Origin: Shimia abyssi
GTDB lineage: Bacteria > Pseudomonadota > Alphaproteobacteria > Rhodobacterales > Rhodobacteraceae
Length of the DNA stretch: 64,000 nt
Assembly: GCF_003014475.1 (NCBI RefSeq)
Contig: NZ_PYGJ01000011.1
Location: forward strand, 1 to 64,000
Direction of reading: 5' to 3'
The translations under genes and the position numbers were made by a program. The notes under the pieces were generated by a model that searched no databases, was not told where the DNA came from, and worked only from the letters and a program-made list of their open reading frames with translations. Below, one piece after another: positions 1 to 64,000 of this stretch (the stretch's first letter is position 1; each line of letters starts with the position of its first letter).

Positions 1-120
<120 letters not shown>

Positions 121-174
121 GCAGCTTGCTGCCTTGCGCGATGGCGCGAGTTTGCACATTCTGAGACACAAGTG

Positions 175-212
175 ACGAGGCCCGTGGCAAGCGCGGGCCT
201 CGTTTCGTTTTT
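175..212 (+). terminator. Rho-independent terminator after eno
   Basis: A perfect 10-bp stem (175-184 with 194-203, arms ACGAGGCCCG/CGGGCCTCGT) with a 9-nt loop is followed by TTTCGTTTTT. It lies 55 nt after the enolase stop and just before the ribosome binding site of the next gene. Confidence 0.9.
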
Positions 213-224
213 GGGAGGTGCGGA

Positions 225-1103
225 ATGGCGATCTATAATCTTGGTTCGATCAACATCGATTATTTCTATCAGGTGGAGCATTTGCCCGCACCCGGCGAGA
301 CGATTTCGGCCATTGAGTACATGGTGAATTTGGGCGGCAAGGGGTTGAACACGAGTGTTGCCGCGCAGCGTGCGGGGGCAGATGTGCGACATGTGGGGGC
401 GGTTGGGCGCGATGATGCAGTGGTGCGCCGGATGCTGGCGGAGTTGGGCGTGGATGATACGCGTGTTGTTGGTGTCGAGGCGCAAACAGGGCACGCGGTT
501 GTTTATGTGGATGCGGCATCCGAGAATAGTATTGTGATTTTTGGCGGTGCCAATCAGGCGATTGATGAAACAAATGTGCGGGCAGGTTTGGATGGAGCCG
601 GACCGGGCGATTGGTTGTTGTTGCAGAACGAGACCAACGCGAATGAACTGGGCCTGAAGATCGCGCGGGAGAAGGGCATGAAGGTGGCGCTGGTGGCGGC
701 ACCTTTTGAGACCGGGGCGTTGGTGGATCTGATCGGGCAGGTTGATCTGGTGTCGATGAACCGGACCGAAACGGCGCAATATGAAGCGGCTTTGGGGCAG
801 GCTGTGCGAGAGGTGCAGGGACCGGCGTTTCTGTTGACCTATGGGGCCGAGGGATCAGTGTTTATTGACGGCGAGAGCGAGACGCGGGTGGCGGCGTTTG
901 CAGTGGATGCAGTGGACACAACGGCAGCTGGTGATACGTTTTTCGGGACATTTCTAGCGCAGCATGCGGCGGGTGCAGGCATCAAAGAGGCGATGCGGTT
1001 TGCAAGCGCGGCGGCGGCGGTGAAGGTCACACGCAAGGGCGCGGCAAAGGCGATTCCGAAGGCCGAAGAGGTGCGAGTGTTTTTGCGTTCTGTTTCGGAG
1101 TAG
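225..1103 (+). CDS. PfkB-family (ribokinase-like) sugar kinase
   Basis: 292 aa, the usual length for ribokinase/PfkB carbohydrate kinases that phosphorylate a sugar or sugar-like hydroxyl with ATP. The N-terminal glycine-rich substrate site is seen as NLGGKGLNTSVAAQRAGA (about residues 35-52). The C-terminal PfkB signature DTTAAGDTFFGTF (about 230-242) carries the catalytic Asp and anion-hole glycine. Start ATG 225 has a GGGAGG site at 213-218. It is convergent with the GH63 gene (ends 32 nt apart), so it may serve sugar or polyol released by those glycosidases, but that is inference. The exact substrate (ribose, fructose, ketodeoxy acid or other) cannot be read from the sequence. Confidence 0.85.
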   Translation: MAIYNLGSINIDYFYQVEHLPAPGETISAIEYMVNLGGKGLNTSVAAQRAGADVRHVGAVGRDDAVVRRMLAELGVDDTRVVGVEAQTGHAVVYVDAASENSIVIFGGANQAIDETNVRAGLDGAGPGDWLLLQNETNANELGLKIAREKGMKVALVAAPFETGALVDLIGQVDLVSMNRTETAQYEAALGQAVREVQGPAFLLTYGAEGSVFIDGESETRVAAFAVDAVDTTAAGDTFFGTFLAQHAAGAGIKEAMRFASAAAAVKVTRKGAAKAIPKAEEVRVFLRSVSE

Positions 1104-1135
1104 CGCCCGGCGCGTTGACCAGGCGCTGGAGCGCA

Positions 1136-2383
1136 TCAGGTGTCGTGGCGGGCCCAGTAGAGCCAAGTGGCCGCTGTCCATGAAAATGACTTGCCGCCCG
1201 CCGGATCGCCATCGATCGGGTTGAAGTATTCCGAAAAGCCTTGGGTTGCCAAAAGCTCTCGAATGCGTGCGCGCAGTTCGGGTTCTTCGGGCACGTTGCG
1301 TTCTGCCAGACCAAGGCCGATCAGTAGGTTCATGCAAGGCCATGTCGGGCCGCGCCAGTAGCGGTGCGGATCGAATGCCTCGCCGTTCAGGTTATAGCTG
1401 GCAATCGGGTATTTGGAGACTGCGAGCGCGTTCTGAAGTTGCGCGCGCATTCCGGGGTGATCAACGCCGGCGTACCAGCACAGGTAGGAGCCGCAGCTGA
1501 TCGAACCAGAGAATTCGCCGGACGATGTATCACGGGAGTCAAAGGCGGAAATGTCGGGGTTCCAGAGCGTTTGAACGCCCTGTTCGAGCGTTTCGATGTA
1601 CTGGTTAAGCGACGTGGTGTCGTGGCCGAGTTCGTTGCTGATATGCAAGAAGTCACGCACGGCGCGCAGGGTGATGAAGGTCATCAACGGATCAGAGACG
1701 CGGAAAGGATTGATCCGGGCAATCTCGGCGTCGTCCCATTGCGCGCTGCGACCAATTTGCAGGAGCCAGACATAGAGGTCGTAGTCCTTTTGCGTGGGGC
1801 GATGAGCGCTGTTTACGTGTTTAGTGTCTTGGCGCGTGTAGCTTTCGACACCGGATGTATCGATGCGGGCCATGGCCTTGTCCCAATCGGGGGCATTGTC
1901 GCGGCCGGATTCCCATGGGTGGACCGTAAAGATCGCGCCTTGGTCGTCGAGGCGCCAAGCCATGTACCAGTCGATCCAAGCGCGCAGTTTAGGGACGAGC
2001 GCGTTCAGCCGGTCGCGTCCCTGAGCTGGGTTTTTTTCCCAGATCAGGCGAGCGGCGGTGACTGCTACGGGCGGTTGACTGATACCTGAAGAGGGTACGG
2101 GGCCGTCGCATCTCCATGTTTCTGGGCCGGGGAAGTAACCGGTTGCCGGGTTGTGGAACAGGATTTGCGGGACCATGCCACTGGCCCACTGGCCGGACAT
2201 GAGGGTTTCGATTTCCTGCCACGCGCGTTCAAGATCGAACTCGGCGATACCGAGGGCGCTGATCGCACTGTCCCAGTTCCATTGATAGGGATAAAGCCCG
2301 TCGGTGGGGATGGTATACCCGCCGCGATCGTTGGCTTTCAATACGTCGATGGCGCGTTGTGTGACCACGTCTGTTGTTGTCAT
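1136..2383 (-). CDS. GH63-type glycoside hydrolase (mannosyl-/glucosylglycerate hydrolase-like), paralogue A
   Basis: 415 aa, matching the length of compact bacterial GH63 enzymes such as mannosylglycerate and glucosylglycerate hydrolases, which are single (alpha/alpha)6 barrels. Visible family features are the N-terminal NDRGGYTIPTDGLYPYQWNWD, the mid-protein HPWESGRDNAPDWD containing the likely general-acid Asp, and the C-terminal EYFNPIDGDPAGG with the likely base Glu followed by F-S-W-T-A-A. No signal peptide is seen, so it should act on imported substrate in the cytosol. It stands outside the transporter operon, separated by a terminator (2531-2570), but has its own operator (2472-2487) matching the one at lacI. 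It is a close paralogue of the gene at 3697-4953. Substrate assignment is family inference. Confidence 0.82.
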   Translation of the reverse strand: MTTTDVVTQRAIDVLKANDRGGYTIPTDGLYPYQWNWDSAISALGIAEFDLERAWQEIETLMSGQWASGMVPQILFHNPATGYFPGPETWRCDGPVPSSGISQPPVAVTAARLIWEKNPAQGRDRLNALVPKLRAWIDWYMAWRLDDQGAIFTVHPWESGRDNAPDWDKAMARIDTSGVESYTRQDTKHVNSAHRPTQKDYDLYVWLLQIGRSAQWDDAEIARINPFRVSDPLMTFITLRAVRDFLHISNELGHDTTSLNQYIETLEQGVQTLWNPDISAFDSRDTSSGEFSGSISCGSYLCWYAGVDHPGMRAQLQNALAVSKYPIASYNLNGEAFDPHRYWRGPTWPCMNLLIGLGLAERNVPEEPELRARIRELLATQGFSEYFNPIDGDPAGGKSFSWTAATWLYWARHDT

Positions 2384-2471
2384 TGCTGCTTATCCTGTGT
2401 GCCGAATGCGGCCTGTTTTGTGGTGGTTCTGGACCGGGCCGGATCGAATCTTGTTCTCTGAATAGGAGGAT

Positions 2472-2487
2472 CCGAAACCGATTTCGG
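2472..2487. promoter_or_regulatory. LacI-family operator (copy A), upstream of GH63 paralogue A
   Basis: CCGAAACCGATTTCGG is a near-perfect 16-bp palindrome with a central CG, typical of LacI/GalR operators. It differs by one base from the perfect copy at 9990-10005 in front of the LacI gene, and both continue with CAA. It lies about 90 nt upstream of the GH63 start at 2383. Binding by the local repressor is inferred. Confidence 0.8.
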
Positions 2488-2530
2488 CAAGGGCATTTCG
2501 GTGGTTTTTTTGCTGCAAGATGATAGAAAG

Positions 2531-2570
2531 AAAAACTCCCCGGTCAGAGGTTTCTGGCCGGGGAGTTTTA
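2531..2570 (-). terminator. Terminator of the lacI-ABC-GH63 operon
   Basis: A stem of about 16 bp (2532-2547 with 2554-2569, one G-T wobble, 6-nt loop) is flanked by A and T runs. Read on the minus strand it ends the operon about 80 nt beyond the ATPase stop. It separates that operon from the promoter of GH63 paralogue A. Confidence 0.88.
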
Positions 2571-2650
2571 TTCATTTGAAACCGCAGAGTGATTGGGCGC
2601 GTGACTGTATGCATGCCACAGGCCCGCTCAGACAACTGCGGTTTGGCAGA

Positions 2651-3697
2651 TCACAGGGCCTGTCCGTCTTTGTCAAAGAAGTGCAACATTTCGCCCGGAT
2701 AGTGCAGGCCAATCGTGGTGCCCGGCGTGAGGTCGGTGTCGCCATTCAGGCGGACAGTCACCCGCTCTTCGACGCCGCAATCAACAATCAGGAACGTATC
2801 TGCGCCAAGGTATTCGATCACTTCGACAGTACCGTCGCATTGACCCGTACCAGCCGCAACGACACCGATATGTTCGGGGCGGATGCCCAGCTTGGTCGCG
2901 TCGCCGGTTCGGTCGTAGCTGCCGCTGCCGCCGTTATCGAGCTGATAGGTATCCCCCTTGGTCGTGCAAGGCAGGATGTTCATTTTCGGGCTGCCGATAA
3001 ATTGCGCCACAAACAGGTTGGCGGGGCGTTCATAGAGTTCGCGCGGAGTGCCGACCTGAGCGATGTGACCATATTCGAGAACAACAATCCGGTCAGCCAG
3101 TGTCATGGCTTCGACCTGATCGTGGGTCACGTAGATCATTGTACGCTTGAGATTCTGGTGCAGCTTGGCGATTTCGTAGCGCATTTCGACTCGTAGGGCC
3201 GCGTCGAGGTTTGACAATGGTTCGTCAAACAGGAACGCGGTGGGGTCACGCACGATGGAGCGGCCAATGGCGACGCGTTGGCGCTGGCCACCTGAGAGAT
3301 CCTTGGGGCGGCGTTCGAGGAAGGGGCCAAGTTTGAGGATCTCGGCGGCTGCGTTCACCTGTTTGTCGATCTCTGCCTTTGGTACGCCCGCGACCTTGAG
3401 TGAGAAACCCATGTTCTCTGCGACGGTCAGGTGCGGATAGAGCGCGTAGGACTGGAACACCATGGTCAGACCGCGTTTGGATGGCGGGTGATCAGTGACG
3501 TCGTTGGCGTTGATCTCAAGAGAACCGCGAGAGATGTCTTCGAGGCCGCCAATCATGCGGAGCAATGTTGATTTGCCACAGCCGGAGGGGCCGACGAACA
3601 CAACAAACTCGCCTTCTTCTATTTTGAGGTCGATGCCTTTGATGACCTGGGCTGTGCCAAACCATTTTTCGACGGATTTAAGTTCGATGCTACCCAT
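2651..3697 (-). CDS. ABC transporter ATP-binding protein, MalK/UgpC type
   Basis: 348 aa from the chosen start at 3697. Walker A GPSGCGKST is at residues 36-44, followed by a Q-loop in MVFQSYALYP, signature LSGGQRQR, Walker B FLFDEPLSNLD, switch His in YVTHDQVEA, and a C-terminal TOBE-type regulatory region (about 240-348) as in MalK, UgpC and AglK. It energises import of a carbohydrate by the two permeases at 4950-7393. An ATG 27 nt upstream exists, but start 3697 has a GGAGG site and shares one base with the GH63 stop (TGATG), which indicates translational coupling. It is the last gene of the operon. Confidence 0.93.
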   Translation of the reverse strand: MGSIELKSVEKWFGTAQVIKGIDLKIEEGEFVVFVGPSGCGKSTLLRMIGGLEDISRGSLEINANDVTDHPPSKRGLTMVFQSYALYPHLTVAENMGFSLKVAGVPKAEIDKQVNAAAEILKLGPFLERRPKDLSGGQRQRVAIGRSIVRDPTAFLFDEPLSNLDAALRVEMRYEIAKLHQNLKRTMIYVTHDQVEAMTLADRIVVLEYGHIAQVGTPRELYERPANLFVAQFIGSPKMNILPCTTKGDTYQLDNGGSGSYDRTGDATKLGIRPEHIGVVAAGTGQCDGTVEVIEYLGADTFLIVDCGVEERVTVRLNGDTDLTPGTTIGLHYPGEMLHFFDKDGQAL

Positions 3698-4953
3698 CAG
3701 TTCCTCCCTGCCCAGTGCAGCCAAACAGCGGCTGTCCAGGTAAATGCATTACCGCCAGCCGGGCTGCCGGTTGTTGGGTCAAAATATTCAGCAAAGCCGT
3801 AGGCCGAGATCAGATCTCCGGTCTTGGCGCGCAGCTGTTCGGCCTCTTTGGTGTGGCCCATGTCGTTAAGTCCGATGCCAACCATCATGTTGATGATCGC
3901 CCATGTCGGCCCGCGCCAATAACGGCGCGCGTCGAATTTGGGCATGTCGGGATCGTAGCTTGGGATCGGATACGGGACGGTGTCCAACGTGTGGCGCAAG
4001 CGGTCGAGCATCTTTTCAGAGTCGATTCCGGCAAACCAGCACATGTAAGAGGCGTTTGAGACGCTCTCGGACCATTCGCCGGAATGCGCATCGCGCGAGT
4101 CAAACGAACCGAGGTCATCGTTCCAGAGGGAAAGCGCGCCGGCTTCGAGGCGGGCGATGTCGTCTTCCAACCCGTCCGCTTCGATTCCGAGTGCCGCGCT
4201 GAGCGCCAGCAGGTCGCGCGCGGCGCGCAGGCTGGTGAACGACATTGTCGGGTCCGCAACACGGAATGGGTTTGCGCTCAGCAGGGTTTGCTGATCCCAG
4301 TTCGATTGGCGACCGATCTGCACCAGTTTGATGTAGCGGTCATAGTCGAATTTGGTTGGGCGATCCTCGCTGTTGACGTGGCTGGTGTCGCGGCGCTGGT
4401 ATTCGCCCACATCGGACGCGTCGATGCGTGCCATTGTGTTGTCCCAGTCGGGTGCGTTGTCGCGACCCGTTTCCCAGGGGTGGGTGGTGCAGACGGCGCC
4501 GCGATCATCCAGACGCCATTTCATCACCCAGCGATGCCATGCAAGCATGGCCGGGAACAGTGCGCGCACGCGCGCTTCGCCTACGGTGCGGTCCTTTTCC
4601 CAAATGCGCCGCGCCATGGTGGCGGCGATGGGGGGTTGGATGATCCCAGAGGATGGGATCGGACCGTTGCAGCCCCAAACGTCCGGCCCCGGAAAATAGC
4701 CGGGATCGGATTTGTGGAACAGAATATGGGGCACCATGCCGTCGGACCACTGGCCGGAGAACAACGTCTCTAGTTCGGTCCAGGCGCGGTCGTTGTCGAA
4801 CTCGGCAAAGCCGAGCGCGGCAATTGCGCTGTCCCAGTTCCATTGATAGGGGTAGAGCCCCTCGGTTGGGATGGTGTAACCGCCACGGTCGTTGGCAATA
4901 AGGATATTGCGCGCCTCGCGGTCGGGGTTGGTTTGTTGGTTCATAGAAGTCAT
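3697..4953 (-). CDS. GH63-type glycoside hydrolase, paralogue B
   Basis: 418 aa and clearly paralogous to the product of 1136-2383 over its full length: NDRGGYTIPTEGLYPYQWNWD, HPWETGRDNAPDWD and EYFDPTTGSPAGG with the same putative acid Asp and base Glu. No secretion signal is present, so it is expected to hydrolyse the imported glycoside in the cytoplasm. It is embedded in the transporter operon. Its ATG at 4953 overlaps the permease stop by 4 nt, and its stop overlaps the ATPase start by 1 nt. A second in-frame ATG at 4944 is also possible. Family members with known activity cleave mannosylglycerate or glucosylglycerate, but substrate here is not proven. Confidence 0.85.
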   Translation of the reverse strand: MTSMNQQTNPDREARNILIANDRGGYTIPTEGLYPYQWNWDSAIAALGFAEFDNDRAWTELETLFSGQWSDGMVPHILFHKSDPGYFPGPDVWGCNGPIPSSGIIQPPIAATMARRIWEKDRTVGEARVRALFPAMLAWHRWVMKWRLDDRGAVCTTHPWETGRDNAPDWDNTMARIDASDVGEYQRRDTSHVNSEDRPTKFDYDRYIKLVQIGRQSNWDQQTLLSANPFRVADPTMSFTSLRAARDLLALSAALGIEADGLEDDIARLEAGALSLWNDDLGSFDSRDAHSGEWSESVSNASYMCWFAGIDSEKMLDRLRHTLDTVPYPIPSYDPDMPKFDARRYWRGPTWAIINMMVGIGLNDMGHTKEAEQLRAKTGDLISAYGFAEYFDPTTGSPAGGNAFTWTAAVWLHWAGRN

Positions 4954-6158
4954 CCTTTGACGGAGCCCGCTGTCAGACCTTTGGTCATGAAGCGTTCAAG
5001 CCCGAGGAACAGCGCCATGATTGGAACGGTGGCGATCACAGCACCGGCCATCAGGTGCTGACGGGGGATTTCAGAGGAGTTCAGCATTGTGACCCCGCGG
5101 GTCAGCGTGAACTTTGATGGATCATCAAGCAGCATGAAGGCCAAGAGGAATTCATTCCAGGCGATCATGAAGACATAGAGCGACACAGAGGCCAGCGCCG
5201 GAAGGCTGAGCGGCAGGGTGATTTTCCAGATCACAGCCAGACGCGACAGACCATCCATGAGCCCAGCCTCTTCCACTTCGGTTGGCAAGCCACGGAAGTA
5301 GCCTTGAAGCATGTAGAGAGCGACTGGGATCGTCGTGACCGGATAGATCATCACAATCCCAAGGATCGAGTTGCGCAATCCGGTCAGCGAGAACGCGATG
5401 TAAATCGGCAACGCCAGAACGATCATGGGCACCATGTAGATCAGCAGGATCGAGCGCGAGAACGCCTTTTGGCCCTGAAACCGGAACCGCGCTACGGCGT
5501 AGGCGCCGGGAACGCTGAAGGCCAGTGTGATGAACACGGTCAGCACGGACACGAAGAACGATGTCCACAAGTAGCTGCCGAAGTTAAAGTCGCGGAACAG
5601 CTCGATGTAGCTGCGGAACAGCGCGGTGCCCTGTGTGAGGTCGATTGAAAAATCCAGAGGATTTTGCAGCAGCGCCTGCTGGGATTTCAGGCTGGTCATA
5701 ACCATCACATAGAAGGGGATGACCACAATCGCGGTGAAGAAGATATAGCCGAACCCGGTGCAAAACCGGATCACGGCATCTTCGAACTCGTGTCGTGTCA
5801 GTTCTCCAAAAGGCAATTCCTTGAGGATCTGGGCTAGGGACACGTGCATGACCGCCGCCATCGAGAGGATGGTGACAAGCGTGGCCTGTAGGGACGTTTC
5901 CGGGCCGATGACCACAGGGCCAAGCGATGTCAGGCAAGAAAGCCCGAGCAGCGCTGAGACGGCCAGTCGCGCCGGCGCGTGACGCGCCGGGAAGCGAACA
6001 TAAGCCAACCCTGCCGCAGCGCCCCAGAGCAGGCTCATGAGAACCTGCGGACGAAACGCTGCGCCCGTCGCAAAGGACATGGTGATTGCAATTGTGGTGG
6101 AGATCACCACAAGCCAAAGGGCGCCGAGAACCGGGCCGGTGATAAAACCATTACGCAT
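4950..6158 (-). CDS. Sugar ABC transporter permease (MalG-like) with N-terminal membrane extension
   Basis: 402 aa. The canonical MalG-like permease starts only at about residue 130 (FIFFTAIVVIPFYVMVMTS region) and contains the ATPase-coupling EAA loop, EEAGLMDGLSRLAVIWKITLP. Before it lie about 125 residues with four further hydrophobic segments (about 8-30, 36-52, 60-80, 85-105), which ordinary MalG proteins of about 280 aa lack. The start at 6158 overlaps the preceding permease stop by one base (TGATG) and has a GAGGG site upstream. It pairs with the permease at 6158-7393 to form the membrane channel. The extension's function is unknown. Confidence 0.88.
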   Translation of the reverse strand: MRNGFITGPVLGALWLVVISTTIAITMSFATGAAFRPQVLMSLLWGAAAGLAYVRFPARHAPARLAVSALLGLSCLTSLGPVVIGPETSLQATLVTILSMAAVMHVSLAQILKELPFGELTRHEFEDAVIRFCTGFGYIFFTAIVVIPFYVMVMTSLKSQQALLQNPLDFSIDLTQGTALFRSYIELFRDFNFGSYLWTSFFVSVLTVFITLAFSVPGAYAVARFRFQGQKAFSRSILLIYMVPMIVLALPIYIAFSLTGLRNSILGIVMIYPVTTIPVALYMLQGYFRGLPTEVEEAGLMDGLSRLAVIWKITLPLSLPALASVSLYVFMIAWNEFLLAFMLLDDPSKFTLTRGVTMLNSSEIPRQHLMAGAVIATVPIMALFLGLERFMTKGLTAGSVKG

Positions 6159-7393
6159 CAGAGACCCTCCTCGCGGCTGATGAAGCGGAAGAAGACGAAG
6201 CTGAAGACAAGCAGGCACATCAGGATCACCACCGCCACCGCCGCACCTGCGCCGATGTTGGAGATCGCAAATGCCTGTTCGTAGACGTTCACGGTGAGCG
6301 TTCGTGTGCCCGCGTTACCGCCGGTCAGCAGGAAGATGTCGTCGAACTTGTTGAACGTCCAGATGAAGCGCAGCAGGAACAGTACCGACAGGATGCCTAG
6401 AAGCTGTGGGATGCTGAGCAGCCAGAATTTCTGGAACGGAGACGCGCCGTCCATGTCCGCGGCCTCGTACATGCTGGAGTCGATGGATTGCATACGCGCC
6501 AGAATGAAGAGGAAGGACAGCGGGAAGTAACGCCAGATTTCAAACACTGTGACCATGATCAGCGCCAATGGGCGTTCGCCGAAGAAGTTGATCGGGTCTG
6601 TTCGCAGGCCCATCTGCACCAGTAGTGCGTTTGCTGATCCGGAAAACGGGTCAAACAGGGCTACCCAAGTGAAGGCAACGGCAATGACCGGGGCAACATA
6701 GGGGAACAGGTAGAGGCCGCGAATGAACCCTTGGCCCTTGAAGCTTTTGTTCAGCAAAAGTGCCGCGAAAAGGCCCATGAGCAAGGCACCAATGGTGCCA
6801 AAGACAGTGTAAAACAGTGTCACCCAGAAGACGCCCCAGAACTCGGACCCGTCAAAGACGCGGGCGTAGTTTTCCAGGCTGAAATCAAGGTTTGTCAGAA
6901 TATTGGGACCGCTGCCGGTGAGCTTGGGCTCGGAGGCTTCGATCTGTTGTTCGAGCGCGTCCGGGTCGCCATCAAGCGTGACGGGAACGCGGATGCGTTC
7001 GCGTTGGCCGCCGGTCAGGGTGCCAAAATCGCAGAACAAGTCCCGGCCATTGAGCTGGCACGGAGCAGTGACGCCCGCGGTCGCGGTCACGCCATCGGGC
7101 AGCGTATCGCTGAGGGTGACGCCGGTGACATCGATGTCCTGACTTGAATTCCGCAGGCGGTATTCGATGCGCAGGTCGTCGCCTGAGCCACGCAAGCTCT
7201 CGCGGACGACCGGAGCCGGGGGGCGCAGGTCGGACAGGGAAAAGGGTTTAAAGCTGATCCAGAAGATCGCTAACAAGGGCAGGACCACAACAAGTGATAC
7301 ACTGACGAGCGTAGGGGCCAGAAGCGCCCATGCCAAACGCGCCTCGCGTTTCGCAAGCGCTCCCGTGCCGGTCGGTGGAGTAGCCGAAGACAT
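6158..7393 (-). CDS. Sugar ABC transporter permease (MalF-like) with DUF11-like periplasmic insert
   Basis: 411 aa. TM1 (about residues 22-50) is followed not by TM2 but by about 110 residues of extracytoplasmic sequence containing TGVTLSDTLPDGVTATAG and a C-x8-C pair followed by F-G-T-L-T-G-G-Q. That is the hallmark pattern of DUF11-type beta-sandwich repeats. The rest is a standard permease with the EAA motif YEAADMDGASPFQKFWLLSIP. In MalF a large P2 loop at the equivalent place touches the binding protein, so this insert may do the same job with a different fold (inference). It forms the channel with the 4950-6158 permease and follows the binding-protein gene after a hairpin. Confidence 0.88.
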   Translation of the reverse strand: MSSATPPTGTGALAKREARLAWALLAPTLVSVSLVVVLPLLAIFWISFKPFSLSDLRPPAPVVRESLRGSGDDLRIEYRLRNSSQDIDVTGVTLSDTLPDGVTATAGVTAPCQLNGRDLFCDFGTLTGGQRERIRVPVTLDGDPDALEQQIEASEPKLTGSGPNILTNLDFSLENYARVFDGSEFWGVFWVTLFYTVFGTIGALLMGLFAALLLNKSFKGQGFIRGLYLFPYVAPVIAVAFTWVALFDPFSGSANALLVQMGLRTDPINFFGERPLALIMVTVFEIWRYFPLSFLFILARMQSIDSSMYEAADMDGASPFQKFWLLSIPQLLGILSVLFLLRFIWTFNKFDDIFLLTGGNAGTRTLTVNVYEQAFAISNIGAGAAVAVVILMCLLVFSFVFFRFISREEGL

Positions 7394-7416
7394 GGGGGAA
7401 CCTCGAAGGGGTAAGT

Positions 7417-7438
7417 GCAGCGGCGCGGACGCCGCTGC
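7417..7438 (-). promoter_or_regulatory. Intercistronic hairpin after the binding-protein gene
   Basis: A perfect 9-bp GC-rich stem (7417-7425 with 7430-7438, arms GCAGCGGCG/CGCCGCTGC) has a 4-nt loop and no following T run. It lies between the binding-protein stop and the first permease. Hairpins at this place commonly stabilise the upstream mRNA or attenuate, so the binding protein is made in excess; that role is inferred. Confidence 0.7.
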
Positions 7439-7457
7439 GGAAAGCCAAAAGGTAGGT

Positions 7458-8813
7458 TTACTGAACCTTGGCGAGTTCTTCGTTCATTGCTGCAACTGCT
7501 GCAGCTGCGTCAACTTCGCCGTCGATGTATTCACGGACAACGCGGTTGATCGCCTGGCTGTTGATCATCTTAGAGGCCAGCGACAGCTGTCCTTCGGAGA
7601 CGCCCCAACGCTGGGCAACGTCCAGACCGCCAACGATCTCGTCGATCATTGCCTGGTCATAGAGTTCACCAAGCGGTGCTTTGCGATCCACACCGACGGG
7701 CAGTTCAGCCCATGCATCGGAGAACGCGCTTGCGTTGTCGGCATTACCGCGACGTACCGGGAATTTGCCTTCGGGTGCGATCGACAGGGTTTGTGTGTAG
7801 CCCTGATCCATGGCGTATTTCACGAAGTCCATTGCCGCGTCTGTGTCGGCGTCGTTGGTGATGCCGAAGTAACGCACGTCACCCCATGCAGCGCCATCAG
7901 GGTTAGATGGGCCAGAGAAGGTGGTGACGATGCCGGTTTTGGCGGCCAGATCACGCGAGGTTGGATCGTCGTTGATGGTGGGCGGAGCGCTGTCACGCAG
8001 ACCAGCCAGTTCATCAAGGATGAAGGGCGACCAGATGATCATCGCAGCTTTGCCAGCAAAGTAGAGTTCGCGCGATTGTTTCCAGTAGAGCTCACCGGGA
8101 GGCGATGCCTTTGCGATGGCTTTGTAGAAATCCAGAACTTCGGTTGTTGCAGCAACGTCCAGTGGCTGGAACCCATCGGGGCCAACCGGGCTGACACCAT
8201 TGGCGAGGAAGACATGTTCCAGAACCTGGCTCATGAAGTTTTCGTCAACTTTGGTGGCGGCAACAAAGCCGTACATTTCTGGCGGGTTGTGCAGTTTTTC
8301 CAGCGCGGCCAGAACGTTTGCGTAGGAGTTGGGGGCCTCGAGGCCAGCCGCGTCAAACGCGTCTTTGCGGTAGACAACCATTTGGGTCCAGCCATCAACG
8401 GGAACCGATGCGGTTTCGTCGTTGAACGCTGCCATGGCAAGCGCGCCGGGGGCAAATGTGTCGGTGCCGAGATCTTCGATCACTTCGGTGGCTGCTTCGG
8501 TATCAAGGATACCTGCTTCGGCCCAAGGCAGGGCGTATTGCAGCGTGTGATAGATAACGTCAGGCAGATCGCCAGCGGCGTATGCAGCTGTGGCACGTGT
8601 GCCAAGATCGTTTTCGCTGACAGGGATAACTTCAACGGTGGTGCCGGTTTCAGCTTTGAACTGGTCCGCCATTTCCTGCTGCTTGGCAAGACGCTCGGGC
8701 TGTTCTTCTGTGGTCCAGAAGCGGATCGTGTCCGCCTGAACGGACATCGCCGTCAGCGCAAGCGCAAGCGATGAGCTAAGCATCAGCTTTGCGGCTTTGG
8801 GTGTGAGTTTCAT
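7458..8813 (-). CDS. Extracellular sugar-binding protein (ABC importer, MalE-like)
   Basis: 451 aa from the chosen start at 8813. The N-terminus MKLTPKAAKLMLSSSLALAL plus TAMSVQA is a Sec signal peptide with cleavage after AQA-type VQA, followed by DTIRFWTTEEQPERLAKQQE, the usual start of family 1 solute-binding proteins. Length fits carbohydrate binding proteins of the MalE/AglE/UgpB group. An upstream in-frame ATG at 8852 would overlap lacI, but start 8813 has GGGAGG at the right distance and gives a proper signal peptide. It delivers substrate to the permease pair encoded next. The ligand is likely the GH63 substrate (inference). Confidence 0.9.
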   Translation of the reverse strand: MKLTPKAAKLMLSSSLALALTAMSVQADTIRFWTTEEQPERLAKQQEMADQFKAETGTTVEVIPVSENDLGTRATAAYAAGDLPDVIYHTLQYALPWAEAGILDTEAATEVIEDLGTDTFAPGALAMAAFNDETASVPVDGWTQMVVYRKDAFDAAGLEAPNSYANVLAALEKLHNPPEMYGFVAATKVDENFMSQVLEHVFLANGVSPVGPDGFQPLDVAATTEVLDFYKAIAKASPPGELYWKQSRELYFAGKAAMIIWSPFILDELAGLRDSAPPTINDDPTSRDLAAKTGIVTTFSGPSNPDGAAWGDVRYFGITNDADTDAAMDFVKYAMDQGYTQTLSIAPEGKFPVRRGNADNASAFSDAWAELPVGVDRKAPLGELYDQAMIDEIVGGLDVAQRWGVSEGQLSLASKMINSQAINRVVREYIDGEVDAAAAVAAMNEELAKVQ

Positions 8814-8838
8814 CTTTGGTTTCCTCCCAAGATTTTGG

Positions 8839-9972
8839 TCAGTGGTTTTCAAGAATTTTCTGTGCCAGCTGTTCTGACGTCAGAGTCGGCGGGCCATCCG
8901 AGGCCCGTTCGATCAGGACCGCCTCGCTCAATTCGCGAAGCGTTTCGGGGTGTTCCCCCCGAATTTGGCGGATCAACAAGGTTGCGAGCCGGGAACCGGC
9001 CATGCGCGAATCCACGTTGAAGGACGTGAGGGGCGGGTGGGCGTATTGGCATTCGGGAATGCCGTCATAGCCAACAACCGAGACGTCGCGCCCTATTTCC
9101 AGACCCAGCTCTGCTGCGACCGGGTAGAACCCAAGCGCGGCCAGATCCGTCGCAAAGATGATAGCGGTTGGTGGGTTGTCCAATTTCAACAAGGCGCGCG
9201 CCTCGACGGCGCCTTCTTCGCGGGTGCGGGCACCATCGCGCACCAGATCAGGGTCATATGACAGACCCGCAGCGGAGAGCCCGTTGGCATAACCTTCGCG
9301 GCGCAGGTGGGTGTAGTTGAACTTGAGGTCGCTGCCGACAAACCCGATCCGGGTGTGGCCAAATCCAGCGAGGCGTTTGACTGCCTTGTGGATCGCTGTC
9401 TCGCCGGAAATGTCGAACCAGGATGTATCGGCGGGCGGTGTGCGCTGGCCGTACCCGGTGCGCCCATAGAGAATATGCGGCACGTTGAGCGCACGAAGGT
9501 GGGCCACACGTGGGTCCTTGACCGCCGTACGCGGCAGGATAAAGCCGTCGGCCTTGCGCTCTTCGAACAGACGACCAAGGATGTCGAGCATATCCGGTTC
9601 GGATTTGGCGGTTGAAATTGTGACGGTCCAGTCACTCTCGCCTGCCGCTTCGCAGGCACCGGCAATGAAATCGCGCAAAAAGGGATTATGCCCATCGGGT
9701 TCATCGCTGTTCAGCACCATGGCTATGGCGCGCACACGGCCGGTGCGGATCGCCTGGGCGTGGCTGAGCGGGCGATACCCAAATTGCCGGGCGGCGTTTT
9801 CGACGCGCTTGCGAGTGGCGGGAGAAATATCTTTGTAGCCATTCAGCGCGCGGGACACGGTACTCTTGGACAACTTGAGATGCGCCGCCAATTCATCAAG
9901 CTTCACGCGCCCTGTGACGGGTGGGCGTTTGGCCAAAGGATCAGTGTTTTGCACAGCGGGATTCGTTGTCAT
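8839..9972 (-). CDS. LacI/GalR-family transcriptional repressor
   Basis: 377 aa. The N-terminal helix-turn-helix is at about residues 23-48 (VKLDELAAHLKLSKSTVSRALNG), followed by the hinge and a periplasmic-binding-protein-like effector domain (GRVRAIAMVLN to the end). It is the first gene of the transporter operon, 25 nt before the binding-protein start. A perfect palindromic operator lies 18 nt upstream of its own start and a second copy controls GH63 paralogue A. This suggests autorepression and coordinate induction of transport and hydrolysis. The effector is unknown, probably the imported glycoside or its product. Confidence 0.93.
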   Translation of the reverse strand: MTTNPAVQNTDPLAKRPPVTGRVKLDELAAHLKLSKSTVSRALNGYKDISPATRKRVENAARQFGYRPLSHAQAIRTGRVRAIAMVLNSDEPDGHNPFLRDFIAGACEAAGESDWTVTISTAKSEPDMLDILGRLFEERKADGFILPRTAVKDPRVAHLRALNVPHILYGRTGYGQRTPPADTSWFDISGETAIHKAVKRLAGFGHTRIGFVGSDLKFNYTHLRREGYANGLSAAGLSYDPDLVRDGARTREEGAVEARALLKLDNPPTAIIFATDLAALGFYPVAAELGLEIGRDVSVVGYDGIPECQYAHPPLTSFNVDSRMAGSRLATLLIRQIRGEHPETLRELSEAVLIERASDGPPTLTSEQLAQKILENH

Positions 9973-9989
9973 GCCCTAAAGCCTCCACT

Positions 9990-10005
9990 CCGAAACCGGT
10001 TTCGG
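9990..10005. promoter_or_regulatory. LacI-family operator (copy B), upstream of lacI-type gene
   Basis: CCGAAACCGGTTTCGG is a perfect 16-bp palindrome with the central CG typical of LacI/GalR sites. It is 18 nt upstream of the repressor ATG (9972) and matches the site at 2472-2487 except for one base. The 264-nt gap to the next gene (10006-10269) holds no other clear feature. Confidence 0.85.
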
Positions 10006-10269
10006 CAATAGTAAAGTTAGTTTTTTGCTGGTGGATATAACCGTTATATTTCAGCATATTAAAGGAGAATGCCCCAATTCTACCGCGAATGGAGCCATAA
10101 TTTTAGGCTGAAAACAAATCGACCCATGCCGCCAAATGGAGCGGTCAAAAGCAGGTGAAATTTGGACATTGTACAGCGGTCATGTTGCCGCACACCAAAG
10201 GATTCTTCGGATCCGGACATGGAGGCCATGTAAGTCATGGACCGGTGCCAGGATCAGACTGGGGCGTGC

Positions 10270-11307
10270 TTAGAAACGGGTAATGACCGTTGCTCCGACC
10301 GATTGGAACTTGTCCATGTTCATCAAGGCGGCGGGCGCGTCAGACAGGCTGATTTGATCGCCAACAAGAAGGCTTGGGTTGAGCTTGCCGTTTTTGACCA
10401 TATCCAGCATGGCGCCGTAGCGATGAGCCTGCATTCCGTGCGAGCCTAGCAGTTCGATTTCCTGCCCTACGATCTTGGGCATTGGGACCGCAGGGGTCGC
10501 GTGTTCGCCAAGCATCAAACCAACCTGAACATGCTTGCCACGTGGGCGAAGGCACAGGATCGAGTTGGTCATAGTGACAGAGTGCCCAAGCGCGTCCAAA
10601 GACACATTTGCGCCGCCCTTGGTGATTTCCCTGATCGCTTCGGGGACGTCGTTTTGCACACCGTTAACGGTCGCAATTGCGCCAAGATCAGCGGCCAGAG
10701 CGAGCTTTTCTGGTGTGATGTCTACGGCGATCACGTTGGCGCCGACAGCATTTGCGATCATCACCGCAGAAAGCCCGACACCGCCGCAGCCGTGGACGGC
10801 GACCCATTGACCGGCTGAGATCTTGCCCTGATCGATCACCGCGCGGAACGAAGTTGCAAAGCGGCAGCCAAGGCTGGCGGCGGTTGCAAAATCCATGGTT
10901 TCCGGGAGGGCGACGACATTCAGGTCGGCCTGATGAATGGCGACAAATTCGGCAAAGCTGCCCCAATGGGTGAAGCCGGGCTGTTCCTGTTGCGGGCAGA
11001 CCTGTTGATGTCCAGCGTGACATTCAGAGCAAGCTCCGCAGCCGCAGATAAAGGGAACGGTGACGCGGTCGCCGACCTTCCAGTTGGTAACGTCTTTGCC
11101 GACAGCCTGAACGATGCCAGCCAGTTCGTGGCCGGGGATATGGGGGAGTTCGATGTCGGGGTCATGCCCGACCCAGCCGTGCCAGTCGCTGCGGCAAACG
11201 CCGGTTGCCTGAACCTTGAGAACTACACCATGCGGCGCCGGTGTTGGGTCATCAACGGTGGTGACTTTGGGGGACTGGTTAAAGTTTTCGTAGAGAACAG
11301 CTTTCAC
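10270..11307 (-). CDS. Zinc-dependent alcohol dehydrogenase (MDR superfamily)
   Basis: 345 aa. Catalytic-zinc ligands are seen in [10 protein letters not shown] (Cys near residue 38) and PGHELAG (His-Glu near 60). The structural-zinc lobe is [17 protein letters not shown]. The Rossmann site is [15 protein letters not shown] (about 170-184), followed by an acidic residue in [10 protein letters not shown], indicating NAD(H). It oxidises an alcohol or polyol to aldehyde or ketone in the cytosol. It lies upstream of the repressor on the same strand with no LacI operator of its own, so membership in that regulon is not shown. Substrate is unassigned. Confidence 0.88.
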
Positions 11308-11427
11308 GAGTGGAGACCTTTGTTGAACTTAGCCAGCTGAGACATAGCACGGTCTGGGAGATGCGAAAGAGTTTGGGTGTGGCACACGGGCCGGGGACGT
11401 GCGCGGCGAAAGATTCGGACAGTCACG

Positions 11428-11456
11428 AAAAAGGGCGAGTTAAAACCCGCCCTTTT
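11428..11456 (-). terminator. Terminator of the nap operon
   Basis: A 9-bp stem AAAAGGGCG/CGCCCTTTT (11429-11437 with 11448-11456) with a 10-nt loop; on the minus strand it ends in a T run (complement of 11428-11432). It lies 23 nt beyond the stop of the small membrane protein, so that gene belongs to the nap transcript. Confidence 0.85.
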
Positions 11457-11478
11457 GTTCGTGGAAAATGTTAGGGCG

Positions 11479-11736
11479 TCAGACCGTTGTGCCCTTGATG
11501 CGGATCGCCGTTCCCACCGTGCCAGCCATCAGACCGACGACGACGGCGATGAAGGCTTCGATCATGTCGACATCGGCCATCTGGAACCCTGCAAACACCA
11601 GAGTTTCAAATATCCCGACCGCTCCACCCAGCGCCGCGCCAAGAAAGACGTTTCGTGTCATCATGCCCAGCGCAAGGCCAAGGATGCCGGGTAAGCTGAG
11701 GACGTTGCCGCCAATTGTTCCAAGTAGATCAAGCAT
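11479..11736 (-). CDS. Small membrane protein at the end of the nap operon, function unknown
   Basis: 85 aa, almost entirely hydrophobic with glycine-rich helices (LLGTIGGNVLSLPGILGLAL; VGIFETLVFAGF; FIAVVVGLMAGTVGTA), giving two or three membrane segments and a short basic C-terminus. It starts 4 nt after the napC stop and is followed by the operon terminator, so it is transcribed with nap. It is not NapE (about 60 aa, normally the first gene) and I do not recognise the family. A role in NapC/quinol-side assembly is possible but only by position. Confidence 0.72.
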   Translation of the reverse strand: MLDLLGTIGGNVLSLPGILGLALGMMTRNVFLGAALGGAVGIFETLVFAGFQMADVDMIEAFIAVVVGLMAGTVGTAIRIKGTTV

Positions 11737-11740
11737 GGTC

Positions 11741-12457
11741 TCAGCCTCCGGGTTTGGTATCTGTTGTATCGTTCAGGTAGTCGCGGATCGCCTCTGGATC
11801 GGCCGCTGCTGCTTTGAGCGGCTTGGGGCCATCTTCGAGCGCGAGTTCCTCGACAACGCGTTTGTATTCTTCGAGATACCCCTCGGGCAACTTGTGGGCG
11901 ATGCCCTGATGGCAATCGATGCAGGTCATGTCGTTGTCGATTGCGCGCTGGTGTTCGTTTGAGGCGCGGGTTTCCTGAAGCGTAAAGTCCATATAGTCAA
12001 AGTTGTGACAGTTGCGGCATTCGCGGCTGTCAGATTGTTTCATCTTGCGCCATGTCTGGGCGGCCATGTGCAGGCGGTGATCTTCGTATTTCTCTTCTGT
12101 GCTGATGGTGCCCATCACCTCGTGATAGACATCCTTGACCGCCATCACCTTGGCCTTGATCTTGTGGTTCCATTCCTTGGGCACGTGGCAGTCTGAACAG
12201 ATTGCACGAACACCGGAGTGGTTGTTGTAGTGAATGGTCTCGCGATACTCACCAAGGTTGGTTTCCATTGTGTGACACCCGGTGCAGAATTCCTCGGTGT
12301 TGGTCATTTCCATCGCCCAGTGGAAGCCGCCCCAGAACAGGATGCCACCAAGGAAGCCCGCGATCAGGGTGAAGCCAACGCTGAGCACACCGGTGGGTGT
12401 CCAGAACCAGTTCCAGAGGCGTCCGATTGGGCCGCGCTTTTTGTCGTGGTCGGTCAT
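11741..12457 (-). CDS. napC: NapC, membrane tetraheme cytochrome c quinol dehydrogenase
   Basis: 238 aa. One N-terminal membrane anchor (about residues 20-42) is followed by a periplasmic domain with four CxxCH haem sites: CTGCH, CSDCH, CRNCH and CIDCH, as expected for the NapC/NirT family. It takes electrons from quinol and passes them to NapB/NapA. It lies 23 nt downstream of napB and just before the 85-aa membrane protein. It coexists with NapGH, the other quinol-oxidising module, in the same operon. Confidence 0.95.
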   Translation of the reverse strand: MTDHDKKRGPIGRLWNWFWTPTGVLSVGFTLIAGFLGGILFWGGFHWAMEMTNTEEFCTGCHTMETNLGEYRETIHYNNHSGVRAICSDCHVPKEWNHKIKAKVMAVKDVYHEVMGTISTEEKYEDHRLHMAAQTWRKMKQSDSRECRNCHNFDYMDFTLQETRASNEHQRAIDNDMTCIDCHQGIAHKLPEGYLEEYKRVVEELALEDGPKPLKAAAADPEAIRDYLNDTTDTKPGG

Positions 12458-12480
12458 GGGTCAGTTCCTTTCCATGCGTC

Positions 12481-12915
12481 TCACTTGGACGGCTCGAATG
12501 TATTGTCGACAAGTGGCAGGGCGTCGACCTGAGGGACGTGGCACTGGTTGCAGAACCAGCGAGTGCCGGCGACCTGATCAAGCTGATTGCCGTCGCGATC
12601 CAGATAGTGGGTCATCGACAGAGTTGGCGCGCCGCGTTCTCCGGCCACGGACCAGTCGTGGCAGGCCAGACATTCATTGGCGTTGCGGTCGATCTGGTGC
12701 TGTTCGATGGAGTGCGGGATCAGTGGCGGCTGTTGACGGTAGGCGCGTGGAAAGCGTTTTTCGTCCTGTTTGTGGTTAGACTCGAGTGGCACGTACTCGT
12801 CGACCTGCACACCGCGCAGGGATTTGACGGTCCCGGCCTGCTGAGCCACGGCAATGCCACCTATGGCGACAAGGGCCCCGATGGTCAGGGCGCTGATGAG
12901 GCGTATTGTTTTCAT
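12481..12915 (-). CDS. napB: NapB, periplasmic diheme cytochrome c subunit
   Basis: 144 aa. A Sec signal peptide is visible (MKTIRLISALTIGALVAIGG then IAVAQQ). Two haem motifs are present, CLACH (about residue 84) and CNQCH (about 127), and LESNHKQDEKRFPRAYRQQPP is typical NapB sequence. It is the electron-transfer partner of catalytic NapA in the periplasm. It sits between napH and napC in the order napFDAGHBC. Confidence 0.95.
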   Translation of the reverse strand: MKTIRLISALTIGALVAIGGIAVAQQAGTVKSLRGVQVDEYVPLESNHKQDEKRFPRAYRQQPPLIPHSIEQHQIDRNANECLACHDWSVAGERGAPTLSMTHYLDRDGNQLDQVAGTRWFCNQCHVPQVDALPLVDNTFEPSK

Positions 12916-12936
12916 CTTGCTATCTCCATTGCTTGC

Positions 12937-13857
12937 TCAGGCGGCTTTGCCGACCTTTGGCGCAGGGTTGGATCGCGTTCGGACACGCCCCGGCGCGGGG
13001 GTGTCGTCGAAACGATGGGTGAATTGAAAAACTTTGGGCGCGCAGACGTCGATGCAGCGGCCGCAGTTGGTGCAATCTGCGGACAGGATCAGCGGAGTGT
13101 CGCTGTCCTGACCACGCAGGGCGGGGGTGATGACATGCATCTCGGGGCAGACAGCGAAGCAGTCCATGCAATCGTCGCAGTCTGCACGGTTATTGGCAGT
13201 GACGCGGAGCAGGGATTTTTGCCCCAAGAGGCCGTAGAATGCACCGACAGGGCACAGGTGGCCACACCAACCGCGACGCGCCAGCAGCAAGTCAAACAGG
13301 AAGACGCCAATCACAAAGGTCCAGGCAAATCCCATGCCAAAGATCAGGCCGCGGTGCAGCATCGAGATCGGGTTTACGACTTCCCATGCGATGGTGCCGG
13401 TCAGTACCGAGACCACCAGTACCATTGCGAGCATAAAGAGGCGCGTACCACGTTTGGGTTGCCAGCCTTTGGGTAGGTCGAGTTTGCGGTGCAGCCAGCT
13501 GGCGGCGTCGGTCACCGGGTTGATGGGACACACCCAAGAGCAATAGACACGCCCACCAATGAGCGCATAGGCAACACCAATGACGAGTGCGCCGATAAGA
13601 GCCGTGAGTTCCGGCCAATGGCCCGCCACAACGGATTGCACCGCGATAAACGGGTCGGTCAGGGGCAGAATGTCGAAGGTCAGCGAACCGGACAGGTTTC
13701 CTTTGACCCACCAGATGCCGAACCATGGACCCAAAAGGAAAAGCGAGAGAAAGAACGTCTGACTGATACGTCGCAGGATCAGAAAGCGGTGGGCGTGCCA
13801 CCAACCATTTTCCAACACAGCTTCGCGGCCCACCGGGAGGTGTATTGTGTCACTCAT
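12937..13857 (-). CDS. napH: NapH, membrane iron-sulfur quinol dehydrogenase subunit
   Basis: 306 aa. Four predicted membrane helices (about 30-50, 75-95, 140-160, 175-195) are followed by a cytoplasmic ferredoxin domain with two [4Fe-4S] motifs, CDDCMDCFAVCP and CTNCGRCIDVCAP. Cys-Pro pairs lie near YCSWVCPINP and RRGWCGHLCPVG. It works with NapG to move electrons from quinol toward NapA. Its start overlaps the napG stop by one base (TGATG). Confidence 0.95.
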   Translation of the reverse strand: MSDTIHLPVGREAVLENGWWHAHRFLILRRISQTFFLSLFLLGPWFGIWWVKGNLSGSLTFDILPLTDPFIAVQSVVAGHWPELTALIGALVIGVAYALIGGRVYCSWVCPINPVTDAASWLHRKLDLPKGWQPKRGTRLFMLAMVLVVSVLTGTIAWEVVNPISMLHRGLIFGMGFAWTFVIGVFLFDLLLARRGWCGHLCPVGAFYGLLGQKSLLRVTANNRADCDDCMDCFAVCPEMHVITPALRGQDSDTPLILSADCTNCGRCIDVCAPKVFQFTHRFDDTPAPGRVRTRSNPAPKVGKAA

Positions 13858-14675
13858 CAGTTGGACCCCCCAAGCGTTGGCAGCTGGAATGCTGGTTCAA
13901 ATCCACCGGGCGCGGCAAGGTTATCTGTGCCCGGGCCGGGCAGTCGGTCGGGCAGATCGATGAGTTCATCTACCAGTGGAGTGTTTTCCTCCCAGCCACG
14001 TTTGTAGTGATCGGCGGCTTCGGCGCGGGCGGTACGGAAGGGCAGAACCTTGATCGCGCTTTCGTCAGGCAGAACGCAGGATTTTTCGCATTTTCCACAT
14101 CCTGTGCAGGCGTCGGCGTGCACAGTGGGCATGAAGATGGCGTGGTGGCCAGAGCGTTCGTTGTGGCTGCGTTCAAGGGTGATCGCCTCGTCGATGACAG
14201 GGCAGACGCGATAACAGACGTCACAGCGCAGACCGAGCGCGTTGAGGCAGTTTTCCTGATCGATCAGGACGGCGACGCCCATACGCGCATCGTCGATGTT
14301 GGTGAGGTCATGGTCAAGTGCGCCGGTGGGGCAGGCGACGACACAAGGGATATCATCACACATTTCGCACGGCACGTCGCGGGCGGTGAAAAAAGGTGTG
14401 CCGGTCGCCGCACCATCAACGCCCAGTTCCGCCAGAACCAGCGTATCGTAGGGGCAGTCGCGCACACAAAGGCCACAACGGATGCAGGCGGCGAGGAAAT
14501 CGTTTTCGGGCAAGGCGCCGGGTGGTCGGATGGCACGTTGCGGCAGGGCACGCGCATCCTGAACCAACCACACAAGCCCCATGCCCGCCACTGCACAGCC
14601 CGCCGTGCCGCGCGCTGCATCCTGAAGGAAGCGGCGGCGGGCGCGGTTTTCTGGCTGTGTCTGCGGAGCGGACAT
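13857..14675 (-). CDS. napG: NapG, periplasmic-side [4Fe-4S] ferredoxin subunit
   Basis: 272 aa. A twin-arginine type leader ([21 protein letters not shown]) precedes four cysteine clusters: [35 protein letters not shown] and [11 protein letters not shown]. This is the NapG/MauM pattern of four [4Fe-4S] centres. It relays electrons with NapH from quinol. It lies downstream of napA by 56 nt and is translationally coupled to napH. Confidence 0.94.
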
Positions 14676-14731
14676 GGCTTTGACTTTCGTTTTCGAGAAG
14701 TGGAGAGCGCGCTGGGCGCGCTCTTACCGGT

Positions 14732-17221
14732 TCAGGCGCGCTCGACTTTACAGGCGCATTTTTTGAAGTCGGTCTCTTTGGAGAGCGGACAGGTCGCATC
14801 CAGCGTCAGCTTGTTGGTCAGCTGATGTTCATCGAACCACGGCATGAACACGACGCCACGAGGCATCTTGTTGCGGCCACGGGTTTCGACGCGGCTGATT
14901 ACCTCGCCCCGGCGGGTAGACAGCGTGATCTCCTGCCCACGGCGCAGGCCACGATCGCGCGCATCCTCGGGGTGCATGAACACCTGTGCTGAAGGGTAAG
15001 AGCGGTGCAGCTCGGGCACGCGGCGGGTCATTGAGCCAGAGTGCCAATGTTCCAGAACGCGACCTGTGACCAGCCAGAGGTTGTAATCCTCATCCGGTTC
15101 TTCGGGCGCTGGTTCAAACGGAGCAAAGATGATGTTGGCCCGGCCATCCGCGTTGCCGTAGAATTTGACGCCCTCGCCTTCTTTGACGTAGGGGTCATAA
15201 CCCTCGCGGAAACGGTAGAGCGTTTCTTTGCCGTCCACCACGGGCCAGCGCATTCCGCGGGCTTGGTGGTAGTCATCAAAATCTGCCAGATCGTGGGCTT
15301 TGCCACGGCCAAAGTCTGCGTATTCTTCAAACAGGCCTTTTTGAACGTAGTAGCCGAAATCTTTGGATTCTTCGTTATTGAACCCTTCGGCTGTTTCGGA
15401 CAGTGGGAATTTGTTGACCTTGCCGTTTTCGTACAGAACCTCATACACGGTTTTGCCTCGATACTCGGGCATTTGTGCGATGAGTTCTTCGGGCCAGACA
15501 TCTTCGATGGTGAACCGCTTGGAGAACTCCATGATCTGCCAGAGGTCTGATTTGGCCTCTCCGGGGGCGTCGACCTGTTGGCGCCAGAACTGGGTGCGGC
15601 GCTCTGCGTTACCATAGGCGCCCTCTTTCTCGACCCACATGGCGGTGGGTAGGATCAGGTCGGCGGCCAGCGCGGTTACGGTTGGATAAGGGTCCGACAC
15701 GGTGATAAAGTTGTCCGGGTTACGATAGCCGGGATAGCCTTCTTCGTTCATGTTCGGGGACGCTTGCAGGTTGTTGTTGCACTGAACCCAGTGACAATTC
15801 AGTTCGCCATCCTTGAGTTTGCGGTGCTGAAGAACAGCATGAAAGCCGGGCTTAGGTGGGATTGTGCCGTCTGGAAGTTTCCATTTTTCCTCGGCGATTT
15901 TGCGGTGTTCTTCGTTTGCAACAACCATGTCGGCGGGCAGGCGGTGAGCAAAGGTGCCCACCTCGCGTGCGGTGCCGCAGGCAGAGGGCTGACCTGTGAG
16001 CGAGAAGGGCGAGTTGCCCGGTTCCGAGATTTTGCCAACGAGTAGGTGGACGTTGTACATCAGTCCGTTCACCCAAGACCCACGGGTGTGCTGGTTGAAC
16101 CCCATAGTCCACAAGGACATGACCTTGCGGTCGGGATCGGCATATTGCTGAGCGAGGTGCAGCAGTTTGTTTTCAGGAACACCGGAGAGTTCCGAAACCT
16201 TTTCGAGCGTATATTCAGAGACGTACTCTTTGTATTGTTCGAAGCTGATTTTTTCGAGTTTGCCCGAGTTGGGGTTCGCTGCGGCCTTTTGCAATTCGTG
16301 TTCGTCACGTAAGCCATATCCGATATCTGTGGCGGTTTTGGTAAAGTTGACGTTCTTGTTCACGAAGTCCCAGTTCACCGCGTCATTTTCGATGATGTAG
16401 TTTGCGATGTAGTTCAGGATCGCGAGATCGGTTTGGGGTGTGAAGATCATGCCGTTGTCGGCCAGTTCGAACGAGCGGTGTTCGAAGGTCGAGAGAACGT
16501 GCACCTCGGCACCGGGTTTGGTCAAGCGGGTGTCGGTGAGGCGCGACCAGAGGATGGGGTGCATCTCGGCCATGTTCGAGCCCCAGAGTACAAACGTATC
16601 GGCATGTTCAAAATCATCATAACAGCCCATTGGTTCGTCGATGCCAAAGGCGCGCATAAAGCCGACCACGGCGGAAGCCATACAGTGCCGCGCGTTTGGG
16701 TCGATGTTGTTGGACCGCAGGCCGGCCTTCATGAATTTGGCTGCGGCGTAACCTTCCCACAGGGTCCATTGGCCGGAGCCAAATATGGAAACGGCGGTAG
16801 GGCCCTTTTCTTTGAGGGTTGCTTTCCATTTCTCGGCCATGACGTCAAAGGCTTCGTCCCAGCTTACGGGTTCGAATTCGCCATTCTTGTCATAGGCACC
16901 ATTGGACTTTCGCAAGAGGGGAGTTGTCAGGCGATCCTGACCGTACATGATTTTGGACAGGAAATAGCCCTTGATACAGTTCAGGCCCCGGTTCACCGGC
17001 GCCTTTGGGTCGCCTTGGGTGGCGACAACGCGGCCATCCTTGACCCCAACCAGAACAGAGCAGCCAGTGCCGCAGAAGCGGCAGGCGGCCTTGTCCCAGC
17101 GGATGTCGGGTGTGCCGACCTGTGCCGTAGCGGCTTGAGGCATGGAGATACCGGCAGCCGAAGCGGTGGCCGCGGCGGCGGTGGCCTTTAGAAAGGAGCG
17201 TCGGGAAGTTGGCAAAGTCAT
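14732..17221 (-). CDS. napA: NapA, periplasmic nitrate reductase catalytic subunit
   Basis: 829 aa, normal for NapA. The Tat signal [20 protein letters not shown] is at residues 5-24. The [4Fe-4S] site CRFCGTGCS (about 47-55) with a fourth Cys in GLNCIKG follows. The molybdenum-ligand Cys is residue 180 in NARHCMAS. C-terminal bis-MGD contacts include [16 protein letters not shown]. It reduces nitrate to nitrite in the periplasm, receiving electrons through NapB. The gene follows napD by 12 nt. Confidence 0.97.
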
Positions 17222-17233
17222 GGCTGGGCCTCC

Positions 17234-17497
17234 TCAGAGCGTATGCGTGACGGCCGTTTCAGGGCCGACCGGTTCGAAATGGTGATAAGTGAGCGTGACA
17301 GTCAGCACGCCGGGGATCTGGTGCATGTCCATGATCTGTTCAGAGGCGCGTTTGTCAGATGTGTCTTCAACGGTCACGACAACGCGTCCATCTTCGTGCG
17401 CATGAACCTCGCCGCCCTCAGTCGAGTTAATGGCGTCGATGACCTGCTGGGTCATGTCGGGCATGGTCTGAACCAGACATCCGCAGATATTCAGCAT
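17234..17497 (-). CDS. napD: NapD, Tat-signal chaperone for NapA
   Basis: 87 aa from the chosen start at 17497, normal for NapD. It begins MLNICGCLVQT and carries the ferredoxin-like fold pattern seen in NapD. A longer in-frame upstream reading exists but would lie inside napF. The chosen ATG overlaps the napF stop by 7 nt. NapD binds the NapA twin-arginine signal and holds export until cofactor loading is complete. Confidence 0.92.
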   Translation of the reverse strand: MLNICGCLVQTMPDMTQQVIDAINSTEGGEVHAHEDGRVVVTVEDTSDKRASEQIMDMHQIPGVLTVTLTYHHFEPVGPETAVTHTL

Positions 17498-17991
17498 GGC
17501 GTTTCCTCGCTGGGCTGGTGTTGGAAAAAGGTGATGGCGTTGGTGGGGCACGCCGTTAGGCAGGCACCGCAGCCCGTGCATGTGTCAGGGTCCATCCGAG
17601 GCTCTGATCGCCCGCCGGTGGCCAGACGAAAGCGGATGGATTGCGCATCGCAGTGATCTTCGCAGGTGCGACAGGTGACACCCTGAAGCGAGAGGCATTC
17701 CGCGGTGGGTTTGGCGCGCCAGTCCCATACGGTGGTAGGCAGCAGTGCGCCAGTTTCGCAGGCACTTGCGCAATCGCCGCAGAAGGTGCAGGCGCCAAGG
17801 GAAAGGTCCACTTTGGGAAAGCCGTCTTCGTCTTTGAGCAGAATGGATTCGGGGCACGCAGCGAGACAATCACCGCAAGCGGAGCACGCCTCTGGGAAGG
17901 CGTCAGCGGGTACAGCACCGGGCGGGCGCATGACAGTTTTGTGCCGGAACTGGCCCCTTAGAAACGAACGTCTTTCTGGCTGGTGCGTCAT
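17491..17991 (-). CDS. napF: NapF, cytoplasmic iron-sulfur protein
   Basis: 166 aa. Cysteine clusters CSACGDCLAACP, CTFCGDCASACE, CRTCEDHCD and CTGCGACLTACP indicate four [4Fe-4S] centres. The N-terminal ERRSFLRGQF resembles a Tat motif but NapF proteins stay cytoplasmic. It is the first gene of the operon and is thought to help assemble NapA before export. No napE is seen upstream. Confidence 0.93.
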   Translation of the reverse strand: MTHQPERRSFLRGQFRHKTVMRPPGAVPADAFPEACSACGDCLAACPESILLKDEDGFPKVDLSLGACTFCGDCASACETGALLPTTVWDWRAKPTAECLSLQGVTCRTCEDHCDAQSIRFRLATGGRSEPRMDPDTCTGCGACLTACPTNAITFFQHQPSEETPC

Positions 17992-18595
17992 AGGATTTCC
18001 TCTGACAATTGCACGCTGGTTTGAAACAAAACTTTGAAATAACGTTTGAAGCGTAGCACAGAATTTTCAATTCGCTCCAGTATATCTTTGGAAACGTTCA
18101 GTTTTCCCATTTCGGCGCACGAACTGTCGGTAGGTCGCGCATTGTTTCGAGCGTGTTCAGACGAGGAGCCAAAACCATGTATCTCTTTGTCACCTTTATG
18201 AAATTCCCGTGATTTGGCGTGAAGTTTCCGTGAGGTCACGCTGCCCAGGCTAAGCGGGTTTTCGAGACTTCCTAGAGCGGTTTTTGCACCGGATTCAGTA
18301 TGATCCAATCGGCCGAAAGTAGAGAGTATTATCGAGCCACCCGCACGTTTCAGCGCTGTGCTTGCGGTTGTGGGTGCGCGACGGATTCTTGCATTTGCAT
18401 CATTGATTCGAGGTTGGTTCGTGCCGGTGCCTTTTGAGCGAGTAAGGTAGGCAGGAGTGACAACACGTTGGCCACACGGATCTGACGCCCATCGCATCAT
18501 GCGGCGCGGTAATCTGAATTGACTGGTACACGAATTGTGCATTGCGGACTTTCCAAGTAGTCGTTGATGCATAATAGAAACGACCGCGACGCGAC
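17992..18595. other. Long AT-richer region upstream of napF
   Basis: About 600 nt lower in GC than its neighbours, between napF and the FNR-like box. It must hold the nap promoter and leader. I see no second FNR-like palindrome close to napF and no convincing gene. An open frame running through it on the minus strand begins inside the FNR-like box and has no recognisable features. Confidence 0.5.
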
Positions 18596-18609
18596 TTGAC
18601 ATTAGTCAA
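18596..18609. promoter_or_regulatory. FNR/Dnr-type binding site
   Basis: TTGACATTAGTCAA is a perfect 14-bp palindrome of the form TTGAC-N4-GTCAA, one base per arm from the FNR consensus TTGAT-N4-ATCAA and well within the Dnr/NnrR range. It is centred about 80 nt upstream of the regulator gene at 18683. It suggests autoregulation or FnrL control; the distance to napF is about 600 nt. Confidence 0.75.
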
Positions 18610-18682
18610 GTGTGTTGGGCCACGTTGCGAAAGTGCGTGATGAAGCCAGGCCGTAGCGCTTTGACGTCAGGGGGAAAGAGCA

Positions 18683-19366
18683 ATGAATCATGAGGCGCAC
18701 AAAGAAATCGCGCGGCGGGCTTTGTTGATTCAGGCACTTCCGGAGCGGCACGTTGAGACGATCCTGTCCAAAGCGGTCTGGCAGCGGTTTGACCGGGGCG
18801 AAACCATATTTTTGCAAGGGGACAGCGCGCAGGTGATCCACATTGTCGTGGCGGGGTGGGTCAAGCTGTATCGGATGACCCCCGGCGGCAAGGAGGCTGT
18901 TGTCAGCGTATTTACCCGCGGCGAAAGCTTTGGGGAGGCGGTGGCGCTGCGCGCGTTACCGTATCCAGTCTCGGCGGAGGCGGTGACGGCGAGCGACATC
19001 ATGTGTATTCCGTCATCGACGCTGGTTGATTTGATCCGAGGGGATAGTGAGGTTGGATTGACAATCCTGTCCTCGACATTTGGGCATTTGCACCAGCTTG
19101 TGCAGCAGTTGGAAATGCTGAAATCACGGAATGGCGCGCAAAGGATTGCGGAGTTTCTGCTGAGCCTGTGTGATTGTGAGACGGGGCAATGCACAGTGCG
19201 TTTGCCATATGACAAGGTGCTGATTGCCGGGCGTCTGGGTATGACACCTGAAAGCCTGTCCCGGTCGTTCTCCAAGTTGCGGCAAGCCGGTGTGATTGTG
19301 GAGCGGGACCGGGCGAGAATTGGGGATATTGATGCGTTGCGGTCCTATGCAGAGGCTGATGATTGA
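18683..19366 (+). CDS. CRP/FNR-family regulator, Dnr-like
   Basis: 227 aa. A cyclic-nucleotide-binding-type beta roll (about residues 25-130) is followed by a dimerisation helix (HLHQLVQQLEMLKSRNGAQRI) and a winged helix with recognition segment LGMTPESLSRSFSKL (about 188-202), very like Dnr proteins. The N-terminus has no cluster of four cysteines, so it is not an O2-sensing FNR; Dnr-type proteins respond to NO. Only CDCETGQC contains several cysteines, outside the sensor position. It lies divergent from nap and abuts the convergent CoA-transferase gene with zero spacing. A role in nitrate/NO control is inferred. Confidence 0.85.
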   Translation: MNHEAHKEIARRALLIQALPERHVETILSKAVWQRFDRGETIFLQGDSAQVIHIVVAGWVKLYRMTPGGKEAVVSVFTRGESFGEAVALRALPYPVSAEAVTASDIMCIPSSTLVDLIRGDSEVGLTILSSTFGHLHQLVQQLEMLKSRNGAQRIAEFLLSLCDCETGQCTVRLPYDKVLIAGRLGMTPESLSRSFSKLRQAGVIVERDRARIGDIDALRSYAEADD

Positions 19367-20560
19367 TTAGATCACGCCGTCGCCTTTAAGTGTTTCAAGG
19401 TCAGACGAGGTCAGGCCGAGCTCCGACCAAATAGACGTGTTGTGTTTGCCCAAAGTGGGCGGCGGGCTAGAAACCGTAGGTGCAGCTCCGTCTAGTTTGA
19501 TACCGGTTGTGACCACGCTGATGTCGCGCTCAACGCCGCGCACGTCTGAGTATGTCGCGAGAAAGCCGCGATCCGCTACCTGTGGGGTCGTCAGGGCGTC
19601 TGGCACGCTGAGGACCGGGCCGCAGGGCACGCCGAGGTGGTTCAGTTCCTCGACCCATTCGGCGGCGATACGAGTGGTGAGAACAGTTTCCAGATGTGCC
19701 TTGAGGGTCAGGCGGTTTTGTTTGCGCGCCTCGCGTGTGGCGAATTCTGGTACGGTGCAGAGGTGTTCGAGGCCAAGGTGACGGGCAAAGATCTGCCATT
19801 GCTCGTCCTTGTTGGCAGCAATGTTGATCAGGCTATCACGCGCTTGAAATGCGCCGGAGGGGGCGGAGGTGAGGTTTTCGTTGCCGTTGGCAGTGGGAGT
19901 GACACCCGCGATCAAGTGGTTGGACACGGCCCAACCCATGGTGGCCAGCACGGATTCCAACATCGAGACGTCGATCATCGTGCCACGCGGTGTAGCGTTT
20001 AGAGCGGCGGCGATGGCAAAGGCGGCTGTCATGCCGCCGACTGTATCGGCGATAGGGTAGCCGACGCGCAAAGGCGCGCTTTGGGTGTCGCCCGTGATGG
20101 ACATCACACCAGAGATGCCTTGGATAATTTGATCATAGGCAGGGCGATGTACCCACGGCCCGTCTTGGCCAAAGCCAGAGATGGCGCAGTAGATCAATCG
20201 CGGATTGGCGTGTTGAAGGGTCTCATAGCCGACCTTGAGCCGGTCCATCACGCCGGGGCGGAAGTTTTCGACAACGACATCGGCAGTTTTGACGAGGCGT
20301 AGGAACAGATCCCTGCCGCGTGGGTCCTTGAGGTTTAGCGTGACGGATTTTTTTCCTGCGTTTTGAGCCAGGAAGGAGACGCCCATGCCTCGAGAGTTCA
20401 GGTCTGGGTCTGCGCCGAGCTGGCGGGCGAGGTCGCCACGACCGACGGTTTCCACCTTGATCACCTCGGCTCCGAGATGGGCCAGTTGGTGACAGCAGAA
20501 CGGGCCAGCGAGGACGTTGGTCAGGTCGAGAACTCTGACTTTGGCAAGGGGTTTGGACAT
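19367..20560 (-). CDS. Class III (CaiB/BaiF) CoA-transferase
   Basis: 397 aa, typical for family III CoA-transferases that move CoA between carboxylic acids through an aspartyl-CoA intermediate. The N-terminal VRVLDLTNVLAGPFCCHQLAHLGAEVIKVE is the family signature, and the catalytic Asp is D143 in HRPAYDQIIQGISG. Substrate specificity (succinyl-, oxalyl-, carnitine or other) cannot be derived. It has no operon partner; neighbours are a convergent regulator and the end of nqr. Confidence 0.9.
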   Translation of the reverse strand: MSKPLAKVRVLDLTNVLAGPFCCHQLAHLGAEVIKVETVGRGDLARQLGADPDLNSRGMGVSFLAQNAGKKSVTLNLKDPRGRDLFLRLVKTADVVVENFRPGVMDRLKVGYETLQHANPRLIYCAISGFGQDGPWVHRPAYDQIIQGISGVMSITGDTQSAPLRVGYPIADTVGGMTAAFAIAAALNATPRGTMIDVSMLESVLATMGWAVSNHLIAGVTPTANGNENLTSAPSGAFQARDSLINIAANKDEQWQIFARHLGLEHLCTVPEFATREARKQNRLTLKAHLETVLTTRIAAEWVEELNHLGVPCGPVLSVPDALTTPQVADRGFLATYSDVRGVERDISVVTTGIKLDGAAPTVSSPPPTLGKHNTSIWSELGLTSSDLETLKGDGVI

Positions 20561-20671
20561 CAGCGCCTCCTTGTCCGTTTGACGACCCGGACGTCAACGA
20601 ATGGTGGAGCAGGGATGCGGGGCGATCAAGAGGGAATGCCGCTGGCGATTCTCAGACAGTTTGCTACAAAC

Positions 20672-20700
20672 GAAAAACGCGGGGATAATACCCCACGTTT
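20672..20700 (-). terminator. Terminator of the nqr operon
   Basis: A 10-bp stem (20675-20684 with 20691-20700, one wobble) has a 6-nt loop. On the minus strand the second arm runs into a T-rich stretch (complement of 20672-20677). It lies about 22 nt after the nqrF stop. Confidence 0.8.
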
Positions 20701-20722
20701 GGAATTGGTTCTGAGCGTTTGG

Positions 20723-21946
20723 TTAGCCGCCAAAGTCATCCAGCATGATGTCTTCGCGGTCTACACCCAGATCGACCAACATATTGATCACCGACTGGTT
20801 CATAATGGGTGGGCCACACATGTAGAATTCGCAGTCTTCCGGTGCCGGATGGGCGTTGAGGTACTCCTCGTAGAGCACGTTGTGAATGAACCCTGTATGG
20901 CCGTCCCAGTCATCCTCGGGCAGAGCATCAGACAGGGCGACGTGCCATGTAAAATTCGGGAACTCTGCGGCAAGTTGGTCGAAATCTTCGACAAAGAACA
21001 TCTCTTTCTTGGAGCGCGCACCGTACCAGAACGTGATCTTGCGATCTTTGTTCTTGAGGCGTTTGAGCTGGTCAAAGATGTGAGACCGCATAGGGGCCAT
21101 GCCGGCGCCACCGCCAACAAAGACCATCTCTTTTTCGGTTTCGCGCGCGAAGAATTCGCCAAACGGACCGGAGATAGTGACCTTGTCACCTGGCTTCAGG
21201 TTGAAGATGTATGACGACATCTGACCCGCAGGGATGCCTTGCGAACCCGGAGGAGGCGAGGCGACGCGGACGTTGAGCATGATAAGGCCCTTTTCGTCCG
21301 GGTAGTTTGCCATGGAATAGGCGCGCTCGATCGGTTCGGACACAGTGGAATCGTATTGCCACAGGTTAAACTTGTCCCAGTCTTCGCGGTACTCTTCCTG
21401 AATGTCGAAATCGGTGTATTTGAGCGAGTGCGCGGGTGCCTCGATCTGGATATAACCACCAGCGCGGAAGTTTACGTCTTCGCCTTCGGGCAGTTCAAGA
21501 ACGAGGTTCTTGATGAAAGTGGCAACGTTTTCGTTCGAACGAACGGTGCATTCCCATTTTTTGACGCCGAATACTTCCTCGGGAACTTCGACTTCCATGT
21601 CTTGTTTTACGGCCACCTGACAGGACAGGCGGTCGCCACAGGCCGCTTCCCGCTTGGTGATGTGGCCTTCTTCGGTTGGCAGGATCGATCCGCCGCCCGA
21701 GTGGATTTTCACGCGGCATTGCGCGCAAGTGCCACCGCCGCCGCAGGCGGAGGGGACAAACAGTTTCTGTTCTGCGAGGGTTTGCAGCAGTTTGCCCCCG
21801 GCGGGTACAGAGATGGTTTTCTCGCCGTTGATGACGATGTTCACATTGCCGCTGGACACCAGTTTGGAGCGGGCGGCCAGAATGATTGTGACCAGCGCCA
21901 GAACGATTGCGGTGAAGAGGGCAATGCCAAGGCCGAATGTTGCCAT
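20723..21946 (-). CDS. nqrF: Na+-translocating NADH:quinone reductase subunit F
   Basis: 407 aa, the standard NqrF length. One N-terminal helix (about 5-25) is followed by a ferredoxin domain with cluster ligands C68, C74, C77 and C109. Then come FAD-binding RAYSMAN and the NADH-binding [16 protein letters not shown] and YMCGPPIM segments, with the invariant C-terminal LDDFGG. It takes electrons from NADH and feeds the sodium-pumping chain. It is the last gene of nqrABCDEF. Confidence 0.97.
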
Positions 21947-21958
21947 AGTGTCAGCTCC

Positions 21959-22567
21959 TCAGAGTTTCACGCCGGAGAAGGACATGAAGGCCATAGCCAT
22001 CAGTCCTGCGGTGATGAAGGTGATCCCAAGGCCCTGAAGCCCGTCGGGGATGTCGGAATATTTCAACTTTTCTCGTACGCCAGCCATCGCGGTGATCGCC
22101 AGTGCCCAGCCAAAGCCCGAAGAGATGCCGTAGGTCACAGATTCTGCGAGGTCATAGCTGCGTTCGACCATGAAGAGCGAACCACCAAGTATGGCGCAGT
22201 TCACGGTGATCAGCGGCAAGAAAACACCGAGCGCGTTGTAGAGCGGCGGGAAGTACTTATCGAGCACCATTTCGAGGATTTGAACCAGCGCGGCGATCAC
22301 CCCGATATAGGAGATCAGGCCCAGGAATGTCAGATCCACGTCAGGGAACCCGGCCCATGCCAGCGCACCGGGCGCGAGCAGGTAGTTCAGGATCAGGTTG
22401 TTGGCAGGTACGGTGATCGACTGAACCACCATTACCGATATACCCAGACCAATTGCCGTCGAGATCTTTTTCGATACGGCGATAAAGGTACACATGCCCA
22501 AGAAGAAGGAGAGGGCAAGGTTTTCAACAAAGATAGCCTTTACGGCGAGAGAGAGAAGACCTTCCAT
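21959..22567 (-). CDS. nqrE: Na+-NQR subunit E
   Basis: 202 aa with six hydrophobic segments; [20 protein letters not shown] near the N-terminus carries a conserved membrane Cys that, with NqrD, holds an iron centre midway across the membrane. It has the same fold as NqrD in inverted topology. The start touches the nqrD stop (one-base overlap at 22567). Confidence 0.97.
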
Positions 22568-23220
22568 CAGTGCGCCTCTGCAACTTGGATTTTGTATTCA
22601 CGCTCTTCCACTTGGGCAGGTTTCCATGTGCGGAACGCCCAGATGATCAGACCGATGATGAAGAATGCCGATGGTGGCAGGAGCAAGAGACCGTTGGGCA
22701 CATACCAGCCGCCGTTGTTCACGGTTTCTAGGATGGTGATGCCAAACAGGCTTCCTGCGCCAAAAAGTTCGCGGATCACGCCGACCATCATCAGGATCAG
22801 GCCATAGCCGAGCCCGTTGCCGACCCCATCGATAAAGCTGGCGACAGGTGGGTTTTTCATCGCAAACGCCTCAGCGCGGCCCATGACGATACAGTTGGTA
22901 ATGATCAGGCCCACAAAGACCGAAAGCGTCTTGGAAATCTCAAACGCGTATGCCTTGAGCATCTGGTCTACGAGGATCACCAGCGAGGCGATAATGACCA
23001 TCTGTACAATGATCCGGATCGAGCCGGGGATCTGGTTGCGGATCATCGAGATGAACATCGATGAGAACCCGGTGACAAGCGTCACGGCGACCGACATCAC
23101 AAAGGCGACCTGCAACGAAGATGTCACCGCGAGGGCGGAGCAGATGCCAAGGACCTGGAGCGTGATCGGGTTGTTGTCGACCAATGGGTCGATCAGCATT
23201 TCTCTACGTTTATGCGCCAT
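22567..23220 (-). CDS. nqrD: Na+-NQR subunit D
   Basis: 217 aa, six membrane segments, including [21 protein letters not shown] with the conserved Cys that pairs with NqrE in the membrane iron centre. The start overlaps the nqrC stop by one base, so translation is coupled. Confidence 0.97.
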
Positions 23221-24035
23221 TACACGCCCCCCGCTTTGAGGTTATCCAGGAATGGTTTATAGCCGCTTTCGCCCATCCAGAAGTTCACTAGATTGTGGAC
23301 GCCGACAGTGGTGAGTGTTGCCCCGGCCAAAGCGTCGATATGGTGATCGGCACCGGCGGCGGGCGCGGTTTTGGTCACGCTGATTTGCAGCTCGCCATTG
23401 GCGTCGGCCAGCTTTTTGCCGTTCCAGAGTGATTTCCAGCGCGGGTTGTCCACCTCGGCACCAAGGCCTGGTGTCTCGGCGTGCTGGTAGAACTGAAGGC
23501 CAAAGATGTCGTTACCGTTCTCTTCCAGCGCGATAAAGCCATAGAGCGTAGACCAGAGGCCGTAGCCGTGGATCGGCAGGATCACTTTGTCGACCGCGCC
23601 GGCGTCGTCGCGCAGCAGGTAGACGGTGACAAATTTGCCCTGACGCACGATGCCAGCCGGGTCATTGTCCAGCGCGACGGAAGTGGCGGGATCGTCGGCT
23701 GCGGTGCGGTCATCAAAGGTGGCCGGGTCGAACTGATCCGAGAAGGTGCCGGTGGCGAGTTCAAGCACTTGAGGCTCAAACGCGGCAAAAGATTCCAGAA
23801 CGTCTTGGTTTGGATCGTAAATGCCAGCGACTTGCAGAATGTTGATCTGTTTGTCTTTGAGCGCGTTCACCTCTTGGATCGGGCGCAGCGCCACGGCGGC
23901 GGCGGACACGATCATGGAGGCCACAAGGCAGACCGACACGGCGACAAAGATTGTTTTGCCGACGGAATCGGGGGGTGCAGCCAAGAAGCGGCGGATTGCC
24001 CCTTTGGGGGCGTCATCTTTCAAATCGTCAGACAT
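23220..24035 (-). CDS. nqrC: Na+-NQR subunit C (covalent FMN protein)
   Basis: 271 aa. A single N-terminal helix (about 30-50) is followed by a periplasmic FMN_bind domain. [15 protein letters not shown] contains the G-A-T flavinylation motif whose Thr is esterified to FMN by ApbE. The usual Ser before GAT is Ala here. It overlaps nqrB by 8 nt. Confidence 0.96.
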
Positions 24036-25227
24036 GTCGTTTTGCCCTGCGTTTGATGTTCGCTTGTACGACGAAGTAGTCGATCAAAGGTGCGAATACG
24101 TTGCCGAAGAGGATGGCGAGCATCATACCTTCTGGGAAGGCCGGGTTGATCACACGGATCATCACAACCATGAAACCAATCAGCGCGCCATAGATATAGC
24201 GACCCATATTGGTGTGTGCACCGGAAACAGGCTCGGTCACCATGAAGACCAGACCAAAGGCGTAGCCACCGACAACAAGGTGCCAGTACCATGGCATGGC
24301 GAACATTGGGTTGGTGTCGGACCCGATCCAGTTCAGGAGCAGCGAAAAGCCGATCATTCCCGCCATACAGCCAACAACCATTCGGTAGTTGGCGATCTTG
24401 GTGGCCAACAGGAAGATCAGGCCAAGGATACAGGCCAGCGTGGATGTTTCGCCCATGGAGCCGGGGATGAAGCCATAGAAGCTGTCCCACCATGTCATGC
24501 CGCGCGCGGCCAGTTCCTGGAAACCATCAGAGGCGGAGACGGCCAGCGCGGTTGCGCCGGTGAAGCCATCAACAGGCACCCAGACGCTGTCACCCGAAAG
24601 CTGTGCGGGGTAGGCGAAATACAGAAACGCACGACCGGTCAGAGCGGGGTTGAGGAAGTTTTTGCCGGTACCGCCAAATACCTCTTTGCCGATCACAACA
24701 CCAAAAATGATCCCCAGCGCGACCTGCCAGAGTGGCGTGGTGGCGGGAACGATCAGTGCATAGAGCATCGAAGAAACAAGGAAACCTTCGTTTACCTCGT
24801 GTTTGCGGATGGTGGCAAAGACAACTTCGAAGATGCCGCCTGCGACGAGCGTCACAATATAGATCGGCAGGAAGTACATCAGCCCGTGCAGCATGTTTGC
24901 GAGCGGGTTGGCGGCGTTAAAGCCGATACCAAGTGCATCGATTATGGATGCGCGCCAACCGGATGCGCCAAACTCGGCTATGGCGAGGTTGGTCTGGTAG
25001 CCTGTGTTGTAGAGCGCCATCAGGATACATGGGATCGTCGCGATCACCACGTAGGTCATGATGCGCTTCATATCCACATAAGAGCGTGCGTGCGGCGCGG
25101 CCGTCGTCACGGTCTTGGGTGTGTAGATGAAGCTCTCTACCATTTCGTAGATGGGGAAGTATTTTTCCCACTTGCCGCCCTTGGTAAAGTTCGGCTCGAT
25201 CCGATCAAAGAAGTTTCTAAGCCCCAC
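24028..25227 (-). CDS. nqrB: Na+-NQR subunit B (covalent FMN and riboflavin, ion path)
   Basis: 399 aa with about ten membrane helices. GFTGATALAVS holds the Thr used for covalent FMN, and the N-terminal RSYVDMKRIMTYVVIATIPC region is typical of NqrB/RnfD. It forms the main sodium channel and quinone site. It starts 3 nt after nqrA ends. Confidence 0.97.
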   Translation of the reverse strand: MGLRNFFDRIEPNFTKGGKWEKYFPIYEMVESFIYTPKTVTTAAPHARSYVDMKRIMTYVVIATIPCILMALYNTGYQTNLAIAEFGASGWRASIIDALGIGFNAANPLANMLHGLMYFLPIYIVTLVAGGIFEVVFATIRKHEVNEGFLVSSMLYALIVPATTPLWQVALGIIFGVVIGKEVFGGTGKNFLNPALTGRAFLYFAYPAQLSGDSVWVPVDGFTGATALAVSASDGFQELAARGMTWWDSFYGFIPGSMGETSTLACILGLIFLLATKIANYRMVVGCMAGMIGFSLLLNWIGSDTNPMFAMPWYWHLVVGGYAFGLVFMVTEPVSGAHTNMGRYIYGALIGFMVVMIRVINPAFPEGMMLAILFGNVFAPLIDYFVVQANIKRRAKRHV

Positions 25228-25230
25228 TGG

Positions 25231-26583
25231 TCAGCCCTCTTTCTCGATTTTGGTGAGGCAGTCGCGAAGCGCCTCTCCGTATTCATACTTGGCCGGGCAC
25301 GCGAAACCAATCAGGCCGAGATCTTCTTCGGCCAGTTCCAGTGCACCAAGCAATTGGGCCTGATCCGTGTCGATCACGAGCAGGGCGCGCATCAGCTGGG
25401 TTGGCAGGAAATCCTGTGGCATCAGCTCTTCGAAGGTGCCCAAAGGTACCATGGCGCGGCGCCCGCCGTTCAGGTTTGTCGTGAGTGGGAATTTGACCTT
25501 GGACAAGGCAGACCCCAGCACTGGCTGAACCGCGTATTTCGCGAACATCGGGCGAATCCAGCCCATTGGGATCTGTTTGTGATCCTCTTCGATCAGCGTG
25601 ATCTGGCGGGCGTAGCGACCCAGGTAAGCGTCAACACCATCACCAGCGGTTCCGCTAAGAACCGAACCAGACACCATCCGCACCGGAAGATCGGTAGGCT
25701 TGTCGCCTGCGCTCAGCTCTTCCATGGAGGCGCCAGATATGGTGCGAACGAGACGCGGATCGGCGCAGACCGGACCGGTCAGGGCGATCACGGTGGACGC
25801 GTCATATTTTCCGGTCAGCAAGAGGCGACCAATCATCAGGACGTCGCTATAGCCGATGGTCCACACGGTCTTGGAGCCGGTTGGAGGCTCAAGGAAGTGC
25901 ATGTGGGTGCCCGCGAGACCCGCAGGGTGTGGACCGGTAAAGGCGACAGGCTCAACATTTGCGAGATCAGAACCGGGCAGGTTGGCGCCCTCTTCCTGAC
26001 AGAGATAGGTTTTGCCTTCGCTCAGCGTTGCGATAGCTTCAACCCCTTTGGAAAAGGCGTCCGCTTCTTCCTGAATGATGGGTGTCGGGTTCGCGGCGAG
26101 CGGTTCTGTGTCAAGTGCTGTAATGTAAATGGACGCCGGGCGGCTGGCCGGGTCGGGCACCTTTGAGTAGGGGCGCGTGCGGAATGCAGACCACAAGCCC
26201 GCGGCGCATAGACGCTCTGTCAGACCTTCGGGTGTGCTGATGTCTCCTACGTTAGAGAAATCAACCGCATCAACCGCATCAGCCGCGTCGTCCTGCGCGG
26301 TGATCTCGATACTGATCAAGCGGCGACGCGCGCCCCGGTTGATCGCCTTGACGCGACCGGCAACCGGTGAAACGATCTGCACATCCGGCAGATCCTTGTT
26401 GATCATGATCGGCGTACCGGCACCAACAACATCACCCTCGGCAACGAGGATGCGCGGTTTCAATCCGATATAGTCATTGCCAAGAATACCAAAGGTTTCC
26501 ACCTTTGGGGCAGCTTCGATCTCGGTCCTGGGTGCTCCTTGGATGGGCACGTTCAGGCCTTTGCGTAGCGGAAAGCACTTCAA
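25231..26583 (-). CDS. nqrA: Na+-NQR subunit A
   Basis: 450 aa, the peripheral subunit that contributes to ubiquinone binding. It begins MKCFPLRKGLNVPIQGAP, the typical NqrA start, and contains HPAGLAGTHMHFLEPP. It is the first gene of the nqrABCDEF operon, whose promoter must lie in the 173-nt divergent gap to apbE. Calling this Nqr and not Rnf rests on NqrA, NqrF and NqrM all being present. Confidence 0.97.
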   Translation of the reverse strand: MKCFPLRKGLNVPIQGAPRTEIEAAPKVETFGILGNDYIGLKPRILVAEGDVVGAGTPIMINKDLPDVQIVSPVAGRVKAINRGARRRLISIEITAQDDAADAVDAVDFSNVGDISTPEGLTERLCAAGLWSAFRTRPYSKVPDPASRPASIYITALDTEPLAANPTPIIQEEADAFSKGVEAIATLSEGKTYLCQEEGANLPGSDLANVEPVAFTGPHPAGLAGTHMHFLEPPTGSKTVWTIGYSDVLMIGRLLLTGKYDASTVIALTGPVCADPRLVRTISGASMEELSAGDKPTDLPVRMVSGSVLSGTAGDGVDAYLGRYARQITLIEEDHKQIPMGWIRPMFAKYAVQPVLGSALSKVKFPLTTNLNGGRRAMVPLGTFEELMPQDFLPTQLMRALLVIDTDQAQLLGALELAEEDLGLIGFACPAKYEYGEALRDCLTKIEKEG

Positions 26584-26756
26584 AGTTTCGAACCCCTAAC
26601 GATTTTTCACTGGCTTATGCGATATGTGTCAGTCTAGCGAAAGTAGGAAAATCTACTTATACTGCCCTTTTTTTGGTTGAAATAGCCCGTAATGTCGTCG
26701 ACAAGCCACCTGCCAATCCTTGAGAAGCTTACTTACCCACAAAAAGGGGTGCCACC

Positions 26757-27785
26757 GTGTCCAAATCGATCCTGCTGAATCGTCGCTCTTTTGTTTTGAT
26801 GTCTCTTGCACTTGCCGCATGTAAGCCGGGTGCTGAAGTCTTGAAAATTACCGGCCTGACGATGGGCACAACGTATAACGTTGTCGCGTTGGACGCGAAT
26901 CGCTCGTTGAGCGAAGCGGAGGTCAAAGTAGGCGTAGAGAATGCTCTAGCGCTGGTGAACAATCAGATGTCAAACTGGGATGCAGGATCAGAGATTTCGC
27001 GGTTTAACGCCCAAACTGGTGGCGCACCCGTTTCGGTCTCTACCGATCTCGCAAATGTGATGCGGGCGGCGGAAGACGTAAACGTTGCCAGCGAGGGCCG
27101 GTTTGACACCACAATGGGTCCGCTGATTGAGCTGTGGGGTTTTGGCGCAAACGGTCAGACACAGGTGCCCAATGCGGATGCTATTGCTGCTGCAAAGGCC
27201 CGTTCGGGACATCGTGATACTTTGACGGTGTCGCCGTCGGCGTTGCAGAAAAAGCAGCCTGACGCGCAGGTATATCTGTCAGCAATCGGCAAGGGCTTTG
27301 GCGCTGACCAAGTGGGTCGCGCATTGGAAGCCTTTGGAATCACAAGCTATATGGTTGAAATCGGGGGCGACATTTATGCCTCTGGTGTGAATGCAGATGG
27401 TCTGCCTTGGCAGATCGGCATCGAGAAACCAGCGGCACTTTCTGGTGGTGTGATGGACGTTGTTGGCGTGTCCGGTCTGGGGCTGGCGTCGTCGGGCGAC
27501 TATCGCAACTATTTCGAAAAAGACGGTGAGCGTTTCTCGCATATCATCGATCCTGTGACCGGCCGTCCGATCACGCACAAAACCGCTTCGGCCACTGTTT
27601 TGGCTGAGAACGGTATGCTTGCAGATGCCTGGGCGACGGCTATGTTGATCCTTGGTCGCGAGCGTGGGCTTGAGATTGCAGAGAAAAACGATCTGGCTGT
27701 GCTGTTTGTCGAAAGAGACGCAGAAGCCGCTGATCTGCGATTCAAGTCGGTTGCAAGCAAACGTTTCGCGGACCTTAAGGCCTAA
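26757..27785 (+). CDS. apbE: FAD:protein FMN transferase (lipoprotein ApbE)
   Basis: 342 aa, GTG start at 26757 with GGGG 7 nt upstream. The N-terminus has a lipobox LALAAC, so the protein is anchored on the periplasmic face. MGTTYNV, VEIGGDIYASG and the metal/flavin motif LADAWATAMLILG define the family. It attaches FMN to threonines of NqrB and NqrC. Divergent placement next to nqr with nqrM downstream forms a maturation module. Confidence 0.95.
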   Translation: MSKSILLNRRSFVLMSLALAACKPGAEVLKITGLTMGTTYNVVALDANRSLSEAEVKVGVENALALVNNQMSNWDAGSEISRFNAQTGGAPVSVSTDLANVMRAAEDVNVASEGRFDTTMGPLIELWGFGANGQTQVPNADAIAAAKARSGHRDTLTVSPSALQKKQPDAQVYLSAIGKGFGADQVGRALEAFGITSYMVEIGGDIYASGVNADGLPWQIGIEKPAALSGGVMDVVGVSGLGLASSGDYRNYFEKDGERFSHIIDPVTGRPITHKTASATVLAENGMLADAWATAMLILGRERGLEIAEKNDLAVLFVERDAEAADLRFKSVASKRFADLKA

Positions 27786-27809
27786 ACCAACCTTGGGAGC
27801 GTTGCAGCA

Positions 27810-28061
27810 ATGGCTACGTTTTTTCTGACTTTCAGCCTGTTACTCTTGATCATGTTGGGCATGGCGCTTGGCGTGATTCTGATGAACAAGTCGATCAAGG
27901 GAAGCTGCGGCGGATTAAACGCGATTGCGGATGCGGATCAGTGTCTGGTTTGCAAGAAAGATATCGACCCGGACAGCCCGCTGCGCGAGCGGTTGGCCTG
28001 TCCGCGGGCGAAAAAGATGCTGGAACGTGCTCAGATGGATGTGGAAAACGCACGTAGCTGA
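27810..28061 (+). CDS. nqrM: NqrM, Na+-NQR maturation factor
   Basis: 83 aa. An N-terminal membrane helix (about 3-25) is followed by NKSIKGSCGGLNAI and CLVCKK plus a further Cys in LACPRA, the conserved cysteine set of the NqrM (DUF539) family. It is needed to build active NQR, thought to deliver iron for the NqrD/E centre. It is 24 nt behind apbE, so the two are cotranscribed. Confidence 0.93.
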   Translation: MATFFLTFSLLLLIMLGMALGVILMNKSIKGSCGGLNAIADADQCLVCKKDIDPDSPLRERLACPRAKKMLERAQMDVENARS

Positions 28062-28063
28062 GT

Positions 28064-28246
28064 CTATCCGGTTGCTAGCGGTATAAAGCCGAGCACCAAG
28101 AGTCCGGACGCTGCCAAAACCCCATAAATCCAAAGCTGCCAGCGAGGGCCTTCGGACTTCCAGACGCGCCGATACTGGTAGCCCATGAGGCATGCTGCGA
28201 CAAAAATCGTGGTCGCAATGAGCGGGGTCAGGGTCAAATCTGGCAA
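28064..28246 (-). CDS. Small two-helix membrane protein, TTG start
   Basis: 60 aa. Two hydrophobic helices (about residues 7-24 and 38-57) are separated by a basic loop, YQYRRVWKSEGPRWQ. The start codon is TTG at 28246-28244, preceded by GGAG with 6-nt spacing, and no better start exists. It is convergent with nqrM (2-nt gap). The family is not recognised; coding reality rests on the ribosome binding site and the clean membrane pattern. Confidence 0.6.
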   Translation of the reverse strand: MPDLTLTPLIATTIFVAACLMGYQYRRVWKSEGPRWQLWIYGVLAASGLLVLGFIPLATG

Positions 28247-28327
28247 ATTTATCTCCGCTTAACCAGAATCTGGGTTATGCTGTAGGTTGTAACCAATGGC
28301 AATTCATTCTGGGAGGAACGTGCCGCA

Positions 28328-28849
28328 ATGCCAACGTCTTATCAGGCACCTATGCGCAAAGATCAAACCGATACCCGCACCCGCAGTCAAAGTTCGGAAA
28401 CGAATACCAAATCCGAGCTGGCGACTGTTGGGCATATTCTGAAAGGCAAAGGTAGGGATGTCTTTGCAATCAGGCCACAAGAAACGCTTAAGAACGCGGT
28501 GGATGCGTTAAAGGATAAGGGCATCGGTGCGCTGATGGTGACAGACGCAAATGGCGCGCTGTGCGGGATTTTGTCGGAACGCGACATCGTGCGGAAGCTG
28601 GCCGACACGCCAGGGCAGACATTGCCGCAGTTGGTGGGTGACGTGATGACCCAGAATGTAGAGACATGTACCCCCGAGGAACCGTTGGTGTCAGTTCTGA
28701 AACGCATGACAGCCGGGCGGTTCCGGCACATGCCGGTAGTCAGCGACACGGGCCTTTTGGGTATGGTGACAATCGGAGACGTGATCAATTTCCGCCTGAC
28801 TGAGCTGGAACATGAAGCGCTTCAGTTGAAGCAGCTGATTGTAGGCTGA
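28328..28849 (+). CDS. Tandem CBS-domain protein
   Basis: 173 aa. A polar tail of about 30 residues is followed by two CBS domains (about 36-95 and 100-165), each with the nucleotide-contact pattern (GALCGILSERDIVRKL; RHMPVVSDTGLLGMVTIGDVI). Stand-alone CBS pairs bind adenine nucleotides and regulate partners; no partner is encoded beside it. ATG 28328 has GGGAGG at 28311-28316; an ATG at 28352 is less well placed. Confidence 0.87.
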   Translation: MPTSYQAPMRKDQTDTRTRSQSSETNTKSELATVGHILKGKGRDVFAIRPQETLKNAVDALKDKGIGALMVTDANGALCGILSERDIVRKLADTPGQTLPQLVGDVMTQNVETCTPEEPLVSVLKRMTAGRFRHMPVVSDTGLLGMVTIGDVINFRLTELEHEALQLKQLIVG

Positions 28850-29013
28850 CGTCAGCAGAAATCTGCTCTGTTGCGGTCATTTGGTGAGAACGGCGGTGTG
28901 CTTTTCCCGCGAGGATTTTGCGCGTGTTTCTCTGGTTGTGTGTGGGTACTGTGAGTATTGTGCGTCGTGCAGGAAGGGCGGATGAATATTTTGAACTATT
29001 CACAGAATCGCCG

Positions 29014-29040
29014 TTGACACTCCCTTGAGGCAGGTCTAAA
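29014..29040 (+). promoter_or_regulatory. Probable promoter of tRNA-Leu
   Basis: A perfect -35 TTGACA at 29014-29019 and a weaker -10 TCTAAA at 29035-29040 (15-nt spacer) lie about 20 nt before the mature tRNA 5' end. The short spacer lowers confidence in the exact -10. Confidence 0.6.
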
Positions 29041-29060
29041 TCCCAGCCTCACCAACCCGT

Positions 29061-29147
29061 GCCCAGATGGCGGAATTGGTAGACGCGCTAGCTTCAGGTG
29101 CTAGTGTCCGTATGGACGTGGAGGTTCGAGTCCTCTTCTGGGCACCA
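29061..29147 (+). tRNA. tRNA-Leu (anticodon CAG)
   Basis: 87 nt including encoded CCA (29145-29147). The acceptor stem GCCCAGA pairs with TCTGGGC (29137-29143), and the anticodon stem CTAGC/GCTAG encloses TTCAGGT, giving anticodon CAG for codon CUG. A long variable arm and GGTTCGAGTCC T-arm confirm a class II leucine tRNA. No integrated element or duplicated 3' end is seen next to it within the window. Confidence 0.97.
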
Positions 29148-29227
29148 AAATTTTTCGACAATTTTGATGACTTGAAGTTGGTCAAGGGACATTCTTTTGG
29201 GAGCACCCGGGCATTATTGAGTTTGCT

Positions 29228-30094
29228 TTAGGCCGCGCCTTGAAGCCACGCCATTACATTCTCGGTTTCGCGGCGAGCGCGGTTGCCCGATCCGGTCTCC
29301 ACGAAATAGCCGTGAGTTGGGGTTATTTGCTCGTCAAAAAGCCGCACGACGCGGCCTTCTCGCAAGTCCTGATCAATCAGCGGGAGCCACCCGACAATCG
29401 CGCCTTGCCCTTCTGTGGCACCTCGAATAAGGGCATTGGCGTCTTGAAACAATGGACCTCGAAGAGGCATTGGCACACGTACGCCCATGGCATCGAACCA
29501 ATCTAGCCAACCCCAATGATCCCTTTGGTGCAAGAGTGGCAATCCCAGGAGATCTTTGGGAGACTCGACGGCGCCAAACCTTGCCATGAACTCCTCACTC
29601 GCGATTGCCACAGGGTTTAGTTCCAGAAGTTTAATGGCATCCTTTGGCATTGAGGCGGTACGCTCCCAGCGAATGACAATGTCTACTCCGGACTGATCAA
29701 TGGCGCCGGGTTGATAAGAAGGGACCACCTCAAGCTCAATATCTGAGTGTGCTTCCCAGAAGTCGCTGAGACGGGGCATCAGCCACCGAGCTGTGAAAAT
29801 CGGGCCTGCCGCAAGGCGTACGGCCTTGCGGGACGTTCTGCGTAATGTTTGAACAGCATCATCGAGTATTCCAAAGGCCTTGGCCGTGGACTCGGCCAGT
29901 CGCCTGCCATCTTCGGTTAGAACGACGTCGCGCCCAGCGCGTTCAAACAGTTTGACGCCCAGTTGATCCTCTAATCCGCGGATGTGGTGGCTTATGGCCG
30001 TCGGCGTGACTGAGAGTGTTGCTGCGGCAGCACGAAAACTACCCTGCATGGCGGCAGCGTCAAAGGCTCGAAGCGCGGGGAGTGAATAGTTCAT
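29228..30094 (-). CDS. LysR-family transcriptional regulator, GcvA-like
   Basis: 288 aa. The N-terminal winged HTH (LPALRAFDAAAMQGSFRAAAATLSV, TPTAISHHIRGLEDQLGVKLF) is that of the GcvA/AmpR subgroup, and a type 2 periplasmic-binding effector domain follows. It is divergent from the MttB-like operon with a 107-nt gap containing a T-N11-A site (30104-30124), so it most likely controls that operon and itself. The effector is expected to be the catabolic substrate or an intermediate. Confidence 0.9.
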   Translation of the reverse strand: MNYSLPALRAFDAAAMQGSFRAAAATLSVTPTAISHHIRGLEDQLGVKLFERAGRDVVLTEDGRRLAESTAKAFGILDDAVQTLRRTSRKAVRLAAGPIFTARWLMPRLSDFWEAHSDIELEVVPSYQPGAIDQSGVDIVIRWERTASMPKDAIKLLELNPVAIASEEFMARFGAVESPKDLLGLPLLHQRDHWGWLDWFDAMGVRVPMPLRGPLFQDANALIRGATEGQGAIVGWLPLIDQDLREGRVVRLFDEQITPTHGYFVETGSGNRARRETENVMAWLQGAA

Positions 30095-30103
30095 GATGGC
30101 CTA

Positions 30104-30124
30104 TAGATAAGTTTTGCTCATCTA
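30104..30124. promoter_or_regulatory. LysR-type T-N11-A binding site
   Basis: TAGAT (30104-30108) and ATCTA (30120-30124) form an inverted repeat separated by exactly 11 nt, the arrangement used by LysR regulators. It lies 10 nt upstream of the regulator start and 78 nt before the MttB-like gene. Assignment to the adjacent LysR is inferred. Confidence 0.65.
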
Positions 30125-30201
30125 ATGCTGAGAAAATCGCCTTTGTAAACAAGCATTCTTTTTGGGATGCTCCGCCAAATATCAAATTGAGCTCATGAGA
30201 C

Positions 30202-31746
30202 ATGTCAAAACCATCGAAACGGCGCGGTCGCGAAGGCCGCATGAAGCAGGCGGCGGCGCCTGACCCCAGCCCACCTGTTTGGCCCGGGGTCATGGGGGGA
30301 CGTCTTAAGCCTCTTTCCAGCGAAGAGGTGGCATTGGTGGAAGAAGCCATGTTCACGTTGTTGGAGACTTTGGGGCTTAGCCAAGCGATCCCCTCGATGC
30401 AGAAAAAAGTCGTGGCCGCAGGTGGATCGATGACGGCAGATGGCCGTCTTCTCTTTCCACGAGCACTTGTCAAAAAGGCAATTGCGGAAGCGAAGCGCGA
30501 TTTCACGCTATGTGGGCAGGTGTCTGAGCGGGACCTGTGTTTGGAAAAGGCGCGTGTGCATATGTCGACAGGCGGGGCGGCACCCGGTGTGTTTGATATG
30601 GATTCGGGTGAATATCGACCTGCGACTCTGGCCGATCTCTATGACGCGGCGCGGTTGGTGGATTGCATGGAAAACATCCACCATTTTAGCCGCCCGGTTG
30701 TGGCGCGCGATGTCGAAGACAATGCCTTGATGGACATTAATACGGCGTATGCCTGTCTGGCGGGTACGTCCAAGCACGTATCGATTTCGATCACCGAGCC
30801 GCAGAATGTGCCTGCAATTGCCGAGCTTTGTTATGCGATCGCTGGAGGTGAGGAGGCGTTTCGGGCGCGACCGTTTTTGACGGTTATGGTGTGCCACGTC
30901 GTGCCGCCGATGCGATTTGCCGAAGAAGCGTGTGAAGTTTTGGAAGCGGCAATCAACGCGGGTTTTCCAGTTCAGTTGATCAGCGCGGGGCAGGCCGGCG
31001 CGACAAGTCCGGCGACGATTGCCGGATCGCTGGTGCAGGCGGTTGCGGAAACGTTGGCCGGATTGGTGTTTGCGCGTCTGATTGACCCTGAGGCCAAGGC
31101 CATTTTTGCACCCAAGCCATTGGTTGCTGACTTGCGGACCGGGTCGATGTCGGGTGGCGGCGGTGAACAGGCCATTCTTATGGCGGCTGCGGCCCAGATG
31201 GGACGGCATTTTGATCTGCCGACGTCGTCCATTGCCGGAATTACCGATGCTAAGACGCTAGACGCGCAATATGGCGCAGAGAAGAGTTTGGCGGTGGCTA
31301 TGGCGGCTCATGCTGGATCAAACATTGTAACTCAGGCGGCCGGAATTCACGCCAGTTTGCTGGGCGTTTCGTTGCAGGGCTATGTCAGTGATAACGATCT
31401 GCTTGGAAACATCTTGCGCACGGTGCGAGGTGTCGAGGCGACGCCAGAGAACATTGCTGCAGATGTGATCGCGCAGGTGTGCTTGGGGCCGGGGCATTAC
31501 CTGGGGGAAAAGCACACGTTTAACCGCATGAAATCAGACTATTTTTACCCCCATATCGGTGATCGGCGTACGCCCACTGAATGGCACGAAGACGGCTCAA
31601 AGGATGTCGGCGAGGTGGCCAAGGAAAAGGCCAAAGAGTTGTTGAGCGAGTATTTTCCGACTCACCTTTCTGACGAGGTTGATCAGGTTCTACGGGACCG
31701 ATTTGATATTCAGCTCAGCCGGGCTCAAATTGGGCGAAGCGTATGA
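30202..31746 (+). CDS. MttB-superfamily methyltransferase (non-pyrrolysine)
   Basis: 514 aa. Family features include HMSTGGAAPGVFDMDSGEYR, KHVSISITEP and SMSGGGGEQAIL, with a C-terminal PHIGDRRTPTEWHEDGS segment. The frame contains no internal amber, so this is the non-pyrrolysine branch, members of which demethylate betaine-type quaternary amines in anaerobes. No corrinoid protein (MttC type) or RamA-like gene is nearby, as is common for homologues in aerobic Rhodobacterales, so the methyl acceptor is unclear. It is the first gene of a five-gene operon and overlaps the aminotransferase by 4 nt (ATGA). Confidence 0.87.
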   Translation: MSKPSKRRGREGRMKQAAAPDPSPPVWPGVMGGRLKPLSSEEVALVEEAMFTLLETLGLSQAIPSMQKKVVAAGGSMTADGRLLFPRALVKKAIAEAKRDFTLCGQVSERDLCLEKARVHMSTGGAAPGVFDMDSGEYRPATLADLYDAARLVDCMENIHHFSRPVVARDVEDNALMDINTAYACLAGTSKHVSISITEPQNVPAIAELCYAIAGGEEAFRARPFLTVMVCHVVPPMRFAEEACEVLEAAINAGFPVQLISAGQAGATSPATIAGSLVQAVAETLAGLVFARLIDPEAKAIFAPKPLVADLRTGSMSGGGGEQAILMAAAAQMGRHFDLPTSSIAGITDAKTLDAQYGAEKSLAVAMAAHAGSNIVTQAAGIHASLLGVSLQGYVSDNDLLGNILRTVRGVEATPENIAADVIAQVCLGPGHYLGEKHTFNRMKSDYFYPHIGDRRTPTEWHEDGSKDVGEVAKEKAKELLSEYFPTHLSDEVDQVLRDRFDIQLSRAQIGRSV

Positions 31747-33032
31747 CCAGCCAAATACTTTCTGAACAAGCCCGTGCAGCGTTGCCCGGCGGAGTTAGTC
31801 ATGAGTTGCGCTATCGCGCGCCGCATCCGGTTTTCATTGACCGCGCTAAAGGCGCCGAGAAATGGGATGTGGACGGCAAGAGATATCTAGATTTCAAGAT
31901 GGGTAGTGCGAGCCAGATGCTGGGTCATTGCCACCCTGAAATCGTGCAGGCGGTACAGAGACAAGCCGAGCGTTCGATCTTTAGCGCGGATTGTCATGTA
32001 CTGGAAACGGAATGGGCTGAATGGGTAAACCGGCTTTACCCGTCGGCAGAGCGGGCGCGATTTACATCGTCTGGCACCGAGGCGACGATGCTTGCCATTC
32101 GGTTGGCGCGCGCGTGGTCTGGCAAGGACCGGGTTTTGCGTGTGGATGGGCATTTCCATGGGTGGCACGATCATGCGCTTAAGGGTGCAAAACCCGGAAG
32201 TGATACAACACCTAGTCTGGGCATACCGCAGGCCATTAATGAATTGATCGATGTGTGTGCGGCGGAACCCGATGCGATGCAAAAGGCATTGGAAGATGAG
32301 CGTATTGGCACGGTCATCATTGAAGCGTCGGGAGCAAATTACGGCTGTGTTCCATTGGCAACTGACACGCTACGTGCATTGCACGATGTGGCCCGAGCAG
32401 CTGGGGTAGTTCTAATCTTTGATGAGATCATCACTGGTTTTCGTTGGTCGCCTGGTGGACGGCAAGCGCGGGATGGGATTGTGCCGGACCTGACAACGCT
32501 GGCCAAGGTCGTGACAGGTGGTCTGCCCGGCGGTGCTGTGTGCGGTCGCGCGGATATCATGGAGTTGATGAGCAACGCCACCAAACGGAACGGGATTGCC
32601 CCGGCAGTCAGTCACAAGGGCACGTTTAACGGTTCGCCCCTCGTTGCGGCGGCGGCCTGTGCGGCCATGCCTATTTTGGCAACTGGTGAAATTCAGGCGC
32701 AGGCGGATGCGATGGCGGACCGGATGCGCGCCGGTATGAACACAGCAATGGCAGATGCAGGAATTGTAGGATTGGCCTATGGCGACAGTTCGATTTTTCA
32801 CATCCATTTCGGACGCGACACTATTGATGGGATGACACCTGCTCAGATACGCAGTTTGCCACCCGTGCAGGTCAAAGCCTATCGCGATGGGATGTTGCAT
32901 CGGGGCGTCGATATGATGGCGTATACGTCCGGCCTTACCAGTGGTGCCCATACACCTGAGTTGATCGACGAGGCGCTGGACGCGTTTCGCGCAACACTTG
33001 CAGACATGATCCGAGACGGGGTTCTAAAATGA
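31743..33032 (+). CDS. Class III PLP aminotransferase (glutamate-1-semialdehyde aminomutase-like)
   Basis: 429 aa. TSSGTEATMLAIRLAR binds the PLP phosphate, VVLIFDEIITGFR has the pyridine-N Asp, and the Schiff-base Lys is K255 in LTTLAKVVTGGLPGG. It resembles HemL/GSA-aminomutase but its operon context is catabolic. It may transaminate an amino-acid product of demethylation (inference). Its start overlaps the MttB-like stop by 4 nt and its stop overlaps the next start by 4 nt. Confidence 0.88.
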   Translation: MTSQILSEQARAALPGGVSHELRYRAPHPVFIDRAKGAEKWDVDGKRYLDFKMGSASQMLGHCHPEIVQAVQRQAERSIFSADCHVLETEWAEWVNRLYPSAERARFTSSGTEATMLAIRLARAWSGKDRVLRVDGHFHGWHDHALKGAKPGSDTTPSLGIPQAINELIDVCAAEPDAMQKALEDERIGTVIIEASGANYGCVPLATDTLRALHDVARAAGVVLIFDEIITGFRWSPGGRQARDGIVPDLTTLAKVVTGGLPGGAVCGRADIMELMSNATKRNGIAPAVSHKGTFNGSPLVAAAACAAMPILATGEIQAQADAMADRMRAGMNTAMADAGIVGLAYGDSSIFHIHFGRDTIDGMTPAQIRSLPPVQVKAYRDGMLHRGVDMMAYTSGLTSGAHTPELIDEALDAFRATLADMIRDGVLK

Positions 33033-35464
33033 CTTTGCCTGACACAGCCCGCACCGTCATTATTGGCGGCGGCGTAATTGGCTGTTCTATAGCTTATCAC
33101 TTGGCTCGTGAGGGTCGCAAAGACATCGTTGTGCTGGAGCGGTCCAAACTGACTTCTGGTACAACATGGCACGCCGCCGGGTTGGTTCGGCGTTTGCGGC
33201 CGTCGGCGACGCTGACTAAGCTGATCAACTATTCGATTGACCTTTACGGCGAGTTGGAAGTCGAGACCGGACAGGCCACTGGCTGGACGCAAACAGGTTC
33301 GCTGACATTGGCAACCAATCAGGATCGATTGACCAATATCAAACGGCAAGTGTCTTTGGGGCGCGCCTTTGGGTTGGAAGCTGAGGTGGTTGACGCGAAA
33401 CGCACGCAGGAGCTTTGGCCGCTTCTTAAGACAGACGATGTGATTGGTGCGGTCTGGTCGCCCTCGGACGGCCGTGTGAACCCGTCAGACGTGGCGCTGG
33501 CATTGTCGAAAGGCGCGCGGGCGCGGGGCGTTCAGATTTTCGAAGACACGGCCGTGACAGGATTGCAGAAAAAGGGTGGACGGATATCAGGGGTAGAAGT
33601 GGGCGATCATGTCATCCAAGCGGATGAGGTGGTGATCGCCTGTGGTCTTTGGTCACGCGACGTTGCCGAGATGGCCGGGGCGCATATGCCGCTTTATGCG
33701 TGTGAGCATTTCTACATTCTGACGAAGCCGCTGGAAGAAGTGCAGGCGTTGGGCAAGGGTGTCCACCTGCCGACGTTGAACGATCAGGATGCTTATCTGT
33801 ATGCCCGAGACGATGTCGAAGGGTTGTTGGTTGGCTGCTTTGAGCCTCATGCAAAAGGGTTGCCGATGAGCCGGTTGCCCAGAGATTTCTCGTTTGACCT
33901 GCTGGACGAGGACTGGGACCATTTTATGCCGATGATGGAGAATGCGCTGGAGCGCATTCCAGCGTTGGAAAAAGCCGAAGTGCGGATGCTTCTGAATGGA
34001 CCGGAGAGCTTCACCTTGGACAGTCAGTTCATGTTGGGTGAAAGCCCAGAGGTGCCCGGGCTTTTCCTGATGGGTGGCATGAACTCGACTGGGATTGCGC
34101 TGGCGGGTGGCGCGGGAAAGGCGATGGCCGAATGGATCATAGCGGGCGAGCCGACAATGGAACTGAACGAAGCGGATATACGCCGTTTCAGCCCTGAGAT
34201 GAATGTTCTAGGAGCGCTGGAAGCGCGTATTCCGGAAGTCTTGGGTCGACATTATGATAACCCCTTTCCGGGTCGCTCGATGGAGACAGCGCGTGGTCAA
34301 CGACGTTCTCCGATCCACGCAGGTCTTGTGACGGCGGGCGCCCGGTTTGAAAGTCGGGGCGGCTGGGAGCGGGCTGTACATTTTGGCGGACACGCTGCGC
34401 ATTTGCCGTTGACGTTTGGTGCGCCGCAGTGGCGCGAACAAGTGGGTCAAGAAGTTGACGCCTGCCGCGTCGGCGCCGCCATTCTGGACCAGAGCGCCTT
34501 TGGCAAGATCATGGTCCAAGGGCCGGATGCCAGCGCATTCCTGAACCGGCTGTGTGCTGCACAGATGGATATCGCTGAGGGGCGCATTGCTTACTCCCAG
34601 ATTCTGAATGATCGTGGTGGCGTGGAAAGCGACATCACAGTGCAGCGCCATGGGCCAGAAACGTATCTGATGATTGTGGGTACAGGCGAAGTCGTGCGTG
34701 ATCTTAAGCGTATGCGTGAGACCAAGGGTGATTATCGCGTCGAATTCACAGATGTCACAAGTGGTTATGCGGTGCTTGGGTTGGCGGGAGCCAAAGCCCG
34801 CGAAACGCTGCAGGCCACCACGAACAGCCCAGTTCCAAACTTGAAGCGGTTTCAATTCGCTCCCATTGAAATCGGCTTGGCGCGGGGCTGGGCTGGCCGA
34901 CTGGGCTTTACGGGTGAAGAGGGGTATGAGCTTTATATTCCCGCAGACATGGCGATGGCCGCCTATGAGGCGCTTGTCGCGGCGGGCGCGAGCCATGCCG
35001 GGTTGTTTGCCAGTGGGTCTTTGCGCATTGAAAGTGGGTTCCGCGCCTTTGGGCACGAACTTAGCCCCGGCAACACGCCACAAGAGGCAGGTCTAGGCGC
35101 ATTTTGTGCCTTTGGGACCGGATTTGTCGGTGAAGAGGCGCTGAATGGGCACGCACCAGAGCGGCGCATTGTGTCGGTTCTATTTGATGATCCATCGGCT
35201 ATCCCTATCCATGATGAGCCAGTTTATTTTGGCGGGAAAGTTGTAGGTCAGATCACGTCGGCGGCATGGAGTTATCGGTTCGGTCGCTCGGTTGCGCTTG
35301 CCATGATCAACGTTCCCGCAGCCACGACACCCGAAGACTCGGGGGCACCATTGGGTCTGTTGGATGGGCGTGTTGTCGAAGGGTTTGAAATTGAAATCGC
35401 CTGTACGCGCTATGCGGCCAAGGCTTCGCTGAAACCCGCCAAAGAGGCGTTTGCACATGACTGA
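33029..35464 (+). CDS. FAD-dependent N-demethylating dehydrogenase with GcvT domain (DMGDH/sarcosine dehydrogenase type), copy 1
   Basis: 811 aa. The N-terminal DAO fold has VIIGGGVIGCSIAYHLA (residues 9-25) and LTSGTTWHAAGL, whose His is the covalent FAD attachment point in dimethylglycine and sarcosine dehydrogenases. An FAO_M linker and a C-terminal aminomethyltransferase (GcvT) domain (about 430-811) follow; the latter passes formaldehyde-level carbon to tetrahydrofolate. The expected reaction is oxidative removal of an N-methyl group giving methylene-THF. It overlaps both operon neighbours, so it is translationally coupled. Confidence 0.9.
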   Translation: MTLPDTARTVIIGGGVIGCSIAYHLAREGRKDIVVLERSKLTSGTTWHAAGLVRRLRPSATLTKLINYSIDLYGELEVETGQATGWTQTGSLTLATNQDRLTNIKRQVSLGRAFGLEAEVVDAKRTQELWPLLKTDDVIGAVWSPSDGRVNPSDVALALSKGARARGVQIFEDTAVTGLQKKGGRISGVEVGDHVIQADEVVIACGLWSRDVAEMAGAHMPLYACEHFYILTKPLEEVQALGKGVHLPTLNDQDAYLYARDDVEGLLVGCFEPHAKGLPMSRLPRDFSFDLLDEDWDHFMPMMENALERIPALEKAEVRMLLNGPESFTLDSQFMLGESPEVPGLFLMGGMNSTGIALAGGAGKAMAEWIIAGEPTMELNEADIRRFSPEMNVLGALEARIPEVLGRHYDNPFPGRSMETARGQRRSPIHAGLVTAGARFESRGGWERAVHFGGHAAHLPLTFGAPQWREQVGQEVDACRVGAAILDQSAFGKIMVQGPDASAFLNRLCAAQMDIAEGRIAYSQILNDRGGVESDITVQRHGPETYLMIVGTGEVVRDLKRMRETKGDYRVEFTDVTSGYAVLGLAGAKARETLQATTNSPVPNLKRFQFAPIEIGLARGWAGRLGFTGEEGYELYIPADMAMAAYEALVAAGASHAGLFASGSLRIESGFRAFGHELSPGNTPQEAGLGAFCAFGTGFVGEEALNGHAPERRIVSVLFDDPSAIPIHDEPVYFGGKVVGQITSAAWSYRFGRSVALAMINVPAATTPEDSGAPLGLLDGRVVEGFEIEIACTRYAAKASLKPAKEAFAHD

Positions 35465-37868
35465 TACTACGCGCACCACGCAAGTCGCCATTATTGGTGG
35501 TGGGATTATGGGCGTTGCAGCCCAGTTCCAGCTGGCCGAGAATGGTTGGACGGACACCATTCTGTTTGAGAAAGCGGAACTGACCAGTGGGTCAACTTGG
35601 CACGCCGCCGGGCAGATCGCCCACGCGGTCGGATCCCGTTTAGCCGGATGGATCAACAAGACGTCGATCGAGACCTACAAGCGAGTCGAGAAGGAAACCG
35701 GCCAGTCGATTGGTTGGCACGAGGTTGGTGGATTTCGCATCGCAACTACGGATGACGAAGTCGACTGGATGAAGTCTATCATGGGTGTTGGCCGCTTGCT
35801 GGACCTTCCAATGGAATTGGTTGGGCCAGAAGAAGTAGCTGCAGGAAACCCATTTTACAAAGTCGATGACGTTAAGGCGGCTGTGCGTACGTTTAAGGAC
35901 GGTCATATCGATCCATCCTCGGTGACAATGGCGCTGGCCGCGGCGACACGCGCGAGCGGGGCCAAAATTGAGCGTCACAATCAGGTGACGGGCGCGTCGC
36001 GCAAGGGCGATATGTGGCTGTTAAAAACCGAAAAAGGAGATGTTCTGGCCGAACATGTTGTGATTGCGGCTGGTTCCTATGCCAATCAGGTGGGCGAATG
36101 GTTCGGCTTGAAAATACCATCGGTCAGCTGTCTGCACCATTATCTGGTCACGGACACGGTGCCAGAGTTTCTCGATCGCCCCGAGCTTCCTGTGATGCGT
36201 GATAATTCCTTTGGGGGGTATATCCGGCAGGAGCAGAAATCAGGGTTAATCGGTATTTATGAGGGGCATGTTTGCCCGACGGTCTGGGAGATGCCAAAGG
36301 GCGCGCCCTGGGCTGCTGAAAACGAGCTTTTTGAGGCGGATTATGACTCGATTGGCGACTTTTTGATGGTTGCACTAGAGAAAATGCCGGTGCTTGCTGA
36401 GTTAGGTATCAAACGTGTGGTGCGGGGCGCGATTACGCACACACCGGACGGCGGTATGTTGGTTGGGCCTTCTGGCGCACCGAATGTTTGGTTGTCCTGT
36501 GGGTCGTCAATCGGGCTTGCGTGGGGCGGCGGAGCTGGCAAAGTTTTGGCCGACTGGATGGTGCATGGCGAAGCCGAGATCAACACACGTGGGTTCGATC
36601 CACGTCGGTACGGCAATTTTGCGACGGACCATTTTATCGTCGAGCGCACCAAAGACGAATTTATGCGTCGGCATGATACCCCATGTCCAGGCAAACAGTT
36701 CGAAAGCTTGCGGCCACTGAACCGCCACCCGCTTTATAATCGGCTCGCGGCAAAGGGAGCAGTATTTGGTGAGATCGCCGGGTGGGAGCGTCCGCGATAC
36801 TTTGGTGAAGTGGGTGAGGTGGAGCCGTTGGGCTGGGGCCATCAAGCATGGCATAAAAACGCGACCGCAGAAGCAAAAGCCACGCGGGAAGCTGCTGGGG
36901 TGATCGATCTTTGCGCATTTGCGCAGTTCGAGATCACTGGCAAGGATGCAGGCGCACTTTTAAACCGTCTTTCAGCCAACAAGCTACCCGCGAAACACGG
37001 TCGGATGACCCTGAACCACCTGTTGACCGAAAAGGGTCGGTTCGAAACGGAGATTACGATCTGGCGGATTGACGAGGATCGCTATTTCACGGGATCGCCC
37101 ATCGCACGGGCCGCGCCGGATTTTGCCTGGATCAAGTCGCATATCTGCGACGGAGAAGATGTACAGATGGTAAATCTGTCCCATGATTGGGGTATGCTGG
37201 CGCTCTCTGGACCTGCGTCTCGGACTATTCTGAAAGAATTGACCGACGCTGATCTCACCAAAGCGGCGTTTCCGTGGCTGTCGGGCCAGGAAATCAAAGT
37301 GGCTGGCATATCCTGTTATGCGCTGCGTGTTTCGTTTGTGGGCGAATTGGGATGGGAGCTTCACGCCCCGCTGGAACACATTTGTGCGCTTTACGATGCG
37401 TTGTTTGCGGCGGGTGAAAAGCACGGTCTTGTTGATCTGGGTTCCTATGCCTTTAACGGGATGCGCATGGAAAAGGCATACCGCGCGTCAGGGGAGCTGA
37501 CGACGGATGTTGGCCCGCTGGACGTTGGGTTGGACAGGTTTGTCGTAACAGAGGGTCGCGATTTTCTGGGTCAAGCCGCGTTGATGTCGCGTGATCCGAG
37601 TTGGGAGCTGTTCTATTGCGAATTGCACGCGGATGGTATCGACATTCACGGTGGCGAACCGGTTCTTTTGAATGGAAAACCAGTAGGTTTGACCACGTCG
37701 GGCGGTTATGGCTACACCGTGGGCAAGTCGCTGGGTTGGCTCTTTGTACGCAAGGGCACGCCGCAGGCCGGGTTGTCGGTGCAAATTTTGGATCAGCAAT
37801 ATCCGGTCTCTGTCCACGCAAACTCAATCTTTGACCCGCAGAACGCCCGTCCAAGGTCAGATGATTGA
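35457..37868 (+). CDS. FAD-dependent N-demethylating dehydrogenase with GcvT domain, copy 2
   Basis: 803 aa from ATG 35457; an in-frame TTG at 35451 is less likely. VAIIGGGIMGVAAQFQLA and LTSGSTWHAAGQ repeat the dinucleotide and covalent-FAD motifs of copy 1, and the same C-terminal GcvT domain follows (FVGELGWELHAP, LGSYAFNGMRMEKAYR). The two proteins are divergent paralogues, not a recent duplication. Having two suggests successive removal of two N-methyl groups or demethylation of two intermediates (inference). It overlaps copy 1 by 8 nt. Confidence 0.9.
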   Translation: MTDTTRTTQVAIIGGGIMGVAAQFQLAENGWTDTILFEKAELTSGSTWHAAGQIAHAVGSRLAGWINKTSIETYKRVEKETGQSIGWHEVGGFRIATTDDEVDWMKSIMGVGRLLDLPMELVGPEEVAAGNPFYKVDDVKAAVRTFKDGHIDPSSVTMALAAATRASGAKIERHNQVTGASRKGDMWLLKTEKGDVLAEHVVIAAGSYANQVGEWFGLKIPSVSCLHHYLVTDTVPEFLDRPELPVMRDNSFGGYIRQEQKSGLIGIYEGHVCPTVWEMPKGAPWAAENELFEADYDSIGDFLMVALEKMPVLAELGIKRVVRGAITHTPDGGMLVGPSGAPNVWLSCGSSIGLAWGGGAGKVLADWMVHGEAEINTRGFDPRRYGNFATDHFIVERTKDEFMRRHDTPCPGKQFESLRPLNRHPLYNRLAAKGAVFGEIAGWERPRYFGEVGEVEPLGWGHQAWHKNATAEAKATREAAGVIDLCAFAQFEITGKDAGALLNRLSANKLPAKHGRMTLNHLLTEKGRFETEITIWRIDEDRYFTGSPIARAAPDFAWIKSHICDGEDVQMVNLSHDWGMLALSGPASRTILKELTDADLTKAAFPWLSGQEIKVAGISCYALRVSFVGELGWELHAPLEHICALYDALFAAGEKHGLVDLGSYAFNGMRMEKAYRASGELTTDVGPLDVGLDRFVVTEGRDFLGQAALMSRDPSWELFYCELHADGIDIHGGEPVLLNGKPVGLTTSGGYGYTVGKSLGWLFVRKGTPQAGLSVQILDQQYPVSVHANSIFDPQNARPRSDD

Positions 37869-38070
37869 GATGACGGACGTTAAGGCCACAAAAAGTGGAG
37901 AACTGACTGTCCACCCGGCTGCGCAAAACAAAACACATTGGGCTGGCAAGGCTGTGGATGGCCGATTTGTTGGCGAAAACAGAGGGTTGGCTGTGCTCCA
38001 GTCACCAAAATGGATGACCAGCGGCAAGGACGGGGATCCTTTGCAGCGGTGCCCGAAAAAGAGGAAATAA
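37861..38070 (+). CDS. Possible 69-aa coupling ORF, unknown
   Basis: An open frame from ATG 37861 (or 37870) overlaps the previous stop and ends in TAA overlapping the next start (TAATG). The product is hydrophilic, basic at its end (CPKKRK), and has no recognisable domain. The position suggests translational coupling, but it may be only an operon spacer of about 200 nt. GAGG just before its stop serves the next gene. Confidence 0.3.
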   Translation: MIEMTDVKATKSGELTVHPAAQNKTHWAGKAVDGRFVGENRGLAVLQSPKWMTSGKDGDPLQRCPKKRK

Positions 38071-38072
38071 TG

Positions 38073-39749
38073 ATGAGTAACCAGATCAACGGCGGTGAGG
38101 CCGTCTACCGAGTGCTAAAGGCCAACGGAATTGACACCGTGTTCGGCCTGTTGGGCGGTTCGATGCTGGAACTTTATGATGCCATGTATGAAGGCGGTGA
38201 GATTTCCTATGTTGGTGCGCGGGATGAGCGTGCCGCAGGACATATGGCTGATGCATGGGCTCGCATGACGGGCAAACCCGGTGTGGTCTTGGGTGCGCAA
38301 GCCGGTCCCGGTGTTGTTAATATTGTGACTGCTGTGGCCGAGGCACAGCTGGCCTATTCTCCAATGGTTGTCATTGCTGGAGCGATCACGCGGGCGGACC
38401 AGTGTAAGGATACCTTTCAGGAAGTTGATCAGGTCGCGCTGTTTGCGCCGATCTCGAAACGTTCGGTTATGGTGACGGACCCGTCGCGGCTTGCTCCGAT
38501 GTTGGAAGACGCAATCCGTCTTGCCAGCTCAGGGCGCCGTGGTCCGGTTGTATTGCATGTCCCGCGTGATTTGTTTGCGGCCATGTTGCCTGATGTAGAA
38601 CCTAAGGCGGTGGCCATTGCACGCCCAGGACCGGCGGCGCCAGAGGATGTTGACGCGATTGCCTCACTGATCTCTAACGCGAGCCGCCCGGTCATCTTTG
38701 CTGGCGGCGGTTTTAAGTGGGGCAAAGGCAGAGAGGCACTTACCGAGCTTGCTGAAACGTTGGAGGTGCCTGTTGTTGCCTCTACCGGGCATGCCGACGT
38801 TATGCGCCATGGCCACCCGTGGTTTGCGGGTCAGGCTGGCCCGCGTGGCAACCGCGTTGCCAGCCGACTGACTAAAGAGGCGGACGTTTTGGTCGTTCTC
38901 GGCGCGCGCTTGGGTTTCAATTCGACATTCCATAGCAATGATTATGTTGGCGCGGATACGCGTATCGCACATGTCGACATCGATGGCTCGGCAGTGGGTC
39001 GTTATTTCCCGGCCGAGATTGCCGTACAAGCAGATGCTCGCCAAACCGCCGAAGCACTTGCGCCTAAGGCCAATAAGCCAAACGCAGATGTGTGGCGCGA
39101 AGCGTTTAAAGCCGACATGGCGAGCCTTGCCAAAGAGCGCGCGGAGGAAGCTGAGATTGCAACGTGGCCGATGCATCCGCGCAGAGCTTTGGCTGAAATT
39201 CGCGATGCATTGCCGGCAGACGCAATTACCACACTCGACACGGGCAACACATGTCTGCAAGCTGCCGACCGGTTGGCGCATTATGAGCCACTTAGCCTGA
39301 TCACACCGCTTGATTTCGGGCTTGTAGGGTTTGGTCTGGCGGCCGCAATAGGTGCAAAATCAGCGAGCCCTGAACGCCCGGTCGTGGCGATCATGGGCGA
39401 TGGTGCCGTCGGCTATACTATGGTCGAAATTCAAACTGCAATCTCTCATAATCTGCCCATCGTTATTATTGTGCTCGATAATGAAGCGTGGGGCGCGGAA
39501 AAAGCCTATCAACAGGAGTTCTTTGGTGGTCGCTTACTCGGCGCGGAGATCCAGTCGCCGCGGTACGACAAGTTTGCTGAGTTGTGTGGTGGTAAGGGAA
39601 TTTGGGTCGACGCAGTAGGGAAGATGGGACCAGCGCTGAAAGATGCGATCGCGAGCAATCAAACCACCGTCATTCAATGCAAAATTGACCCTGGTGCCCT
39701 GATGACCCTGCGCAAAGATTTGTTCACCAAACAGGATGACAACGACTGA
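38073..39749 (+). CDS. Thiamine-diphosphate-dependent enzyme (acetolactate synthase-like family)
   Basis: 558 aa from ATG 38073 (GAGG 8 nt upstream; ATG 38070 is an alternative). The PYR domain has the activating Glu in GARDERAAGHMADAWAR, followed by a central domain and the ThDP motif GDGAVGYTMVEIQTAISHNL ending in V-L-D-N. It is clearly of the ThDP decarboxylase/synthase superfamily, but not a normal IlvB (no small subunit gene) and not an obvious Xsc. It may cleave or condense a 2-oxo acid from the aminotransferase step (inference). It is the last gene of the operon, followed by a terminator. Confidence 0.88.
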   Translation: MSNQINGGEAVYRVLKANGIDTVFGLLGGSMLELYDAMYEGGEISYVGARDERAAGHMADAWARMTGKPGVVLGAQAGPGVVNIVTAVAEAQLAYSPMVVIAGAITRADQCKDTFQEVDQVALFAPISKRSVMVTDPSRLAPMLEDAIRLASSGRRGPVVLHVPRDLFAAMLPDVEPKAVAIARPGPAAPEDVDAIASLISNASRPVIFAGGGFKWGKGREALTELAETLEVPVVASTGHADVMRHGHPWFAGQAGPRGNRVASRLTKEADVLVVLGARLGFNSTFHSNDYVGADTRIAHVDIDGSAVGRYFPAEIAVQADARQTAEALAPKANKPNADVWREAFKADMASLAKERAEEAEIATWPMHPRRALAEIRDALPADAITTLDTGNTCLQAADRLAHYEPLSLITPLDFGLVGFGLAAAIGAKSASPERPVVAIMGDGAVGYTMVEIQTAISHNLPIVIIVLDNEAWGAEKAYQQEFFGGRLLGAEIQSPRYDKFAELCGGKGIWVDAVGKMGPALKDAIASNQTTVIQCKIDPGALMTLRKDLFTKQDDND

Positions 39750-39760
39750 CGTCTCGCCGA

Positions 39761-39811
39761 ATGCCGCGATATCCCGGGCCGTAAACTGGTCACGGAAACG
39801 CGGCATTTTTG
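39761..39811 (+). terminator. Probable terminator of the MttB/DMGDH operon
   Basis: ATGCCGCG (39761-39768) pairs with CGCGGCAT (39799-39806), directly followed by TTTTT. A small inner CCGT/ACGG stem shortens the 30-nt loop. It lies 12 nt after the ThDP-enzyme stop. Confidence 0.7.
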
Positions 39812-40008
39812 CAGAAAAAGAAAATAGATTGTTCGCGAGCATGAATTTTGATCGCGAACGATCCTGTGGCCGCCCTGGTAGTGGCTTAGGACCGCTTTAA
39901 GTTCTGTGGATAGAAGGTTTGATCCGCGGTGGGCAAAATCCGCCCTCATGTTTCGATCAATTCGATTGTTCCTGTAACCGCATTCGACAAAGCAGCATAC
40001 CTCTGTGT

Positions 40009-40713
40009 TCATTTTCCACTCTGGTCGACAAGTCTCGCCTTTGTGTCTTCGCTGATTTCCCCTGCAGCCATGCGCGAGAATGCCAGCCGCCAGCCGGAAG
40101 TGAGCTCTGCCAGACCCGCCAGAGCTTCGGCACGTTCGCGCGATACCCTGCGCGTTAGCCGGGCACGTGTCACACGCAGGACATTCCAGTCAGGGTTGCG
40201 TCTTTCTATCAGCGTGATCCGGCTGCCTGCTTCAGCCACGCCGGTTTCCAGCATACGGTAGTACCATCCTGTGCGACCTGTTTTTTGGAAAATGTAGGGC
40301 ATCTTTTCATTCCCGGTGTGCAGCCCTAGCTTCCAGCAGGGTTGGCGGCCTTGGCTGATTTGAACGGTTGCTGTGCCCAGTCGCAAGATATCACCGATGC
40401 AGAGGTTTTCCTCGGTCAAACCAGTTGTTGTGATGTTTTCGCCAAAGGCGGCAGGTGCTGTAGCGGCGGCCATATGCCCCTCGCTCTGCCAGTCCACATA
40501 GTGTTCCTGTGCGTAGTGGTGAATGGCCTTTTCTTCGCCGCCATGTACGGTCAGGTCTGCCTGCGCATCTTCTGAAAATCCGGCTGGTGAAATGACTTGT
40601 TGGCCGGATACCGCGTCTTTTTGAATGGCAGAAGGTGATTTTCCCTGCCAGCGTTCCCGGATTCTGCCTAGAAAGATGCCGCCGATTTCCGCCGATAGTT
40701 CAGGAAGGATCAT
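40009..40713 (-). CDS. MOSC and 3-alpha domain protein (YiiM-like)
   Basis: 234 aa. MOSC core with HGGEEKAIHHY and the catalytic Cys C126 in QGRQPCWKLG, then the 3-alpha domain (about 165-210). YiiM-type proteins use the molybdenum cofactor to reduce N-hydroxylated compounds such as 6-hydroxylaminopurine. It abuts the MarR gene upstream with no spacing, so the two form an operon and MarR may control it. Confidence 0.88.
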   Translation of the reverse strand: MILPELSAEIGGIFLGRIRERWQGKSPSAIQKDAVSGQQVISPAGFSEDAQADLTVHGGEEKAIHHYAQEHYVDWQSEGHMAAATAPAAFGENITTTGLTEENLCIGDILRLGTATVQISQGRQPCWKLGLHTGNEKMPYIFQKTGRTGWYYRMLETGVAEAGSRITLIERRNPDWNVLRVTRARLTRRVSRERAEALAGLAELTSGWRLAFSRMAAGEISEDTKARLVDQSGK

Positions 40714-41268
40714 TTAAGCCCCTTTGTGTTCGATGCAGATTTTGTGTTTTTCGTCAGGCCCCAGGCCAAGCTCCAACAAAGTGCAGAAGCCATTATCGGA
40801 GGCGGCGTCATGATAGGCACAGGTCTTGCATTTCCCGAAAGACTGGCCGCAGTTGGCTGCAAGAGCCAGCTTCAGGCTTTGATGCAAGCTATTCTCGAGC
40901 GCGGCCTGAACGTCAGTGGGCAGGTTGTCAATGGCGTCTGCAATCGGATTGGCCTCTGTCACAGCAGCGAGGCCTGCCTCGGTCAGCTCGTAAGAAATTG
41001 ATCGCTGGTCGGATTTTTGTCTGCGCTCTTCGGCGTATCCTTTGCGCATCAACACTTTCAGCGTCTGGGACATCGTCCCGCGCGTTGTTCCCAGATATTC
41101 GGCGACATGCGAAGGCGAACGGGAAAACTGATTTGCCTCAGACAGATACTCCAGCGCAGCCCTTTGTGCCGGGTTCAAGTCATCAGTCCAGCCTGAAGAG
41201 GTATCTATCCTAGCTAGACGATTGACCAAGATGCGAGCGCCAGAACTGCAAGTCAGCGAATGAGTCAA
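40714..41268 (-). CDS. MarR-family regulator with cysteine-rich C-terminus
   Basis: 184 aa. The winged helix is seen in RSPSHVAEYLGTTRGTMSQT and the wing in YAEERRQKSDQRSISYELT. Beyond the MarR core a tail of about 45 residues carries Cys at 140, 147, 150, 162 and 178 (C-x6-C-x2-C-x11-C-x15-C), which could bind metal or an iron-sulfur cluster, or act as a redox switch. It is directly upstream of MOSC and divergent from the broken redoxin gene, hinting at an oxidative-stress link. Confidence 0.85.
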   Translation of the reverse strand: MTHSLTCSSGARILVNRLARIDTSSGWTDDLNPAQRAALEYLSEANQFSRSPSHVAEYLGTTRGTMSQTLKVLMRKGYAEERRQKSDQRSISYELTEAGLAAVTEANPIADAIDNLPTDVQAALENSLHQSLKLALAANCGQSFGKCKTCAYHDAASDNGFCTLLELGLGPDEKHKICIEHKGA

Positions 41269-41753
41269 TACGCCTGATACCCTTAAGCTTTCAGATTTCC
41301 ATGGTTGAGTTGTTCTAATCGAGGCTTTCCAGATGTTGTGCCCATGGTGCGTTTTACTCGGGATTCCACTGGTACAGTCCTTACAGCGGCTTTCCCCGCG
41401 ATAAAGTTGCGGTGATTGGATTGCATTCCGTTTTTGAACATCACGAAGCGATGACGCCGGTATCGTTGAAGGCCTTTTTGCACGAATACAAGATCAGGTT
41501 TCCCATCGGAGACGACGAACAAGGCGCCGGACCGCTGCCACAAACAATGACTACATTCGGGATGCGCGGTACGCCCAGCCTTGTGCTTTTGGACCAGAGT
41601 GGCCGTATATCGGCGCATTATTTTGGAAGTGTCTCAGAATTGCAGTTGGGGGCTGAGATTGGTCAGCTCCTTGCTCGGACGCCTGTTCCTACGCCTTTGG
41701 AAACAAGACCAACAGGGTCCCAAAAGTGCGGCGACAATGGTTGCATTGCTTAA
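41264..41753 (+). pseudogene. Decayed thioredoxin-fold (TlpA/redoxin-like) gene
   Basis: Reading frames joined by hand give a redoxin. The first part, LKLSDFHG, is followed by an in-frame TGA (41306-41308), then VVLIEAFQMLCPWC with the active-site CPWC (41339-41350). The frame ends at TAA 41402-41404, while the homologous sequence continues one frame over as DKVAVIGLHSVFEHHEAMTP to the stop at 41753. Also no start codon remains after the TGA at 41261. So it has a lost 5' end, a nonsense codon and a frameshift between about 41388 and 41402. A 112-aa remnant frame from GTG 41412 is open but lacks the active site. Confidence 0.8.
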
Positions 41754-41925
41754 CGCAAGAGTTGGTGGTGCCTCGAACCGATGTGCCGTCTTCGCGCCCT
41801 TTCATGACCACGTGCCTGGGAAAGGTCAGTAATATTTTCGGGGTGACAGGCCGGTTCCCGAAGTTCCCGGCCAGTGCAGGTGTTGTTTGTGCTGTCCCGT
41901 TAGCCTTGATGGATTGAGTGCATCA

Positions 41926-42109
41926 TCACTCCTCTTCGTTCTTGCCAATGCTCAACCCTAGTGCCTTAGCAACTTCGGCCCCATAGGCCGGATCGGCTTG
42001 CAGGCAGTTCGCAATGTGCCGGCACTGAATGTCTTCCCTTGCTCCGCCAACGGCACGGGCTGTGTTTTTAAACAGTGCTTACTGCTGGTCAGGCAACATC
42101 AGTCGAACG
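41926..42109 (-). pseudogene. Catalase 3' remnant, cut by the IS6-family element
   Basis: On the minus strand the frame VRLMLPDQQ, stop (TAA, 42081-42079), [13 protein letters not shown], then [20 protein letters not shown] and the end [11 protein letters not shown] matches the C-terminus of monofunctional catalases. The 5' part is absent: homology stops at the IS boundary (42110) and does not resume beyond 42916. The fragment carries an in-frame nonsense codon and is non-functional. About 170 nt between it and the redoxin remnant (41754-41925) hold nothing I recognise. Confidence 0.75.
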
Positions 42110-42916
42110 GGTATTGCGAAGTTGTTTTCGGCTGACCGGAACATGGCGGTCGACTACGCTCAAGCTGCCATTTCGGCGGTGTATTCGACCCACAGGCTAA
42201 AAGCGTCGTTGCGAGCATGGCGATTGAAGCTGCAGTGAGTTGATAACGGCGGGGGCGGAAAATATGGTTGATCTGGTCGTGCGCCGATAGAAACCTCTGG
42301 ACCTGCCGGTGTGACTTGAACCGGCCAAATATCGTCTCTATTTTGCGGGTCGGCCTGTGGGAGGCTTCGATCGCGTTGTTGAAGCCGTTGTGGGCGCGAT
42401 GGTCAGCCCCCGATGCCAACGCGCTGACCGGCTTTATTTGGCTGCGCAATTTGTCGGTGATGACAACCCTAGGCTCGCCGAATTGAGCAATCAGGCGCCG
42501 GAAGAACCGCTTTGCCGCCTTTGCGTTCCGCCGTGGTTGCACAAGAATATCAAGCACATCGCCAGATGCGTCGATGGCTCGCCACAACCAATGCTTTTTG
42601 CTGTGGATCGTGATGACGACTTCGCCCAGATGCCACTTGTCGTTCGGTCGTGGACGGTCTCGACGGACGCACTGAGCGAAATGCTGTCCAAAACGAATGA
42701 CCCATAGAAGAATGGCCTCTCGGCTGACAATGACTCCCCGCTCCGCGAGCAAGTCCTCAACATCTGCTGTACTCATGGCGAAGCGGTGGTAAGCCCAAAC
42801 CGCGTAGGAAATCACCTCTCGAGGATAGCGAAATCCCCTTAGGCGTGGCATGCTGGTCGGAATTTTCATCAAAAGGTAAAGACGGAGCCAAGCCGTACAA
42901 ACAACTTGGCAATACC
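42110..42916 (-). mobile_element. IS6-family insertion sequence, degenerate, 807 bp
   Basis: Terminal inverted repeats are visible: left GGTATTGCGAAGTTGTTTT (from 42110) and right, on the complement, GGTATTGCCAAGTTGTTTG (ending at 42916), one mismatch in 18. Length is typical for IS6 elements. The flanking octamers (42102-42109 GTCGAACG; 42917-42924 GACGGGAA) are not a target duplication, and different genes lie on the two sides, so a rearrangement or deletion probably happened at the element. The transposase inside is inactive. Confidence 0.82.
42160..42872 (-). pseudogene. IS6-family transposase, inactivated
   Basis: Homology starts with GFRYPREVISYAVWAYHRF and runs through the DDE region. 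The first catalytic Asp is replaced by Gly (residue 83, WHLGEVV for the usual WHLDEVV, a GAC to GGC change at 42624-42626); D140 (ITDKLRS) and E169 (IEASHRPTR) remain. A one-base deletion near 42225 shifts the end. Restoring it gives RHARNDAFSLWVEYTAEMAA with stop at 42160-42162, the normal IS6 C-terminus; as it stands the frame runs on to 42099 and past the IS end. Confidence 0.85.
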
Positions 42917-43422
42917 GACGGGAACTTTGGACGCCACATCAATTTGACTTGGCGCAACAGCGATCGCCGCGCAAAACATCTGCAACAGCTGGGGGCTTTC
43001 ATAAGGTCGCAAATGGAGGCACCTGCAATGGCGAAACTAATGTCCGGAATACGTTGAGGCAGTCAGACTATACGTCCAAGGTACAACAGCATTTGTTGCT
43101 AGGTAGCCACTGAAATCATTGATCTCGACTCTGCAATTGCTGACAAAGGTGGCCCAAAATTTGCGGACCGAATACGGCTAATAGGTCCGGACTGGGTATT
43201 GCAGGCCTGCTGACTTTACGCGTCAGTCTTACATTATTTTCGCTCCACCCAACGTTCCAAACCTCAGCAGAAATCTAGATAAGAACTTCAACAGGATCTA
43301 GTTCGCAAGTAGCGAAACCGTTTTTTTGGTTTTGCCGTGCCTCTACCTACAATGAAATTGGGTTCGGGCACTTTGAAGACATGACTACACGAGTGCAAAG
43401 TTGTGCCCGAAACTACAAGAAT
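42917..43422. other. Relic sequence between the IS and gyrB
   Basis: About 500 nt without an intact gene, AT-richer toward gyrB. Directly at the IS right end a plus-strand frame (42917-43057) encodes the 46-residue tail FGRHINLTWRNSDRRAKHLQ... ending MSGIR; it looks like the 3' end of a lost gene I cannot name. A long-stem hairpin at 43363-43412 (TTCGGGCAC / GTGCCCGAA plus an inner CTTTG/CAAAG) lies just beyond the gyrB stop, without a T run. Confidence 0.5.
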
Positions 43423-45840
<2,418 letters not shown>

Positions 45841-45934
45841 TCATGCCGTCCTTAATGATTTTGTCATTTTATAGCTTTTTCGGCAGGGAATGTCACGCGA
45901 TTGACCAAACTTTCCGTAGGATTTGCGCCCGGCC

Positions 45935-47041
45935 TCAGCCGGTTTGTCGCACGCTGGAAATGTTTTCGTTTTCAGTGACTTCCAAATACTGTGCACGCGG
46001 GCCTAGGGCGCTAAAAAGATGGGTCTCGGTGCCGGTCATCCAGGCCTGTGCTCCAAGGGCGCAAATCTCGTCATAAAGAGCTGCGCGGCGGTCTTCATCA
46101 AGGTGGGCGGCCACTTCATCCAGTAGGAGGATGGGCGGGGCTTTTATGTCTGCTTGCAAAGCACGTGCATTGGCGAGGATGAGTGAGACCAGCAACGCCT
46201 TTTGCTCTCCGGTTGAGCAATCACGGGCTGGGACGCCCTTGGCCGCGTAGACGCCATAAAGGTCGGTACGATGCGGGCCGACAAGGGTACGTCCGGCGGC
46301 GATGTCGCGAAAGCGACTTTCGGATAGTGCCCCTTTCAGGTCGGCCTCGGAGGTGGGCATGCTGCCTTCACTTTGGGTCAGCTCCAGTTGTGCCGTCGGG
46401 AACGCAGTTTTGGCGCAGTCCTGTGCTGTTGTGAGGCGTGCAAGCGTTTGTTGACGGGCGGTGTGGATGCGATGACCCGCCTCGGCCATTTGCCGTTCCA
46501 GTGCGGTGTACCAGTGCACGTCGCGCACCTGTTCCTTGAGCAAGCGGTTGCGTTCCCGCATCGCCTTTTCGTACGCCAATGTAGCGTCAGCGTGATCGGG
46601 AAAAAAGCTGAGGGTCAGTCGGTCGAGAAAGCGGCGGCGACCCTCGGCGCCTTCGATCCAGAGGCGATCCATGGCGGGGATCAGCCAGAGCACGCGGGAC
46701 AGGCGGGCGAGCGCGTTCTGGGGAGTCGGTTTGCCATCGATGCGCAGCTGTCGTGCTGCGCCGTTCTCTGACCGGATATCGACCTCGTGTGGTGCGCCAT
46801 CGGCTTGTAAAAGCCCAGCGAGTTTCCACCCCAGTGCCTCGGGCCGTCTTGCCATGTCTTCGGCGCTGGCGCGACGCAGGCCGCGACCGGGAGAAAACAG
46901 TGAGACCGCTTCGAGGATATTGGTTTTGCCAGCCCCGTTTGCACCGTGAATCGCAATCGGGCGCGCATCGCATTCGATGACGGCCCGTTTGTGCGAGCGG
47001 AAGTGAGAGAGCTCAAGCCTTTGAATATAAAGACTGCTCAT
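45935..47041 (-). CDS. recF: DNA replication/repair protein RecF
   Basis: 368 aa. Walker A GANGAGKTNILEAVSLFSPGRG (about 34-55), ABC-type signature in DCSTGEQKALLVSLILANA and Walker B PILLLDEVAAHLD. It loads RecA at gaps with RecOR. It lies 53 nt after dnaN and 94 nt before gyrB. Confidence 0.96.
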   Translation of the reverse strand: MSSLYIQRLELSHFRSHKRAVIECDARPIAIHGANGAGKTNILEAVSLFSPGRGLRRASAEDMARRPEALGWKLAGLLQADGAPHEVDIRSENGAARQLRIDGKPTPQNALARLSRVLWLIPAMDRLWIEGAEGRRRFLDRLTLSFFPDHADATLAYEKAMRERNRLLKEQVRDVHWYTALERQMAEAGHRIHTARQQTLARLTTAQDCAKTAFPTAQLELTQSEGSMPTSEADLKGALSESRFRDIAAGRTLVGPHRTDLYGVYAAKGVPARDCSTGEQKALLVSLILANARALQADIKAPPILLLDEVAAHLDEDRRAALYDEICALGAQAWMTGTETHLFSALGPRAQYLEVTENENISSVRQTG

Positions 47042-47094
47042 ACCGCACTTTCATTATTGGGAAAATACTCTCGCCAAAGGCGTTCCGATAGCGA

Positions 47095-48213
47095 TCAAAC
47101 CCGCATCGGCATCACGACATAGACTGCGCTAGTGTCGTTGCCTTCGCGCATCAGGGTCGGATCGCCAGCAGAATTGAACAGGAACACGGCGTTCTCGCGG
47201 TCAACCTGGCTCGCGATTTCGAGCAGGTATTTGGCGTTAAAACCGATTTCTAGCCGTTCGTCGCCGTAAGCGACAACCAGTTCTTCTTCGGCGGCACCGC
47301 TGTCAGGTGCATTGACCGACAGAATCAGGCGGTCTTCGTCGAGCTGGAGTTTCACAGCGCGTGACCGTTCCGAGGACACGGTAGCCACACGATCCACGGC
47401 TTTGGCGAATTCGGCTGCGTCTACCTCCATTTTGCGGGTGTTTCCGGCTGGAATGACGCGCGAATAGTCAGGAAAAGTGCCGTCGATTACCTTGGATGTC
47501 AGGGTGATGTCCGGAGTGGCAAAGCGTACTTTGGTTTCAGACACAGACACGGCGATGGTCATGTCGTCATCATCCAACAGCTTGCGCAGTTCGCCCACGG
47601 TCTTGCGTGGCACAATCACGCCAGGCATGTCTGATGCGCCTTCTGGCAAATCCGCGTCGATCCGGGCGAGGCGGTGGCCGTCCGTGGCCACACAACGCAA
47701 TACCTTGCCGCCATCCGCGTCAGAGACGTGCATGTAAACGCCGTTGAGGTAATAGCGGGTTTCTTCGGTCGAGATGGCAAATTTGGACTTGTCGAACAGG
47801 CGACGCAGCACCGGCGCAGGCGCCGAGAAGTTGCTGGAGTATTCGGACGATGCCATTACCGGGAAGTCTTCTTTCGGCAGAGTTGCCAATGAGAAGTTCG
47901 AGCGCCCAGCTTCGACTGTGAGGCGACCGGCCGCGCCGTCGTCGATCAGCGTTACCAGCGCGCCGTCAGGCAGTTTGCGTACGATTTCATGCAGTGTCGT
48001 TGCGGCAACTGTGGTTGAACCGGCGCGCTCGATCATTGCATTGGCCTTGTCGACGACTTCGATGTCGAGATCCGTTGCGCGGAACTGAGCGGTATCACCT
48101 TCGGCTTCGATCAGCACGTTGGCGAGGATTGGAATTGTGTTGCGCCGTTCCACCACTGATTGCGCTTGGGAAACGGCTTTGAGCAGCACGCTGCGTTCGA
48201 TACTGATTTTCAT
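47095..48213 (-). CDS. dnaN: DNA polymerase III beta clamp
   Basis: 372 aa from ATG 48213 (MKISIERSVLLKAVSQAQSV, the normal start); a longer upstream reading has no family support. Three clamp domains follow, ending VYVVMPMRV, the conserved C-terminus of the sliding clamp. It is downstream of dnaA with a 224-nt gap containing no recognised element. Confidence 0.97.
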   Translation of the reverse strand: MKISIERSVLLKAVSQAQSVVERRNTIPILANVLIEAEGDTAQFRATDLDIEVVDKANAMIERAGSTTVAATTLHEIVRKLPDGALVTLIDDGAAGRLTVEAGRSNFSLATLPKEDFPVMASSEYSSNFSAPAPVLRRLFDKSKFAISTEETRYYLNGVYMHVSDADGGKVLRCVATDGHRLARIDADLPEGASDMPGVIVPRKTVGELRKLLDDDDMTIAVSVSETKVRFATPDITLTSKVIDGTFPDYSRVIPAGNTRKMEVDAAEFAKAVDRVATVSSERSRAVKLQLDEDRLILSVNAPDSGAAEEELVVAYGDERLEIGFNAKYLLEIASQVDRENAVFLFNSAGDPTLMREGNDTSAVYVVMPMRV

Positions 48214-48437
48214 GTCCACTTCCCTCATCCATGCCGGGAGTGGCAACGTAGCGCAATCCCCCGTCGGCTCAAGCATTTTCTCGTTTTTCCGACGGTTTCA
48301 CGGGAGCGTCAAGGGATGGCGCGGCTGGAAGTCTGGATTTGAGGAAAAAACAATGCTTCGCGGGCATCAAAGAGTGCCTCAAGCACCCGAAGACATTGAG
48401 CAACGCCTTCGAGCAAAGTTCTGGAGCGTTGCCTGAC

Positions 48438-49808
48438 TTAGGCTTCGAGGGCGCGACGCAGCATTTCGAGGTCTTCGGCGATCTGGCCATCTTGGCCGCG
48501 CAATTCCTCAATGCGTTTTACACCGTGCATGACAGTGGTGTGGTCACGTCCGCCAAAGCGGCGGCCGATTTCGGGCAAAGAGCGCGACGTCAGCTGTTTG
48601 CACAGAAACATGGCCACCTGACGCGGGCGCGCAAAGGTGCGCACACGTTTGGGGCCGATCATATCGCTGAGGCGAATATTGTAGTGCTCGGCCACCTTGC
48701 GCTGGATCTCTTCAACGGAAATTTTGCGTTCTGATGCGCGTAGTACGTCGCTCAGACAATCCTGCGTGAGTTCCATAGTGATTTCGCGGCCAACGAGCGA
48801 GGCGAAGGCAAAAAGGCGGGTCAGTGCGCCTTCTAGGACGCGCACGTTGGTAGAGATGCGGTGTGCGAGGAATTCGAGGATACCGTCCTGAAGCTGAAGC
48901 TCTGGGTATTGGGCGCGATAGGCGTCGACCTTGGATTGCAGAATACCCAGTCGCAGTTCGTAGTCAGTTGGGTGCAGGTCAACAACGAGGCCGCATTGCA
49001 GACGGCTCTTGATGCGCTCTTCAAGATCCTTGATTTCACCCGGAGCGCGGTCTGCTGAGATGATAATTTGTTTGTTCTGGTCCACGAGTGCGTTGAATGT
49101 GTGAAAGAATTCCTCTTGCGTTGAGTCTTTTCCGGCGATGAATTGCACATCGTCAACCATCAGAATGTCGACGGAGCGGAACAGTTGTTTGAAGTCCATC
49201 ATCTTGCGGTCGCGCAAGGCTTGGACGAAACGGTACATGAATTGTTCGGCGGATAAGTAAAGCACGTTTAGGTCGGGTCGATGAGATTGCAGTTCCCATG
49301 CGATGGCGTGCATAAGGTGAGTTTTACCTAGACCGACGCCACCATAGAGAAACAGCGGGTTGAATGTGACAGGGCCTCCTTCAGCAACCCGTCGCGCGGC
49401 CGCATTGGCTAGTTCGTTTGGCTTACCGACGACAAAGCGATCGAAAGTGAAACGCGAGTCAAGTGGCGCGCCGGTCATTGCCGTATCGCGAACTGAGGAC
49501 GATTTGTCCGAGCTATTTGTGATTGATGCATCTGATTTGAGCGCAACAGGCGGGGTTTTTGGAGAATTAGCCACGACAGAAAAGCTGATGCGCTGAACAC
49601 GTTCGCCGGATTTGGTGAGGTGGTGCAGGATCAAATCGCCGTAGTTTTGCGTCACGTAGTTGCCAATAAAGTTTGTAGGCACGTTAAAGCGCGCCACACC
49701 CTCGGTAAGTTCGGCAAACTCGATAGGTTCAATCCAAGTTTTGAAGTTGTTTTGCCCGACCGAATTTAGAAGGTCCTGTCTTAACGCGCCCCATTGTTCC
49801 TTTGTCAT
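48438..49808 (-). CDS. dnaA: Chromosomal replication initiator DnaA
   Basis: 456 aa from ATG 49808 (MTKEQWGALRQDLLNSVGQNNFKTWIEP); the frame stays open upstream but that part lacks DnaA similarity. The AAA+ core has LYGGVGLGKTHLMHAIA and ILMVDDVQFIAGKDSTQEEFFHTF; the domain IV signature GGRDHTTVMHGVKRIEEL binds DnaA boxes. It initiates replication at oriC. Confidence 0.97.
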   Translation of the reverse strand: MTKEQWGALRQDLLNSVGQNNFKTWIEPIEFAELTEGVARFNVPTNFIGNYVTQNYGDLILHHLTKSGERVQRISFSVVANSPKTPPVALKSDASITNSSDKSSSVRDTAMTGAPLDSRFTFDRFVVGKPNELANAAARRVAEGGPVTFNPLFLYGGVGLGKTHLMHAIAWELQSHRPDLNVLYLSAEQFMYRFVQALRDRKMMDFKQLFRSVDILMVDDVQFIAGKDSTQEEFFHTFNALVDQNKQIIISADRAPGEIKDLEERIKSRLQCGLVVDLHPTDYELRLGILQSKVDAYRAQYPELQLQDGILEFLAHRISTNVRVLEGALTRLFAFASLVGREITMELTQDCLSDVLRASERKISVEEIQRKVAEHYNIRLSDMIGPKRVRTFARPRQVAMFLCKQLTSRSLPEIGRRFGGRDHTTVMHGVKRIEELRGQDGQIAEDLEMLRRALEA

Positions 49809-50230
49809 CTGTCCCCAAGTTCCTTCAATCGTGCCATGCCGGGCTTTGCCCGATCGTTCCTGTATTCCGTCGACACAATACCTTGAAAGGGTGGAAGAAA
49901 ACCGCTTCCTAAGACAAACACTACCCCTCTTTCCAAAAGCTCTCACCTTCAGAAAGTCGTTTGCCTTACGCGCATGAGCGCAACTCCAAAAGAACAGTCG
50001 CAGACCAAATACATTCTGCCCATGCAAGACTCACTCTACCGAAAGAGTAACTCATTGCAGCGCCGAACACGGCTGATTGCCAAAAGCAATTTGGCGTCTG
50101 TTCCCCCAAGGCGATGTGAATCGCAAGACCGAAATTAGCAACTGGTGAGGGGCGCGGGCAACTGATCTTCGATCTTGACTCTGGGATTCCTCAAAAAGAA
50201 TCTCTGGGCCGATTAACAGGCGTCCAAAAT
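49809..50230. other. dnaA upstream region, no DnaA boxes seen
   Basis: About 420 nt between dnaA and the rpsT terminator. It should contain the dnaA promoter. I searched by eye for TTATNCACA-type DnaA boxes on both strands and found none, nor an AT-rich unwinding tract, so I do not call it an origin. Confidence 0.55.
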
Positions 50231-50262
50231 GAAAAAAGGCGCCACCGGACGGGGCGCCTTTT
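50231..50262 (-). terminator. Terminator of rpsT
   Basis: AAAAGGCGCC (50234-50243) pairs with GGCGCCTTTT (50253-50262), a perfect 10-bp stem with a 9-nt loop. On the minus strand it ends in a T run and lies 24 nt after the rpsT stop. Confidence 0.9.
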
Positions 50263-50285
50263 CTATCAATGGTTTGTCCGAAAAA

Positions 50286-50549
50286 TCACGCCATCGCTTT
50301 GACGCGGGCGGCCAGACGGGACATTTTCCGCGATGCTGTGTTTTTGTGGTAAACGCCCTTGGTGACGCCACGCATCAATTCTGGCTGTGCTGCGCGCAGA
50401 GCTGCGGTAGCCGCGTCTTTGTCACCGGATGCGATGGTTTCTTCAACTTTACGCAGGTGTGTGCGGATGCGCGAACGGCGTGCTTTGTTTATTTCGAGGC
50501 GACGCTCGTTCTGACGGGCGCGTTTCTTTGCCTGGGGCGAATTTGCCAT
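50286..50549 (-). CDS. rpsT: 30S ribosomal protein S20
   Basis: 87 aa, rich in Lys, Arg and Ala. [20 protein letters not shown] and the C-terminal [20 protein letters not shown] match S20. It binds 16S rRNA early in small-subunit assembly. It is a single-gene unit with its own promoter (50673-50701) and terminator, next to dnaA as in many alphaproteobacteria. Confidence 0.97.
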
Positions 50550-50982
50550 GAATCTGTGACCTTTACTTGGTTCGGTTCGTATGTGGATGCGTGCAACGTC
50601 CCGAACAGGCCTCTCTACTCCAAGAGAATCGATTCAAGCCAGAGCGGGCTGCACGCGCATGTATGACGGCGGCGTATAGCCTTTTCGAAAGTGAATGCCA
50701 ATAGAATTCTTGGCGTTGCCGAAACACCTCGCTTTGATTGAGATCGAGTTAGGGTTTTAGTCTGCTTCGCCGACCATAGAATCGTACGGGGATGCAAAAA
50801 AGACGGGAGAACATACCGATGTTTGTGGTTAAGTCCATACAGCTGCGTACCACATGCCAACAACCACCGCCTGGAATTCGAATCAAGTGATTAACGGCGT
50901 AACCGATATTCACAAAGCCTTTCAGGAACACCACTCCGATAACCTTGCCGGGGCTTTCAAAGCGATGGTCACAAATCTTGGT
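50550..50982. other. Region between rpsT and the broken glycosyltransferase
   Basis: About 430 nt with no credible gene. The part nearest rpsT holds its leader (about 115 nt) and promoter. Beyond about 50702 I see nothing identifiable. Confidence 0.55.
50673..50701 (-). promoter_or_regulatory. Promoter of rpsT (sigma-70 type)
   Basis: On the minus strand TTGGCA (50701-50696) and TATACG (50678-50673) are separated by exactly 17 nt, five of six and four of six matches to the consensus. It predicts a leader of roughly 115 nt before the rpsT ATG. Confidence 0.65.
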
Positions 50983-51655
50983 TTAGAAATACCCACCTCT
51001 AAAGGCCTTCTTGAGGAAAAAACGAATGCCCATTCTATCCGGTGGAACGTGTTCATGGGCGATAGCGTCGGGGGCGGCCGCAACGAGCGCACCGCGTTGA
51101 GTAAGGCGATAAAAGAATTGCCAGTCCTCGCCGCCGATTTCCGAAAACTTGGTGTCGTAGATGTCTTCAGGCTGACCGTGAAGGTTATCTGAGCGGATCA
51201 GCAGATTACCAGCCCCCAAAATCTCCGGCGTCGGTATCGAGAAGACCACCTTTTTCGAGCCACTTTGGCAACCCGTTTTTGCGGTCAGCCAGCACAGGTC
51301 CACTGACAAACTCTGCATTGGTGTCGCGAGCCGCGCGCAAAAGTTTAGGAAGCCATTGCGGACTGGGCCATTCATCATCGTCAATGCAAGCGATATACTT
51401 GGTATTTAGGTTTATCGCCGACTTCATTACTTGGTTACGCACCGGCGAAAGACTCGGCTCTGGGAAAACGGAATAGTGAATTGTCAGTCGATCGCGAAAC
51501 GCCTCAACCACATGCGCTAAGGGTTTTTGGCCGTTGTCGGCGATGCAGATTTTTGGGCGAGGTTCGTCTAAGACAGTACAGAAGGTTTCAAGTAAGTAAC
51601 GCAAATATTCCGGTCGGTCACATGTGCAAAGCGCAATGCAGACCGTTTCGTAGGT
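50983..51655 (-). pseudogene. Family 2 glycosyltransferase, frameshifted
   Basis: The first frame reads VCIALCTCDRPEYLRYLLET, then IACIDDDEWPSP with the GT-A metal site DDD, and stops after GDFGGW. The homologous sequence continues in another frame as GAGNLLIRSD to SEIGGEDWQFFYRL and ends at 50983. Removing one G from the run of five at about 51223-51227 joins them. The 5' end also lacks an ATG: a TGA lies just before TYETVCIA, and the only usable in-frame start (TTG 51604) would omit the first strand of the fold. It may be a real loss or a homopolymer sequencing error for the frameshift. Confidence 0.78.
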
Positions 51656-51665
51656 TCAGTGATCA

Positions 51666-52442
51666 CTATTTGTCCCGGAATTGAGCTTCGCGTTTTTCGA
51701 TGAACGCGGCCATGCCTTCGGATTGGTCTTCGGTCGCAAAAAGTGCGTGGAAGGCACGGCGTTCGTAGAGCAAACCCTCGGCCAAAGTGGATTCGAAGCT
51801 CCGATTGACCGCTTCTTTAGCAGAGCGTGCGGCGATCAACGATTTTTCGGCAATCTTTTGAGCCGCGCTCATCGCTTCCTCCATCAGTTTTTTGGATGGC
51901 ACAACACGGCTGACGAGGCCAGCGCGCTCTGCCTCAGCGGCGTCCATGAAACGACCGGTCAGGTTCATGTCCATTGATTTGGCTTTGCCCACTGCACGCG
52001 TCAGGCGCTGGCTTCCGCCCAATCCAGCAATAACTCCGAGGTTAATTTCGGGCTGACCAAACTTGGCCGTTTCGGATGCAATGATGAAATCGCAGGCCAT
52101 TGCCAGTTCGCATCCGCCGCCCAGAGCATAGCCAGAAACAGCCGCGATCACAGGTTTGCGAATGTCCTGAATGCCGTCGCCAAAAGTGGCAAACAGATTG
52201 ACGTCGTTTACATCCGCAAAGGACATTTCGGACATCTCCTTGATGTCGGCACCAGCGGCGAACGCTTTGTCAGACCCGGTAATGACGATGCAGCGCACCT
52301 TGTCATTACCGTCGGCATCGCCGAGGGCCTTTAACAACTCGGTCAGCAATTGCTGATTTAGAGCGTTCAGAGCATCGGGTCGGTTCAGTTTGATAAGTGC
52401 GACGTGATCTTCGATGTCGACGTTGATCGTCTCAAAAGCCAT
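51666..52442 (-). CDS. Enoyl-CoA hydratase
   Basis: 258 aa crotonase. The oxyanion-hole segments are [14 protein letters not shown] (about 57-70) and [21 protein letters not shown] (about 104-124). The catalytic Glu positions correspond to GGCELAMA and [15 protein letters not shown] (the E of PEINLG). It hydrates trans-2-enoyl-CoA in fatty acid or amino acid breakdown. It resembles PaaF/short-chain enoyl-CoA hydratase. It stands alone, 64 nt after mutM. Confidence 0.93.
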
Positions 52443-52506
52443 GGACTGAGCTTTCCTTTGTTCTGGTCAGAACTGATTCCTTACCACTTGCGCGGAGCGG
52501 ATCAAG

Positions 52507-53358
52507 TTATCTTTGGCATTGCGGGCAATAGAAGGATGATCTTCCTGATTGTATGATTCGGGCGATTTTGGCGGTGCACGATGGGGTGCGGCACGGGTCA
52601 TTTTCCCGGCTGTATACATCAAAGGAGTGTTGGAAATATCCAAGCTCTCCATCGGCTTGGCGGAAATCACGCAGTGAAGAGCCACCAGCGGTAATCGCAT
52701 CCCGCAGCACCTGACGGATGATCGGAACAAGGGGAGCTACGCGTTTCGCCGCGATGGAGCCAGCTTTGCGCTTGGGGGAAATTTGGGCACGAAACAGTGC
52801 TTCGCAAACGTAGATATTGCCGAGCCCGGCGACGATTCTTTGATCCAGAAGCGCCGATTTGATCGGAGTGTTGCGCCCGGACAGCTGGTCGATGAGATAG
52901 GCCTCTTCAAAAGTGTTGCCGAGAGGTTCGGGGCCAAGTTTGGCAAGCAGAGGGTGGGTGGCGGCAGTGTCGGTGGGCAAGAGGTCCATCGCGCCGAAGC
53001 GGCGAGGATCGTTGAAGGTGATGCGCGCACCGTTGTCCATGTCAAAGACCACATGGTCATGTTTCTGAGCCTGTGGGTGATTATGTGCGAACTGTCCCAG
53101 CGGGTCACCAGAAACAGTCATGCGGCCGGACATGCCCAGATGCACCAAGAGCGTCTCGCCTGTGGAGAGATCTGCGAGGATGTATTTTGAGCGTCGGCGC
53201 AATTGGGTGATTTTAGCACCGGTCAGGCGGTTGGCCATATTGTCGGGAAAGGGCCAGCGCAAGTCGGGTCGATTGACCTGCGCTTTAGCGATCACCGCGC
53301 CCTCCATAGCGGGTTGCAGGCCGCGGCGAACGGTTTCGACTTCGGGGAGTTCTGGCAT
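52507..53358 (-). CDS. mutM: Formamidopyrimidine-DNA glycosylase
   Basis: 283 aa. [13 protein letters not shown] gives the catalytic Pro2 and Glu3; the helix-two-turn-helix [14 protein letters not shown] is present; the C-terminal zinc finger is CRTPSC with CPQCQR. It excises 8-oxoguanine. It is divergent from ubiE. Confidence 0.96.
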
Positions 53359-53487
53359 TCTGGGTCGATCCGGTTAGGTCACGTTGCGGCGAGGTTTGCA
53401 CGGGATCATGCAGAGACGCAATCGCCGCATTGTGCCCCGTTTGCCGCGCCTATAAGAAGGTTGCGACATCAAGAATGGACCCGTGCC

Positions 53488-54240
53488 ATGAGCGATCAGA
53501 CCAGCAAGACCACACATTTCGGATTTGACACTGTGCCGGAGGCCGAAAAGGCTGGGCGGGTACAGGGTGTATTCAACTCAGTCGCGTCAAAATATGACGT
53601 GATGAATGACGTTATGAGCATGGGTATCCACCGCGTCTGGAAAGACGCGATGATGGATTGGCTGGCGCCACGTCCGGGCCAGAGATTGCTCGATGTGGCG
53701 GGTGGGACGGGTGATATTTCGTTCCGTTTTCTAAAGCGCGCGGGTGCGGGCCATGCAACTGTTCTGGACCTGACCGAGCCGATGTTGATCGAAGGACGTC
53801 AGCGCGCGGAGGCAGATGCCATGGCCGAAAGTCTGGATTGGGTGGTTGGTGATGCGATGGCGCTGCCGTTTGAGGACAACACTTTTGATGTCTACACGAT
53901 CAGCTTTGGCATTCGGAATGTCACGCGCCCACAAGAGGCGCTGAACGAAGCATTCCGCGTATTGCGGCCAGGCGGGCGGTTGATGGTTTTGGAGTTTAGC
54001 CAGATCCCGAACGAGATGATGCAAAAGGCGTATGACCTTTATTCCTTTAACGTCATTCCGCGCATGGGGCAGGCGATTGCCAATGACCGAGACAGTTACC
54101 AGTACCTTGTGGAATCAATCCGTAACTTTCCAGATCAGGAGACGTTTCTGGATATGGTGAAGATTGCCGGTTTTGGGAATGCGAAGTACCGGAACCTGTC
54201 GCTGGGCATCGCCGCACTGCATTCGGGTTGGAAGCTTTGA
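53488..54240 (+). CDS. ubiE: Ubiquinone/menaquinone C-methyltransferase
   Basis: 250 aa from ATG 53488. [22 protein letters not shown] and [16 protein letters not shown] (SAM motif I), and SFGIRNVT with VLEFS are UbiE signatures. It methylates the benzoquinol ring in ubiquinone synthesis. The frame is open upstream but antisense to mutM and without UbiE similarity. It overlaps the ubiB start by 4 nt. Confidence 0.97.
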
Positions 54241-55769
54241 GAGGGCCGCATAACATTCTGCGCCTGATCCGAACGGGCGCGACGATGGAACGAACTGGCG
54301 CCATGAAAGTGGTGATGGATGCGTTTGAAACACCGCCTTTGGTGCGGATGGCCGCGCGCGGGTTGGTTTGGCCGTTTCAGTGGCTGGGGTACAAGGGTGA
54401 TCCCGACATGCCGCCGGTGCCGCGTGCCCTGACGGCATTGGGTCCGGCCTATATCAAGTTTGGTCAGGTTCTGTCGACGCGGCCCGATGTGGTGGGCGGT
54501 GATCTGGCGACGGAATTGCGGGTGTTGCAGGACAAGTTGCCACCATTTGATCTGGCTGTGGCCAAACGGGCCGTAGAGAGTGAGCTGGGGCAGTCGGTTG
54601 ACGAGGTGTTTTCCGCCTTTTCCGAGCCTGTTGCGGCGGCATCGATTGCGCAGGTACACCGCGCGACATTGGCTGAGACGGGCGAAGATGTTGCGGTCAA
54701 AATCCTACGCCCGGGGATCGAGCGTGCGTTTCAGAAAGACGTAGACGCATTTTATTTTGCTGCGGACTCGATTGAATTCCTATCTCCTGCTTCGCGGCGG
54801 TTGCGCCCGCGCGACGTAATTGAACACTTTGATGGTGTGGTTACGGGTGAACTGGATTTGCGGCTTGAGGCAGCATCGGCAAGCGAGTTTGCGGCGAATA
54901 CGGTTAAGGATGCGGGCTTTCAGGTGCCCGAGGTCAAGTGGGAGTATTCGGCGCGCCGGGTGATGACGCTGGGCTGGGCTGAGGGCGCGCCGATGGGCGA
55001 CAATGCAGCGCTGGATGCGGCGGGGCATCATCGGCATTCTTTGGGCAGCCGGGTGTTGGAGTTGTTTCTAAGCCATGCGTTGCGGGACGGGTATTTTCAC
55101 GCGGATATGCATCAGGGCAACCTGAAGGTGGCCGCGAATGGCGATATAATTGCGTACGATTTCGGGATCATGGGGCATATCGACGAGTATACTCGACGGG
55201 TTTATGCCGAGATCCTGTATGGATTTATTCAGCGTGATTACTTGCGAGTGGCTGAGGTGCATTTCGAAGCAGGATATGTTCCGGCGGATCGGGATGTGGA
55301 CGAGTTTGCGCGCGCGTTGCGTGCCGTGGGTGAGCCGATCTTTGGCATGGACGCGACGCGGATTTCGATGGGGCGATTGCTGAGCTATCTGTTCGAAGTG
55401 ACAGAGCGGTTCGGTATGGAGACGCGTACCGAGTTGATCCTGTTGCAGCGCACGATGGTTGTGGTTGAGGGTGTGGCTAGGTCGCTGGACCCGGAAGTGA
55501 ACATCTGGGATGTCGCTAAGCCCGTCGTGGCGCGATACATCGAGGAAAGTATTGGGCCGAGGGCACTTGGTAAGGATCTGATGAAAACGGCACGGGTTCT
55601 GATGCGGTTTGGCCCCCGTCTGCCGGGATTGGTTGAAGGTGCGTTGATCCGGCAAGCAGTGGCTGATGAACCGGTCAAATCGCGTAGTTGGAGTTTGCTG
55701 ATTCTGGGTGGTGTCGTCGCTGCAGGGATTGGGTTTGCGGCCGGAGTGGCCGTTGTTCTTTTGGCATAG
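54237..55769 (+). CDS. ubiB: UbiB, ubiquinone biosynthesis atypical kinase
   Basis: 510 aa with a TTG start at 54237 overlapping the ubiE stop (TTGA); an in-frame TTG at 54228 would add three residues. The ADCK/UbiB motif KxGQ appears in [18 protein letters not shown], then [16 protein letters not shown] (A-rich loop) and DMHQGNLKV with DFGIMG. Two C-terminal membrane helices are present ([20 protein letters not shown]). It is an ATPase that supports the membrane steps of ubiquinone synthesis. It is cotranscribed with ubiE. Confidence 0.95.
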
Positions 55770-55837
55770 TTTCAAGAAACCCGCCTTTGGACAAGGTGGG
55801 CCAAAGGTACGCTTCTTGGGCGTAAGGAGTGTGTGAA

Positions 55838-57001
55838 TTGGCATCCGTAATCCGTTTGTTCAGCGAAGGGTTTCGCATATTTTTCTTTGCTGCGGGATTG
55901 TTCGGTGCCGTTTTGGGGCTGGTTTGGGTTGGCTGGCTCGCGCTGGATGTGCGTTCCGTCGTGGATGGTATGGCGGCGCCATATCAGTGGCACGCGCATG
56001 AGATGGTTTTTGGTTACGGGCTTGCTGCAGTTGGCGGTTTCTTTCTGACGGCGGTGCCGAGTTGGACCGGCACGGATGCTGCGTCGCTTTGGTTCGTAAT
56101 TTTGGTTTTTGGACTGTGGGCGCTGGGCCGGGCGGCGGTTTGGGCAGCACCGGTATTGCCGAGTGGGCTGGTCATGACGCTGGACCTACTGTTTGTGCCG
56201 GTTTTGGCGAGCAAGATATTGAGCCAGTTGTCAAAACGCCCCAAACCGCAAAACATGGTTTTTCTATCAATGCTTTGTGCATTGTGGGTGGCGAACTTGT
56301 TGGTGCATCTCGAGTGGGCTGGCATCACCGGCGAGAGCGCGACACAGGGGCTGCGGGCTGGATTGCTGTGCCTTGCCGGTTTGATCGCACTGCTCGGCGG
56401 ACGGGTAACGCCGGCCTTTACGCGCAATGCAATGAAGCGCGCGGGCGTGGCGGAAGCTGATTGGCCGGTCACGCCAAGTGTCCTGAACAAAGCGACGATG
56501 GTTCTGGCCGTTGGGTTGCCTTGGGTGGCAATTATGGCGCCGCCTTTCTGGGTCGGCAGCTGGGCTTGCTTATTAGGGACGGTTCAATTGTTGCGTATGC
56601 TGAAATGGCGCGGTTTGTGGACTGTTGACCAGCCGATACTGTGGTCGCTGCATCTTGGAATGGCGTTTCTGGCGCTTGGGTTGATCCTGTTTGGATTGGC
56701 GTCCGGGGGGATTGGAAGCGAAAGTGGCGCGATTCACGTGCTTGGTTTGGGGGCTATTGGCGTGATGACGGTGGCTGTCATGAGCCGTGCCGCACTGGGG
56801 CATACGGGCAGACCGTTGGTGGCAGGGCGCAGCTTTGCATTTGTTTACGGATTGATAGCTCTCGCGACTGTCTTGCGATGGCTGGCGCAGAGCCATCAAA
56901 GCGCGTTGATCGGATCGGGATTGATTTGGTCGCTCGCGATGCTGGTGTTCGCGCTGGCCGTTTGGCCGATTGTGTCGCAACCGAGACTAAACACGCCCTG
57001 A
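55838..57001 (+). CDS. nnrS: NnrS-family haem/copper membrane protein
   Basis: 387 aa from TTG 55838, which has AAGGAG 8 nt upstream; a GTG at 55829 is part of that site and less likely. About twelve hydrophobic segments; QWHAHEMVFGYGLAAVGGFFLTAVPSWTG has the metal-binding His residues of NnrS. NnrS proteins act in nitric oxide metabolism or protection. With the nap operon and the Dnr-like regulator it supports a nitrate/NO physiology. Confidence 0.88.
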   Translation: MASVIRLFSEGFRIFFFAAGLFGAVLGLVWVGWLALDVRSVVDGMAAPYQWHAHEMVFGYGLAAVGGFFLTAVPSWTGTDAASLWFVILVFGLWALGRAAVWAAPVLPSGLVMTLDLLFVPVLASKILSQLSKRPKPQNMVFLSMLCALWVANLLVHLEWAGITGESATQGLRAGLLCLAGLIALLGGRVTPAFTRNAMKRAGVAEADWPVTPSVLNKATMVLAVGLPWVAIMAPPFWVGSWACLLGTVQLLRMLKWRGLWTVDQPILWSLHLGMAFLALGLILFGLASGGIGSESGAIHVLGLGAIGVMTVAVMSRAALGHTGRPLVAGRSFAFVYGLIALATVLRWLAQSHQSALIGSGLIWSLAMLVFALAVWPIVSQPRLNTP

Positions 57002-57058
57002 GCCGCGCATAGCGCGGCTATGCCCAACGCTTTTTGGCGCAGCTTGCTGCGTCAAAAA
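57001..57058. repeat. Double hairpin between nnrS and dapA
   Basis: Two stacked hairpins: AGCCGCG/CGCGGCT (57001-57017, 5-nt loop) and a 12-bp stem TTTTTGGCGCAG/CTGCGTCAAAAA (57031-57042 with 57047-57058, one wobble). T's precede and A's follow the second stem on both strands, so it is not a classical terminator for either convergent gene; it may be a REP-like repeat or still stop transcription. Confidence 0.55.
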
Positions 57059-57129
57059 GGAGCGGGAGCACTTTGTTTTCGGCACCGCCGAACTAAAAGG
57101 TGGGCGATGCCGGAAAGAATGTGGTCGAT

Positions 57130-58005
57130 TTAGTTAATCAAACCGGCGTGACGCAGTGCATCGTCGATTTGTGCCTTGGTTGTATCGCTGAGGCAGGTGA
57201 GCGGCAGACGTACTTCCTCGTTACACAGACCAAGACGCGACATTGCAAATTTTGCACCCACAAGACCGGGTTCGATAAAGATTGCTTCATGCAGAGGCAT
57301 CAGTCGGTCTTGGTATTCCAGCGCCGTGACATAGTCACCCGCAAGCGTTGCCGCCTGAAATTCGGAGCAAAGGCGCGGAGCGACGTTTGCTGTTACCGAG
57401 ATGCAGCCGACGCCACCGTGCGCGTTAAAGCCCAGTGCGGTTGCGTCTTCACCAGAAAGCTGGACGAAATCCGCACCACAGCTGGCGCGCTGTTGGCTGA
57501 CGCGCGCAAGATCGCCGGTTGCATCCTTTACGCCCACGATGCGTGGAAGTTTGGCCAATTCACCCATGGTCGCGGGTGTCATGTCGACAACCGAGCGGCC
57601 GGGAATGTTGTAGATGATGATTGGCAGGCTGCAGCAATCATGCACTGCGGTGAAGTGCGCGATGAGGCCGCGTTGGGTGGGCTTGTTATAGTATGGCGTC
57701 ACCACGAGAATCGCATCAGCGCCCACTTTTTCGGCGTGTTGCGCCAGGCGGATGGATTCGAGCGTGTTGTTTGACCCTGCCCCGGCAATGACCGGCGCAC
57801 GGCCAGCAGAGGCGCGCACGACTTCTTCTACCACGGCTTCGTGTTCTTCATGGGTCAGAGTCGGGCTTTCACCGGTAGTGCCAACTGGGACAAAACCGTT
57901 TGTACCTTCACCAATATGCCATTCGACCAGCTTCTTGAGCGTTTCCAAATCCAGCTCGCCGTTCGTGAACGGCGTGACGAGTGCGGGGTAAGACCCTTTG
58001 AACAT
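57130..58005 (-). CDS. dapA: 4-hydroxy-tetrahydrodipicolinate synthase
   Basis: 291 aa from ATG 58005 ([20 protein letters not shown]). [13 protein letters not shown] holds the catalytic Thr pair, [11 protein letters not shown] the active-site Tyr and VGVKDATGD the Schiff-base Lys. It condenses pyruvate with aspartate semialdehyde in lysine and diaminopimelate synthesis. The frame stays open upstream but lacks similarity there. Confidence 0.96.
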
Positions 58006-58167
58006 GGCACGCTCCTTTTTCTGCGTAGCTGGGCAGGATTGCCCGTATAGAAATCGCGCGGACACTAGCGAGAAGTCGCCGCCTTGCCAAGAATGTGAAT
58101 TGTAGGCAGGTTGGTGCACGATTTATTGTTTAGGCTCTATCCTTTTTTGCATTGGAAATTGCAAGTC

Positions 58168-60120
58168 ATGTTGCGTCTTTGTCTGCCCCTGTTGCTGTGG
58201 GTTTTTAGTGTTGGAGCCATTTTTGCCCAAGGGACGGCCGACATGAAGGCCGCAATGGCCTCGGTTTGGGCCAAGGAATGGAGCGGTGCGGTCGAAGCTG
58301 TGGCCCAGAGCGATGCCGTGGCCCGGGATATGATCGAGTGGCACCGACTGCGTGCAGGCGAGGGCACACCGCAGGAGGTGCTAGCATTTTTGGAGCGTCG
58401 TGCTGATTGGCCGGGGTTGGCGTTTTTGCGCAAGCAAGCCGAAGAGGCGTTTGTCGATGCACCCTACGAGGCGCGGCTGTCGTTCTTTTTGAATGAGTCG
58501 GCGCAGACCGCCGAAGGTGTTTTGGCCCATGCAGATGTATTGCAACGCATCGGAGAGGCCGGCGCGGCGGAAGCGGAAATTGTGCTGGCGTGGCGCACGA
58601 TGGGGTTGAATGCTCCGACGCAGGCGGTTTTTCTGGAGCGCCACGGCGATATATTGAAGCCGCATCACATAGCCCGGTTGGACGCGATGTTATGGAAGGG
58701 TTGGCGTGACAATTCTGAACGCATGTATGACTTGGTGCCGGACGGCTGGGTCAAGCTGGCACAGGCGCGGCTTGGACTACGCGAACAGGTCAATGGAGTA
58801 GATACGCTGATTGCCGCTGTCCCGGCGGGGATGCAGAGCGATCCGGGATTGGCACACGAGCGGTTTGTGTGGCGCCACCGCAAGGGTCGCGACGATGCGG
58901 CCATTGAGCTGTTATTGGCGCGCAGCAAAGCGGGGTCATTGGGTGAAGCGGCAGAATGGGCTCCGAGACGGCGCTCTTTGATGCGAAGTCAGATGCGTGC
59001 GGGAAACTATCAGCTGGCATATGATATCGCTTCATCCCACGGATTAGCGCCGGATTCGGGATACAGCTACTCTGACTGCGAATGGCTTTCCGGGTATCTT
59101 GCGCTGCGATTCTTGGGCAAGCCTGAGCAGGCGGCGGTGCATTTTGTACGCTTTGCCCAGACAGTTGAAACGCCAATTTCGCTGGGTCGGGCGGGATACT
59201 GGATGGGGCGCGCCTATGAGGCTATGGGGGATGCTGAAACCGCTCAGCTGGCCTATGCCGCTGGGGGCGCGCATCAAACGAGTTTTTATGGTTTGCTGGC
59301 CGCAGAGAAGGCCGGAGTGCCATGGGATGAAAGCCTGCGTGGTGATGAAGTTTTTGCGGATTGGCGGCAAACTGACTGGGCGCATTCGAGCGTGCACACG
59401 GCGGCGGTGAAGTTTCTGGAAGCCGGTGAATTGACCCGAGCCGAACAGTTTTGGGTGCATTTGAGCGAAGGGCAGGATCGTGCCGGGTTAGGCCAGATGG
59501 GTACAATGGCACAAGAGCTGGGTGCGCCGCATATAGCGGTGATGCTGGGCAAAAAGATCGTGCGTCGTGGGATTACATTGCCGGGGCCGTATTATGCGCT
59601 GCATCCGCTCAAGGATCAGAACCTGCCAGTGCCCGCAGAGTTGTCGCTGGCAATCGCGCGTCGCGAGAGCGAATTTGACCCTGTCGTGGTGAGCGGCGCA
59701 GGCGCGCGTGGCTTGATGCAGTTGATGCCGGGTACGGCGCGGCAAGTGGCAGCGGCCACCGGGGAAATTTATTCCAACGCGTGGCTGACATCGAAGCCGG
59801 ATTATAACGCGCGGCTTGGCAGTGCTTATCTGGCCGGGTTGGGGCGACAGTTTGATGGGAACATCATCATGATTTCCGCCGGATACAATGCCGGACCGGG
59901 GCGGCCGATCCGGTGGATGGAGCGCAACGGCGATCCGCGCGGGGGCAGTGTCGAGGACATGGTGGATTGGATCGAAATGATCCCGTTCAACGAGACGCGC
60001 AACTATGTGATGCGTGTTTCCGAGAGCCTGCCAGTATATCGTGCGCGTTTGGGAAAGAACCCTCATCCGGTGTCGTTCGGACGTGAGATTGTCGGGGACA
60101 CGATGCTGCCCGTGGAGTGA
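58168..60120 (+). CDS. Soluble lytic murein transglycosylase (Slt70-like)
   Basis: 650 aa from ATG 58168, which gives a good signal peptide (MLRLCLPLLLWVFSVGAIFA, then QG); an upstream TTG at 58111 would bury it. A long alpha-helical repeat region (about 30-470) precedes the SLT domain with catalytic E500 in AIARRESEFDPVV, then ARGLMQLMPGTARQVA and ISAGYNAGPGRP. It cleaves peptidoglycan in the periplasm to 1,6-anhydro products. It is divergent from dapA. Confidence 0.93.
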   Translation: MLRLCLPLLLWVFSVGAIFAQGTADMKAAMASVWAKEWSGAVEAVAQSDAVARDMIEWHRLRAGEGTPQEVLAFLERRADWPGLAFLRKQAEEAFVDAPYEARLSFFLNESAQTAEGVLAHADVLQRIGEAGAAEAEIVLAWRTMGLNAPTQAVFLERHGDILKPHHIARLDAMLWKGWRDNSERMYDLVPDGWVKLAQARLGLREQVNGVDTLIAAVPAGMQSDPGLAHERFVWRHRKGRDDAAIELLLARSKAGSLGEAAEWAPRRRSLMRSQMRAGNYQLAYDIASSHGLAPDSGYSYSDCEWLSGYLALRFLGKPEQAAVHFVRFAQTVETPISLGRAGYWMGRAYEAMGDAETAQLAYAAGGAHQTSFYGLLAAEKAGVPWDESLRGDEVFADWRQTDWAHSSVHTAAVKFLEAGELTRAEQFWVHLSEGQDRAGLGQMGTMAQELGAPHIAVMLGKKIVRRGITLPGPYYALHPLKDQNLPVPAELSLAIARRESEFDPVVVSGAGARGLMQLMPGTARQVAAATGEIYSNAWLTSKPDYNARLGSAYLAGLGRQFDGNIIMISAGYNAGPGRPIRWMERNGDPRGGSVEDMVDWIEMIPFNETRNYVMRVSESLPVYRARLGKNPHPVSFGREIVGDTMLPVE

Positions 60121-60222
60121 GGCGCATACAGAAGTACCAAATAGTGCTAGACTATCCATCAAAGACGACCGGGCACGATGAGGCGGTCAGGTGCAGGCGC
60201 CCCAATCAAGGGAGGAGGGCGC

Positions 60223-60519
60223 ATGATTATTCGTATTTTCCAAGTGGTCACACATCCGGGCATGGAAGAGGCCTTTGGCCAGTTTTTTCATGAAACCGCG
60301 ATACCGATGATGCGCAACACAGAGGGTGTGATTTCGGTCTTGCCGGGTGCGCCAAGACCGGAGACGCCAAGAGAGTTCAGCATAGTCATGGTCTGGCGTG
60401 ACTTGGAGGCGCTGAAGGCATTTGTGGGTGAAGATTATCGTGATCCACATATCGATCCCGCGGAAGCGGATTTGGTCGAGTTTCGCAGTATCAGACACTA
60501 TGATTCGGTTGAAGGTTAG
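60223..60519 (+). CDS. ABM-superfamily (antibiotic biosynthesis monooxygenase-like) small protein
   Basis: 98 aa. A ferredoxin-like beta-alpha fold pattern: MIIRIFQVVTHPGMEEAFGQ, EGVISVLPGAPR and FSIVMVWRDLEALKAFVG. ABM-domain proteins include small monooxygenases, haem-degrading and stress proteins; the activity here is unknown. ATG 60223 follows GGAGGAGGG closely. It ends in a 4-nt overlap with the convergent transporter gene. Confidence 0.8.
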   Translation: MIIRIFQVVTHPGMEEAFGQFFHETAIPMMRNTEGVISVLPGAPRPETPREFSIVMVWRDLEALKAFVGEDYRDPHIDPAEADLVEFRSIRHYDSVEG

Positions 60520-61388
60520 GCGCTTGCCCGTTTGCGTTCGCGCCAGAAGGTGAAAAGCCCCGCTGCCACGACAATGACAGCGCCAATGGCGACATTGGTG
60601 CGCAGCGTTTCGCCAAAGAACATCATACCAAACATCGCCGCGAATGGCAGCTGCAAGTAGGCAAAAGGCTGAACGGTGCTGGCCTCGGTTGCTTCATAGG
60701 CTTTGATCAAGAGCCAATGGCCGAATGCGCCGGTGCAGCAAAGCGCGGCCATCCAGAGCCAATCGGGGCCAGACATGGGTTCCCAATGAAAGGCACCAAT
60801 TGCGGTCATGACCACACAGCCGACTGTGCCGGTGTAGAAAAAGCTGACCTGTGCGGTGTCGCGGCGGGCCACATAGCGTGTAAGCAGGCCATAGAGAGCA
60901 AAGAGTAAAGCTCCGAGGAGCGGGACAATGGCCCAGACCGTAAAGACGCCCGATCCCGGTTGCAGGATGACCATGACCCCAATTGCACCAACCCCGATTG
61001 CGAGCCAGCGCCGCCAGCCGACCCGTTCGCCAAGCACTGGTCCAGAGAGGGCGGCAACCATAAGGGGGTAGCAGATGAAAATGGCGTGGGTCTCGGTCAG
61101 ACCAAGCAGGGTGAAGGCAAGTACAGTCACGCAAATCTCGACCGCGAGGATGGCGCCGCGCAGGACTTGGAGCAGGGGGAAACCGGTGGTGGTCGCGGCG
61201 CGTAGGCCACCGCTATGCCGGGCCGAGAGAGCGATGACGAAAGCGGCGAAGAACCAGTAGCGCACCATCACCACAAGGTAGATATTGTATTCGCCTGCAA
61301 GGTGGCGCGAAATACCATCCTGTGCCGCGAAGACAAAGGTGGTAAGCGACATCAGGAGAATGCCGAAGCGAGGGTTGTCTGCACTCAT
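60516..61388 (-). CDS. EamA-family (DMT superfamily) transporter
   Basis: 290 aa with ten predicted helices in two EamA repeats (about 5-135 and 145-285). Family traits are the early ISRHLAGEYNIY, HAIFICYPLMVAALSGPVLGER at the end of repeat 1 and YLQLPFAAMFGMMFFGETLR in repeat 2. It is probably an exporter of metabolites such as amino acids; the substrate is unknown. The start overlaps the mnmD stop by 4 nt. Confidence 0.9.
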   Translation of the reverse strand: MSADNPRFGILLMSLTTFVFAAQDGISRHLAGEYNIYLVVMVRYWFFAAFVIALSARHSGGLRAATTTGFPLLQVLRGAILAVEICVTVLAFTLLGLTETHAIFICYPLMVAALSGPVLGERVGWRRWLAIGVGAIGVMVILQPGSGVFTVWAIVPLLGALLFALYGLLTRYVARRDTAQVSFFYTGTVGCVVMTAIGAFHWEPMSGPDWLWMAALCCTGAFGHWLLIKAYEATEASTVQPFAYLQLPFAAMFGMMFFGETLRTNVAIGAVIVVAAGLFTFWRERKRASA

Positions 61389-62062
61389 ATCGCGGGCTTG
61401 CTGCCGATGGTCATGTGCCGTTTGCGCCCAAAGCCGGGGGTACGAGTGACCTCAAAACCAGCGTCCGCGAGATTGCGGCGCACGAACCCGGCGGCAGTAT
61501 AGGTGGCGACAGTGCCGGTGGGGGCGGTATGCGCGCCCACCTGTTTCATAAGGGCCTTACCCCAGAGTTCGGGGTTCTTTGCGGGCGAGAATCCATCTAG
61601 GAACCATGCATTGGCTGCAAAATTTTGTGCTGCAAGGCATTCGTGCGCGTGGCCAATTAGGACTTGAGCGTTGATGCCCTCTAAAGTGGTCAGAGATGGA
61701 TCCCTTTGCCACGCGGCAACGAGGCGTTTGGCATATTCGCCGAGCTCCGGGAAGGCCTCGAGGGCGCGGGCCATCTCTGTGGCGCTCATGGGGAACGCCT
61801 CGAAGCTGGTGAAGGTGAGTGGCGTGGTTTGTCCCGAGGCGTCCCATTCCATCCAAGCGGTGAGAAGATTGAGGCCGGTGCCAAAGCCGAGTTCGGCAAT
61901 GTGAAAACCAGGGGCAAAGCGCGCCGGGAGATCATTGCCGGCCAGAAACACATGGCGCGTTTCCGCAAGACCGTTTTCCAAGCTGAAATAAGGGTCGTTG
62001 AATCGGGTTGAGACGGGAATGGCCCCATCGCGCCACTCAAGATCTGCGTGCTGGTCGCTCAT
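61385..62062 (-). CDS. mnmD: tRNA 5-methylaminomethyl-2-thiouridine methyltransferase domain protein (MnmD)
   Basis: 225 aa from ATG 62062. NDPYFSLENGLAETRHVFL, SAM motif ELGFGTGLNLL and DGFSPAKNPELWG are the signatures of the MnmC1/DUF752 methyltransferase that finishes the wobble uridine modification. It is encoded as a separate protein, with the oxidase half divergent at 62123. Longer upstream reading is antisense to that gene and unsupported. Confidence 0.9.
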   Translation of the reverse strand: MSDQHADLEWRDGAIPVSTRFNDPYFSLENGLAETRHVFLAGNDLPARFAPGFHIAELGFGTGLNLLTAWMEWDASGQTTPLTFTSFEAFPMSATEMARALEAFPELGEYAKRLVAAWQRDPSLTTLEGINAQVLIGHAHECLAAQNFAANAWFLDGFSPAKNPELWGKALMKQVGAHTAPTGTVATYTAAGFVRRNLADAGFEVTRTPGFGRKRHMTIGSKPAI

Positions 62063-62122
62063 CGGTGGATACCTTATGGAAGGTGAGGAGTGCAGGATTG
62101 GACGAGCCGGGGTGATTTGGCA

Positions 62123-63157
62123 ATGGTGGATATAACCGTGATGGGCGCCGGGGCGTTTGGGTTGAGCGTCGCGTGGGCATGTGCACAGCGCGGCGCCAAG
62201 GTGCGGGTGATTGATCCGGGCGGCGTTGGTGCGGGCGCGAGTGGGGGCATTGTTGGTGCCTTGGCCCCGCATACGCCAGAGAATTGGAACGACAAGAAGG
62301 CGTTTCAATTTGAGAGCTTGATTATGGCAGAGGAATTTTGGGCTGAAATAGAGACTGTTGGTGGCGTGTCGTCAGGGTATGGGCGCACGGGGCGCGTGCA
62401 ACCGGTGATGAACGAACGCGGGCTTGATCTAGCGCGAGCGCGTGAGGTGAGTGCCGCGGAGTTATGGCAGGGACGGGCGACATTGCAAGTGGTCCCAGGA
62501 GAAGCGTTGAGCGCATGGGCGCCGGTGTCACCAACTGGTTGGTGGATCAAGGATACGCTGAGCGCGCGTATGCACCCTCGCCGCGCCTGTGCGGCGCTAG
62601 CGGCAGCTTTGCGCGCGCGAGGTGGCGAGATCGTTGCGACAGGCGCGCCCGAAGGCAAGGTTGTTTGGGCGACTGGATGGCAGGGCTTGGTCGAGTTGTC
62701 CGGCGAGATGGGTCGTATGGTCGGCAATGGCGTAAAAGGTCAGGCGGCGCTGTTGAGATTAGATCGGCGTGGACTGCCGCAGTTGTTTGCGGATGCAGTG
62801 CATGTGGTGCCGCATTCGGACGGGACGGTTGCCATAGGTTCGACCAGTGAGCGAGAGTTTGAAGCACCGGATCGGACAGATGCGCAGTTAGAGGATGTAT
62901 TGGCGCGGGCTATTACGGCGGTTCCGGATTTGGCGGGGGCTGAGGTGATCGAGCGGTGGGCCGGGGTGCGGCCAAGAGCCAAAAGCCGGGCGCCGATGCT
63001 GGGGGTACACCCGTTGAGAAAAGGTGACTACATCGCCAATGGTGGATTCAAAATCGGGTTTGGTATGGCGCCCAAAGTGGGACAGGTGATGGCTGATATG
63101 GTGCTGGAGGGGCGCAACGCCATTCCAGAGGGATTTCGGCCTGAAGCATCGCTTTAG
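62123..63157 (+). CDS. FAD-dependent oxidoreductase, MnmC2-like
   Basis: 344 aa from ATG 62123. Dinucleotide motif VMGAGAFGLSVAWACAQRGA (7-26) and a DAO-type C-terminal WAGVRPRAKSRAPMLG with GFKIGFGMAPKVG. Similarity to the oxidase half of MnmC and its divergent pairing with mnmD suggest it makes the aminomethyl intermediate that MnmD methylates. A general glycine-oxidase-like DAO enzyme is the alternative. Its end overlaps the convergent dehydratase gene by 4 nt. Confidence 0.78.
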   Translation: MVDITVMGAGAFGLSVAWACAQRGAKVRVIDPGGVGAGASGGIVGALAPHTPENWNDKKAFQFESLIMAEEFWAEIETVGGVSSGYGRTGRVQPVMNERGLDLARAREVSAAELWQGRATLQVVPGEALSAWAPVSPTGWWIKDTLSARMHPRRACAALAAALRARGGEIVATGAPEGKVVWATGWQGLVELSGEMGRMVGNGVKGQAALLRLDRRGLPQLFADAVHVVPHSDGTVAIGSTSEREFEAPDRTDAQLEDVLARAITAVPDLAGAEVIERWAGVRPRAKSRAPMLGVHPLRKGDYIANGGFKIGFGMAPKVGQVMADMVLEGRNAIPEGFRPEASL

Positions 63158-63957
63158 GACGCGGTTGCTGTCATACATCGGCGACCATCCGGGCCGCGCA
63201 CCCAAAGGGTGCCATCACCGCCCCAACAGAAGGTCGCCGGTTCAAAGTGCATCAGCGGAGCGGTGGCGCGGAACGAGAAATGGCTAAGTTGGTCAAGGTA
63301 TTCCTGAGCAAAAAGCATTAGAAGCTGGGCAAGTAGCGGGCCGTGCACGACAAGGCCAGTGTAGCCTTCGACATCGCGGGCGTAGTCGAGGTCATAATGA
63401 ATGCGATGGCCGTTGAAGGTGAGCGCTGAATAGCGGAAAAGTAGTGTGCTGTCGAAACTGTGCGTGACACTGGAAACCTCGTCTGTACGTGCCGCGGCGG
63501 ATGTGAGTTTGGGTGAATCAGGTGTTGGGTCCTCTCGATAAACGAGGTCTTGGTATTCTCGGACGGCGATGATTCCATTTTGCGCAATTTCGTGGCAGAG
63601 GGTGACAAAGCCGAGCGGGCCAGTGCGGCCTTTTTTGTGAAGGGCCTTGTGTACCGTGGTAGTCTTGGTCGCGGGCAGTCCGGCGCGCAGAGGTGCGAGA
63701 AACTCGAGCTGACCGCCCGCCCACATACGGCGGGGCAAACCCATGTCGGGAATGATTCCGCCAAGTTTTGGGTGACCGTCCCGACCGAGGTTTGTGGGTG
63801 GTTGCGCATCCCAGAAATAAAGCTGGTGAAAGAATGGAGGCAGGTACACACCAGTTTCGATATCGGCAAATCGACCCAGAGCCCTCAGACAAGCGTTGGC
63901 GCGGGCCGGGTCGAGTATGTCGTTTTGACGAAACGGTTTCTGGGCGTCATCCTGCAT
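63154..63957 (-). CDS. MaoC/HTD2-type acyl-CoA hydratase (mesaconyl-C4-CoA hydratase-like)
   Basis: 267 aa. An N-terminal FAS1-like dehydratase half (PPFFHQLYFWDAQP, GRDGHPKLGGIIPDMGLPRRMWAGG) is joined to a hot-dog half with FRYSALTFNGHRIHYDLDYA and EGYTGLVVHGPLLAQL, the hydratase motif with catalytic Asp/His. Related enzymes hydrate mesaconyl-C4-CoA, itaconyl-CoA or act in mitochondrial-type fatty acid synthesis (HTD2). The exact substrate is open. The 43 nt beyond its start (63958-64000) lead toward a plus-strand gene outside the window. Confidence 0.82.
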   Translation of the reverse strand: MQDDAQKPFRQNDILDPARANACLRALGRFADIETGVYLPPFFHQLYFWDAQPPTNLGRDGHPKLGGIIPDMGLPRRMWAGGQLEFLAPLRAGLPATKTTTVHKALHKKGRTGPLGFVTLCHEIAQNGIIAVREYQDLVYREDPTPDSPKLTSAAARTDEVSSVTHSFDSTLLFRYSALTFNGHRIHYDLDYARDVEGYTGLVVHGPLLAQLLMLFAQEYLDQLSHFSFRATAPLMHFEPATFCWGGDGTLWVRGPDGRRCMTATAS

Positions 63958-64000
63958 GGCAGAAGGCTAGGGCTGAACAGATGAAAGGACAAGGTATGCC

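Follow-up and report, generated by a model that had tools for sequence, protein, structure and literature searches.

A LysR-linked operon of Shimia abyssi suggests a possible B12-dependent route for a quaternary ammonium compound, ending in an Xsc-related ThDP enzyme

A five-gene operon of Shimia abyssi, located in the 64,000-nucleotide stretch of contig NZ_PYGJ01000011.1 analysed here (positions 1 to 64,000; the window), raises the question of which compound its enzymes break down and what accepts the methyl group removed at the first step. Downstream of a divergent LysR gene and a palindrome lie, in this order, genes for an MttB-superfamily protein, a class III aminotransferase, two DMGDH-like FAD/GcvT enzymes (FG1 and FG2) and a ThDP enzyme, followed by a hairpin (Table 1). 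Open frames and the Pfam domains of all five products agree with the gene families and operon structure originally predicted. The same prediction had described the genes as coupled by overlaps or a short spacer. This holds for three junctions, with overlaps of 4 nt (MttB/aminotransferase and aminotransferase/FG1) and 8 nt (FG1/FG2), but not for the 201-nt gap between FG2 and the ThDP gene, which is occupied by an open frame of 66 codons ending in a stop that overlaps the start of the ThDP gene. This frame yielded no match in a Pfam profile search, and only one of the fetched loci, L035, has a counterpart to it (52% over 40 aa). As starts we took the ATG codons at 35457 (FG2) and 38070 (ThDP), the open-reading-frame list having TTG at 35451 and 37938.

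Table 1 Features of the operon and its borders (window coordinates)
Feature	Position	Strand	Basis or remark
LysR-family regulator (GcvA-like)	29228..30094	-	Pfam HTH_1 and LysR_substrate; divergent from operon
Candidate LysR-type operator, TAGAT-N11-ATCTA	30104..30124	.	Sole match in window
MttB-superfamily methyltransferase without pyrrolysine, 514 aa	30202..31746	+	PF06253, 462 bits
PLP aminotransferase, class III, GSA-like, 429 aa	31743..33032	+	PF00202
DMGDH-like FAD/folate demethylase 1 (FG1), 811 aa	33029..35464	+	DAO, FAO_M, GCV_T, GCV_T_C
DMGDH-like FAD/folate demethylase 2 (FG2), 803 aa	35457..37868	+	DAO, FAO_M, GCV_T, GCV_T_C
Frame of 66 codons between FG2 and ThDP; uncertain, may be a small coupled gene	37870..38070	+	TAATG overlap with ThDP start
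ThDP enzyme, Xsc-related subfamily, 559 aa	38070..39749	+	TPP_enzyme N/M/C
Terminator-like hairpin, then U run	39759..39811	+	Folding versus shuffles

The five genes recur in this order at 33 of the 39 loci whose MttB protein is at least 71% identical, among the best 80 of 121 relatives found; in four more a contig end truncates the locus (L011, L015, L030, and L033), L022 lacks the aminotransferase gene and L040 has different middle genes. Since Ruegeria or Leisingera is the named source of 25 of the 39, these loci are not independent. Some genome searches scored only three, or up to seven, first-look candidates per genome, so that absences in them are not firm. R. pomeroyi DSS-3 carries the same operon on its megaplasmid, as SPOA0309–SPOA0313 (ThDP ortholog SPOA0309, FG2 ortholog SPOA0310, MttB ortholog SPOA0313), with tags counted from protein accession order and anchored at two points, SPOA0318 = megL (PMC9870897) and the listing of SPOA0309 in PMC4334477.

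The elements predicted at the operon's edges, a LysR site and a terminator, were both found. The best NCBIfam model for the regulator is GcvA, at 223 bits and below the cut-off of 288. The palindrome TAGAT-N11-ATCTA arose in 0 of 100 shuffles, but was rejected as a conserved operator, being present in 3 of 40 upstream regions; the conserved part is an inner ATGAG-N5-CTCAT with a variable spacer, which in the window reads ATAAG-N5-CTCAT (30107–30121), 95 nt upstream of the MttB start. These inner arms—a motif picked post hoc from the same sequences that were scored, some of them with hand-set MttB starts—reach at least 8/10 in 32 of the 40 regions, as compared with 5.6% of base-by-base shuffles, and in 29 of the 32 they lie 92–98 nt upstream of the MttB start. 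The 40 regions comprise the window, 37 of the 39 loci, L122, and L123 (L017, L041, and L105–L107 were left out). Elsewhere in the genome there are two more one-mismatch LysR boxes, one of them ~100 nt upstream of an mtgE-type gene at C6:172676; as ~1.5 are expected by chance on our own estimate, these were not counted, although a reversed-pattern control gave 0 matches. The terminator hairpin combines a 10-bp stem and a long loop (z −2.66; 3 of 200 shuffles fold equally well), and was missing from a hairpin scan limited to loops of 3–8.

The MttB protein matches PF06253 over residues 7–499 and scores 328 bits against the trimeth_pyl model (cut-off 525). Its gene is a single open frame with no in-frame stop, and the column that holds Pyl in the solved MttB (7xcl) reads Ile in the alignment. 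Judged by its sequence, the protein is a member of the Pyl-free branch of the MttB superfamily, and is predicted to transfer a methyl group from a quaternary amine to a Co(I) corrinoid. Among the operon's own genes, open frames and Pfam revealed neither a corrinoid protein nor a reactivase—the observation behind the original prediction of a corrinoid-free step with another methyl acceptor. The genome search for MttC/RamA equivalents suggested at the time was run, and it returned, unlinked to the operon, a B12-binding MtgC-type protein (PF02607; C6:176366–177073), one gene away from a DUF1638 gene, and a RACo-type reactivase (C6:2811–5060). A pterin-binding MtgD-type protein (contig C20) and a homocysteine-binding MtgE-type protein (C6:172676) are encoded as well, and the genome holds nine PF06253 proteins versus one PF02607 protein; the MtgC-, MtgD-, DUF1638-, and RACo-type assignments follow family and gene order rather than direct comparison to R. 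pomeroyi sequences.

The set resembles MtgBCD of R. pomeroyi DSS-3 and Desulfitobacterium hafniense in its Pyl-free PF06253 protein and, as in R. pomeroyi, in that the counterparts of MtgC, MtgD, RACo, and DUF1638 lie apart from the MttB gene, whereas the S. abyssi MttB gene has its own operon with an added aminotransferase and ThDP enzyme. In R. pomeroyi, itself a carrier of the operon, genetic work reported in PMC12478193 has shown the MtgBCD set to act in trans. Because a corrinoid protein and a reactivase are present elsewhere in the genome, transfer to a non-corrinoid acceptor is unsupported, and we regard it as very improbable, despite the gene content of the operon itself and one genome (L040, a MAG) in which RACo had no match. 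Of 17 genomes searched, each with the operon (judged in some by ThDP identity alone) or its three-gene form described below, all but that one had RACo (16 of 17, or 15 of 16 if G780 and G939, which look like one genome, are merged). We rejected this co-occurrence as proof of corrinoid dependence; it says little because RACo is near-universal in the bacterial family (187 of 198 genomes).

FG1 and FG2 share the DAO-FAO_M-GCV_T-GCV_T_C architecture with DMGDH and dimethylglycine oxidase, scoring 421 bits against the solved DMGDH 4pab (FG1) and 504 bits against the solved mitochondrial DMGDH 5l46 (FG2). Both translations contain the WHAAG motif, whose histidine would form the covalent FAD link; in FG2 the motif (STWHAAG) is aligned to that of DMGDH. 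Unlike those enzymes, they occur as two distinct copies beside an aminotransferase, and their family, known from sequence, does not imply activity on dimethylglycine or sarcosine. Both are single-chain enzymes; N-methylglutamate dehydrogenase (Mgd), by comparison, is a multi-subunit enzyme, and it is not among the operon's Pfam families. By sequence, the nearest solved structure to the aminotransferase is D-phenylglycine aminotransferase (2cy8, 254 bits).

With moderate confidence, we favor the complete, LysR-regulated breakdown of an acyclic trimethylammonium (betaine-type) solute through a corrinoid-linked MttB, demethylases, transamination, and a ThDP step. At step 1, the MttB protein would pass one methyl to the genome's MtgC-type corrinoid protein, while RACo and DUF1638 would keep the corrinoid reduced and the MtgD-type protein would empty the methyl to tetrahydrofolate, all of them being encoded elsewhere. 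The two DMGDH-like enzymes would oxidize off the remaining two methyls to methylene-tetrahydrofolate (steps 2–3), the aminotransferase would convert the bare amine to an oxo compound (step 4), and the ThDP enzyme would consume the latter (step 5), most probably through decarboxylation of a 2-oxo acid, with an aldehyde as product, in which case the substrate would be an alpha-amino-acid betaine. Stepwise demethylation, transamination, and a ThDP step had been part of the original prediction, and this outline fits the gene families once its corrinoid-free start is dropped. The conserved gene order, the corrinoid set elsewhere in the genome, and the exchange of middle genes described below speak for this reading. 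The gene tally does too, as one MttB and two demethylases match three methyls and one aminotransferase matches one amine. So do ALDH genes, since an aldehyde product would need an ALDH: such a gene lies within the operon in 5 of the 33 complete loci, and there is one in the L040 cluster too. ALDH and amidase may nonetheless be accessory, because only loci whose aminotransferase is of the 61% type have them inside the operon (8 of 11 complete loci, versus 0 of the other 22). SPOA0310 is listed among genes higher late in diatom co-culture (PMC9723723), which also favors this reading; the label 'Glycine' that it bears there counts against it, as does the absence of an aminotransferase gene from L022.

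Familiar quaternary amines are obvious candidates for the substrate, given that MttB-family enzymes act elsewhere on glycine betaine and carnitine (PMC12478193) and that the operon contains DMGDH-like enzymes. Glycine betaine, however, would end in glycine with no evident need for an aminotransferase and a ThDP step, and choline and carnitine are converted to glycine betaine in R. pomeroyi, where SPO2108 and SPO2134, rather than SPOA0313, are the members of PF06253 reported to be raised (PMC12478193). For homarine, a citing paper says that Mgd takes part in the breakdown (PMC13390433), an enzyme that the operon lacks by Pfam families. Glycine betaine, choline, carnitine, and homarine therefore look unlikely, and we give them a slim chance. 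Neighboring transporters were no guide to the substrate: the only cluster common to several loci was an ABC ATPase (five loci) that belongs, by eye or annotation, to different sets, for instance a 2-aminoethylphosphonate set in Ruegeria THAF33.

The ThDP enzyme suggests another candidate, namely a sulfonate betaine (taurine betaine or a C3 relative) that would undergo the same demethylation, be transaminated to a sulfo-aldehyde and yield sulfite and an acyl phosphate in an Xsc-like step. Both of the enzyme's top two NCBIfam matches describe Xsc, at 404 bits (cut-off 620) and 380 bits (cut-off 676), and it shares with Xsc a WGAEK motif absent from the acetolactate-synthase-like paralog L145; this kinship, closer than to other curated models, speaks against plain decarboxylation. 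The 2014 reannotation of R. pomeroyi gives SPOA0309 as sulphoacetaldehyde acetyltransferase, by annotation only (PMC4334477), and at locus L111 genes for an FAD/GcvT protein and a D-cysteate sulfo-lyase (the latter NF052482, 516 bits, above the cut-off of 450) come after a related ThDP gene. Yet the operon enzyme stays far under the cut-off of the Xsc equivalog TIGR03457 (376–380 versus 676 bits), while a true Xsc encoded at another place in the genome reaches 931 bits. In a ThDP tree of 29 chosen rows (L027, cut, was left out), where Xsc and outgroup rows include long branches, the operon enzymes form a clade separate from Xsc and the L111 protein falls in a separate, LLM-linked clade. The gene table, which is incomplete, lists neither a sulfite exporter nor Pta nor a sulfite dehydrogenase within ~15 kb of the operon in R. 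pomeroyi or THAF33. We consider a sulfonate betaine rather unlikely and retain the 2-oxo acid route as the preferred reading.

Six loci (L040, L105, L106, L107, L122, and L123) contain a three-gene form—MttB, an old-yellow-enzyme-type (OYE) flavoprotein, ThDP—in which one flavoenzyme takes the place of the aminotransferase and two demethylases, and for which we found no earlier description in the literature searched. Their MttB and ThDP proteins are 50–74% and 57–70% identical, respectively, to those of the operon; gene calls in the G+C-rich loci are rough, made in six frames by a third-codon-position rule. Because the trees of ThDP and MttB proteins (36 chosen rows for MttB) nest the five-gene form among the three-gene loci, the aminotransferase and demethylases probably replaced a single flavoprotein, even if the record of this exchange is not entirely consistent, with L040, an OYE locus, sitting among five-gene loci in the MttB tree (88/71). 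In this older form, the OYE-type protein would perform steps 2–4, perhaps releasing dimethylamine. We infer its amine chemistry purely from gene position; in sequence it resembles 2,4-dienoyl-CoA reductase more closely than trimethylamine dehydrogenase (267 versus 139 bits for L122; 279 versus 174 for L040), a result that does not back an assignment as the latter.

We tentatively propose that the operon belongs to a B12-dependent pathway not described before, which would act on some quaternary-ammonium natural product, though not on homarine, glycine betaine, choline, or carnitine, and would finish with an enzyme of a new ThDP subfamily. Between a fixed MttB and ThDP, an OYE would have been swapped for an aminotransferase and two folate-coupled demethylases, the methyl carbon being kept as C1-folate instead of lost as dimethylamine. 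The literature searched, mainly open papers without supplementary files, held no description of the locus as a pathway. New here are the three-gene loci and the proposed exchange of middle genes; the MttB, DMGDH-like, and MtgBCD-type parts belong to known families.

Marine bacteria have 'up to seven' MttB-type genes (PMC12478193), many of them without an assigned substrate—S. abyssi encodes nine PF06253 proteins—and the operon offers a tractable handle on one. It is carried by R. pomeroyi, where knock-outs exist, and its candidate regulator site suits reporter tests, while the three- and five-gene forms provide a natural comparison, predicting different nitrogen and C1 products. Identifying the substrate would add to the compounds known to feed marine bacteria and connect another stream of carbon to vitamin B12.

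The operon is real and conserved. The divergent LysR gene and the five structural genes were confirmed as open frames in the window, and Pfam and NCBIfam matches bore out the families originally named: MttB, aminotransferase, the DMGDH-like FAD/GcvT demethylases FG1 and FG2, and a ThDP enzyme. Among the best 80 of 121 MttB relatives, 37 had an MttB 71–81% identical and 43 one of 40–44%; reading the neighbouring genes, we found the five-gene set in none of the latter 43 loci. The 37 closer relatives and two annotated plasmid loci made up 39 loci, 33 of which carry all five genes in order; four others reach a contig end, the aminotransferase is missing from L022, and the middle genes of L040 are different.

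Coupling by overlaps or a short spacer held for the first three junctions (overlaps of 4, 4 and 8 nt), whereas the fourth, FG2–ThDP, spans 201 nt and contains a 66-codon frame whose only counterpart among the fetched loci compared, of similar length and place, is in L035 (Tateyamaria; 52% over 40 aa). Both predicted bounds were found: a palindrome as candidate LysR operator and, 3′ of the last gene (ThDP), a hairpin absent from the listing of a standard short-loop scan. Of 40 upstream regions, 32 contain the palindrome's inner arms, ATGAG-N5-CTCAT, at a score of 8/10 or better and with varying spacers, a descriptive count given that the motif was picked after viewing the same sequences; 29 of these 32 matches sit 92–98 nt 5′ of the MttB start, and 5.6% of base shuffles reached that score. 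The operon is probably under LysR regulation. Elsewhere in the genome, a one-mismatch copy of the core motif, which could be chance, precedes the gene for an mtgE-type homocysteine methyltransferase by ~100 nt.

Coordinates of features in the window, its genome and related loci
Feature	Location	Remark
Perfect palindrome TAGAT-N11-ATCTA	window 30104-30124	
66-codon frame	window 37870-38070	exactly fills spacer; stop overlaps ThDP start
Transposase-like gene	window 42099-42872	
gyrB, recF, dnaN, dnaA	window 43423-50027	
LysR core motif copy	G000:C6:172565-172579	window's own genome
TcuA-like frame	L091:24054-25124	R. pomeroyi megaplasmid, NC_006569
Hydantoinase neighbourhood	L123:11608-19527	
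LLM-type operon, demethylase, sulfo-lyase	L111:6075-16237	

The MttB homologue had been called corrinoid-free; at the genome level the operon is not. The proposed search for a corrinoid protein and a reactivase returned a single PF02607 protein, carrying both B12-binding domains (versus nine PF06253 proteins), and one copy of RACo. A DUF1638 gene lies one GNAT gene away from the former; MtgD-type pterin-binding and MtgE-type homocysteine-binding proteins are encoded on contigs C20 and C6. In R. pomeroyi, which carries the same five-gene operon, a comparable Mtg set works in trans, according to PMC12478193. Of 17 genomes that carry the operon or the three-gene form described below (two entries look like one genome), 16 had RACo; that of L040, a MAG, gave no match. 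As 187 of 198 genomes of the window's family have RACo, finding it answers the objection but is no proof of corrinoid dependence.

Sampled genomes of the class (385), the phylum (398) and the family (198), queried with the ThDP protein, yielded two further kinds of locus, MttB–OYE–ThDP (OYE, old-yellow-enzyme-type flavoprotein) and an LLM-linked ThDP operon. The former order occurs in L105, L106, L107, L122, L123 and also L040, a locus that the MttB search had supplied, with an OYE of 643–651 aa (L107 start uncertain). In the ThDP tree (29 rows), the five-gene loci form one clade (100/100), joined successively by L122+L123 (100/98), L040 (99/96) and L105–L107 (98/98), with LLM-linked ThDP enzymes and Xsc outside both groups. 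The MttB tree (36 rows) likewise left L122, L123 and L105–L107 outside the five-gene loci but placed L040 among the five-gene loci themselves (88/71). L040 is a mosaic, its MttB closer to the window's than its ThDP (74% versus 57%). L012 and L091 are MttB sisters (100/100), yet their aminotransferases are 61% and 81% identical to the window's; the aminotransferase, too, has been exchanged. The simplest history would have OYE replaced by the aminotransferase and two DMGDH-like enzymes. Because MttB and ThDP stayed, the swapped parts would do the same net job, turning a dimethylamino into an oxo compound. The genes 3′ of the three-gene set in L123 include hydantoinases A and B (Pfam) and, read by eye, aminotransferase, racemase-like and MmgE/PrpD-like genes; this neighbourhood may hint at the substrate.

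Accessory genes vary. In L019, L021, L027, L038 and L041, MttB and aminotransferase are separated by an aldehyde dehydrogenase gene (in L041 with an adjoining LysR gene); in L016, L027, L046 and L047, FG2 and ThDP are separated by an amidase gene. Within the operon, both genes are confined to loci with the 61%-type aminotransferase: 8 of the 11 complete ones have such a gene, against none of 22 complete loci with the alternative type. Ten loci have a TcuA-like flavoprotein immediately 3′ of ThDP (two cut at the end of the fetched stretch; 577 bits against a cut-off of 369 in L039). The full gene occurs in several loci; R. pomeroyi has a shortened, unannotated frame directly 3′ of ThDP.

The ThDP enzyme appears to represent a new subfamily, since its best two NCBIfam models, both Xsc, score below their cut-offs (404 versus 620 and 380 versus 676 bits), a true Xsc elsewhere in the genome reaches 931 bits, it retains a lysine missing from Xsc, and a sister clade occupies another operon. 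The FQE and WGAEK motifs are common to both enzymes; the lysine follows the FQE region. The R. pomeroyi ortholog of the window's ThDP enzyme (SPOA0309) was listed as sulphoacetaldehyde acetyltransferase in 2014 (PMC4334477). The sister clade is 42–46% identical and sits in a different conserved operon (L108–L113, L124–L131), in its fullest form LysR, flavin reductase, aldehyde dehydrogenase, LLM monooxygenase, AA_synth (PF06684), alpha/beta hydrolase, ThDP and CMD-type genes, not all of which are present in every locus; we take it to resemble ring-opening pathways for N-heterocycles. In L111, genes for a FAD/GcvT demethylase and for a D-cysteate sulfo-lyase, the latter scoring above its cut-off, come after the LLM-type operon, and an MttB gene points towards this stretch, possibly a route for N-methylated cysteate.

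We infer every catalytic step of the pathway; the analysis observed gene content, conservation, the likely operator, the corrinoid set elsewhere and, as far as the trees reach, the exchange history. Kinship with Xsc argues for a sulfonate betaine as substrate. We favour an alpha-amino-acid betaine, because the position at which DMGDH-type enzymes act adjoins a carboxylate and a ThDP step that would form an aldehyde would explain the aldehyde dehydrogenase genes. Glycine betaine, choline and carnitine, the last an original candidate, are unlikely, judging from the available part of PMC12478193. The FG2 ortholog SPOA0310 is among genes higher late in diatom co-culture, labelled Glycine in PMC9723723; we read the label as a mislabelled N-demethylase.

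The distribution is patchy, given the few family genomes concerned (ThDP matches of at least 66% identity in 8 of 198, own included and one in two pieces; context was read for the window, L122, L123 and L043, apparently G780), no ThDP match in the same-genus genome G022 (3 of 7 candidates scored), and locations on a megaplasmid in R. pomeroyi DSS-3 and a plasmid in Ruegeria sp. THAF33. Matches of 44–46% occur in 9 of the 198. The window's operon seems to lie near the chromosomal origin, as against the megaplasmid in R. pomeroyi; a transposase-like gene, then gyrB, recF, dnaN and dnaA, were identified from translations read by eye only. The operon probably encodes a form of cobalamin-dependent betaine demethylation whose later steps are unusual.
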